Assembly: GCA_030536575.1 (NCBI GenBank)
Contig: JAUNPS010000041.1
Span: 1-35,930, forward strand
Source: Eubacteriales bacterium
GTDB lineage: Bacteria; Bacillota; Clostridia; Lachnospirales; Lachnospiraceae
DNA: 35,930 nt
Direction of reading: 5' to 3'
Both the position numbers and the translations under genes were made by a program. Within the stretch, counting starts at the first letter, position 1, and each line of letters opens with the position of its first letter. The notes beneath the pieces are model-generated. The model ran no database searches. It was given only the letters and a program-made list of their open reading frames with translations, and was not told the origin of the DNA. Positions 1 to 35,930 of the stretch are shown in pieces.

Positions 1-18
1 ACGAAATCTTCGTGTTTT
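1..18 (+). terminator. Possible tail of an upstream terminator
   Basis: ACGAA and TTCGT can pair across a three-base loop at 1-13, followed by GTTTT. The stem is short and cut by the window edge, so this may be only the end of a terminator for a gene outside the window. The rest of 19-69 shows nothing recognisable. Confidence 0.25.
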
Positions 19-69
19 AGAAAAACAAATAAAAGTTTAAGCGTCAGAGCTGAATAATATCCGTTTATA

Positions 70-98
70 TTGACAAATGGATGGAGGAATGGTAAAGT
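70..98 (+). promoter_or_regulatory. Putative promoter of the first sugar locus
   Basis: A perfect -35 box TTGACA (70-75) is followed after 17 bases by TAAAGT (93-98), a weak -10 box. It lies about 75 bases upstream of the binding-protein gene and is the best sigma-A type match in the leader. The operator of the AraC regulator may be nearby, but no clear repeat was seen. Confidence 0.45.
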
Positions 99-174
99 GA
101 TGGTACATGGAGAACGAAGCTTGTTATAAGCAAAATCACCAAAAAAAATGAAAAAATTAAGGAGGATGTATCAA

Positions 175-1575
175 ATGAAGAAAAAGTTATTCGCACTCTT
201 AATGGCAGGCGCGATGATGTCCACGCTCGTTGTTCCGGCATTCGCAGAAGAGACCGAAACCGAGGCGGCAGCGGCCGAAGCTACGAATAACGTGAATGAT
301 CCGAACTACGAGTGGCCGGATTATTCAGGCGAGACGTTAAGCATTATGTGGTGGGGTTCCGATACCCGTCACCAGCTCACCATCCAGGTTCTGGAAATGT
401 ACGAAGAGCTGACCGGTCTGGACATTGAGTATGAATATGCAGACGGCACCAGCTACTGGACCGTATTCCAGGCGAAGATGGCAGGCGGCGAACTTCCGGA
501 CGTTTTCCAGATGGGAAATAACTGGGCTACCTACTATGACACCATCGAGCCGCTGAACTCCTACATCGAAGACGGCACCATCGACACCAGCGCCATCAGC
601 GATACGATGCTTGCGACCACCACGAACCCGGCAGACGGCGTTGTAACCGGTATGTCGAATGGTACGAACGCAAGATGCTTCGCTTACAACCCGGCGATCT
701 TCGACGATTGCGGCGTTGAATACCCGACCGATAACTGGACCTGGGATGATTTCGCAGCAGCCTGCCGCGCGATCACCGAGCAGACCGGAAACCCGGCCAT
801 CACCACCATGGAGTATAACAGCTTAGTATACAGCGCTGTTACCCAGTGGCAGGAAGGTTATAACTTCTACGCGATGGACGGCAGCGACTTCGCGTTCGAA
901 GGAAACACCGAGCCGATCGCTTACTTCATGAACCTGTACAACGACCTGATGAACGAAGGCTGCATCGGCGACTGGGGTATCCAGAACGAAATCGGAACCA
1001 ACATCGAAGCAGACTGGATCGCATACGGCGACGCCGCTATGGTTATGCTTTCCTCCAACCAGTTCCAGGCTCTGAGCAATGCGGCAGCCGAGAACGGCAT
1101 CGAGCTTGAACTCTGCACCATTCCGCGTATCTATGCAGACGGCCAGTCCGGTATGGTTGTTCGTTCCTCTCAGGAAATGAGCATCTACTCCGGTTCTGAT
1201 AAGAAAGAGATCGCAGCCAACTTCATTAACTTCTTTGTAAACAGCATCGAAGCCAACAAGATCCTGAACTGCGAACGCGGCGTTTCCATTAACAGTGACG
1301 TTCTGGCAGCCCTGCAGGAAGACAGCGATCTGACCGACGCTACCACCTCCAAGGTTTACAGCCTGATCGACCTGGTAGGTTCCTTCGAAGACGCAGCGAA
1401 CTCCAGCCCGGCTGAACCGACCGCGAACGAGGAAATCTCCGACGTGCTGAAGAAAGAATATGCACAGGGCCTGAGCAATGGCAACTATGCAAGCGGCGAA
1501 GAAGCAGCAGAAGCCTTCTGGGCAGAAGCACAGGAAATCTGGGCTAAATTCGAATCAGAAGCAGCAGCAGAATAA
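175..1575 (+). CDS. ABC sugar transporter, extracellular solute-binding protein (family 1)
   Basis: This is a periplasmic-binding-protein-like fold of about 466 residues that captures a carbohydrate outside the membrane and delivers it to the two permeases encoded next. The start at 175 is chosen because AAGGAGG (159-165) sits correctly before it; an in-frame ATG at 148 lacks a ribosome site and would spoil the signal peptide. The N-terminus is a Sec signal (KKK, a hydrophobic core, then VPAFA-EE). There is no lipobox cysteine, which is unusual for a Gram-positive binding protein: it should be released or held by other means. An acidic Ala/Glu-rich linker follows cleavage. The mature part shows the typical LSIMWWG start and WTWDDF block of MalE/UgpB relatives. 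Substrate cannot be read directly; the neighbouring GH65-like, GH43 and GH4 genes point to a plant-derived, possibly uronic-acid-containing oligosaccharide. Confidence 0.9.
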   Translation: MKKKLFALLMAGAMMSTLVVPAFAEETETEAAAAEATNNVNDPNYEWPDYSGETLSIMWWGSDTRHQLTIQVLEMYEELTGLDIEYEYADGTSYWTVFQAKMAGGELPDVFQMGNNWATYYDTIEPLNSYIEDGTIDTSAISDTMLATTTNPADGVVTGMSNGTNARCFAYNPAIFDDCGVEYPTDNWTWDDFAAACRAITEQTGNPAITTMEYNSLVYSAVTQWQEGYNFYAMDGSDFAFEGNTEPIAYFMNLYNDLMNEGCIGDWGIQNEIGTNIEADWIAYGDAAMVMLSSNQFQALSNAAAENGIELELCTIPRIYADGQSGMVVRSSQEMSIYSGSDKKEIAANFINFFVNSIEANKILNCERGVSINSDVLAALQEDSDLTDATTSKVYSLIDLVGSFEDAANSSPAEPTANEEISDVLKKEYAQGLSNGNYASGEEAAEAFWAEAQEIWAKFESEAAAE

Positions 1576-1597
1576 GCAAAGCCATGTAACGAAATTC

Positions 1598-1633
1598 ACG
1601 CTCTGAAGGAATTTCCTTCAGAGCGTATTTTTT
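1598..1633 (+). terminator. Intercistronic hairpin with U-run between binding protein and permease genes
   Basis: A perfect 13-bp stem (1598-1610 with 1614-1626, loop ATT) is followed by ATTTTTT. It has all parts of an intrinsic terminator but stands inside the transport operon. The likely role is partial termination or 3' stabilisation, giving more binding protein than permease. Confidence 0.85.
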
Positions 1634-1646
1634 AAGGAGGGTAACT

Positions 1647-2555
1647 ATGAATCAAAAAAAGAAAGGCTCGTTAAGCGCATTTCTGAATAATGATAACACT
1701 GTCGGCTACATATTCGCAGCCCCGTTTATTATTGGTTTTTGTTTCCTGACCCTGGTTCCGATGGCGCTGTCCTTGTATTACTCGTTCTGTAATTACAAGA
1801 TCGGCGGCGATGCCGTATGGATTGGCCTGGACAACTTTTTAAACCTTTTTAAAGACAAAACCTTTGGAAACTCCCTGCTGGTAACGATTCAGTACGTTAT
1901 CATCGGCGTTCCGCTGAAGCTGATCTTCGCGCTGTTTATCGCGATGCTGCTGACGAAACCGACGAAACTTCAGGGCGTCTACCGTGCAGTTTACTATATT
2001 CCGTCCCTGATCGGCGGTTCCGTAGCCGTAGCGCTGGTGTGGAAGCAGTTATTCGGAAGCCGCGGCCCCATCGTTTCCATGATTAAATCCATGGGCGCGA
2101 CCGGCTTTAACTTCTTTGGAAGCACCACCTGGGCCTTCATTCCTCTGGTACTCTGTAACGCCTGGCAGTTCGGTTCTTCCATGCTGATCTTCGCTTCCGG
2201 CCTGAAACAGATCCCGAAAGATTACTACGAGGCAGCCGAAATCGACGGCGCCGGCGCGGTGAAACGGTTCTTCAAGATCACGCTTCCCTGCCTGTCCCCG
2301 ATGATCCTGTTCAACCTGCTGATGCAGCTCATTTCCGGATTCATGACCTTTACCCAGGCACAGATCATTACCCAGGGCGGCCCGAACCATGCGACGGAGT
2401 ATGTTTCCCTGTTCATCTTCACCGAGGGCTTCTCTTATGGCCATATGGGTTATGCGTGCGCCGCGTCCTGGATCTTGCTGCTCATCATGGTGGTTGTCAC
2501 TGGAGTTATTTTCAAAACGTCCAACCAATGGGTATTCTACGAAGCAGACGATTAA
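1647..2555 (+). CDS. ABC sugar transporter permease, MalF/UgpA type
   Basis: This integral membrane protein of 302 residues is one half of the translocation pore. About six hydrophobic segments are visible, beginning near residue 18. The EAA loop that contacts the ATPase is present as YYEAAEIDGAGAVKRFFKI, about 80 residues from the end, as in binding-protein-dependent permeases. AAGGAGG precedes the ATG. The gene follows the binding protein and lies 12 bases before the partner permease. No ATPase is encoded in this locus, so the pump probably borrows a shared MsmK/MsiK-type ATPase encoded elsewhere, which is common for this importer family. Confidence 0.92.
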   Translation: MNQKKKGSLSAFLNNDNTVGYIFAAPFIIGFCFLTLVPMALSLYYSFCNYKIGGDAVWIGLDNFLNLFKDKTFGNSLLVTIQYVIIGVPLKLIFALFIAMLLTKPTKLQGVYRAVYYIPSLIGGSVAVALVWKQLFGSRGPIVSMIKSMGATGFNFFGSTTWAFIPLVLCNAWQFGSSMLIFASGLKQIPKDYYEAAEIDGAGAVKRFFKITLPCLSPMILFNLLMQLISGFMTFTQAQIITQGGPNHATEYVSLFIFTEGFSYGHMGYACAASWILLLIMVVVTGVIFKTSNQWVFYEADD

Positions 2556-2567
2556 GGAGGCTATGGG

Positions 2568-3413
2568 ATGAGCATAAAAACGAAAAAGAGGATAACCAAC
2601 ACTTGCTATCATGCGTTTGTTGTGGCATTTGGTTTGCTGATGATCTATCCGGTTATCTGGATGATCTTGAGCTCCTTTAAGATGAAGAGTGAGATTCTGG
2701 GAAACAACGCGCCGTTTTTACCGTCAGTATGGGTCTTTGAAAACTACACCAATGGTTGGAAAGGCGCCGGTCAGTACACCTTTGCGACATATTTTAAGAA
2801 CTCCATTATCATTTCCGTGCTGGGAACCATTGGAACTGTCATCAGCTCCTCCATGGTTGCTTACGCGCTGGCACGTGTAAAGTTCAGAGGAAGAAAATTC
2901 TGGTTCACCTGCATGATCATGACCATGCTCCTTCCGGGCCAGGTTCTGATGATCCCCCAGTACATTATCTGGAATAACCTGAACGCAGTCGGAACCTTTA
3001 TTCCGCTGATCCTGCCGAAATTCCTGGGTGTGCCGTTCTTCATCTACATGATGATGCAGTTTATCAAAGGGCTTCCGAAAGAGCTGGACGAAGCGGCCAT
3101 GATCGACGGCTGTAACCGTTATCAGATTTTTACGAAGATTATTCTTCCGCTGCTCGGCCCGTCCATTATTACGACCATCGTTATCCAGTTCTACTGGATC
3201 TGGGACGATTATATGGGCCCGCTGCTTTACCTCACCAAACCGGGACTGTACACGGTATCCCTTGCGATCAAGAACTTCGCGGACGTACAGGGTACGAACT
3301 TCGGCCCGATGTTTGCAATGTCCACTCTGTCCCTGATTCCGGTATTCTTACTGTTCCTGTTCTTTAACCGGTATCTGATGGACGGCGTAACCGCAGGAAG
3401 TGTGAAGGGTTAA
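2568..3413 (+). CDS. ABC sugar transporter permease, MalG/UgpE type
   Basis: This is the second pore subunit, 281 residues and about six membrane segments. The EAA loop reads DEAAMIDGCNRYQIFTKIILP. The C-terminus ends in DGVTAGSVKG, the standard ending of MalG-type permeases. AAGGAGG spans the stop codon of the preceding gene, so the two permeases are probably translationally coupled. It completes the importer of the GH43/GH4 locus. Confidence 0.92.
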   Translation: MSIKTKKRITNTCYHAFVVAFGLLMIYPVIWMILSSFKMKSEILGNNAPFLPSVWVFENYTNGWKGAGQYTFATYFKNSIIISVLGTIGTVISSSMVAYALARVKFRGRKFWFTCMIMTMLLPGQVLMIPQYIIWNNLNAVGTFIPLILPKFLGVPFFIYMMMQFIKGLPKELDEAAMIDGCNRYQIFTKIILPLLGPSIITTIVIQFYWIWDDYMGPLLYLTKPGLYTVSLAIKNFADVQGTNFGPMFAMSTLSLIPVFLLFLFFNRYLMDGVTAGSVKG

Positions 3414-3422
3414 GGAGAAACC

Positions 3423-5471
3423 ATGATCAATCGAAGAGAACTTCTGAAAAGAAATAATCCGCGGATGACCGCCTGGGAGCCGGAGAGTCCCCTCACGGTG
3501 GGAAACGGCGAGTTCGCCTTTACCGCGGACATTACCGGGCTTCAGACTTTTTATCAGGAGCAGAAAGACCATTTCGTGCCCCTGTGTACGATGAGCCAGT
3601 GGGGGTGGCACAGCACCCCGGCCGGCGAAAACGGGAATATTTATTATAAGCCGGAGGACGTGAAAAAGACGCCCTATGAAAGCGTAAAAGGAGAGAAGTT
3701 CTATGCCTCCGAGGTTCAGCCGGGAAATGAAGAAATTTACCACTGGCTGAGAGAGAACCCCCACCGGCTGAATCTGGCCAGATTGGGCTTCCTGTGGGAA
3801 GGAAAAGAAATCCATCCGGAGCAGGTGCGAAACTGCAGGCAGGTTCTGAATCTGTACACCGGCCTGCTGAAGAGCCGTTTTACTATTGAAGGATACAAGG
3901 TGGAGGTTGAGACAGTCTGCGCGGGAAGAGCGGATGTGCTGGGAATCTCCGTCCGTTCGAAAGCCCTGGCGGAGCGAAAACTGTCGGTTGTGCTGGCGTT
4001 TCCTTACGGGAGCAAAGACATTACCGCCTCCGACTGGGAGCATAAGGAATGGCATTCGACGCTGGCGACGTTCACGGGCGATCGCATGGCAATTTTGCGG
4101 ACGCTCGACAAGGATGGCTACCTGGCAAGCCTGAAATGGGAAACACCGGTCTGGTTCACACGGGAGGAAGAACACGTGTGGAACCTTGGAGGAAAGGAAG
4201 ACGCCCTGGTCTTTACCATGACGTTTAGCGATAAAACCCCGGACATTATGGACTTTCCGAAAGTTAAGGCGAACAGCGCCGCCAAATGGAAAAAATTCTG
4301 GAATCATTGCGGCATGATCGATCTTCATCAGTCCGAAGATCCAAGGGCCGCCGAGCTGGAACGGCGAATCGTGCTCTCGGAGTACCTGCTTGCCTTGCAG
4401 TCCCTGGGTTCGGTTCCCCCGCAGGAAACCGGCCTCACCTGTAATAGCTGGTATGGGAAATTCCATCTGGAAATGTACCCGTGGCACTGTGGCTGGGCAC
4501 CGCTTTGGAATGAATCGGAGTGCTTGGCCGGAAGCCTGAAGTGGTACAAAGAGCACCTTCCGCAGGCGAAAGACAATGCGGCGTGCAACGGCTATAAAGG
4601 CGCACGCTGGCCGAAAATGGTAGACCGTAACGCCATAGACAGCCCGTCCTCCATTGCGACGCTCCTGATCTGGCAGCAGCCTCACATTCTCTGGATGCTG
4701 TACATGGTTTATGAGCAGAAGAAAGACGACGCATTGCTGGAGGAATTCTGGGAAGTGATCCAGGAAACCGCGCGGTTTATGTGCGACTTTGCCGCCTATA
4801 ATCCGGAGACAGGCCGCTACGACCTTCCCGCGCCGCTGATCCCGGCTCAGGAAGAGCACAACCCGCGGACGACGAAGAACCCCACCTACGAGCTGGAATA
4901 CTGGAGCATGATGCTGGGAATTGCCGCGGACTGGGCCGAAAAGCTTGGGAAAGACGGGGAAAACTGGCGGGAGGTTGCAGACCATATGGCGCTGCCGCCG
5001 GAAAAAGACGGGCTTTATCTTGCCTGTGAAACTTGTCCGGAAACCTTCACCCGGTTTAACAAAGACCATCCCTCGATGACGGCCGCCTTTGGCCTCCTTG
5101 GAGGAACACGGATTGAACCGGCGAAGATGCGGGCGACGCTGGACAAGGTGCTGGAATGCTGGAATTTCGAGACGACCTGGGGCTGGGATTTCGCCATGCT
5201 GGCCATGACGGCCGTCCGGCTCCACGACCCGGAGACGGCGGTGGAGATCCTGTTAAAGGATACGCCGAAGAATTCCTATGTTGCCAGCGGGAATAATTAT
5301 CAGAAAACGCGGACAGACCTGCCGCTGTATCTGCCGGGAAATGGTTCGCTGCTGCTGGCGGCAGCCATGATGGCAGCCGGGTACGAAGGGTGTACGGAAG
5401 AGCTTCCGGGCTTCCCCAAAGACGGCAGATGGAAGGTGGAATACGAGAACATTGCCCCGTTCCCGTATTAA
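3423..5471 (+). CDS. Putative intracellular (alpha/alpha)6-barrel glycoside hydrolase, GH65-like
   Basis: This 682-residue protein has no signal peptide and starts 9 bases after the permease stop with AAGGAG, so it belongs to the operon. The N-terminal part has LTVGNGEFAFTADITGLQTF (residues 24-43) and WGWHST (60-65), typical of a beta-sandwich domain that precedes a six-hairpin barrel. In the barrel are WYGKFHLEMYPWH (343-355), GYKGARWPKM (390-399) and PAQEEHNP (474-481), close to motifs of proteins often labelled glycoside hydrolase family 65. The conserved Glu residues in the last block are candidate acids. Substrate and even retaining, inverting or phosphorolytic chemistry cannot be told. 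Context suggests it trims an imported oligosaccharide together with GH43 and GH4. The fold call is fairly firm; the exact family is uncertain. Confidence 0.7.
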   Translation: MINRRELLKRNNPRMTAWEPESPLTVGNGEFAFTADITGLQTFYQEQKDHFVPLCTMSQWGWHSTPAGENGNIYYKPEDVKKTPYESVKGEKFYASEVQPGNEEIYHWLRENPHRLNLARLGFLWEGKEIHPEQVRNCRQVLNLYTGLLKSRFTIEGYKVEVETVCAGRADVLGISVRSKALAERKLSVVLAFPYGSKDITASDWEHKEWHSTLATFTGDRMAILRTLDKDGYLASLKWETPVWFTREEEHVWNLGGKEDALVFTMTFSDKTPDIMDFPKVKANSAAKWKKFWNHCGMIDLHQSEDPRAAELERRIVLSEYLLALQSLGSVPPQETGLTCNSWYGKFHLEMYPWHCGWAPLWNESECLAGSLKWYKEHLPQAKDNAACNGYKGARWPKMVDRNAIDSPSSIATLLIWQQPHILWMLYMVYEQKKDDALLEEFWEVIQETARFMCDFAAYNPETGRYDLPAPLIPAQEEHNPRTTKNPTYELEYWSMMLGIAADWAEKLGKDGENWREVADHMALPPEKDGLYLACETCPETFTRFNKDHPSMTAAFGLLGGTRIEPAKMRATLDKVLECWNFETTWGWDFAMLAMTAVRLHDPETAVEILLKDTPKNSYVASGNNYQKTRTDLPLYLPGNGSLLLAAAMMAAGYEGCTEELPGFPKDGRWKVEYENIAPFPY

Positions 5472-5501
5472 TTAAGAAGAAAAAAGGAAGGATTTGCAAA
5501 G

Positions 5502-7049
5502 ATGCTGAAGAATCCCATTTTAAAAGGTTTCTGCCCGGATCCCAGTATTATCCGGGTGGGAGAGGACTATTATATCGCCACATCGACGTTTGAGTGGTGG
5601 CCGGGCGTCCGCCTGTGGCATTCGAAAGATCTGGCCCACTGGGAGCAGATTCCTTCACCGCTGAACCGGGTTTCCCAGCTCAATATGCTGGGCGACCCCA
5701 CTTCCGGCGGAATCTGGGCGCCGGATATCAGCTATGACGGGAAACGGTTCTATCTGGTCTTTACGGATGTGAAGACGAAGAAAGGCCGTTACTACAACAA
5801 TCACAATTACCTGGTTTGGGCCGACAACATCGAAGGCCCCTGGTCGGAGCCTGTCTATCTGAACAGTACGGGCTTTGACCCGTCCCTGCTCCACGATACG
5901 GACGGCCGAAAGTATCTGGTAAATATGCGCAATGGTTTCAAGGGAGTTCTGGTGCAGGAACTCGATCCGGAAACCGGAAAGCTGCTCGGAGAGGCCCGGA
6001 ATGTGTTCCGCGGAACCGAGATCGGCTGTACGGAGGGACCGCATATTTATCACTTTGGCGACTGGTATTACTGCTTGGTGGCAGAAGGCGGAACCGGGTA
6101 CGGACACTGTGTGACAATGGCGCGCTCCCGCTCCCTGTGGGGCCCCTATGAGGTCGACCCGGAAAACCCGATGCTGACGTCGGATCAGAACGACCTGGGG
6201 CTTCTGCAGAAATGCGGCCACGGCGATCTGGTGGAAACCCAGAACGGAGAATGGTATCTGGTACACCTGTGCGCAAGGCCGCCAAAGGGCCAGAAACGGT
6301 GTCTGCTTGGAAGAGAAACAGGAATCCAGAAAGTTTACTGGAATGAAGAAGGGTGGTTACGGCTGACAGGTGGCGGCAGAATTGCCCAAAATGAAACGGA
6401 AGGGCCGGCAGGAATCGCCGAGTGCGTGCTGCCGCTTCCGGAAGAGCGGGATGATTTCGAACGTGAGGTTTTGGGGGTACGCTATTCTTCACCCAGGGCT
6501 CCGCTGGGGGAATGTGCGTCCTTGACGGACAGACCGGGCTGGCTGCGGCTTTACGGACAGGAGTCCTTAAATTCGCTGCATCATGTGAGCCTGCTTGCGG
6601 TCCGTCAGACGGTGCATCAGACCTATGTGGAAACCTGTATGGAGTTTTCGCCTTCCTGCCCGGAGCAGCTTGCAGGGCTGTCCTATATGTATGATGCGGC
6701 CAACTTCTATCTGTTCGGGAAGACCGGAGACGAAGAGGGCGGCGCATTGCTCACCATCGTGAAGAGTGACCGGATCGAGGTGACGGATGAAATCGCGCCC
6801 ATTCCGGTGCCCAAAGACGGGAAGCTGTGGCTGCGGATCGAGACGGACGGGCTGACGGCCCATTGCCTGTATTCGCTGGACGGACAGGAATGGAAGGATA
6901 CCGGGGCGGTACTGGATACGGAGATCCTGACGGATGAGCATTGCCGGGGATTCACCGGGGCCCATCTGGGAATGTACTGCCACGATATGACCGGACGGAA
7001 AGCGTATGCGGACTTTGACTATTTTTCCATGAGCCGGGCTGTTTTATAA
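5502..7049 (+). CDS. Glycoside hydrolase family 43, beta-xylosidase/alpha-arabinofuranosidase type
   Basis: This is a two-domain enzyme of 515 residues without a signal peptide. Residues 1 to about 310 form the five-bladed propeller with the GH43 catalytic triad: base D13 in FCPDPSI, pKa modulator D126 in GFDPSLL, and acid E178 in TEGPHIY. Residues about 320-510 form the C-terminal beta-sandwich found in XynB-like (GH43 subfamily 11 type) enzymes of 510-540 residues. The usual reaction is removal of non-reducing-end xylose or arabinofuranose by inversion. AAGGAAGG lies 10 bases before the ATG. Its stop codon overlaps the end of the convergent AraC gene by six bases. The family call is firm; xyloside preference is inferred. 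Confidence 0.92.
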   Translation: MLKNPILKGFCPDPSIIRVGEDYYIATSTFEWWPGVRLWHSKDLAHWEQIPSPLNRVSQLNMLGDPTSGGIWAPDISYDGKRFYLVFTDVKTKKGRYYNNHNYLVWADNIEGPWSEPVYLNSTGFDPSLLHDTDGRKYLVNMRNGFKGVLVQELDPETGKLLGEARNVFRGTEIGCTEGPHIYHFGDWYYCLVAEGGTGYGHCVTMARSRSLWGPYEVDPENPMLTSDQNDLGLLQKCGHGDLVETQNGEWYLVHLCARPPKGQKRCLLGRETGIQKVYWNEEGWLRLTGGGRIAQNETEGPAGIAECVLPLPEERDDFEREVLGVRYSSPRAPLGECASLTDRPGWLRLYGQESLNSLHHVSLLAVRQTVHQTYVETCMEFSPSCPEQLAGLSYMYDAANFYLFGKTGDEEGGALLTIVKSDRIEVTDEIAPIPVPKDGKLWLRIETDGLTAHCLYSLDGQEWKDTGAVLDTEILTDEHCRGFTGAHLGMYCHDMTGRKAYADFDYFSMSRAVL

Positions 7050-7949
7050 TTCTTCTCCGAGGAAAGACTGCGGGCGGCTGGAAGGGTTCTGCTTTTCCTT
7101 CTCCCGCAGATACTGTTTCCGGTATTTCAGCGGAGAGGTTTCGGTATGTTTCCGGAAAATTTTTTCGAAGTAGGTAATGCTGTCGTAGCCTAAGGATTCG
7201 GCGATCTCGGTGATGCTTCGGTCGGTTTCGGCCAGGAGGCGGCGGGCCTGCTGGATGCGGTTGACGTTGATGTATTCGTTTACGGTGTAGCCGGTAAATT
7301 CCTTGAAGACGCGGCTTAAGTAGCTTTTGCTCATGTAAAAGCGTTTGGCTACGCTGTCTAAGGAGTCGGCTTCCGCAGGGTGAGCGGTGATGTAGGAGGC
7401 CACTTCGGTCACTTTCTGATGGGTGGCGGAGGTGGAGAGGGTGGTAACGGGTTCGTTGCACTGTAAGTAGCGCTGGGCGAAGAAGAGCAGGCGGATCAGC
7501 TTTTCCATGGACATGATTTTACAGCCGGGGTCGCGGATGCTCATTTCCCGGCCGATGCCGTCTAACAGGGCGAGGATGTATTTCTGGTTCTCCGGGGACA
7601 GGGCGATGACACCCTGGTTTTTCGCAAAGAAATCCGAAAGAACCATTTCGCCGGTGCAGGCCAGGACGGAGGCCAGGGGGTCGTCGCGGAATTCGACGAC
7701 GATGCGTTCGTGGTAGGTGTCCCCATACTGGCTGGTCATGTGGATGGTGCCGCGGTTGATGAAGACCAGGTCTCCGGCCTTGACGTGGTAGATGCGGTTT
7801 TCGATGAAGTAGGAGCGTTCCCCGCGGATGAGATAATAAATTTCGTATTCATCGTGGGTGTGTTTGGATGGCATGTTAAATTCGTAGTTTCGGATGATGC
7901 GGCTGATGGTGATTCCGCTCATTGCTTCTTCATAGATGACGCGGCGCAT
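7044..7949 (-). CDS. AraC-family transcriptional regulator of the sugar locus
   Basis: This 301-residue protein is the likely sensor for the surrounding transport and hydrolase genes. The start at 7949 is chosen because AGGAGG lies 5 bases before it; a longer frame to 8072 starts with an unlikely hydrophobic stretch. The N-terminal cupin domain has HTHDEYEIYYLIRGE, a sugar-binding half typical of AraC activators. The C-terminal part has two helix-turn-helix motifs, including AKRFYMSKSYLSRVFKEFTG and the closing GYDSITYFEKIFRKHTETSP signature. It points toward GH43, ending convergently with a 6-base overlap, and is divergent from GH4, so it can control both sides from the 7950-8089 region. Confidence 0.93.
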   Translation of the reverse strand: MRRVIYEEAMSGITISRIIRNYEFNMPSKHTHDEYEIYYLIRGERSYFIENRIYHVKAGDLVFINRGTIHMTSQYGDTYHERIVVEFRDDPLASVLACTGEMVLSDFFAKNQGVIALSPENQKYILALLDGIGREMSIRDPGCKIMSMEKLIRLLFFAQRYLQCNEPVTTLSTSATHQKVTEVASYITAHPAEADSLDSVAKRFYMSKSYLSRVFKEFTGYTVNEYINVNRIQQARRLLAETDRSITEIAESLGYDSITYFEKIFRKHTETSPLKYRKQYLREKEKQNPSSRPQSFLGEEL

Positions 7950-8016
7950 GAGAACCTCCTTTAAAAAGTCAATATAAATCGAAAAGATGCAAAAAAAGGA
8001 AACATAGAATGAGATT

Positions 8017-8044
8017 ATTATACTATATTCTGGTAAAATGTCTA
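8017..8044 (-). promoter_or_regulatory. Promoter of the AraC regulator
   Basis: Read on the minus strand, TAGACA (8039-8044) is followed after 16 bases by TATAAT (8017-8022). The same AT-rich stretch must also hold the divergent promoter for the GH4 gene. An extended TGGTAAAAT at 8031-8039 is a weak -10 candidate for it, with no good -35 box, as expected if it needs an activator. Confidence 0.5.
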
Positions 8045-8089
8045 TAAGAAAAAGTGATGCGAAAAGAATCACAGGAAGGGAGATTATTT

Positions 8090-9490
8090 ATGAACTATCA
8101 AGAAGGACGGGTATCCGATGTACAGATCGCCTATATTGGCGGCGGTTCCAGGGGTTGGGCCTGGACGTTTATGACGGATTTGGCGCTGGAGCCTTCGATG
8201 AGCGGGACGATCCGGCTCTATGATATCGATGAGGAGGCCGCGAAGGCGAACGAGGTGATCGGGAACCGGGTAAGCGCGCGGGAAGAGGCCGTTGGAAAAT
8301 GGGAATATAAGACCTGCGGCACCATGAAAGAAGCGCTGGAGGGCGCGGACTTTATCGTGATTTCCATTCTGCCGGGCACGTTTGACGAGATGGATGTGGA
8401 TGTGCATATGCCGGAGCGTTTAGGCATCTGGCAGTCGGTAGGCGATACGGCAGGCCCTGGCGGGATTATGCGTGCGTTGCGGACGATTCCGATGTTTGTG
8501 ACGATTGCGGAGGCGGTGAAGGAATATGCGCCGAAAGCATGGGTTATCAACTACACGAACCCGATGACGCTTTGTGTGAAGACGCTGTATAAGGTGTTCC
8601 CGGAAATTAAGGCGTTTGGATGCTGCCATGAGGTATTTGGTACGCAGAAGGTGCTGAAGGGCATTCTGGAAGAAACCTATGGGCTGACCGGGGTTGAGCG
8701 TCAGGATATTCATGTCAATGTGCTGGGCATTAACCACTTTACCTGGTTTGACTATGCGTCCTATAAGGGCATCGACCTGTTTCCGGTGTATCGGGACTAT
8801 ATTGACAAGCATTTCGAGGAAGGCTATGATGAGCCGGATAAGAACTGGGCGAATGCGTCCTTTGCGTGCAGCCATCGGGTGAAGTTTGATCTGTTCCGCC
8901 GCTATGGGCTGATTGCCGCGGCTGGCGACCGTCATCTGGCGGAGTTTATGCCGGGGAATGAATATCTGAATGATCCGGAGACGGTGACCGGATGGAAGTT
9001 TGGGCTGACGACGGTAGACTGGAGAAAACAGGATCTGCAAAATCGTCTGGCTAAGAGCCATAAGCTGTTAGCGGGCGAGGAAGAAGTGGATCTGAAGCCC
9101 ACCGGAGAGGAAGGAATCCAGCTTATTAAGGCGCTGTGCGGCCTTACCCGTATGGTGAGCAATGTGAACATTCCGAATACGAATCAGCAGATTACGAATC
9201 TGCCGGCGGATGCGGTGGTGGAGACGAATGCGGTGTTTGAGCGGGATGCGATTCGGCCGCTGATCGCCGGAAGCCTGCCGGAGGATGTGAAGAAGCTGAT
9301 TATGCCGCATGTTGAGATTCATGAGGATACGCTGGAGGCGGCTCTGACGTGTGATAAGGAGCTGGTGGTGAAGGCGTTTATGAAAGATCCGAATGTGGTT
9401 GGGAAGAAGTGCAGTGAGGCGGATGTGAGGAGCCTGGTGGAGGATATGATCCAGGGGACGATGAAGTATCTGCCGGAAGGATGGAAGTAA
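8090..9490 (+). CDS. Glycoside hydrolase family 4, probable alpha-galacturonidase (LplD-like)
   Basis: This is an NAD- and metal-dependent glycosidase of 466 residues. The Rossmann motif is VQIAYIGGGSRGW (residues 11-23). NYTNPM (154-159), C179-H180-E181-V182 and GINHF (213-217) form the metal and substrate site of GH4. GH4 enzymes oxidise the sugar at C3, eliminate the aglycone and then reduce. In this family the residues after CH correlate with substrate, and CHEV is the form known from Bacillus subtilis LplD and its Thermotoga relative, which act on alpha-galacturonides. The start at 8090 is preferred over an ATG at 8054 because GGGAG precedes it. A strong terminator follows. The family is certain; galacturonide specificity is a motif-based inference. 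Confidence 0.9.
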   Translation: MNYQEGRVSDVQIAYIGGGSRGWAWTFMTDLALEPSMSGTIRLYDIDEEAAKANEVIGNRVSAREEAVGKWEYKTCGTMKEALEGADFIVISILPGTFDEMDVDVHMPERLGIWQSVGDTAGPGGIMRALRTIPMFVTIAEAVKEYAPKAWVINYTNPMTLCVKTLYKVFPEIKAFGCCHEVFGTQKVLKGILEETYGLTGVERQDIHVNVLGINHFTWFDYASYKGIDLFPVYRDYIDKHFEEGYDEPDKNWANASFACSHRVKFDLFRRYGLIAAAGDRHLAEFMPGNEYLNDPETVTGWKFGLTTVDWRKQDLQNRLAKSHKLLAGEEEVDLKPTGEEGIQLIKALCGLTRMVSNVNIPNTNQQITNLPADAVVETNAVFERDAIRPLIAGSLPEDVKKLIMPHVEIHEDTLEAALTCDKELVVKAFMKDPNVVGKKCSEADVRSLVEDMIQGTMKYLPEGWK

Positions 9491-9501
9491 GGAATAGGAA
9501 G

Positions 9502-9539
9502 AGCAGTCCTGCGCGCGCGTGCGCGGGGCTGCTTTTTTT
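9502..9539 (+). terminator. Rho-independent terminator after GH4
   Basis: AGCAG pairs with CTGCT around a GC-rich core of alternating GC steps, followed by seven T residues (9533-9539). It separates the sugar locus from the kinase module. Confidence 0.85.
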
Positions 9540-9547
9540 CATAGCCG

Positions 9548-9576
9548 TTGACAGAAGTGCGGGATACCGATACAAT
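9548..9576 (+). promoter_or_regulatory. Strong sigma-A promoter of the kinase module
   Basis: A perfect TTGACA (9548-9553), a 17-base spacer and TACAAT (9571-9576). It lies 9 bases after the preceding terminator and 35 bases before the small gene, so the two-gene module has its own near-consensus promoter and a short leader. Confidence 0.8.
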
Positions 9577-9610
9577 TTAAGAAGATGGAGAAAGAAGGAG
9601 GCGATAGCTC

Positions 9611-9895
9611 ATGACGAGCGAAGAAATTCGGGCATTTTCCGGGGAACGGATGAAAAATGGACGGCCCGCAGACGAGAGCTATCTGGAGTGCGGGCTGCCG
9701 GAATTTTTAAGGGAATCCATTCAGGCGATGGCTGAGGCATGGCGCAAGCGGGATGCCGGAGCGGAATATTTACATTGGGACTGCGACTATTGTAATCTGC
9801 AAAGTGATATTAACAGCGCGGAAGTGAATCAGTTGATCAGTACGGAGCAGGCGTGGTATCTGAGGGAAAAGTATTTGAGAATCGAAAGGGTGTGA
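9611..9895 (+). CDS. Small conserved-looking protein paired with a HipA-like kinase
   Basis: This 94-residue acidic cytoplasmic protein has a good AAGGAGG before its ATG. I do not recognise a named family. Its first half is helical and charged (LPEFLRESIQAMAEAWRKRD). The second half carries HWDCDYCNLQSDINSAEV, with two close cysteines and aromatic residues, then QAWYLREKYLRI. There is no membrane segment, signal or obvious DNA-binding motif. Its stop is 4 bases before the start of the kinase gene, so the two are co-expressed and probably translationally coupled. By position it could be an antitoxin-like partner, adaptor or substrate of the kinase, but this is inference only. Confidence 0.75.
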   Translation: MTSEEIRAFSGERMKNGRPADESYLECGLPEFLRESIQAMAEAWRKRDAGAEYLHWDCDYCNLQSDINSAEVNQLISTEQAWYLREKYLRIERV

Positions 9896-9899
9896 AGGA

Positions 9900-10805
9900 A
9901 TGACAGCGCTGGATTTTACGCAATTTCCGAGACGAAACAAAATGTATGCGGGAGCAAACGGAAATAAAATTTGTATTTTATATAACAATGCGCCATATAT
10001 GCTGAAATTTCCACCTATGGCGAAACAGAATAAGGATATGAGTTACAGCAATAGCTGCTTTTCAGAATACCTTGGCTGCCAGATTTACGAGAGCATTGGC
10101 ATACCTGTACAAAAGACGATGCTTGGCACCTATACGGTGAGGGGAAAAGAAAAGATCGTGGTAGCCTGCGGCGATTTTACAGAGCCGGGGGTGGTTTTAC
10201 AGGATTTTGCCTCTTTGAAGAACCAGATGATTGACTCGGAGCAAAACGGCTATGGTACAGAGCTGTCAGACATTTTAATGACCTTTGAAGAACAGACAGT
10301 TATAGACCCGAAAACTTTGACGGAGCGCTTTTGGGATATGTTTATCGTGGACGCATGGATTGGCAACTGGGACCGGCATAATGGAAACTGGGGATTTTTA
10401 TATGATACCCGGACGGATGAGATGGAATTGGCGCCTGTTTACGATTGTGGGAGCTGCCTTTATCCGCAAGCGGATGAGAAGATTATGGAATCCGTATTGG
10501 AAAATCCGGATGAATTGAAATTTCGTATTTATGAAATTCCCACTTCCGCGATTATGTTAAATGGGAAAAAAATCAGGTATTTTGACTTTTTATCGTCTCT
10601 CCAGAATGAAGACTGTAATCGTGCTTTAAAGCGTATTGTACCACGGATTCATCCGGAACATATTCAGCAAATCATTGAAAATACGCCGTTTCTCAGTGAT
10701 TTGCAGCGTCGGTTTTATCAGACCGTGCTGACAGAGAGAAAGCGGTTGATTTTAGATTTTTCACTTGATGCATTGGAAAGGAGAATGACCGGGTTTTCTT
10801 CATAA
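9900..10805 (+). CDS. HipA/CtkA-like single-domain serine/threonine kinase
   Basis: This 301-residue protein carries the kinase core of the HipA family without the usual N-terminal subdomain, like the Helicobacter CtkA group. Visible elements are YMLKFPP with K36 as the ATP-binding lysine, NSCFSEYLGCQIYESIGI with E56, the catalytic loop GNWDRHNGN with D158 and N163, and the metal-binding YDCGS with D182. All key residues are present, so it should be active. Family members phosphorylate proteins; the target here is unknown. The region is visibly more AT-rich than the flanking sugar genes, which suggests transfer. No HipB-type helix-turn-helix partner is encoded next to it; the upstream 94-residue gene takes that place. 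The start shares bases with a weak GAAGG site next to the previous stop. Confidence 0.82.
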   Translation: MTALDFTQFPRRNKMYAGANGNKICILYNNAPYMLKFPPMAKQNKDMSYSNSCFSEYLGCQIYESIGIPVQKTMLGTYTVRGKEKIVVACGDFTEPGVVLQDFASLKNQMIDSEQNGYGTELSDILMTFEEQTVIDPKTLTERFWDMFIVDAWIGNWDRHNGNWGFLYDTRTDEMELAPVYDCGSCLYPQADEKIMESVLENPDELKFRIYEIPTSAIMLNGKKIRYFDFLSSLQNEDCNRALKRIVPRIHPEHIQQIIENTPFLSDLQRRFYQTVLTERKRLILDFSLDALERRMTGFSS

Positions 10806-10876
10806 TTTTTTTAGATTCTTCATAATTTGTTCTGAATAGAATCACATAGCCATCAAAAAGTATTCACATTCTGCCC

Positions 10877-10916
10877 TTAAGATTAAGAAAAAACTTAAGA
10901 GAAACCCCAAGGTTTC
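10877..10916 (+). promoter_or_regulatory. TTAAGA direct repeats and a leader hairpin
   Basis: TTAAGA occurs three times (10877, 10883, 10895), followed by a perfect 6-bp hairpin GAAACC-CCAA-GGTTTC (10901-10916) just before the ribosome site of the next gene. Short direct repeats of this kind are typical sites for OmpR/PhoB-type winged-helix regulators, one of which is encoded at the end of this cluster. No convincing promoter boxes were found in 10806-10876. Confidence 0.35.
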
Positions 10917-10943
10917 CAAACCAAAGGAAAGGAGCTTTTTCAC

Positions 10944-12206
10944 ATGTGGAAAATGACGTATTTAAGAAAGAAAATGGGGGCAGGAGTATCGGCAGCCATG
11001 CTGTCCGGTCTGGTACTGGCAGCCAGCCCGGTAACGGTTCTTGCGGATACGGCGGACAGTTCGACTGCGGCGAATACCGTGAATACCACAACGGCCAGCA
11101 CCGAAGCGGCTGGCAGCGGCATTGATATGAGCACAGATTATCCGGGCATTACGATCAAACCGGGCGAAAGCACGAACTTTTCTCTGGACTTCGAGAGCCT
11201 GAGCGGAGACAGCTATGACGCAGACCTGTCCATCGAATCCATTCCGGAAGGATGGAGCGGTTACTTTAAGAGCAGCAGCACGGAAATCAGCATGGTCCAT
11301 GTAGACCGGCTGTCCAAAGACAGCGGTTCCCTGGCAACTTTCAGCCTGACTCTGCCGGATGAGATAGAAGAAGGCACCTACAGCGTGGTACTGAAAGCGG
11401 ACGCAGGCGACGATGACGTTGCCGAACTGGAACTGAAGATTTCGGTCAATGCAGTCGCTTCCGGACAGGGCAGCTTCAGCACCGAATATCCGGAACAGCA
11501 GGGCGCGACCGGGACGAGCTTCAGCTTTGACGCCACCATCGTAAATAACCGCGGCATCGACCAGTCTTACAGCCTTTCTTCTTCGGCTCCGACCGGATGG
11601 GAAGTTTCCTTTACGCCGTCCAGCGAGAGCACAAAAGTGGCCAGCATGACCGTAGAGGGCGAATCCAGTGAAGGTCTGACCATCGGCGTTGTTCCGCCTG
11701 AAAATGTGGAAAAAGGGGTATACACGATTTCCTGCAGCGCCGTTTCCGCAAATGAGACGCTGTCTGTGGATCTGTCCGTAGAAATCACGGGTACTTACGG
11801 CGTTTCTCTGTCAACGCCGTCCGGACGGTTAAGCTTCGACGCTTATGCAAACGACGAAACCGCCGTTACCCTCAGCATTGAAAACACCGGAAACGTTGAC
11901 CTGGAGAACTTAAACCTGACCTCTTCCGTATCTTCCGATTGGGAAGTGCGTTTTGACGAATCCACCATTGAACTGCTGGAAGCAGGCGCGACGAAGGAAA
12001 TTACCGCTTATGTGACGCCGGATGCGAATGCGATCACCGGGGATTACGTCGCAAGCCTGACCGTATCCAATGACGAAGCTTCTTCCACCGCCTCCTTCCG
12101 TGTATCGGTGAAGACCCGTACAAGCTGGGGAATCGTGGCTGTAGCCATTATCGTGGTACTGTTAGCCGGCCTTGGATTTGTATTCAAGAAATATGGGAGA
12201 AGATAG
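10944..12206 (+). CDS. Exported, membrane-anchored protein with NEW3-type Ig-like repeats
   Basis: This 420-residue protein has a Sec signal (cleavage probably after VLA at 34) and a Ser/Thr-rich stretch. About three beta-sandwich repeats follow, near 50-145, 160-265 and 270-385, each with a G-W core such as IPEGWSGYFK, APTGWEVSFTP and SSDWEVRFD. These resemble the NEW3 (alpha-galactosidase-associated) domains of COG1470-type proteins. The C-terminus is a single membrane helix (about 393-413) ending FKKYGRR, so the bulk is outside the cell. AAGGAG stands 10 bases upstream. The next gene, an ABC ATPase, starts 3 bases later; together with the ABC-2 permease they form a recognisable but poorly understood transporter set. 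It may act as an extracellular accessory subunit. Confidence 0.82.
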   Translation: MWKMTYLRKKMGAGVSAAMLSGLVLAASPVTVLADTADSSTAANTVNTTTASTEAAGSGIDMSTDYPGITIKPGESTNFSLDFESLSGDSYDADLSIESIPEGWSGYFKSSSTEISMVHVDRLSKDSGSLATFSLTLPDEIEEGTYSVVLKADAGDDDVAELELKISVNAVASGQGSFSTEYPEQQGATGTSFSFDATIVNNRGIDQSYSLSSSAPTGWEVSFTPSSESTKVASMTVEGESSEGLTIGVVPPENVEKGVYTISCSAVSANETLSVDLSVEITGTYGVSLSTPSGRLSFDAYANDETAVTLSIENTGNVDLENLNLTSSVSSDWEVRFDESTIELLEAGATKEITAYVTPDANAITGDYVASLTVSNDEASSTASFRVSVKTRTSWGIVAVAIIVVLLAGLGFVFKKYGRR

Positions 12207-12209
12207 CAT

Positions 12210-13238
12210 ATGAAACAGGAAGAGCAGATTATTATCCAAACCCAGAACCTGACGAAAATGTATGGAGAGAAGACGGTCGTGAACCAACTGAATCTTTCCA
12301 TCCGAAAAGGTGAGGTGTTCGGTCTTCTCGGTCCCAACGGGGCCGGGAAAACCACCACGATTCTGATGCTTCTGGGTCTTACGGAGCCCACGGGAGGCCG
12401 GGCGGTGATAAACGGAATGGACTGCACCCGCAATCCCATCGCCGTCAAGAGCCGTGTCGGCTATCTTCCGGACAATGTGGGTTTTTACGGAGACATGACC
12501 GGCCGTCAGAACCTGCGCTTTACCGGCAGGCTGAACGGCATCCCGGACAAAGAGCTGGACCCGCGCATTGACATGCTTCTGGAACGTGTAAATATGCAGG
12601 ATGCGGCGGATCAGAAAGCAGGGACGTATTCCAGAGGTATGCGGCAGCGTCTTGGCGTGGCGGATGTCCTGATGAAGGATCCGGAAATCATCATCATGGA
12701 CGAGCCGACCCTTGGCATTGACCCGGAGGGTATGCGGGAGCTGCTGGATCTGATCTGGAAACTGTCAAAGGAGGACGGCAGAACGCTCCTGATTTCTTCC
12801 CACCAGCTCTACCAGGTACAGCAGATCTGCGACCGCGTAGGTATTTTCGTAAATGGAAATCTGGTTGCCTGCGGCGGCATCGACGATCTGGGAAGACAGG
12901 TACAGAAGGAAACCCATTTCACGCTGGAACTGAAAGTGAATCCCTGTGATGACAAGCTGCTGGCGGAGATTTACCGCCATCCGGAGGTGACGCATGTAGA
13001 CCGGAAGGATAATACGTTTATCATTGAGTCGAATGTGGATCTCCGCAGGGCCATGAGCGGTTTCCTGGGAACGAACGGCTATACCATCCAGCATATGCAC
13101 CAGCGCGGCGGAGACCTGGATGAGATTTACCGATTATATTTTGAAAAGGCAGGGCAGAGCGATGAAGACAATAGCGTTGAAAAAAAGACCGGAAAACGCT
13201 GGATCCAACAGCGAGGAAAAAAAGCTGGCAAAGCGTAG
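12210..13238 (+). CDS. ABC-2 type transporter ATP-binding protein
   Basis: This 342-residue ATPase powers the permease encoded next. Walker A is GPNGAGKTT (41-49), the signature is YSRGMRQRLG (140-149), Walker B is IIIMDEP with E165, and the switch histidine is H198 in SSHQL. The roughly 110-residue tail beyond the ATPase domain, with a low-complexity basic end (KKTGKRWIQQRGKKAGKA), is like that of exporter ATPases of the CcmA/DrrA group. The start 3 bases after the Ig-like gene and the 77-base overlap with the permease gene show tight coupling. The substrate is unknown. Confidence 0.93.
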   Translation: MKQEEQIIIQTQNLTKMYGEKTVVNQLNLSIRKGEVFGLLGPNGAGKTTTILMLLGLTEPTGGRAVINGMDCTRNPIAVKSRVGYLPDNVGFYGDMTGRQNLRFTGRLNGIPDKELDPRIDMLLERVNMQDAADQKAGTYSRGMRQRLGVADVLMKDPEIIIMDEPTLGIDPEGMRELLDLIWKLSKEDGRTLLISSHQLYQVQQICDRVGIFVNGNLVACGGIDDLGRQVQKETHFTLELKVNPCDDKLLAEIYRHPEVTHVDRKDNTFIIESNVDLRRAMSGFLGTNGYTIQHMHQRGGDLDEIYRLYFEKAGQSDEDNSVEKKTGKRWIQQRGKKAGKA

Positions 13239-14184
13239 GGCTCATGACGGACTGCACGCATTGTACCGGAAGGAGCTTGCGGATCACCTGACCAGCAAAC
13301 GGTTTTTGATTATTTTGATTTTGATTTACGCGACCAGCATTGCCAGCCTGTACGGAGCGATTTCCGGACTCAGCGAGGCGATCGAGAGCGACAGTAACTT
13401 TATTTTCCTGAAACTTTACACATCCAGCGGGAACTCCATCCCTTCGTTTATGAGCTTTATCGCCCTTCTGGGGCCGTTTGTGGGGCTGACGCTGGGGTTT
13501 GACGCCATTAACAGCGAGCGCTCCGGCGGGACGTTAAATCGGCTGGTGGCGCAGCCGATTTACCGGGATTCGATCATTATCGGGAAGTTCCTGGCCGGGA
13601 CGACGGTCATTGCCATTATGATCTTTACGATGGGAATCCTGATCGGGACAGTGGGCGTGCTGACGACCGGGCTTGCGCCGGAGATGGAAGAGGTGCTTCG
13701 GATCCTGGTGTTCCTGATTTTTACGGTGGTTTACATCGCGTTCTGGCTGGCGCTGTCGATTCTGTTTTCAGTGGTATGCAGGCATTCGGCGACTTCGGCG
13801 CTGGCGGTCATTGCGCTTTGGATTTTCTTTACGATTTTTATGAGCCTGGTGGCGAATATTATCGCGAATATTGTGTATCCCATCGATAATGATTACAATG
13901 CCATCTACAATGCGTATGATAACTATACGCTGGAGCTGAACCTGAACCGGATTTCACCGTATTATCTATACAGTGAGGCGGTTTCGACGATTATGAATCC
14001 GTCGGTGCGGTCGATCAATGTGGTGACGATGAGCCAGCTTCAGGGAGCGATTTCGGGGTATTTGTCCTTTGGACAGAGTGTGCTGCTGGTTTGGCCGCAT
14101 CTGACCGGGCTGATTGCGCTGATGCTGGTGGCATTTACCGGGGCGTATATCGGATTTATGAGACAGGAAGTAAGATCGAATTAA
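13162..14184 (+). CDS. ABC-2 type transporter permease
   Basis: This membrane protein of about 340 residues has a cytoplasmic basic N-terminus followed by about six hydrophobic segments beginning near LTSKRFLIILILIYA. The block FDAINSERSGGTLNRLVAQPIYRDSIIIGKF is broken here for length but its core, SERSGGTLNRL, is the classic ABC-2 permease signature (NatB/YhaP-like). The ATG at 13162 lies inside the ATPase gene, 77 bases before its end; an upstream in-frame ATG at 13120 has no ribosome site. A large external loop lies between segments two and three from the C-terminus. A terminator follows directly. It probably exports or extracts something with the Ig-like protein. Confidence 0.88.
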   Translation: MKTIALKKRPENAGSNSEEKKLAKRRAHDGLHALYRKELADHLTSKRFLIILILIYATSIASLYGAISGLSEAIESDSNFIFLKLYTSSGNSIPSFMSFIALLGPFVGLTLGFDAINSERSGGTLNRLVAQPIYRDSIIIGKFLAGTTVIAIMIFTMGILIGTVGVLTTGLAPEMEEVLRILVFLIFTVVYIAFWLALSILFSVVCRHSATSALAVIALWIFFTIFMSLVANIIANIVYPIDNDYNAIYNAYDNYTLELNLNRISPYYLYSEAVSTIMNPSVRSINVVTMSQLQGAISGYLSFGQSVLLVWPHLTGLIALMLVAFTGAYIGFMRQEVRSN

Positions 14185-14194
14185 ATAAGAATGC

Positions 14195-14220
14195 AAAGGG
14201 CGGGGGCTTCCCCGCCTTTT
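14195..14220 (+). terminator. Rho-independent terminator after the ABC-2 operon
   Basis: GGCGGGG pairs with CCCCGCC around GCTT, flanked by AAA and TTTT. It ends the Ig-like/ATPase/permease operon. Confidence 0.85.
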
Positions 14221-14261
14221 GTCGTGATTTCACAGAATTTTCACCGCCTAAACACCAGAAT

Positions 14262-14291
14262 TTGATATTTGCGGGGTATCCTTTTTATAGA
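14262..14291 (+). promoter_or_regulatory. Possible promoter of the winged-helix regulator
   Basis: TTGATA (14262-14267) and TATAGA (14286-14291) are separated by 18 bases, shortly before the regulator start. Both boxes are imperfect. Confidence 0.4.
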
Positions 14292-14318
14292 AAAAAGTGA
14301 AATGTGAGGACTTGCAAA

Positions 14319-14999
14319 GTGGCGACATTAGGAGTAATTAACGGCGCAGCCGATCCGGAAGTGCATGAGCGGATCGAACGGTATGCATTTTCAGAAGGGA
14401 TTTTGGCGCATGATCTGAAAAGTTATCTGAAAGAGGGAATTGAGAAGGAGGAGAAATTGATCCTGATTTTGGCGGATCGGGAAGGGCTGGATGCGATTTC
14501 GAAGCAGATGGTGAATATCCTGCTTATGACGTGTCCGGTGGTATTTTTGCCTTCTTCGGAGGAAGAGATGGAACAGGTGCTGCGGGAGCGGAAATATCCG
14601 ATGGAGATTGCGAGGTATCCCTTTGACGAGCGGGATTTCCGGCGGGCGCGGAAGGCTTATGTGAGCCGGGAGGTGTGGGAGCATCGGACGATGGTGTTTG
14701 GAGAGCTGCGGATTGACCGGAGCAGCCGGGAGGTGAGGCTGAATGGGCAGCCGCTGGAGCTTTGCGGGTATGATTATGATATTTTTCTGATTTTGGCGGA
14801 GCATATGGGGGATGTGGTGTCCAGGGAGTTTATTAATCAGATGCTGCCGGAGAGGAAGCGGAGTTCGCTGAGGAATGTGGATACGCATATTAAGAGGATC
14901 CGGAAGAGGGTGGGGAGGGAGGATTTGATTCAGTGTATTCGGTCGGTGGGGTATTGTATGTTGGAGGAGAGGCTGGGTGAGGGGGAGCGGGCGGGGTGA
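14319..14999 (+). CDS. OmpR/PhoB-type winged-helix regulator with degenerate receiver-like N-terminus
   Basis: The C-terminal ~100 residues form a Trans_reg_C winged helix: FGELRIDRSSREVRLNG, a recognition region around RSSLRNVDTHIKRIRKRVG and the closing LIQCIRSVGYCM. The N-terminal ~115 residues look like a worn receiver domain (ILILADREG, then CPVVFLPSS), but I see no clear phospho-acceptor aspartate or acidic pair, so phosphorylation is doubtful. No histidine kinase is adjacent. The GTG at 14319 is preferred because GAGGA lies 8 bases upstream; another GTG at 14304 would add five residues. The gene is unusually rich in GGAG/GCGG codons compared with its left neighbour. It may control the ABC-2 cluster to the left, which carries TTAAGA repeats. 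Confidence 0.78.
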   Translation: MATLGVINGAADPEVHERIERYAFSEGILAHDLKSYLKEGIEKEEKLILILADREGLDAISKQMVNILLMTCPVVFLPSSEEEMEQVLRERKYPMEIARYPFDERDFRRARKAYVSREVWEHRTMVFGELRIDRSSREVRLNGQPLELCGYDYDIFLILAEHMGDVVSREFINQMLPERKRSSLRNVDTHIKRIRKRVGREDLIQCIRSVGYCMLEERLGEGERAG

Positions 15000-15008
15000 G
15001 CGCCTGCA

Positions 15009-15890
15009 TTACGCGTCAAAGCGTTTTTCAAAATTCCCCAAAACCTCCATCCGGTCATTAAACGTAAGAAAAGCGCCCGGGTCCAGCTGATGCACCATCC
15101 GCTTCAGCGCCCGGCTTTCATATTTGGAAATCACCGTCATGATCACATGCGAAGTCTGCTTACTGTATCCGCCCTGGGCTTCCCAGGTGGTGCAGCTCCG
15201 GTTCAATTCCTGAATGATCTGGTCACAGATCCGGTCATTCCGGGAAATGATCATGGCGCAGGTCATGATATTCTGATAATGCACCTTATCCATGACAAGG
15301 CTGGCGACATAGCAGAAAATAATGGAATAGACGGCTGTTTCCAGGCTGTTATTCAGGGCGCTGAATGCGTAAATAACGGCGTTCACGATCAGCGTCAGCT
15401 TTCCAACGCTGAAGTCCGGGAAATTTTTGGCACAGTAAATGCCGACAATATCCAAACCGCCCCCGGAGCTTCCGCATTTCAGAGTAAGACCAACGCCGAA
15501 ACCGGAAACGACGCCCCCGATCAAGCAGCAGGTAAGGGTATCCTCAATGATGGGGACGTCCGGCGAGGGGATGACGGACATAAAGAAGGACTGAAGACAG
15601 ACGGTGAAGATGGTTTTTAGGGAAAAGGTGCGGCTGACGACCTTCCAGGAGAGAAAGTAGAGCGGGAGATTCATCAGCCAGAGGAAGATCCCAGTGAAGT
15701 CGACGCTTTCGGGCAGTCGGATATGCAGGAAATCTTTCAGGAAAATCTGCAGAATCTGCGCGATTCCGGTGAAACCGCCGCTGTAGAGGTTCAATGGGAC
15801 AAGGATGACGCGGTAGGCGGCTGCGTAGAGAAAGACGCCGAAGACAGCGCCGGTCATTTTCCAGATTTCCGAAGATGCTTTTCTTGCCAT
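15009..15890 (-). CDS. YitT-family membrane protein (DUF161 + DUF2179)
   Basis: This 293-residue protein has about five membrane segments in its first two thirds, including LNLYSGGFTGIAQIL and the glycine-rich CGSSGGGLDIVGIY motif. These are hallmarks of YitT/YpjC-type proteins. The soluble C-terminal domain (about 210-290, with VIMTVISKYESRALKRMV) is DUF2179, a small alpha/beta domain. The biochemical role of the family is not established; transport has been suggested. AGGAGG precedes the start. It ends convergently 9 bases after the winged-helix gene without a clear terminator. Its mRNA leader contains a MITE-like element. A second member of the family is encoded at 29671-30534. Confidence 0.9.
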   Translation of the reverse strand: MARKASSEIWKMTGAVFGVFLYAAAYRVILVPLNLYSGGFTGIAQILQIFLKDFLHIRLPESVDFTGIFLWLMNLPLYFLSWKVVSRTFSLKTIFTVCLQSFFMSVIPSPDVPIIEDTLTCCLIGGVVSGFGVGLTLKCGSSGGGLDIVGIYCAKNFPDFSVGKLTLIVNAVIYAFSALNNSLETAVYSIIFCYVASLVMDKVHYQNIMTCAMIISRNDRICDQIIQELNRSCTTWEAQGGYSKQTSHVIMTVISKYESRALKRMVHQLDPGAFLTFNDRMEVLGNFEKRFDA

Positions 15891-15913
15891 AGGATACCTC
15901 CTCCTGATACGCC

Positions 15914-16044
15914 ATTGTATCGTTCCTGCTCACTCGTACCTCGTTCCAGTAACCATTCACAGGCTCATTTTAAGTTTTGCTTTGCAAAAGAGCCTGCTCA
16001 CACCTGAATCACTTTCTTACGTCCTTGAGCAGTAACATTGTATC
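15914..16044 (-). mobile_element. MITE-like 115-bp element with target duplication in a 5' leader
   Basis: The element spans 15922-16036. Its ends are GTTCCTGCTCA (15922-15932) and, inverted, GTTACTGCTCA (16026-16036), matching at 10 of 11 bases. It is flanked by identical ATTGTATC octamers (15914-15921 and 16037-16044), as expected for a target-site duplication. Inside is a strong hairpin: CAGGCTC/GAGCCTG continuing into TTTTGC-TTT-GCAAAA. It encodes nothing and has the build of a non-autonomous insertion mobilised in trans. It lies between the promoter and the start codon of the YitT gene, so it is transcribed in that mRNA. Confidence 0.72.
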
Positions 16045-16066
16045 TATTAAATATTTATATGAAGAC

Positions 16067-16095
16067 ATTATATGACATTATATTATGAAAGTCAA
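16067..16095 (-). promoter_or_regulatory. Promoter of the YitT gene
   Basis: On the minus strand TTGACT (16090-16095) and TATAAT (16067-16072) are 17 bases apart. The predicted leader is about 170 bases long and contains the MITE-like element. The rest of the divergent region to 16220 shows no gene. Confidence 0.75.
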
Positions 16096-16220
16096 TGGAA
16101 AGATTTTTGAAGTTAGAAGGCCGGCGGCTCGAAAAGCGGACAACCTTAAGACAGGTACGCGTCAGCGAATAATACAAGCCTGACAACCTGCACAAAAATG
16201 AATATCTGACAAAAAAATCG

Positions 16221-16249
16221 TTGAAAAGAATAATACGTTATGATACAAT
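16221..16249 (+). promoter_or_regulatory. Promoter and possible GntR site of the first deglycase gene
   Basis: TTGAAA (16221-16226), 17 bases, TACAAT (16244-16249). The spacer contains TAATACGT (16231-16238), the same eight bases that begin the palindrome in the promoter at 25404-25432, hence a candidate operator for one of the two GntR proteins. Confidence 0.75.
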
Positions 16250-16286
16250 CTATAACATAAACAAACAAATTCAAGGAGGATTGGTT

Positions 16287-17282
16287 ATGTTCAATTTCAA
16301 CGAAGAAGCAGTCAGAAAAGAACACGAAAACGGCGTCAGCATCATTGCAAAGACTCAGGAAGCAGTCGACCAGATCTGCAGGGAAGGCTATAAAAACATT
16401 TTTTACATTGGAATTGGCGGGACGATTCTCTATGCGGGACAAATGGGCCACATCGTGAAGGAAGCGGGCTCTACCATTCCTCTGTTCATGGAAAATGCGG
16501 CGGATTTCTGCCTGGTAGGGAATCCCCACTTCGGGAAAGACTCCATCGTAGCCATCGCATCCATTTCCGGCGATACGAAAGAAGTTGTGGCGGCCGTTGA
16601 CCAGGCGCACGCGGCTGGCGCGAAGGTAATCGGTTATGTGGAGAAAGAGGGAAGTCCCCTTTATGAGAAAGCCGACTACCTCATCACCACCGTAGGCGGA
16701 GAATATTACTTCTGGTATACCGTTACCCTGCGCTTTATGGCAAACGCAGGCCAGTTTCCAAAGTATGACCAGTTCATGGCCGAGATCGTGAACATGCCGA
16801 AGAACGTCGTGGAAATTTATAAGAAATCCGATGCCAAAGCGAAAGAGTTCGCGGATAAATACTGCGACTCTCCGCTGACCTATCTGGTCGGAAGCGGAAA
16901 CCTGGAAGACTGGGCTACCTGCTACGGGATGTGCATTATGGAAGAAATGCAGTGGATGCGTACCCGTCCCATCTCCGCCGCGAATTTCTTCCACGGCACC
17001 CTGGAAGTCATCGAACGGGACATTCCGGTTATTCTGATAAAAGGAGAGGATAAAACCCGTCCGGAGATGGAGCGCGTAGAGAACTTTGTTCAGACGATCA
17101 GCGCAAATGTTACCGTGTTTGATACAAAGGACTACGAGCTGGAAGGGATCAGTGACGAGTTCCGCGGCCTGCTGGCCCCGATCGTGATGCGCAGCGCATT
17201 CCAGAGAGTTTCTACCCATCTGGAGCATAACCGCCGCCATCCGCTGGCCATTCGGAGATACTATCGGAGACTGGATTACTAA
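16287..17282 (+). CDS. SIS-domain deglycase, FrlB/FraB-like (paralogue 1)
   Basis: This 331-residue protein has two sugar-isomerase (SIS) domains. Members of this group cleave 6-phosphorylated Amadori products (such as fructoselysine 6-phosphate) to glucose 6-phosphate and an amine in the cytoplasm. Visible marks are FYIGIGGTILYAG (39-51), SISGDTKEVV (92-101) and the C-terminal HPLAIRRYYRRLDY, the usual FrlB ending. E220 (in EEMQW) and H236 (in FFHG) are 16 residues apart, the same spacing as the catalytic Glu and His reported for Salmonella FraB. It differs from the other two paralogues by N233 where they have Glu (GEFFHGP), so substrate choice may differ. TCAAGGAGGA precedes the ATG at 16287; the longer frame from 16221 runs through the promoter. 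Confidence 0.88.
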   Translation: MFNFNEEAVRKEHENGVSIIAKTQEAVDQICREGYKNIFYIGIGGTILYAGQMGHIVKEAGSTIPLFMENAADFCLVGNPHFGKDSIVAIASISGDTKEVVAAVDQAHAAGAKVIGYVEKEGSPLYEKADYLITTVGGEYYFWYTVTLRFMANAGQFPKYDQFMAEIVNMPKNVVEIYKKSDAKAKEFADKYCDSPLTYLVGSGNLEDWATCYGMCIMEEMQWMRTRPISAANFFHGTLEVIERDIPVILIKGEDKTRPEMERVENFVQTISANVTVFDTKDYELEGISDEFRGLLAPIVMRSAFQRVSTHLEHNRRHPLAIRRYYRRLDY

Positions 17283-17326
17283 AACAGGAATTTTATGGAT
17301 TTCCCTGGGCTCTTACTGAAAATGAC

Positions 17327-17398
17327 TTGCATGGCTACCTGCAAAATGGTATAATTGTCTTAAAAATGTATATGATATGGCCTAATACATGTTATAAT
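17327..17398 (+). promoter_or_regulatory. Promoter and putative autoregulatory operator of the first GntR gene
   Basis: TTGCAT (17327-17332), a 17-base spacer and TATAAT (17350-17355). Downstream, TAATACATGTTATAAT (17383-17398) matches 14 of 16 bases of the site at 25417-25432. This position in front of a GntR gene suggests autorepression. No terminator separates it from the deglycase gene, so read-through is possible. Confidence 0.7.
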
Positions 17399-17439
17399 GA
17401 ATTACACTATGCGGGGAAGGTTATGAAAAGGAGGAGCCA

Positions 17440-18183
17440 ATGGGAAAACTAAAAAAAGATTCAAGCGTAGCTTTATACCAGCAGCTTGTAAATGAAATCA
17501 AAGAACAAATACAGTCCGGAGAACTGAAAGCCGGCGACCGCCTCATGACCGAAATGGAACTGAGCCGGGAATACGATATCAGCCGCATCACTGTGCGCAA
17601 AGCCATCGAAATTCTCGTAGAAGACGAAATTCTGGTCAAAAAGCAGGGAATCGGCACATTCGTTGCGGAGAAAAAGCTGACCAGAGACGCGGGGATCTTT
17701 ATGGGATTTACAAGGAGCTGTATCCTGGACGGGAAGACTCCCAGCACCCGGCTCCTGTCTGCGGAGTTGGTGCGCGCCAGCGCTTCTGATATCAGGGAGC
17801 TGAATATGGCAGAAGGGGAAAAGGTAATTCGTCTGCGCCGTCTGCGCTTTTGCGACGGCACGCCGGTTCTGGTGGAAGAGAATCACTTTTCTCAGAAATA
17901 TGCCTATCTTCTTGGGGAGGAACTGGAAGGTTCTTTATATGAAATTTTGGAAAAGCACGGAACTTATACCGTTGGCGGAAAACGGAGAGTCAGCATTTGT
18001 TATGCCACGCAGGAGGAAAGCGAGCTTCTGAACGTGACAGAAAAAGACGCGCTCCTGCTTATGAAGGACACCTGTACCAACTCGGAGAATGAGCCGGTCC
18101 ATACCTGTAAAAGCGTGATAAATCCCCGTCTCTATGAGCTTGTGATCGCCAGTTCGCCGGAATGTGGATGGGAGAAAGTATGA
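17440..18183 (+). CDS. GntR-family regulator with UTRA domain (HutC subfamily), FrlR-like (1)
   Basis: This 247-residue repressor has an N-terminal winged helix: ALYQQLVNEIKEQIQSG, then EYDISRITVRKAI and the wing KKQGIGTFV (residues about 8-75). The rest (about 90-240) is a UTRA effector domain, which in this subfamily binds phosphorylated sugars or amino-sugar derivatives. AAGGAGGAG precedes the ATG. Its final TGA overlaps the start of the epimerase gene as ATGA. A product or intermediate of the Amadori pathway is the expected inducer, by analogy with FrlR. It is only moderately similar in sequence to the second GntR protein at 26471. Confidence 0.92.
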   Translation: MGKLKKDSSVALYQQLVNEIKEQIQSGELKAGDRLMTEMELSREYDISRITVRKAIEILVEDEILVKKQGIGTFVAEKKLTRDAGIFMGFTRSCILDGKTPSTRLLSAELVRASASDIRELNMAEGEKVIRLRRLRFCDGTPVLVEENHFSQKYAYLLGEELEGSLYEILEKHGTYTVGGKRRVSICYATQEESELLNVTEKDALLLMKDTCTNSENEPVHTCKSVINPRLYELVIASSPECGWEKV

Positions 18184-19019
18184 TCACAATCCAAAAATCA
18201 CAGATTGCTGTGATGAACATCCAGTACCGCTATTTTCCGCTGGAGAAGTTCCTGGACGACGCTGTGGCGAACCAGGTACAGAATGTGGAACTTTGGGGCG
18301 CCTCCCCGTTTTTCCACATAGAAGATATGACTTACCGGGAGGTCCAGCAGGTGCGCCGGGCCATCGAGTCCAGAGGGCTTCGTCTGGTCTGCCTGACGCC
18401 GGAACAGTGCGTGTATCCGGTGAACCTGGCGGCCCCCACTGGTACGGCCCGCCGCCGGAGCCTGAAATTTTTTGAGGATAACCTGCGGGCGGCCGCGGAA
18501 CTTGGGACACAGAAAATGCTGGTGACGACCGGGTTTGGCTATTTCGACGGAAGCGACCGGGAGGAGGCCTGGAAGTGGGCGCGGGAAGGCCTTTTTGATC
18601 TGGCCGAGCTGGCGCAGGCGCATGGCGTGACCCTGGCACTGGAGGTCCTGCGCCGGGACGAGAGTAACCTGGTGTATAATCTGCCGACCCTGCTGCAAAT
18701 GCTGCAGGAGCTGGATCATGGAAGCATCGGCGGGATGATCGATACCATACCCATGGCCCTTGCGGGGGAACGGCCGACGGATTACTTAAAGGCCCTGGGG
18801 GAACGGCTGGTGCATGTCCACTTTATTGACGGTGCGCCGCGGGGACATCTGGCCTGGGGCGACGGCGTGCTGGATATGAAGGGCTACCTGGAGGAATTTT
18901 CCGCATATGGATACCAGAACGCGCTTTCCCTGGAGATCACGGATGGGAGATATTATCTGGACCCGACCGCGTCCGTGAAGCAGAGCATCGATGCGCTCTA
19001 TGCGGTTCTGGAGCATTGA
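18180..19019 (+). CDS. TIM-barrel sugar epimerase/isomerase, FrlC-like
   Basis: This 279-residue protein belongs to the xylose-isomerase/AP-endonuclease-2 superfamily. Likely metal ligands are E155 (TLALEVL), D188 (GGMIDTI), H214 (HVHFIDG) and E252 (LSLEIT). VELWGASP (36-43), LTPEQ.VYPVNL (72-83) and RDESNLV (159-165) resemble FrlC, which interconverts fructoselysine and psicoselysine at C3. The start forms ATGA with the end of the GntR gene, and the upstream in-frame ATG at 18162 is inside that gene. Placed between a deglycase and a kinase gene, it probably feeds a C3-epimeric Amadori compound into the pathway. The exact substrate is not proven by sequence. Confidence 0.82.
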   Translation: MITIQKSQIAVMNIQYRYFPLEKFLDDAVANQVQNVELWGASPFFHIEDMTYREVQQVRRAIESRGLRLVCLTPEQCVYPVNLAAPTGTARRRSLKFFEDNLRAAAELGTQKMLVTTGFGYFDGSDREEAWKWAREGLFDLAELAQAHGVTLALEVLRRDESNLVYNLPTLLQMLQELDHGSIGGMIDTIPMALAGERPTDYLKALGERLVHVHFIDGAPRGHLAWGDGVLDMKGYLEEFSAYGYQNALSLEITDGRYYLDPTASVKQSIDALYAVLEH

Positions 19020-19045
19020 AATTTTCGAAAAGATACCGAAATGAC

Positions 19046-19104
19046 AAAGAGATGTGTTTTGAAAGGAACAAGATGTTCTATGACAACACATCTCTTTCTT
19101 TTTG
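19046..19104 (+). terminator. Rho-independent terminator after the epimerase gene
   Basis: A perfect 13-bp stem AAAGAGATGTGTT/AACACATCTCTTT (19046-19058 with 19085-19097) is capped by a smaller hairpin GAAC-AAGAT-GTTC, followed by CTTTTTGCGTTTTTTT. It ends the deglycase/GntR/epimerase unit. Confidence 0.88.
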
Positions 19105-19235
19105 CGTTTTTTTATGACAAAGAGGTTTTGAGAAAATTTCGGGGAAAATATTATTTTTTGTTGTGAAAAATAACCAAAAAAATAATGCTGATATAATGCA
19201 TATAGACAAAATGTACGGAACCGATGAAAAATTCA

Positions 19236-19269
19236 TTGATTTTTGTAATAAGACATTATATAATGATTA
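19236..19269 (+). promoter_or_regulatory. Promoter with palindromic operator of the kinase/ABC operon
   Basis: TTGATT (19236-19241), 17 bases, TATAAT (19259-19264). The -10 box lies inside the perfect palindrome CATTATATAATG (19254-19265). The longer ACATTATATAATGATTA (19253-19269) is repeated exactly at 25274-25290 in the promoter of the second deglycase, which argues for co-regulation by a repressor covering the -10 box. Confidence 0.82.
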
Positions 19270-19310
19270 CATGATAAAAAAGACAAACAGAAAATCGGGA
19301 GGAAACGTTT

Positions 19311-20207
19311 ATGATTAAGGTTTTGGGACTTGGAGATAACGTGGTGGATAAATATATGCATACCAAAACCATGTATCCGGGCGGAAACGCTTTGAACATT
19401 GCAGTTCTGGCGAAGCTCTTCGGAATCGAATCCGGCTACTTCGGGGTATTCGGAGACGATGCGGCTGCGAAGCATGTATATCGGACGATTTGTGATTTGG
19501 GGCTGGATGTTTCCTACTGCCGTTTTTATCACGGAGAGAATGGTTACGCGGAGGTACGGCTGGACGACGGCGACCGTGTTTTTGTCGGATCAAATGGCGG
19601 AGGCGTTTCAAAGACGCATCCCATTGATACTCTGACAGATATGGAATTAGATTACATTGCAGGTTATGACGTGTGCCACACCAGTATTTTCAGCTATGCA
19701 GAAGAGGTTCTCCCGGCGCTGCGGAAGGCGTCCCCCTTCCTCTCCTTCGATTTTTCGAACCGTTACGATGAAGACTATCTAAAACGCTGCTGTCCCTATA
19801 TCGATATGGCGGCGATTTCCTGCGGCGATATGCCAAAGGAGGAGATTATCGCCCAGATGGAGCGGATTGCTGATTATGGATGCAAACACATTGTAATGGC
19901 AACCAGAGGATCGAAGGGTGCATTTCTGATGGTAGACGGGAAATTTTATGAGCAGTCCCCCTGCCTGGTGGAAGCGAAGGATACGATGGCCGCAGGCGAT
20001 TCCTTCATTACCAGTTTTTTGATCAATTATGTAGACGGCATGAAGGATGCGGTAGACTTTTCCGAAGCGTCTGGAAAACGCGGCGTGACTGAAAAAGAAA
20101 CGTATCAGGACATGCTGGTAAAAACCAGTCTTTACCGTGCGGCTGTGTTCGCAGCCGGGAACTGCCAGCGAGACGGTTCCTTTGGATTCGGCAAGAAATT
20201 TGAGTGA
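19311..20207 (+). CDS. PfkB-family sugar kinase, fructoselysine 6-kinase (FrlD)-like
   Basis: This 298-residue cytoplasmic kinase probably phosphorylates the imported Amadori compound at O6, making the substrate for the deglycases. The N-terminal PfkB signature is PGGNALNIAVLAK (23-35). The C-terminal one is KDTMAAGDSFITSFL (223-237), with D230 as the catalytic base next to the anion hole. GVFGDDA (45-51) also fits the family. Length is slightly above FrlD of Escherichia coli and close to other ribokinase-fold enzymes. GGGAGG precedes the ATG. It is the first gene of a five-gene operon with the importer and a PHP protein. Specificity is inferred from the context rather than from unique residues. 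Confidence 0.85.
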   Translation: MIKVLGLGDNVVDKYMHTKTMYPGGNALNIAVLAKLFGIESGYFGVFGDDAAAKHVYRTICDLGLDVSYCRFYHGENGYAEVRLDDGDRVFVGSNGGGVSKTHPIDTLTDMELDYIAGYDVCHTSIFSYAEEVLPALRKASPFLSFDFSNRYDEDYLKRCCPYIDMAAISCGDMPKEEIIAQMERIADYGCKHIVMATRGSKGAFLMVDGKFYEQSPCLVEAKDTMAAGDSFITSFLINYVDGMKDAVDFSEASGKRGVTEKETYQDMLVKTSLYRAAVFAAGNCQRDGSFGFGKKFE

Positions 20208-20211
20208 TATT

Positions 20212-20228
20212 AAAAGCGCGTGGCTTTT
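20212..20228 (+). other. Small intercistronic hairpin
   Basis: AAAAGC and GCTTTT pair around GCGTG directly after the kinase stop. It has no T-run and may only stabilise or separate the kinase and binding-protein parts of the mRNA. Confidence 0.35.
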
Positions 20229-20263
20229 GATATAGAGAATGAAAAGTATAAGGAGGTAACAAA

Positions 20264-21571
20264 ATGAAGAAGAGAGTATTAAGCGTGTTACTGGCAACTT
20301 CGATGGTGGCAACCATGGCAGCGGGAGCATCCGCCCTGACCGTATCCGCAGAAGAGAAGAAGACCATTAAATTCTTCCACCGTTTCCCGGATGAACCGTA
20401 TAACAGCTTCATCGAAAGCAAGATCGCAGAGTACGAGGAAGCCCATCCGGACATCGATATCGTGGTGGAAAGCGCCCAGAACAACCCGTATAAAGAAAAA
20501 CTGAAAGTGGTTGTTGGCGGAGACGACTGCCCGGATATCTTCTTTAGCTGGTGCGGCGAGTTTACCGAGCGCTTCATCCGTGAGGATCTGATCCTGGATC
20601 TGACTCCATATCTGGAAGCGGATACCGAATGGAAAGAATCACTGATGGAATCCCAGATGGTAAACTATACGCTGGATAACGGCATGGTATATGGAATCCC
20701 GTTCCGTCTGGATGCGAAGCTGTTCTTCTATAACATCGACCAGTTTGAAGAAGCGGGCGTAGAGGTTCCGACGACATGGGACGAACTGGTAGAGGTATGT
20801 GAGAAGCTGCAGGAGGCGGGCTTTACGCCGATCGCTTATGGAAATCAGGATCTGTGGCCGTCCGCACACTACATTGGCACGCTGAACCAGATGCTTGTCA
20901 GCGACGAAGTGAGAGCCGTAGACTATACGCCGACCACAGGCGCCTTTACCGATCCGGGTTACCAGACGGCGCTGGAGTATTATGAGAAGCTGATCCCGTA
21001 TTTCAATGAGAATTCGAATGGTATCACCGCAGATATGGCACGTTCGAATTTCTGCATGGGAATGGGTGCAATGTACTATGCGGAAGTTATTGAAATCCCG
21101 TATATTTCTGATCCGACTTCCGGACTGAATCCGGATCTGAATTACGGAATGTTCAAATTCCCGGAGATTGAAGGGCCGGGCAACCCGAACATCTTAACCG
21201 GCGTACCGGAAGGCTTTGTCGTTTCTTCCAAGACGGAGTATCCGGACGAATGCGTAGAATTCCTGAAATGGTTCCTTGGAAAAGAAGTTGGTACGGAACA
21301 GGCACAGACCATCGGCTGGTTTAACGCGTCGATCGGCACCACCGAGGGCGTAACCGACCAAACCCTGCTGGATGCTTACAATGTCATCACAAGCGCGGAA
21401 GAGATGGGGCCGTGGTTTGACAATGCGCTGTATTCTACCGTTTGCGACGAATACCTGACCGCAGCGTCTGACCTGACGAACGGCGATGTAACTCCGGCGG
21501 AAGCGATGGAGAAGATTCAGGCAAAAGCCCTGGAAGCACAGACTCTGGCTGCACAGACGACCGAAGAATAA
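20264..21571 (+). CDS. ABC transporter solute-binding protein (family 1), FrlO-like
   Basis: This 435-residue binding protein should capture the Amadori compound outside the cell. It has a Sec signal (KKR, hydrophobic core, ALTVSA-EEKK) with cleavage near residue 30. As in the first importer of this window there is no lipobox cysteine. The mature chain shows the standard family layout: IKFFHRFPDEPYN near the start, GGDDCPDIFFSW, and PTTWDELVEVCEKLQ in the hinge-proximal domain. AAGGAGG precedes the ATG. It follows the kinase gene by 56 bases and precedes two permeases. In B. subtilis frlONM encodes an analogous importer next to frlB and frlD. Confidence 0.9.
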   Translation: MKKRVLSVLLATSMVATMAAGASALTVSAEEKKTIKFFHRFPDEPYNSFIESKIAEYEEAHPDIDIVVESAQNNPYKEKLKVVVGGDDCPDIFFSWCGEFTERFIREDLILDLTPYLEADTEWKESLMESQMVNYTLDNGMVYGIPFRLDAKLFFYNIDQFEEAGVEVPTTWDELVEVCEKLQEAGFTPIAYGNQDLWPSAHYIGTLNQMLVSDEVRAVDYTPTTGAFTDPGYQTALEYYEKLIPYFNENSNGITADMARSNFCMGMGAMYYAEVIEIPYISDPTSGLNPDLNYGMFKFPEIEGPGNPNILTGVPEGFVVSSKTEYPDECVEFLKWFLGKEVGTEQAQTIGWFNASIGTTEGVTDQTLLDAYNVITSAEEMGPWFDNALYSTVCDEYLTAASDLTNGDVTPAEAMEKIQAKALEAQTLAAQTTEE

Positions 21572-21609
21572 TCGCAGGAATTATCACAAAATCATAAATA
21601 ACTGAATGC

Positions 21610-21643
21610 GGCAGGCATCCCGCCGGGAGGTGGTGTGCCTGCC
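21610..21643 (+). other. Intercistronic hairpin between binding protein and permease genes
   Basis: GGCAGGCA (21610-21617) pairs with TGCCTGCC (21636-21643), with an inner TCCC-GCC-GGGA hairpin. There is no T-run. As in the first importer, it probably protects the binding-protein message and raises its level over the permeases. Confidence 0.7.
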
Positions 21644-21691
21644 CTTATTATAGGAAATGATAACGTAAAACAGAAAGCTGGTGAGCATTTT

Positions 21692-22567
21692 ATGAGAACC
21701 AAAAAGTATACGCCTTATTTATACATGCTGCCTGGATGCGCTATGGTTTTACTCTTTGTGTATATCCCGGTTATAGCAAACTGCGTGTATAGTTTTTTCA
21801 GACTTTCGTCTTACTCCTCCGGAATGAAATTCGTAGGGTTTGACAATTACGTGAGATTTTTTACCAATGAAACATTCTGGATCATGATACGGAATAATGT
21901 TCTGTACTGCGTGATCTCCCTGATCGTGCAGGTGGGATTCGGCACAGTGGTTGCTTTGCTTCTGGAAAGTAAGCTGGCAGGAAGGTTTCAGAATGTGTTC
22001 AGAAATATCTATTACATTCCCGCACTGATTTCCCTGACTGCGGTAGGCCTGATGTTTACGTTCGTGTACGAGCCGAACCTGGGGCTTTTGAACTCAGCGC
22101 TGAAAGCGCTTGGGCTTTCCAACTGGACACAGTCCTGGCTGGGCGACTCGAAGCTGGCGATCTTCAGCATTATTGCAATGAGCCAATGGCAGTTTACCGG
22201 ATACATTACCCTTCTGATGGTAGTGGCATTCCAGAACATTTCGACGGATTATATCGAGGCGGCGGAAATCGACGGGGCAGGCCCGGTCAGAAGAGCGATC
22301 AGCGTGATGATTCCGTTGGCGAAGGAGCAGCTTTTGGTTTGCTCGATCATTACGATCATCGGCGCATTTAAGCTGTTCACGGAGGTTTATTCTACGACGG
22401 CGGGCGGCCCTGGAAATAGCTCGCAGGTATTGGGCCTGTTCTTGTACCAGAATGCATTCCTGCATGACGACCTGGGGATGGCAGCCGTTACCGGTGTCTT
22501 TATTTTCGTGATTACAATGATACTGTCCATTATCCAGATTAAGGTTACGAAATCCGGCGAAGTATAA
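21692..22567 (+). CDS. ABC transporter permease, MalF type, FrlN-like
   Basis: This 291-residue pore subunit has about six membrane segments, starting at LYMLPGCAMVLLFVYIPVI. The EAA loop is DYIEAAEIDGAGPVRRAISV. The ATG at 21692 has GGTGAG six bases before it and gives the normal short basic N-terminus (RTKKYTPY). A GTG at 21635 would place the start inside the upstream hairpin and is rejected. It lies 11 bases before the partner permease. No ATPase gene is present in this cluster either. Confidence 0.9.
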   Translation: MRTKKYTPYLYMLPGCAMVLLFVYIPVIANCVYSFFRLSSYSSGMKFVGFDNYVRFFTNETFWIMIRNNVLYCVISLIVQVGFGTVVALLLESKLAGRFQNVFRNIYYIPALISLTAVGLMFTFVYEPNLGLLNSALKALGLSNWTQSWLGDSKLAIFSIIAMSQWQFTGYITLLMVVAFQNISTDYIEAAEIDGAGPVRRAISVMIPLAKEQLLVCSIITIIGAFKLFTEVYSTTAGGPGNSSQVLGLFLYQNAFLHDDLGMAAVTGVFIFVITMILSIIQIKVTKSGEV

Positions 22568-22578
22568 GGAGGGGTTCT

Positions 22579-23403
22579 ATGAAAAAAAAGACTGTGCTGA
22601 AAGTCCTTTTAAACCTCTTTTTCGTGTTTCTGGCGCTGATCATTCTGCTGCCGATGGCATGGATGATCATAAATTCCTTAAAGACGAATCAGGAGATGTT
22701 TAAAAATTCTCTGGCCCTTCCGGCAGTGCCGCAGTTTAACAACTGGGTGAAAGCATGGAATTCCGGGCTTTATAAGTATTTTGGAAACTCGTTGATCGTC
22801 AGCGGCGCATCCCTGCTCGGGATTCTGGTCTTGTCGTCCCTGCTGGCCTACGGGCTGACGCGCTTCCAGGCGAAGGGGAGCAATGTTATTTTTCTGATTG
22901 TTCTGGGGGGAATGGCGCTGTCGGAGCAGGTAGCTCTGGTGCCGCTGTATAAGATTCTGAAAGCAATGCATATTTATAATACTTATTGGGCGCTGATCCT
23001 GCCTTATGTGGCGTTCCGGATTCCGTTTACCGTGTTTTTAATGCGGTCGTATTTTATCGCGATCCCAAGAGAGCTGGAAGAGGCGGCTGTTGTGGATGGA
23101 TATAACAGTTTTCAGATTTTCCTGAAGATCATTGTGCCGATCAGCAAACCGATTTTTGCATCCTGTGCCATTGTCTGCCTGAACCACGTGTGGAACGAGT
23201 TCCTGTTTGCCAATGTCTTTTTGGAGAGCAAAGCTCTGATGACGATTCCGATCGGCCTGATGACCTTCAAAGGCGATCTGCGTGCGGATTATACGACAAT
23301 GCTTGCAGGGATCATTATCGCATCGCTGCCGATGATCATTCTGTTCCTGTGTATGTCAAGGCAGTTTGTGCGCGGCCTGACTGCGGGTGCGGTGAAGGGG
23401 TGA
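22579..23403 (+). CDS. ABC transporter permease, MalG type, FrlM-like
   Basis: This is the second pore subunit, 274 residues, about six membrane segments. The EAA loop is LEEAAVVDGYNSFQIFLKII and the protein ends RGLTAGAVKG, as MalG-type permeases do. AAGGAGGGG precedes the ATG. Its last four bases overlap the GTG start of the PHP gene (GTGA), so the PHP protein is probably made by translational coupling. Confidence 0.92.
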   Translation: MKKKTVLKVLLNLFFVFLALIILLPMAWMIINSLKTNQEMFKNSLALPAVPQFNNWVKAWNSGLYKYFGNSLIVSGASLLGILVLSSLLAYGLTRFQAKGSNVIFLIVLGGMALSEQVALVPLYKILKAMHIYNTYWALILPYVAFRIPFTVFLMRSYFIAIPRELEEAAVVDGYNSFQIFLKIIVPISKPIFASCAIVCLNHVWNEFLFANVFLESKALMTIPIGLMTFKGDLRADYTTMLAGIIIASLPMIILFLCMSRQFVRGLTAGAVKG

Positions 23404-24209
23404 GAAAAATCAGATACGATTATCATGTACACAGCAGCATTTCCCCGGACGGACGCGCTTCGATGGAAGAAATGTGTGAGAGCGCGATTGAAAAGGGAAT
23501 GGAGGAAGTGGTTTTTACCGACCACTATGAGTTCTACGCCCATGGAGTCACGCGCCAGTGGTTTCATGAAGAGTACCTGAAACGGTATTTTGAGACTGTG
23601 GGGCGCTGCCGGGAGCAGTTCGCAGGAAGGCTGACGGTAAAGAGCGGGATGGAATACGGACAGCTTCATCTGTATCCGGAAAGGACGGCGGATTTTGTAA
23701 AAAGCCATCCCTATGACTTCGTCCTGGGCGCGGTCCATAAGATTGAAAATGTAGATTTGGCTCAAATCACGGTCACGAAGGAAAATGCGGAGTGGATCGG
23801 GGATGCGTATTACTATCATTTGCTGGAGTTGTCCGAGGTGGGCGAGTTTGACTGCATCGCCCATCTGGACTACTTTAAAAAGCATTGTGCGAAACAGGGA
23901 CTGCCGGATCTTTACGAGAAATATCAGCCGTTCATAAAAAAGGTTTTGGAGAATGTAATTAAGAGAGGGAAGGGCATTGAGCTGAACACCGCCTGCATGG
24001 GCGGAGTGCTGGAGGAAACGATGCCGGGGCCGCCAACGCTGGCGCTTTATAAAGAGCTGGGGGGAACGATCGTGACAGTAGGGTCGGATTCCCATAGGCC
24101 GGAGCGGATCGGGTATGGGTTCGACGCGGTGTACCAGGAACTGAAAAAGGCGGGTTTTCGAGCGGTGGCGACGTATCAGAACAGGATTTGTACGCTGAAG
24201 GCTTTTTAG
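23400..24209 (+). CDS. PHP-domain phosphoesterase, histidinol-phosphatase-like
   Basis: This 269-residue protein of the polymerase-and-histidinol-phosphatase superfamily uses a trinuclear metal site. Visible ligands are H9 and H11 (YDYHVHSSISPDG), the Glu in SGMEYGQ, the His in GAVHKIE, FDCIAHLDYF, and the C-terminal GSDSHRPERIG. HisK-type members release phosphate from small phosphomonoesters. I chose the GTG at 23400, which overlaps the permease stop as GTGA; no other start lies near the HxH motif. No histidine biosynthesis gene is near, so a true HisK role is unlikely. Its place at the end of the kinase/importer operon suggests dephosphorylation of a pathway by-product such as a dead-end sugar phosphate. 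That is inference. Confidence 0.85.
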   Translation: MRKIRYDYHVHSSISPDGRASMEEMCESAIEKGMEEVVFTDHYEFYAHGVTRQWFHEEYLKRYFETVGRCREQFAGRLTVKSGMEYGQLHLYPERTADFVKSHPYDFVLGAVHKIENVDLAQITVTKENAEWIGDAYYYHLLELSEVGEFDCIAHLDYFKKHCAKQGLPDLYEKYQPFIKKVLENVIKRGKGIELNTACMGGVLEETMPGPPTLALYKELGGTIVTVGSDSHRPERIGYGFDAVYQELKKAGFRAVATYQNRICTLKAF

Positions 24210-24218
24210 AAATGACAT

Positions 24219-24246
24219 GGGGCGCGGTTCTTTCGAACCGCGCCCC
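24219..24246. terminator. Strong hairpin between convergent genes
   Basis: A perfect 12-bp GC-rich stem GGGGCGCGGTTC/GAACCGCGCCCC with a TTTC loop lies between the PHP gene and the second deglycase. T-runs on both sides are poor, so it may work as a bidirectional terminator or as an end-stabilising structure. Confidence 0.7.
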
Positions 24247-24256
24247 GTATTGCTGA

Positions 24257-25228
24257 TTAATAATCAAGTTTCCACATATATCTTCTCTGGCTTAACGGAT
24301 GATTCCGCACGATCGCAAGCTGTTCTGCGTAAACTCTTACAACTCCGGTAATGATCATCGGGCTGAAATATTCCGCAACGCATCCCGGTACATAGCTGCT
24401 CAGTCCATAATCCTTTGCATCGACGACGGTCGTCTTCGCGCCGAAACGATTCAGGAAATCAAGGGCTCTGGAATCCATTTTCCGGGTTCTTCCTTCGTTC
24501 ATGAAAAGCAGGAACGGAACGTCCTTGTCTACGATCTCGAAGGGGCCATGGAAGAATTCGCCGTCATGGAAGGAGCCGGAATTGATCCACTGCATTTCCA
24601 TCAGCAGGCAGATGGAGAAGGAATAAGCAACCTTCTGGGTAGCGCCGGAGCTCATCACATAGATAACCGGTGCATCCTTATAGTCCTCCGCAAATTTTCT
24701 GGCGGACGGCGTAACGAAGGAAACGGCATTTTCAATCGCTTCATAAATATTCTGATAGCCTTTTACCATATCCTCATAATGATCGTAACCTTCATACTGA
24801 TTCAGAACCTCAACGGCCAGCATCAGGATATTGTTCATCTTTTCAAGCTTCGCGGCATAGTTTTTTTCGAAGCCATGAACGATCACATAGTCGGCATTCT
24901 GCGCCAGCGGGGAATTTGCGTCATGGGTAACGGCGATGACCTTTGCGCCCCTTTCACGGGAAAGCTTCGCAGATTCTACGGTTTCCGGGGTGTTTCCGCC
25001 CAGGGAGCAGGCGATGACGATCGCGGATTCGTCCAGGGCAGCCGGAGTTGCGTAGTTAAATTCGTTCGCGGTATAGAAGCCGGTACGGAGCACTTTGGCG
25101 TTACAGTCCATGAAATACTGGGCCGGGTACTGCTCTGAGGAAGAAGCGCCGCAGCCGACAAAGTATAACGTGCGGATTTCCGGGCGCTCTGCTTTAATAC
25201 TTTCGATAATCTGTTTTGGTTCCATCAT
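24257..25228 (-). CDS. SIS-domain deglycase, FrlB/FraB-like (paralogue 2)
   Basis: This 323-residue protein has two SIS domains. LYFVGCGASSSEQYPAQYF (21-39) and SLGGNTPETV (75-84) form the phosphosugar pocket of the first domain. E211 (MEMQW) and H227 (GEFFHGPFE) keep the 16-residue spacing of the FraB catalytic pair. The ending HPLSQRRYMWKLDY is FrlB-like. AAAGGAGGA precedes the ATG at 25228. It is transcribed towards the kinase/importer operon and shares with it a 17-base promoter-operator sequence, so it is the most likely deglycase partner of that kinase. Catalysis on the 6-phosphate of an Amadori product is inferred; the amine part is unknown. Confidence 0.88.
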   Translation of the reverse strand: MMEPKQIIESIKAERPEIRTLYFVGCGASSSEQYPAQYFMDCNAKVLRTGFYTANEFNYATPAALDESAIVIACSLGGNTPETVESAKLSRERGAKVIAVTHDANSPLAQNADYVIVHGFEKNYAAKLEKMNNILMLAVEVLNQYEGYDHYEDMVKGYQNIYEAIENAVSFVTPSARKFAEDYKDAPVIYVMSSGATQKVAYSFSICLLMEMQWINSGSFHDGEFFHGPFEIVDKDVPFLLFMNEGRTRKMDSRALDFLNRFGAKTTVVDAKDYGLSSYVPGCVAEYFSPMIITGVVRVYAEQLAIVRNHPLSQRRYMWKLDY

Positions 25229-25273
25229 GAAAGATCCTCCTTTATTATACGGACATATTTTAGATGTATGCAA

Positions 25274-25304
25274 ACATTATATAATGATTATAAATACCTG
25301 TCAA
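25274..25304 (-). promoter_or_regulatory. Near-consensus promoter with palindromic operator, second deglycase gene
   Basis: On the minus strand TTGACA (25299-25304), 17 bases, TATAAT (25276-25281): both boxes are perfect. The -10 box lies within CATTATATAATG (25275-25286). The same ACATTATATAATGATTA stretch occurs at 19253-19269. A promoter this strong should need repression, which fits an operator over the -10 box. Confidence 0.85.
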
Positions 25305-25403
25305 TGATGAGGCGGAAATTTCTTAAAAATAAGCATTTTTCACAAGAAAAACGACAAAAACTTGTAAAAAAACTATAATGTAATAGAATGTTTTGATAAA
25401 CAC

Positions 25404-25432
25404 TTGAAAAACATATTAATACGTATTATAAT
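25404..25432 (+). promoter_or_regulatory. Promoter with palindromic operator, third deglycase gene
   Basis: TTGAAA (25404-25409), 17 bases, TATAAT (25427-25432). The perfect palindrome TAATACGTATTA (25417-25428) overlaps the -10 box. Extended to TAATACGTATTATAAT it matches 14 of 16 bases with 17383-17398 in front of the first GntR gene. Confidence 0.82.
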
Positions 25433-25475
25433 TACCACATAAAATAAATCGGTATTTGCATAAGGAGGAAGCAAC

Positions 25476-26438
25476 ATGCAGAAAGTGAAACAGATCGTAT
25501 CCGAAATTCTGGCGAAACAGGAAATTAACACCGTGTATTATGTAGGCTGCGGCGGTTCGTTAAGCGGATTTTTCCCGGCCAAGTATTTCCTGTCCTGTGA
25601 GGCAAAGAAGCTGAAGGTTGGTTATATAAACGCAAATGAGTTCGTCCATGCGACTCCGAAGGAAGTCGGGAAAGACACGGTCGTTATCCTGGCTTCTCAG
25701 AGAGGGAATACCGCAGAAACCGTGAAAGCCGCCGCTGTGGCAAACGAAATCGGTGCAGTCACCATCGGCCTGACGTTTGTCGTACCTTCCCCGCTTGCCG
25801 AGACGGCGCAGTATGTGATCCAGTACGAATTCGGCCCGGAATCCATCGTAGAAAATCAGAAGGCTTCCTATGGGGTGAAGCTGGCGCTGGAAATCCTGAA
25901 CCAGACGGAAGGGTACGAAAAATATGACGAAATGACAGCGGCACTGGGAAACCTGCACGGGATCGTAGAGCAGGCGAAAAAGGACGTGGTTCCCACAGCG
26001 ATTAAGTATGCATGGGAATTTAAGGATGATTCCGTGATTTATACGATGGGAAGCGGCGCGTGCTGGGGCCCGGCGCATCAGGAGGCGATCTGCATTTTTA
26101 TGGAAATGCAGTGGATCAATGCCAGCGTGATCCATTCCGGCGAGTTCTTCCACGGCCCCTTCGAGATCACGGACAAGAATACCGCGTTCCTGATGATGAA
26201 ATCCTGCGGACATACCCGCGCGCTGGATGACCGTGCACTGAATTTTATCCGGAAATTCAATGACCGCATTTTCGTGCTGGATGCTTCGGAATATGGCATC
26301 GGCGGGCTGGGAGACACGGCGGAGTATCTGGAGCCTTTGTTCTACAATAACGTGATCGCCGTCTTTAACGGGTTACTGGCAGACGCCCGTAAGCATCCGC
26401 TGACAACCAGAAGATATATGTGGAAATTCCCGTACTGA
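25476..26438 (+). CDS. SIS-domain deglycase, FrlB/FraB-like (paralogue 3)
   Basis: This 320-residue protein has two SIS domains and is closer to paralogue 2 than to paralogue 1. YYVGCGGSLSGFFPAKYF (21-38) and SQRGNTAETV (74-83) form the sugar-phosphate site. E210 (MEMQW) and H226 (GEFFHGPFE) are the candidate catalytic pair. The C-terminus is HPLTTRRYMWKFPY. AAGGAGGAAG precedes the ATG. It is divergent from paralogue 2 and is followed 32 bases later by a GntR gene, forming a small unit of its own with no kinase or importer. It therefore probably handles a second Amadori-type phosphate generated by the shared kinase or by one encoded elsewhere. Confidence 0.88.
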   Translation: MQKVKQIVSEILAKQEINTVYYVGCGGSLSGFFPAKYFLSCEAKKLKVGYINANEFVHATPKEVGKDTVVILASQRGNTAETVKAAAVANEIGAVTIGLTFVVPSPLAETAQYVIQYEFGPESIVENQKASYGVKLALEILNQTEGYEKYDEMTAALGNLHGIVEQAKKDVVPTAIKYAWEFKDDSVIYTMGSGACWGPAHQEAICIFMEMQWINASVIHSGEFFHGPFEITDKNTAFLMMKSCGHTRALDDRALNFIRKFNDRIFVLDASEYGIGGLGDTAEYLEPLFYNNVIAVFNGLLADARKHPLTTRRYMWKFPY

Positions 26439-26470
26439 TCTGCGGGAAGGCTTCAGAGAGGAAAGCGGAC

Positions 26471-27208
26471 ATGCTGAATCAGAACTCAACCATTCCTCTG
26501 TACGAACAGGTGAAGGAATCGATCAAACAGAAAATCGAGCAGAAGGAATGGAAGGAAAATACAAAAGTCCCTTCGGAAACGGAGCTGATGAAGCGGTACG
26601 AGGTAAGCCGGGTTACCGTGCGAAACGCGTTGGCGCTTTTGGTAGAGGAAGGGTATCTGGAGAAAAAGCAGGGGATCGGAACCTTTGTTTCCAGGCCGCG
26701 GATTAAAAAGATTATTTTTCATCGTTCCAGCTTTACCCAGAGTTGTGAGAAAGGGGGTTTAAAGCCCTCTGCACAGGTCTTAAAAAAAGAAGTGATCGAT
26801 GGGAAAAATCTTTACCGGAAAAGCCTGCAGCTTGCTCAGGACGATAAGCTGGTACATATCGAGCGGCTCCGCATGGCGGACGACGAACCGGTTTCCCTGG
26901 AACATATGTATTTTTCCTATCAGGAATATGGATTTTTACTCTGGGAAGATCTGGAGGGTTCGGTTTATGCGATCATGAAAAAGCGGCTTGGAATCGACTT
27001 GACAGAGAAAAACCGGGAGAATCGGAATATTTTGTCGGTAGAGAAGGCGGGCGCCAGGTTTGGGAAGCTTTTTGGCGTGTCGTCTTCGGAACCGGTGTTT
27101 GTGATGGAGACGCTGGTGTATCATGGGGGAAAGCCTGTTTATGCGGGGAAGGATTACTGTCTGGGGAGTCGTTTCTGCTATGAAGTGAATTCTACGGATG
27201 TAGAGTAA
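26471..27208 (+). CDS. GntR-family regulator with UTRA domain, FrlR-like (2)
   Basis: This 245-residue repressor has the winged-helix part IPLYEQVKESIKQKIEQ, then YEVSRVTVRNALALL and the wing KKQGIGTFV, within about residues 8-75. The UTRA domain fills the remainder. The ATG at 26471 is chosen because AGAGGAAAG lies just before it; a longer frame would begin inside the deglycase gene. It is co-transcribed with paralogue 3 and probably represses that promoter. Whether it or the first GntR protein binds each of the two palindrome types is open. Downstream there is a C-rich tract but no clear intrinsic terminator. Confidence 0.92.
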   Translation: MLNQNSTIPLYEQVKESIKQKIEQKEWKENTKVPSETELMKRYEVSRVTVRNALALLVEEGYLEKKQGIGTFVSRPRIKKIIFHRSSFTQSCEKGGLKPSAQVLKKEVIDGKNLYRKSLQLAQDDKLVHIERLRMADDEPVSLEHMYFSYQEYGFLLWEDLEGSVYAIMKKRLGIDLTEKNRENRNILSVEKAGARFGKLFGVSSSEPVFVMETLVYHGGKPVYAGKDYCLGSRFCYEVNSTDVE

Positions 27209-27222
27209 ACTTCAAGAACCGG

Positions 27223-27262
27223 CCACCCAGTTCACCACCCAATCAACCACCCAGACCACCCA
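27223..27262 (+). repeat. CCACCCA repeat tract, possible Rho-loading region
   Basis: CCACCCA occurs four times (27223, 27235, 27247, 27256; spacing 12, 12, 9) in a C-rich, G-poor stretch just after the GntR stop. With no hairpin terminator here, the tract has the base composition expected of a Rho utilisation site. This is suggestive only. Confidence 0.45.
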
Positions 27263-27279
27263 ATCATCTTCGAAAAAAG

Positions 27280-27342
27280 TTTCCAATTCCGGAAAAAAGT
27301 GGTATACTCTCCTCGTGCGCGGACAAATGTCCGCGTAAGAGG
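27280..27342 (+). promoter_or_regulatory. Promoter and SD-adjacent leader hairpin of the MATE gene
   Basis: TTTCCA (27280-27285), 17 bases, TATACT (27303-27308). From about the predicted transcription start, CGCGGAC-AAAT-GTCCGCG (27318-27335) forms a hairpin. The outer CCTC (27311-27314) can pair with GAGG (27339-27342), which overlaps the GAGGAGG ribosome site. The structure could protect the 5' end or limit translation. Confidence 0.55.
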
Positions 27343-27353
27343 AGGATGAAAAA

Positions 27354-28682
27354 ATGAAAGATTTAACCAGTGGAAATCCGGCCAAAGTGCTGTGGCTGTT
27401 TTCCATTCCAATGCTGATCAGCGCAATGTTCCAGCAGATTTATAACATTGCGGACAGCATGATTGCAGGCAAATTCGTAGGCGAAGACGCCCTCGCGGCG
27501 ATCGGCGCCTCTTATCCTATCACGATGATTTTTATGGCGATCGCCATGGGAATCAATATCGGCTGTTCTGTCGTCATTTCCCAGTTTTTCGGCGGAAAGA
27601 AATACCGGGAAATGAAGACGGCTGTCACGACGACTTTTCTGACCTGTGCGGCCATCTGTCTGGTGCTCACTGTGGGCGGCCTGTTTCTGTGCGACTGGCT
27701 TTTGAAGATGATTCAAACGCCGGAAAACGTTATGGAAGACGCGGCCGTTTATCTGCGCATTTATATCGGCGGTTTAAGTTTCCTTTTTCTTTATAATATT
27801 TGTACGGGCATTTTTACGGCGCTGGGGGATTCCCGGACGCCGCTCTATTTCCTGATCGCGTCTTCGGTGGGGAATATCCTGCTGGATTTGGCGTTCGTCA
27901 CGGTTGTGAAATGGGGTGTGGCGGGCGTTGCGTGGGCGACGTTTGTGGCCCAGGGGATTTCTTCGGTTCTGTCGATTCTGACCCTGTGGAGAAAATTAAA
28001 ACAGATTGAAACGGCGGAGCCGCCGGTCTGGTTTTCCGGGAAAATGCTGGCGCGGATCAGCCGGATCGCGGTTCCGAGCATTTTGCAGCAGAGTTTTATT
28101 TCCATTGGAAATATTTTCGTCCAGGCGCTGATTAACAGTTATGGTTCGGCGGCGATTGCGGGGTATTCGGCCGGAATGAAGCTGAATACTTTTGGGATTA
28201 CCAGCTTCACCACCCTGAGCAACGGCATTTCCAGCTTCAGCGCCCAGAATATCGGCGCGGGGAAGAACGACCGGGTGAAGGCGGGGTTCCGGGCGGGTTT
28301 CTTCATGATGCTGCTCATTGCGCTGCCCTTTTTCGTGGCATTTTTCTTCTTTGACGGGCCGATGCTGAGGCTTTTCATGAATGAGGGAAGCGAGAATGCG
28401 ATGGCGGTCGGGCGGGATTTTCTGAGGACGGTGTCGCCGTTTTATTTTGTGGTGTGTATGAAGTTGCTGGCGGACGGGGTGCTGCGGGGCGCGGGGGCGA
28501 TGAAGCAGTTTATGATTACGACGTTTGCGGACCTGATTATTCGGGTGGTGCTGGCGTATGCGCTGGCTGGGATTTGGGGGACGTCGGGGATTTGGATGTC
28601 GTGGCCGATTGGGTGGACCATTGGGACGGCGTTGTCGCAGTTCTTTTATTGGAATGGGAGCTGGAAAAAAACGGGCGTATAG
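27354..28682 (+). CDS. MATE-family multidrug/cation exporter
   Basis: This 442-residue membrane protein has about twelve segments in two homologous halves. The start, LTSGNPAKVLWLFSIPMLISA then FQQIYNIADSMIAGKFVGEDALAAIG, is the characteristic N-terminal sequence of Clostridia MATE exporters (written here in two parts). The second half begins around RISRIAVPSILQQSFISIGN with IGAGKNDRVKAGFRAG later. Such proteins expel cationic drugs or metabolites with Na+ or H+ antiport. GAGGAGG precedes the ATG. The last 200 bases are notably G-rich compared with the start. Its stop codon lies within a 16-base palindrome that also carries the promoter of the next gene. Confidence 0.93.
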   Translation: MKDLTSGNPAKVLWLFSIPMLISAMFQQIYNIADSMIAGKFVGEDALAAIGASYPITMIFMAIAMGINIGCSVVISQFFGGKKYREMKTAVTTTFLTCAAICLVLTVGGLFLCDWLLKMIQTPENVMEDAAVYLRIYIGGLSFLFLYNICTGIFTALGDSRTPLYFLIASSVGNILLDLAFVTVVKWGVAGVAWATFVAQGISSVLSILTLWRKLKQIETAEPPVWFSGKMLARISRIAVPSILQQSFISIGNIFVQALINSYGSAAIAGYSAGMKLNTFGITSFTTLSNGISSFSAQNIGAGKNDRVKAGFRAGFFMMLLIALPFFVAFFFFDGPMLRLFMNEGSENAMAVGRDFLRTVSPFYFVVCMKLLADGVLRGAGAMKQFMITTFADLIIRVVLAYALAGIWGTSGIWMSWPIGWTIGTALSQFFYWNGSWKKTGV

Positions 28683-28693
28683 TATATACTATA
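28662..28693 (+). promoter_or_regulatory. Palindromic promoter region of the serine acetyltransferase gene
   Basis: TATAGTATATACTATA (28678-28693) is a perfect 16-base palindrome that covers the stop codon of the MATE gene. It contains TATACT (28685-28690), a -10 box with TGGAAA 17 bases upstream (28662-28667). The symmetry makes it a good operator candidate. Confidence 0.55.
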
Positions 28694-28720
28694 GGGTAAG
28701 AAATTTGAGAGGAGACGCTT

Positions 28721-29674
28721 ATGAGCACACACCCAGAGCAGCAGATGCAGGGCCTCGTGGAGAGCCTGCTGGAGAGTTATAAAAAATATCCGATTATCAG
28801 CAATATTGATTCGTGCAGCCGGATTAACCGGGAAGTCGTCCTGGAAATCCTGGAACAGCTTCGCTATATTGTATTTCCGGGCTATTTTGAAATGAGAAAT
28901 TTGAAGAGCAATTCCCTGTCCTACCACATCGGGGAGATTTTGGAGAGCATCCAGTACAACCTGACGAAACAGGTAGCCAGGGCCCTTTTCCACGACCCGG
29001 CAAAGACCCCCGGCTGCTGGGAAGACGGCCGGGAAGAATCCGCAGAAATCGTCCGCGAATTTTTACAGACCCTCCCCAGAGTCCGCGAAATCCTGGCCAC
29101 CGACGTCCAGGCCGGCTACGAAGGCGACCCGGCGGCCTTTAATACAGATGAGGTCATCCTGTCCTATCCTGGCCTGTACGCCATCTTCACGAACCGGATC
29201 GCCCACGAACTTCACCTTCTGAACGTGCCGCTGATCCCGCGTATGATGACCGAATACGCCCACAGCCTGACCGGAATCGATATCCATCCGGGGGCGACCA
29301 TCGGAAAATATTTCTTTATCGACCATGGAACGGGGGTTGTCGTGGGAGAAACCACGCAGATTGGGGACAATGTAAAGCTTTACCAGGGCGTAACCCTTGG
29401 TGCGCTTTCCACAAGAGGGGGCCAGGTGCTGCGCAATGTAAAGCGCCACCCGACCCTGGAAGACAATGTAACCGTCTATTCCGGCGCGTCGATCTTAGGC
29501 GGCGCAACCGTTATCGGCACAGGCGCGGTTATCGGAAGTAATGCATTTATCACCGCTTCCGTCCCGGCCCATACCCGTGTCAGCATTAAGAATCCGGAGC
29601 TCCAGTTCAAGGATCGTTCCAGAACCGCGGAGCTTGGACAGGAAGGTTTCTTTAACCGGAAAGAAGTCGATTAA
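28721..29674 (+). CDS. cysE: Serine O-acetyltransferase (CysE/EpsC type)
   Basis: This 317-residue enzyme transfers acetyl from acetyl-CoA to L-serine, the first step of cysteine synthesis. The N-terminal ~140 residues are the helical SATase domain; the rest is the left-handed beta-helix with hexapeptide repeats. Residues match E. coli CysE: D187 (GIDIHPGA), H202 (FIDHGTG) with the same 15-residue spacing as D143/H158, and H243 (VKRHPT), corresponding to H193. The VVVGETTQIGDNV block is diagnostic. It is longer than E. coli CysE at the N-terminus, like other Clostridia EpsC forms. GAGAGGAG precedes the ATG. It ends convergently with the YitT gene with a 4-base overlap. No cysK is present here. 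Confidence 0.93.
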   Translation: MSTHPEQQMQGLVESLLESYKKYPIISNIDSCSRINREVVLEILEQLRYIVFPGYFEMRNLKSNSLSYHIGEILESIQYNLTKQVARALFHDPAKTPGCWEDGREESAEIVREFLQTLPRVREILATDVQAGYEGDPAAFNTDEVILSYPGLYAIFTNRIAHELHLLNVPLIPRMMTEYAHSLTGIDIHPGATIGKYFFIDHGTGVVVGETTQIGDNVKLYQGVTLGALSTRGGQVLRNVKRHPTLEDNVTVYSGASILGGATVIGTGAVIGSNAFITASVPAHTRVSIKNPELQFKDRSRTAELGQEGFFNRKEVD

Positions 29675-30534
29675 TTGAATCCGCGGAAGCCCTTTCCGAT
29701 GATTTCGCTGCTGTTCGTGATCATCATAAAGGCACCGTCCGCGTGAAAACGGATGAAATTCCGAAGCTGTACGGCCTGGCTCCGTTTCATGACCGTGAGA
29801 ATGATGGTCTTATCCGCATGGGTATAAGAACCTTCCGCGTGGAAGACCGTGGCGCTGCGCTTCAGTTCCGTGGTGATGAATTCACAGATCGGCGCCGGGT
29901 CGTCACAGACAATGGTAAAATATTTACAGAGGTTAATGTTTTCAATCACGCCGTCGATCACCAGCGATTTAGCCATCAGGCCGCAGAAGGAGAACAGTCC
30001 GGTCTGGGCGTCGAAGAGGAAGCAGGCGGCAACGGTGATGAGCAGATCTACGACTAACAGGGCCGTGCCGATGTTAAAACTGGTGTATTTCTTTAAAATC
30101 ATTGCCAGGATATCCGTTCCGCCGCCGGAAGCGCCGATGTTGAACAGCAGGGCGGAAGCGAAAGCCGGCATGAAAATCGCGAAAATGAGTTCCAGGACAG
30201 GCTGGCTGGTCAGGGGTTCGCTCATGGGGAAAAGTTTTTCCATGGCGCTTAGGGCCAGGGACATTAAAACGCTGACGTAGACGGTCTTAATGCCGAAGCC
30301 GCGTCCTAACATGAGAAAGCCCAACGCTAACAGGGCCATATTGATGATAAAAGTCCAGGTACTGGGAGTTACCGGGGAAATTTTGGCCAGGATGATGGCG
30401 ATACCGGTGACGCCTCCAAAGGAGAAGTTGTTTGGAAATTTGAACACGTAAATACCGACAACCATGATCAGGGTGGCAACTGTGATAATTCCATATTCCA
30501 CAGCAGTTTTCCGGAGTGTTGGATGCTTTTTCAT
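29671..30534 (-). CDS. YitT-family membrane protein (DUF161 + DUF2179), second copy
   Basis: This 287-residue protein has about five membrane segments, with FGGVTGIAIILAKI and NIGASGGGTDILAMIL as the family motifs, then a soluble DUF2179 domain. The start at 30534 is chosen for the AGAGGT site before it; an upstream ATG at 30594 lacks one. It shares the layout of the protein at 15009-15890 but is clearly diverged, so the two are old paralogues and not a recent duplication. The family role is unknown. Confidence 0.9.
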   Translation of the reverse strand: MKKHPTLRKTAVEYGIITVATLIMVVGIYVFKFPNNFSFGGVTGIAIILAKISPVTPSTWTFIINMALLALGFLMLGRGFGIKTVYVSVLMSLALSAMEKLFPMSEPLTSQPVLELIFAIFMPAFASALLFNIGASGGGTDILAMILKKYTSFNIGTALLVVDLLITVAACFLFDAQTGLFSFCGLMAKSLVIDGVIENINLCKYFTIVCDDPAPICEFITTELKRSATVFHAEGSYTHADKTIILTVMKRSQAVQLRNFIRFHADGAFMMITNSSEIIGKGFRGFN

Positions 30535-30576
30535 GACGTACCTCTTTGTACTTTTGTATTTTTTTAATGCACAACT

Positions 30577-30605
30577 ATTATTATGCCTTTTCAACAGGAT
30601 GTCAA
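30577..30605 (-). promoter_or_regulatory. Promoter of the second YitT gene
   Basis: On the minus strand TTGACA (30600-30605) is perfect; 16-17 bases later comes TAATAA/AATAAT (30577-30583). The leader would be about 40 bases. The -35 box is only about 20 bases from the start of the divergent MBL-fold gene. Confidence 0.55.
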
Positions 30606-30623
30606 TAGGGAGAATCGAACAAA

Positions 30624-31463
30624 ATGCGAATTGTAAATTTGGTGGAAAATACCGTATGCGGCCAGGAGCTTGGCTGCGAGCACGGATTGAGTTTTTATAT
30701 TGAGACGGGGAAGCACCGGCTGCTGGTGGATATGGGAGCGACTGGGCTTTTTGCGGAAAATGCGGAGAAGCTGGGCGTGGATCTTACGGAGGTGGATCTG
30801 GCGTTTCTGTCTCACGGACATTATGACCATGGCGGCGGATTGCAGACTTTTTTGGAGATGAATGAGAAAGCGCCGGTTTATCTGCGGAAAGAGGCGTTTG
30901 GTAAATATTTTTCGCAGCATGGGGAAGAGCGGCGGTATATTGGCCTTGCACCGGAGCTTTTGGGGAATCCGCGGCTGGTGTTTACGGAGGCAATGCAGAC
31001 GGTTGCGGAGGGAATCACGGTGTTTTCCGGGGTTTCCCATACGGAGAGCGCGCCGGACGGGTCGCTTTGGCCGGAGTCGAACCGGACGCTTCTGGAAGAG
31101 AAAGACGGGGAGATTGTCCGGGATATCTTTTCTCATGAACAGAATCTGGTTATTCGGGAGCAGGGTAAGACGCTGCTGGTGTGCGGATGTGCCCATAACG
31201 GCATTGCGAATATTCTGACACGCTATGAGAAGCTGTTTGGGGGAAGGCCGGATGTGGTGGTTGGAGGGTTTCATTTGATGCGGCCGGGCGGACAGGAGCA
31301 TCCGGATGAGGAGCTTGTCCGGCGGACGGCGGAGTATCTGCGGGCGGGGGATACGGTTTATTATACCGGGCATTGCACGGGGATTCCGGCGAGGGAGCTT
31401 TTGCAGGAGATTTTGGGCGAGCGGGTGCGGGCGCTTTACTCCGGGCGGGAAATTTTCGTGTGA
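30624..31463 (+). CDS. MBL-fold metal-dependent hydrolase (COG1237-like)
   Basis: This 279-residue enzyme has the metallo-beta-lactamase metal motif HGHYDHGGG (H64, H66, D68, H69). VDMGATGLFAENAEKLGVDL before it and CGCAHNGIANIL and GGFHLM after it are the features of the COG1237 group. Archaeal relatives in this group include an enzyme linked to methanopterin synthesis. In Firmicutes the substrate is unknown, so only a hydrolase or phosphodiesterase-like role is claimed. GGGAG lies upstream. It is convergent with the LysR gene, with a 41-bp repeat block between. Confidence 0.88.
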   Translation: MRIVNLVENTVCGQELGCEHGLSFYIETGKHRLLVDMGATGLFAENAEKLGVDLTEVDLAFLSHGHYDHGGGLQTFLEMNEKAPVYLRKEAFGKYFSQHGEERRYIGLAPELLGNPRLVFTEAMQTVAEGITVFSGVSHTESAPDGSLWPESNRTLLEEKDGEIVRDIFSHEQNLVIREQGKTLLVCGCAHNGIANILTRYEKLFGGRPDVVVGGFHLMRPGGQEHPDEELVRRTAEYLRAGDTVYYTGHCTGIPARELLQEILGERVRALYSGREIFV

Positions 31464-31466
31464 GGC

Positions 31467-31644
31467 TGGCCGCCAATTCGTGGGAACTAGAGTTCGGGGC
31501 TGGACACGCCGGGCCGATTCGCGGGAACCGGAGTTCGGGGCTGGACACGCCGGACCGATTCGCGGGAACTGGAGTTCGGGGCTGGACACGCCGGGCCAAT
31601 TCGCGGGAACCGGAGTTTAGGGCTGGACATACCCGGCCATGGGG
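31467..31644. repeat. 41-bp tandem repeat block
   Basis: A 41-bp unit beginning TGGACACGCC and containing TTCGCGGGAAC and GGAGTTCGGGG repeats at 31501, 31542, 31583 and (partial) 31624. A degenerate first unit at 31467 lacks seven bases. Copies differ by a few substitutions. The period is not a multiple of three, so no repeated peptide is kept. It fills the gap between two convergent genes and has no spacers, so it is not a CRISPR array. The function is unknown. Confidence 0.88.
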
Positions 31645-31666
31645 CTGGCGGCGCCCCAGGCGTTTT
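31640..31666 (+). terminator. Terminator after the repeat block
   Basis: TGGGGC pairs with GCCCCA around TGGCGGC, followed by GGCGTTTT. It would end transcription from the MBL-fold gene just before the LysR stop codon. Confidence 0.55.
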
Positions 31667-31667
31667 C

Positions 31668-32624
31668 TTATGTGGCGGTGCCTGGCGTGCGGGGCATGGA
31701 AGTTTCGAGGAAGATTTCCATGGCTTTGCTGACGTATTTCCCGGTTTTCCAGTAAAAATGAATTTCCCGGCAGCTTTCAGGCCCGTCCAGCTTGTAGTAG
31801 GTGACGTGGGGGTGGGGCGGGATATGGCGCGCAAGGGTGTCGCTGATGAAGGAAATTCCCATGCCGGAGCCGGTGATATTGTAAGCGGTCACCTGCTGAT
31901 CCAGCTCCAGGATGATGCGGGGCGAAAAGCCGGCCTTCCGGCAGAGAGCCATTTCCCGGTGACGCGTGTCGTTTTCGGGCTTCAGGAAGACAAAGGGTTC
32001 GTCTCGGAAAGCTTCCAGGGGGACGGAGGGAATTCCGTCTTCCAGGTGGATGCCGCGGCGGATGTGGTCGCCGGGGAGGCGGTAAGCCTGGAGGGACTGG
32101 TTGATGGCGAAGGAGGAGGGCACGGCCAGCAGCAGGTGTTCGGGCTGGTAGAGGCGGTGGGAGAACAGCGTCTCGTTAAAGCGGGAATTGTCCACCACCA
32201 GATCCAGAGAGCCGTTCATCAGCAGGAGCTCCAGGTTCGCGCTGTTTTCTTCGATAAGATCTACGGTCACCTGGGGGTAGGCTTTCGTGAAGCGGCCGAT
32301 CAGCGGCGGCAGGACGTAGGAGGAAAACAGATGGGTGCCGCCAAGGGAGAGATGGCCGGTTTTCAGGCCGCCGAGGTCGCCCAGGTAATTTTGAAAGCTG
32401 TTCTGGATGGCCAGGATGCTTTCCACACATTCGATATATTTTTTTCCGCATTCGGTCAGGCCGATGGGGGTGGTGCTCCGGTCGAAGATGGGGCTTCCCA
32501 CGCGGGTTTCAATGCGCTTGACCGTGGCGCTTAAAGAGGGCTGGGAAATGTAGAGATTCCGGGCGGCCCTGGAAAAACTTCGTTCTTTGTACACTTCATA
32601 GATGTATTCCATTCCCTGAAACAT
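31668..32624 (-). CDS. LysR-family transcriptional regulator
   Basis: This 318-residue protein has the N-terminal winged helix FSRAARNLYISQPSLSATVK (residues about 17-36) and the usual RVGSPIFDRSTTPIGLTECG. The two-lobed effector domain follows, with GHLSLGGTHLFSSYVLPPL at its start. GGAGG precedes the ATG. It is divergent from the aspartate ammonia-lyase gene with a 114-base spacer, the classic arrangement for a LysR protein that controls its neighbour. Its effector might be aspartate, fumarate or a related acid; that is inferred from position. Confidence 0.92.
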   Translation of the reverse strand: MFQGMEYIYEVYKERSFSRAARNLYISQPSLSATVKRIETRVGSPIFDRSTTPIGLTECGKKYIECVESILAIQNSFQNYLGDLGGLKTGHLSLGGTHLFSSYVLPPLIGRFTKAYPQVTVDLIEENSANLELLLMNGSLDLVVDNSRFNETLFSHRLYQPEHLLLAVPSSFAINQSLQAYRLPGDHIRRGIHLEDGIPSVPLEAFRDEPFVFLKPENDTRHREMALCRKAGFSPRIILELDQQVTAYNITGSGMGISFISDTLARHIPPHPHVTYYKLDGPESCREIHFYWKTGKYVSKAMEIFLETSMPRTPGTAT

Positions 32625-32672
32625 AAAACCTCCATAACTTTTACATTATAAAAAATATAGAAATATATGTAT

Positions 32673-32701
32673 TTGATTATATTTTACCAGGCCCTTATAA
32701 T
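32673..32701 (+). promoter_or_regulatory. Promoter of the aspartate ammonia-lyase gene
   Basis: TTGATT (32673-32678), 17 bases, TATAAT (32696-32701). Just upstream, ATAGAAATATATGTAT (32657-32672) is an imperfect dyad that could be a LysR box. The LysR gene has TATAAT on its own strand at about 32645-32650 but no good -35 box. Confidence 0.7.
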
Positions 32702-32738
32702 AATTGCAACAAAAGAAATTTATGGGGGAAGAGGTACC

Positions 32739-34184
32739 ATGATCGAGAAAAAAGAAGTCAATGGCGTAGCTTATCGGGAAGAGAAGGATTCGATTGGTTC
32801 GAAGGCCGTTCCGGAAGATGTATACTATGGGGTGCAGTCGCTGCGTGCGGCGGAGAACTTCCACATTACGGGGCTGTACATGCATCCGGAAATTATTAAC
32901 AGCCTTGCGTATATCAAGAAGGCGGCGGCCATTACGAACTGTGAGGCCGGGCTGCTGGACAAGAAGATTGCGAGCGCAATCGTGCAGGCGTGCGATGAGA
33001 TTCTGGAAGGGAAGATGCATAAGGATTTTATCGTGGACCCGATTCAGGGCGGCGCGGGCACTTCTCTGAATATGAATGCGAACGAGGTTATTGCCAACCG
33101 GGCCATCGAGATCCTGGGAGGCGAAAAGGGTGATTACAGCATTGTAAACCCGAATGACCATGTAAATTGCAGCCAGTCTACGAATGACGTCATCCCGACA
33201 GCTGGGAAAATGACTTCGCTGCGGCTTCTGAAACGCACCCAGAAGGAACTGCGCAGACTGTACGATGCGCTTTGCCAGAAGGCGCAGGAATTCGACCATG
33301 TGATTAAGATGGGCCGTACCCAGATGCAGGATGCGGTTCCGATCCGTCTGGGACAGGAGTTTAAGGCATATTCGGTGGCCATTATGCGGGATATTAACCG
33401 TATGGACCGGGCAATGGACGAAATGCGCACCCTGAACATGGGCGGCACGGCTGTCGGCACCGGGATCAATGCCGACCCGATGTACCTGCGCCGGATCGTG
33501 CCGAACCTGGCGGAGATCAGCGGGATGGAGCTGGTGCAGGCCTTTGACCTGATCGACGCGACCCAGAATCTGGACGCGTTCGTGGCGGTATCCGGTGCGA
33601 TTAAGGCCTGCGCGGTGACGCTTTCCAAGATCGCGAACGATCTGCGGCTGCTGTCTTCCGGGCCGCGTGCGGGATTCAATGAAATCAATCTTCCGGCGAA
33701 GCAGAACGGTTCTTCGATCATGCCGGGGAAGGTGAATCCGGTTATTCCGGAGGTTGTGAACCAGGTTGCGTTTAACATTATCGGAAATGACGTGACGATT
33801 ACGATGGCGGCTGAGGCCGGGCAGCTGGAGCTGAATGCATTTGAACCGATCGTGTTCTACTGCATGTTCCAGTCCATTGATACGTTGGGGTACGCGGTGC
33901 AGACGTTCGTGGATAACTGTGTGTCCGGGATTACGGCCAATGAAAACAGATGCCGTTACCTGGTGGAGAACAGCGTGGGAATCATCACAGCGATCTGCCC
34001 TCATGTGGGATATCAGAAGGCGGCAGATGTTGCGAAGAGAGCGATCCAGTCCGGGGATTCGGTGAAGAAGCTGATTCTGGAGGAAGGACTGCTGACGGAG
34101 GAGCAGTTAAATGCGATTCTGGATCCGGTTTCGATGACGGAGCCGGGAATTTCGGGAAAAGATTTGTTGATGAAGAATATGTAA
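32739..34184 (+). CDS. aspA: Aspartate ammonia-lyase (aspartase)
   Basis: This 481-residue member of the aspartase/fumarase superfamily converts L-aspartate to fumarate and ammonia as a cytoplasmic tetramer. The superfamily signature GSSIMPGKVNP is at residues 324-334 and includes the catalytic serine of the flexible loop. YYGVQSLRAAENF (29-41), the threonine/serine contacts in NVNCSQSTND-type sequence (here DHVNCSQSTNDVIP) and VVNQVAFNIIGND match aspartases better than class II fumarases, which usually have a KVNPTQ sequence. The ATG at 32739 has GGGGGAAGAGG upstream; a frame open to 32667 covers the promoter and is rejected. A terminator follows. The LysR protein encoded divergently is its likely regulator. 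Confidence 0.92.
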   Translation: MIEKKEVNGVAYREEKDSIGSKAVPEDVYYGVQSLRAAENFHITGLYMHPEIINSLAYIKKAAAITNCEAGLLDKKIASAIVQACDEILEGKMHKDFIVDPIQGGAGTSLNMNANEVIANRAIEILGGEKGDYSIVNPNDHVNCSQSTNDVIPTAGKMTSLRLLKRTQKELRRLYDALCQKAQEFDHVIKMGRTQMQDAVPIRLGQEFKAYSVAIMRDINRMDRAMDEMRTLNMGGTAVGTGINADPMYLRRIVPNLAEISGMELVQAFDLIDATQNLDAFVAVSGAIKACAVTLSKIANDLRLLSSGPRAGFNEINLPAKQNGSSIMPGKVNPVIPEVVNQVAFNIIGNDVTITMAAEAGQLELNAFEPIVFYCMFQSIDTLGYAVQTFVDNCVSGITANENRCRYLVENSVGIITAICPHVGYQKAADVAKRAIQSGDSVKKLILEEGLLTEEQLNAILDPVSMTEPGISGKDLLMKNM

Positions 34185-34266
34185 AAAGGGCTGGCTGTCA
34201 TTTGATAAACGCCGATAAGGAAGTATCGAGAACAAACTAACTTCACGGCTGATAAACAGGTGCAAC

Positions 34267-34314
34267 AAAGCAGAGAGTTAATCACTTTCAAAAGTGGTCG
34301 GCTCTCTGCTTTTC
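34267..34314 (+). terminator. Rho-independent terminator after aspA
   Basis: An 11-bp stem AAAGCAGAGAG/CTCTCTGCTTT (34267-34277 with 34302-34312) is capped by CACTT/AAGTG and followed by TTTCT. The stretch 34315-34385 beyond it holds no gene; it marks the boundary to the mobile-element remnants. Confidence 0.82.
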
Positions 34315-34385
34315 TGTCTGCCCTCAGTTACGCAGTAGAACGTTTTTTTTGAGGGTGGGAGTATAAAAACCCTTTACCTCTGCTC

Positions 34386-34640
34386 CTATTGTCGCTGTAA
34401 TGCGCTTAAATCAAGCGAGAAATGCCCTCTATCGCGCAACCTGTCAAACTGGAATTGCAAGATAGATTTGATAAGCTGTGCTTTCAGACGGTCCCCCATA
34501 TCATCGTTGATATATCCATGATAAGTAGACAGATATTTAATACGCCCCGCGTAGTTCCGCAATACTGCGTCTATCGCTTCCGGCTATCCGGCAACAGCTT
34601 TTTCAATAGTTTCAAAAGGTATCAGCTTCTTATTCCTCAT
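34386..34640 (-). pseudogene. ICE-type helix-turn-helix protein broken by an amber codon
   Basis: Reading from the ATG at 34640, the frame starts MRNKKLIPFETIEKAVAG, then a TAG (34584-34586), then continues PEAIDAVLRNYAGRIKYLS and through GYINDDMGDRLKAQLIKSIL to a stop at 34386. The 84-residue product matches, from memory, the small helix-turn-helix proteins of Tn916/Tn1549-like conjugative elements, where the broken codon would be Glu (a GAG to TAG change). The start overlaps the end of the sigma-like gene by 11 bases, the usual order in those elements. Only the single stop breaks the frame, so the decay looks recent unless it is a sequencing error. Confidence 0.78.
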
Positions 34641-34863
34641 GTTTCGTTTTCTCCAATTCTTTTCTTAACTGCTTCAATGCCGTCAATTTCCGGTAGTTAG
34701 CTGTGCTTCTGCTCCGTCCGTACTCATTCCTGATTTTCGTATCGGTGTAACCGAAAAAGAAATACAGCAACAGAACAGTACACCTTTGCTCTGACAGACT
34801 GGCTAATGCGTGGGCTAACCGTTCACTCTCAAGAGTTAATATGTAGAGGGTGGTTTCTAGCAT
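34630..34863 (-). pseudogene. Truncated ICE-type sigma-70-like protein
   Basis: This 77-residue frame matches the C-terminal, region-4-like part of the sigma-factor-like proteins of conjugative transposons (LAHALASLSEQRCTVLLLYF, then a helix-turn-helix NEYGRSRSTANYRKLTAL). Full-length relatives have about 130-140 residues; an in-frame TAG stands directly before the ATG, and no convincing N-terminal half was found upstream. The interval 34864-34972 carries no gene except the leader of the TnpV-like gene. Most likely a remnant. Confidence 0.7.
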
Positions 34864-34972
34864 CTAATACATATGACGGCGACTCATTTGTGGTGAACGG
34901 AAAAGCAGTTGTAGGAAAGGAGTCAAAAAGCCTTATAACCGCTGATAATCAACACAAAAGGAGCTGATTTTC

Positions 34973-35158
34973 ATGGAATCTCTATTTGAAGAAATGGGCG
35001 GCACTTGCCGACAACAAGGTATTGTATCAGCAATAGCGAAGCAGGAAGGTGTGACCGAAGCACTCAAAGCGGCTGACCAAATGGAATGGGTGTGCCGCAT
35101 GAACAACATCCGCAGTCGCGCGGAGGAAGTCGTCCTGAACGAACTTGTATATGAATGA
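34973..35158 (+). pseudogene. TnpV-like protein with internal deletion
   Basis: This 61-residue frame starts MESLFEEMGGT, the usual start of transposon-encoded TnpV proteins. It then jumps to a sequence like their C-terminal part, AIAKQEGVTEALKAADQMEWV and MNNIRSRAEEVV...NELVYE. TnpV proteins are normally about 120 residues, so roughly 60 central residues are missing while the frame is kept. AAAAGGAG precedes the ATG, so it may still be translated. TnpV is a passenger of unknown role in several Clostridia mobile elements. The comparison is from memory. Confidence 0.72.
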
Positions 35159-35161
35159 CCA

Positions 35162-35204
35162 ATGCCCGTTATTGGCTGTATGGCCGATAACGGGCATCAT
35201 TTTT
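35162..35204. terminator. Bidirectional terminator between TnpV-like and ATP-binding protein genes
   Basis: A perfect 11-bp stem ATGCCCGTTAT/ATAACGGGCAT (35162-35172 with 35187-35197) with inner GGC/GCC pairing is followed by CATTTTTATT. Its plus side ends the TnpV-like gene; the minus side directly follows the stop of the next gene. Confidence 0.85.
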
Positions 35205-35930
35205 ATTCTTTAGGCGGTATGAACTTATATTTGCCCTTTCCAAATCCTCTGACAGGCTCAATCAAGTCTGCATTTTTCAGTTTTGTAATGAGATTACCTG
35301 CGGCAGTAACAGAATCATTTGTGATAGCAGCTATATCAGACCGGCCGAAGACACTATCAACGCCCATTTTTACAAATACTGTCTTTGCCTTTGCGATCGT
35401 GGATTGGCTTGCGTTCAGCCTATCAATCGCAACCTCAATCGCAACATTTTCGTCCTCAATCGTAACCTTGGTTGCGTTTACCACAGTTCCATAATTCAGG
35501 TTATACAGTGTAACTTGAAAGGAACTGGCATCCGAATAGAACTTGGGCTCCAGTTCGTCACGGTAATTGTGAGCGGCGTGGTAGGTTTCCGTGATTTTTC
35601 TAAAGCCGCTGCCTTGCCGCTCCATATAGCCCAATCGTCCGAAAATGTCTGCAAGAACGGGATTGCGGCGCGTGGAGGAAATGCTGGACAGATCCCGTTC
35701 CTGGATTCGTGTACCATCTGCCATACCGCCGGGAGAGTAGATAGTAAGGCGATTATCGTAAATGTCGATGTGAACTTCGCTGCCCAAAATCAGATAATCA
35801 CGATGAATCAGCGCGTTGACAAGTGCCTCAAAAACGCTCCGCTCACAGTAGTCGGGCATTTCGACACGAGAATCTGCGGTTTTCTTCCAGCGTGTTTTCA
35901 TATTCCGTTTGACAAAGCTGACGCCCTCAT
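35203..35930 (-). CDS. ATP-binding regulatory protein, AlbA_2/HATPase_c_4 type (5' end outside window)
   Basis: The visible 242 residues are the C-terminal part of a Schlafen/AlbA_2-type DNA-binding regulator. The frame stays open to the window edge (EGVSFVKRNMKTRWKK), so the start and the AlbA_2 domain lie beyond it. The ATPase-like block is FEALVNALIHRDYLILGSEV followed by DNRLTIYSPGGMADG and RRNPVLADIFGRLGYMERQGSG, all typical of the family. A C-terminal winged helix (about the last 70 residues, GRSDIAAITNDSVTAAGNLI) completes it. Such genes are frequent cargo in genomic islands of Firmicutes. Its role here is unknown. Confidence 0.85.
   Translation of the reverse strand, partial: EGVSFVKRNMKTRWKKTADSRVEMPDYCERSVFEALVNALIHRDYLILGSEVHIDIYDNRLTIYSPGGMADGTRIQERDLSSISSTRRNPVLADIFGRLGYMERQGSGFRKITETYHAAHNYRDELEPKFYSDASSFQVTLYNLNYGTVVNATKVTIEDENVAIEVAIDRLNASQSTIAKAKTVFVKMGVDSVFGRSDIAAITNDSVTAAGNLITKLKNADLIEPVRGFGKGKYKFIPPKE

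Follow-up and report, generated by a model that had tools for sequence, protein, structure and literature searches.

Why would a gut bacterium encode three different deglycases side by side? Glycated amino acids from heated food arrive in the gut. The locus analyzed here, from a relative of Enterocloster, lies within a window of 35,930 nucleotides (the whole stretch of DNA that was analyzed). Positions 16287-27208 encode three SIS-fold deglycases, each from an intact gene (sisA, sisC and, on the minus strand, sisB), together with a FrlC-like epimerase, a FrlD/FraD-like kinase, a PHP phosphoesterase, two GntR/UTRA regulators and a CUT1-type importer made of a binding protein and two permeases. 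All the genes named by a first-pass annotation of this DNA were found, with open frames. As far as family assignment goes, an importer, a C6 phosphorylation step and a deglycase are encoded together, the combination expected of an Amadori system.

The first regulator, gntR1 (17440..18183, plus strand; PF00392 and PF07702), shares 34% identity with FraR and 29% with FrlR, and its stop is overlapped by the likely ATG start of the frlC-like sugar epimerase (18180..19019, plus strand; PF01261). This epimerase scores 117 bits against NF007360 (fructoselysine 3-epimerase; cut-off 305) and is 24% identical to E. coli FrlC. The PfkB-family gene frlD (19311..20207, plus strand) scores 167 bits against NF007321 (cut-off 247), close to the 170 bits of Salmonella FraD, and its sequence indicates that the product is probably a fructosamine 6-kinase. 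The importer genes follow on the same strand: the solute-binding protein sbp (20264..21571; PF01547, 6e-40), permease 1 (21635..22567; PF00528) and permease 2, perm2 (22579..23403; PF00528). No ATPase gene for this importer was found within the island, and two UgpC/MsmX-type ATPases score above the curated cut-off elsewhere in the window's genome. The php gene (23400..24209, plus strand) has a GTG start at 23400 that overlaps the stop of perm2, and encodes a HisJ-family PHP-domain phosphoesterase (PF02811, 5e-25; TIGR01856, 135.6 bits with a cut-off of 90.2) that is 54% identical to the PHP protein of a related locus (L151). The second regulator, gntR2 (26420..27208, plus strand; PF00392 and PF07702), more likely starts at a later ATG near 26471. 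Just beyond the span first annotated, and divergent from sisA, lies yitT1 (15009..15890, minus strand), which encodes a membrane protein of the YitT family that carries DUF2179 at its C-terminus (PF02588, 1.6e-49; PF10035).

We observed that the three deglycases belong to three separate clades in a tree of 82 rows, and the same groups were recovered in two other trees. None of the three grouped with GlmS or AgaS in any of the three trees (AgaS being present in two of them), the placement that the first-pass annotation had named as contrary to its Amadori reading. Its claim of three diverged deglycases holds, with three clades kept as orthologues across genomes. Orthologues of all three in other genomes are 70-77% identical, and the genes are under purifying selection (pN 0.15-0.18 against pS 0.72-0.84, with synonymous sites saturated). 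The Glu and His reported 16 residues apart are indeed present in all three, but they do not serve as evidence of a FraB type: Glu occurs in 195 of 196 aligned rows and His in 187, and both are found in all five GlmS/AgaS rows. The pair is therefore not FraB-specific, and its spacing was rejected as a class marker. The C-terminal Arg-Arg-Tyr tail of FraB, FrlB and GfrF is present in the three deglycases and in 158 of the 196 rows (0/5 GlmS/AgaS rows). That the three enzymes differ from one another is borne out by 14 alignment columns in which each orthologue set has its own fixed residue, distinct from those of the other two; some of these columns lie between the catalytic Glu and His. In sisA and sisC the domain search returned no domains other than SIS. 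Against the FrlB equivalog NF008481 (cut-off 430 bits) the three deglycases score 86.4, 105.3 and 110.1 bits; E. coli FrlB scores 812 bits, and this cut-off was dropped as a membership test because FraB (106.8 bits) and GfrF (98 bits) fall below it likewise.

The start of sisA (16287..17282, plus strand; PF01380) is more likely ATG 16287, with a ribosome-binding site upstream, than TTG 16221. Together with GfrF it forms a clade of 16 rows (support 100/99 in the 82-row tree), apart from FraB, FrlB and GfrE, and this clade appeared again in a second tree (15 rows; 100/99), so that the FrlB/FraB-type label it had been given is replaced by GfrF-type. sisA is 36% identical to Salmonella GfrF and has the catalytic Glu, the catalytic His and a C-terminal RRYY tail. 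Three residues before the His, 6/6 sisA orthologues have Asn where 181 of 196 rows, including Salmonella GfrF, have Glu. The best solved matches are 2a3n (E 3.4e-69) and then 8glr (E 8.7e-68), entitled FrlB - Deglycase for 6-phosphofructose lysine. We rejected sisA as a glucoselysine enzyme: the text of PMC12675984, whose Figure 1 legend reverses the roles of GfrE and GfrF, and PMC12136445 both assign glucoselysine to GfrE, and the title of 8glr favors fructoselysine for the GfrF type. Glucoselysine had been proposed among the substrates of the island, but GfrE sits in another clade with none of its deglycases.

The other two deglycases are closer to FraB, although neither lies inside the FraB clade of the 82-row tree. 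sisB (24257..25225, minus strand) belongs to an uncharacterised clade in the supergroup of FraB and B. subtilis FrlB (13 rows; 100/100). It is 43% identical to FraB, its best solved structure is FraB itself (9otj; E 2.6e-82) and its predicted model has the FraB fold (TM 0.87-0.90 against FraB chains). The plus-strand ORF opposite sisB has no match in Pfam or NCBIfam. sisC (25476..26438, plus strand; 49% identical to FraB) falls in a clade of Salmonella STM0572-like proteins (13 rows; 98/94) that is sister to the FraB clade (98/95), and its best solved structure is 3fkj (STM_0572; E 3.5e-115). A literature search for STM0572 and STM0573 returned one paper, with a single mention of STM0573 and none of STM0572, and we know of no function for this clade or for that of sisB. 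In eight STM0572-clade proteins (from Erysipelotrichaceae and a goat MAG) the catalytic His is replaced by Asn; sisC keeps the His, and the substitution suggests that its close kin can lose catalysis. sisC is 77% identical to the copy that two relatives (L090 and L096) carry in an ABC-importer locus of its own, and 70-73% identical to the island copies. Being nearer to the separate-locus copies, it may therefore belong to another uptake route.

We consider it likely, with a probability of about 0.65, that the island serves the utilization of fructosamines (Amadori products), one importer and one kinase feeding three interchangeable deglycases with differing leaving groups. Glycated amino acids would be taken up by the CUT1-type importer, with an ATPase from elsewhere in the genome, the FrlC-like epimerase would allow the entry of the C3 epimer and FrlD would phosphorylate at C6. 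One of the three deglycases would then release glucose 6-phosphate and a free amino acid from the phosphorylated compound: sisA would act on epsilon-linked fructoselysine 6-phosphate, like GfrF, and sisB and sisC on alpha-linked fructosyl amino acids, like FraB and B. subtilis FrlB. Excerpts of published work give 6-P-F-Asp as the substrate of FraB, report that FraB E214A is inactive (PMC9609667, PMC12755824) and state that degradation in B. subtilis prefers alpha-glycated amino acids (PMC12632257). Coming from different clades, the three deglycases most likely differ in leaving group, and it is reasonable to infer several substrates for the island. A gfrF mutant shows residual growth on fructoselysine, for which relaxed specificity or another deglycase was suggested (PMC12675984), and clade therefore does not fix substrate. 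The genes with their open frames, clades, conserved neighbors and purifying selection are observed; we infer the substrates, the regulation and the flow through a single importer and kinase. The PHP phosphatase (HAD in relatives) might remove stuck phospho-Amadori intermediates and YitT might export the released amino acid, both of which are guesses.

The first-pass annotation implied a more singular island than we found: orthologues of all three deglycases are present in four Lachnospiraceae MAGs (L092, L094, L095 and L101), and a goat-jejunum Clostridia MAG, RGIG2582 (contig JAFRLQ010000145.1), carries six deglycase-like genes in a single cluster of 12 kb: two of GfrF type, three of another clade and one of STM0572 type without the catalytic His. 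Another genome of the same family (G1107) keeps the block sisB-yitT-sisA-gntR-frlC and has three deglycases, the third from a different clade. Five relatives share this importer type; in them the best score of the sisB partner is for the FraB type, and the kinase is 59-60% identical to frlD in two (L103 and L108) and 38-41% in the others (L141, L145 and L151). The cultured relative Lacrimispora amygdalina has sisB with a partner of FraB type. Removal of loci that duplicated one another in sequence reduced 118 loci to 110. In this non-random sample, fetched mostly by similarity to sisC, 66 loci have one deglycase, 35 have two and nine have three or more, which agrees with the earlier statement that one or two (101/110) is the usual state. 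Among the nine, L098 is false, as its third match groups with GlmS, and L099 is probably false as well. Sets of three deglycases inside 15 kb were found in 1/397 same-family, 2/392 same-order and 1/398 same-phylum genomes drawn; these tallies count the window's genome each time, come from overlapping samples and from tables read by eye, and rest on a sisC query (cut-off 1e-20) that misses GfrE-type enzymes. The window's genome (90.7% complete) has three SIS matches, all on this contig, and one GlmS-type match.

YitT and HAD or PHP phosphatase genes are recurring neighbors of such clusters. A YitT gene adjoins sisB in L075, L092 and L095, and across the 110 loci eight of ten YitT matches are no more than 2.5 kb away from a deglycase (787 kb near, 1263 kb far; P = 0.009), a P value that is too small because the window, L075, L092 and L095 share one lineage. 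Near-deglycase YitT genes occur in 0/66 loci with one deglycase, 4/35 with two and 4/9 with three or more. HAD genes are found 24 times near and eight times far (P = 3e-5, with the same caveat of kinship), and neither PHP (three near, one far) nor amidohydrolase genes (eight near, 11 far) gave a signal among the 110 loci. We know of no report of a function for the YitT family. The YitT model (pLDDT 78.5) had no match in the PDB at E <= 0.001, and among the best 50 of 1115 PDB matches the top ones were a DUF2179 domain and PII/PstA- and CutA-like domains. A more tentative, rather doubtful extension of our reading is a plug-in Amadori system, in which one importer and one kinase would supply a wide range of 6-phosphofructosyl amino acids and lineages would add or swap deglycases, having two, three or perhaps as many as six, to suit the leaving amino acids of the diet, with YitT as exporter and PHP or HAD enzymes as an overflow valve for toxic intermediates. 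If true, the YitT family would gain a metabolic role.

We further analyzed the transcription signals of the island. Downstream of frlC, a hairpin with T runs behind it (19040..19115, plus strand; -20.7 kcal/mol, z -3.56) is a probable terminator, although the consensus terminator scan, limited to loops of 3-8, did not list it. The hairpin in the gap where php and sisB converge (24217..24248, no strand assigned; -29.2 kcal/mol, z -7.57), which the scan did report, is also a probable terminator. sisB has the promoter TTGACA-17-TATAAT (25276..25304, minus strand; 12/12 consensus positions) and sisC a promoter-like site of its own. The candidate operator CATTATATAATG (19254..19265, no strand assigned) covers the -10 element of the frlD promoter and is repeated exactly at 25275-25286, ahead of sisB. 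Two further copies have one and two mismatches. All four sit in promoter regions of the island, where the motif overlaps -10 boxes; 2/100 shuffles reached four matches. Among relatives it is exact before sisB in L103 and present with one mismatch in L108, L141 and L145 (before sbp in L108 and L145); no copy with at most one mismatch was found in L092, L094, L095, L101 or L075. A second palindrome, TAATACGTATTA, has one exact copy, before sisC, and four matches with two mismatches (two of them outside island promoters), a number reached by 0/100 shuffles. We claim neither as a shared operator.

Other explanations of the three deglycases would read the same evidence differently. The enzymes could all act on the same phosphorylated fructosamines and be kept for dosage, affinity or regulation, as a safeguard against a toxic 6-phospho intermediate. 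Excerpts of PMC12755824 describe 6-phosphofructose-aspartate as toxic in fraB mutants, and redundancy would also fit the 45% identity of sisB and sisC, their own promoter-like sites and the position of sisC beside its own GntR gene. However, three deep clades long kept as orthologues, with columns fixed and distinct in each, argue against it, and we regard redundancy as unlikely. The regulator and promoter-like site of sisC could also mean that sisC-gntR2 is a separate, recently moved module served by another importer, next to an island that extends from yitT1 through php and to which sisA and sisB belong. The nearest copies of sisC, in the separate importer locus of two relatives, point the same way, but four relatives have a sisC-type gene within the island, in three of them on the same strand beside permease genes, and the window's genome, which is 90.7% complete, showed no second locus of this kind. 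Two systems are also improbable.

It is very unlikely that at least one of the three works on a non-Amadori substrate, such as an amino sugar phosphate or another N-linked sugar phosphate, as a deaminase or isomerase. The Glu/His pair shared with GlmS and AgaS, the uncharacterised state of the sisB and STM0572-type clades and the Asn of the sisA orthologues would allow it, whereas the Arg-Arg-Tyr tail, the split from GlmS in the tree and the adjoining fructosamine-type kinase and importer speak for Amadori substrates.

Our preferred reading, fructosamine utilization with three leaving groups, relates the island to several known systems. The Salmonella gfr operon (gfrABCDEF) likewise groups more than one deglycase, two in its single operon, and its GfrF belongs to the sisA clade; there a mannose-family PTS imports and phosphorylates (PMC12675984), whereas the island has an ABC importer and a kinase. 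GfrE, its glucoselysine enzyme, has no counterpart among sisA, sisB and sisC. The Salmonella fra locus (fraR-BDAE) shares a GntR regulator, a FraD-like kinase (41% identical to frlD) and a FraB-type deglycase (49% to sisC, 43% to sisB), but in the gene order of L139 it combines a single deglycase with another kind of transporter and an asparaginase, and the epimerase has no match in L139. The frlBONMD locus of Bacillus subtilis likewise combines a Type I ABC importer (FrlONM), a kinase and a deglycase. It has one deglycase, of a clade other than those of sisA, sisB and sisC, and to our knowledge no epimerase. According to excerpts of PMC12632257, FrlONM can borrow the ATPase MsmX. Escherichia coli frlABCD-R has an epimerase, a kinase and a regulator beside its deglycase, but uses the transporter FrlA, and its FrlB lies in a deep separate clade. 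The fructoselysine cluster of Intestinimonas AF211, also a gut anaerobe, has an ABC importer, a kinase and a deglycase, the only one in the published model, against three here (PMC4697335). The RGIG2582 cluster resembles the island in its PfkB kinase, epimerase-like genes, deglycases and HAD phosphatase, and differs in its larger set and in its sugar ABC importer, whose binding protein belongs to the Peripla_BP_4 family.

The characterised loci compared here have one or two deglycases, whereas the island keeps three and a relative has six deglycase-like genes. The island and its relatives thus constitute a natural enzyme set for the leaving-group specificity of SIS deglycases, give a context to two uncharacterised deglycase clades and a YitT gene, and point to gut Lachnospiraceae with a broader use of Maillard products. 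As its kin carry the same or a larger set, the island resembles an extendable form of a known pathway for scavenging food.

The three SIS-fold genes of the island (16287-27208), which the first-pass annotation had taken for three different FrlB/FraB-type deglycases, were indeed placed in three deglycase clades by an 82-row tree, with GlmS and AgaS, two non-Amadori SIS families, outside. sisA falls inside the GfrF clade (16 rows; support 100/99), sisB in a clade of its own (13 rows; 100/100), and sisC groups with STM0572-like and Erysipelotrichaceae proteins (13 rows; 98/94) in a clade that joins that of FraB (25 rows; 98/95). E. coli FrlB and GfrE each form a deep separate branch. These groups were unchanged in a FastTree phylogeny of 196 rows and in a second careful tree of 66 rows with nine further proteins.

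The best solved-structure matches likewise differ between the three: 2a3n and 8glr for sisA, FraB for sisB (9otj and relatives, Salmonella FraB by title) and STM_0572 for sisC (3fkj, titled stm_0572). The sequences of 2a3n and 8glr are near-identical, and the latter is titled "FrlB - Deglycase for 6-phosphofructose lysine". In Salmonella arizonae (L204), membrane genes are followed by two SIS genes, the second of which is of this type; we take this locus to be the gfr operon. The predicted model of sisB (pLDDT 85.3) reached a TM-score of 0.87-0.90 to FraB versus about 0.71-0.77 to GlmS-type structures; its catalytic segment 208-231 is of low confidence, and we therefore read no pocket geometry from it.

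The Glu and His 16 residues apart that had been reported from the sequence are present in sisA, sisB and sisC, and also in almost every one of the 196 rows, those of GlmS and AgaS among them. At the His position, the rows that depart from this pattern are L121, a frame artefact, and eight proteins with Asn from an Erysipelotrichaceae and goat-MAG branch adjoining sisC (L111, L112, L113, L114, L118, L132, L153 and L161), which possibly catalyze a different reaction or serve as non-catalytic partners. The seven of Erysipelotrichaceae type adjoin a HAD phosphatase and an STM0573/GfrE-like SIS protein. Most deglycases are set apart from GlmS and AgaS by a C-terminal tail, which reads Arg-Arg-Tyr in 158 and Arg-Lys-Tyr in 10 of the 196 rows and is also absent from GfrE and the STM0573-like protein. 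Fourteen columns, of which three lie between the catalytic Glu and His, are fixed inside each orthologue set and differ across all three sets. At a position where 181 of the 196 rows carry Glu, all six sisA orthologues carry Asn. All three genes are constrained: relative to L092 or L094, pN was 0.16-0.18 and pS 0.72-0.84, values from which no exact ratio is stated because synonymous sites are saturated.

All eleven genes of the island have open frames, in the order sisA, gntR1, frlC, frlD, sbp, perm1, perm2, php, sisB (minus strand), sisC and gntR2. Probable terminator hairpins lie 3' of frlC (19040-19115; z -3.56) and at the point where php and sisB converge (24217-24248; z -7.57), so that five transcription units are likely: sisA, gntR1-frlC, frlD-sbp-perm1-perm2-php, sisB (preceded by a full consensus promoter) and sisC-gntR2. 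YitT-family membrane genes stand on both flanks, at 15009-15890 (divergent from sisA) and 29671-30594; such a gene adjoins sisB in three relatives, and others recur next to multi-deglycase clusters of other genomes. Further upstream, a glycan locus (148-9490; binding protein, two permease-like genes, GH95-like, GH43 with GH43_C2 and GH4 enzymes) probably serves plant oligosaccharides and adjoins a HipA C-terminal-like protein (9900-10802). The window is one entire contig of a 4.8 Mb draft of 100 contigs (90.7% complete, 3.1% contaminated), where searching with sisC found a single SIS match beyond the island, a 640-residue GlmS-type frame.

Three deglycases within 15 kb were found in 1 of 397 family genomes, 2 of 392 order genomes and 1 of 398 phylum genomes; these drawn samples overlap and every tally counts the window's own genome. 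The set was absent from the two other searched genomes of the genus, one without SIS match and one with a single GlmS-type match. Among 108 fetched loci of at least 8 kb, deglycase-like matches numbered one in 66, two in 33 (one of them the artefact L121), three in 8 and five in 1. The third match is GlmS in L098 and resembles an RpiR regulator in L205, while L208 and L209 duplicate L094 and L101; with these four set aside, the eight three-match loci come down to four organisms.

Scanning a species-genome collection with sisC gave 193 relatives; the 80 best of them were retained, as 79 loci, and the nearest among these carry Enterocloster or Lachnospiraceae labels. All three orthologues occur with gntR1, frlC, frlD, sbp and the permeases in L092, L094, L095 and L101. 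L092, L094 and L101 share a single direction and the order sisB-sisA-gntR1-frlC-frlD-sbp-perm1-perm2-sisC, with yitT between sisB and sisA in L092; L075 (G151) has sisB-yitT-sisA and the remaining genes without sisC. These five loci carry a HAD phosphatase near sisC or perm2, at the place corresponding to that of php, which shares 54% identity with a PHP protein of L151. Relatives L090 and L096 hold a second deglycase locus at about 5.3-12 kb (GntR, PfkB kinase, amidohydrolase, permease-like gene, ABC ATPase, sisC-type deglycase and putative binding protein). Its deglycase is the one nearest to sisC of the window.

The third deglycase slot varies by lineage. sisB is partnered by a FraB-type enzyme in L103, L108, L141, L145 and L151, which have the same importer type, and in L106, with no importer within the fetched stretch; G1107 (L228) combines a sisB-yitT-sisA-gntR-frlC block with a deglycase from yet another clade. 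The goat-jejunum Clostridia MAG behind L161 holds six SIS deglycase-like genes in about 12 kb (G1117:C20, about 10060-21933; L235 and L236): two GfrF-type, three of a further clade and one STM0572-type whose protein lacks the catalytic His. A PfkB kinase and epimerase-like genes accompany them, as do a sugar ABC importer, a HAD phosphatase and an AstE/AspA-type hydrolase. It is mainly this variation that suggests an importer and kinase into which exchangeable deglycases are plugged.

The genes, clades, conserved neighbours and constraint are established. Judging from the protein families, the CUT1-type importer would bring the substrate in using a borrowed ATPase; two UgpC-type ATPases above the cut-off are located elsewhere in the genome, and PMC12632257 describes MsmX in this role in B. 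subtilis. The kinase, whose score resembles that of FraD, would phosphorylate C6, and the deglycases would release glucose 6-phosphate and the amino acid. As guesses, PHP or HAD might be a valve for toxic 6-phospho intermediates and YitT an exporter. Titles and abstract openings among the matches listed, which in one case were 20 of 980, contained no locus with at least three deglycases; the search covered few subscription papers, leaving this absence unproven. For the known enzymes, the main text of PMC12675984 assigns to GfrE and GfrF substrates opposite to those in its Figure 1 legend. By clade likeness alone to GfrF, FraB and B. subtilis FrlB, sisA may act on epsilon-linked and sisB and sisC on alpha-linked substrates.
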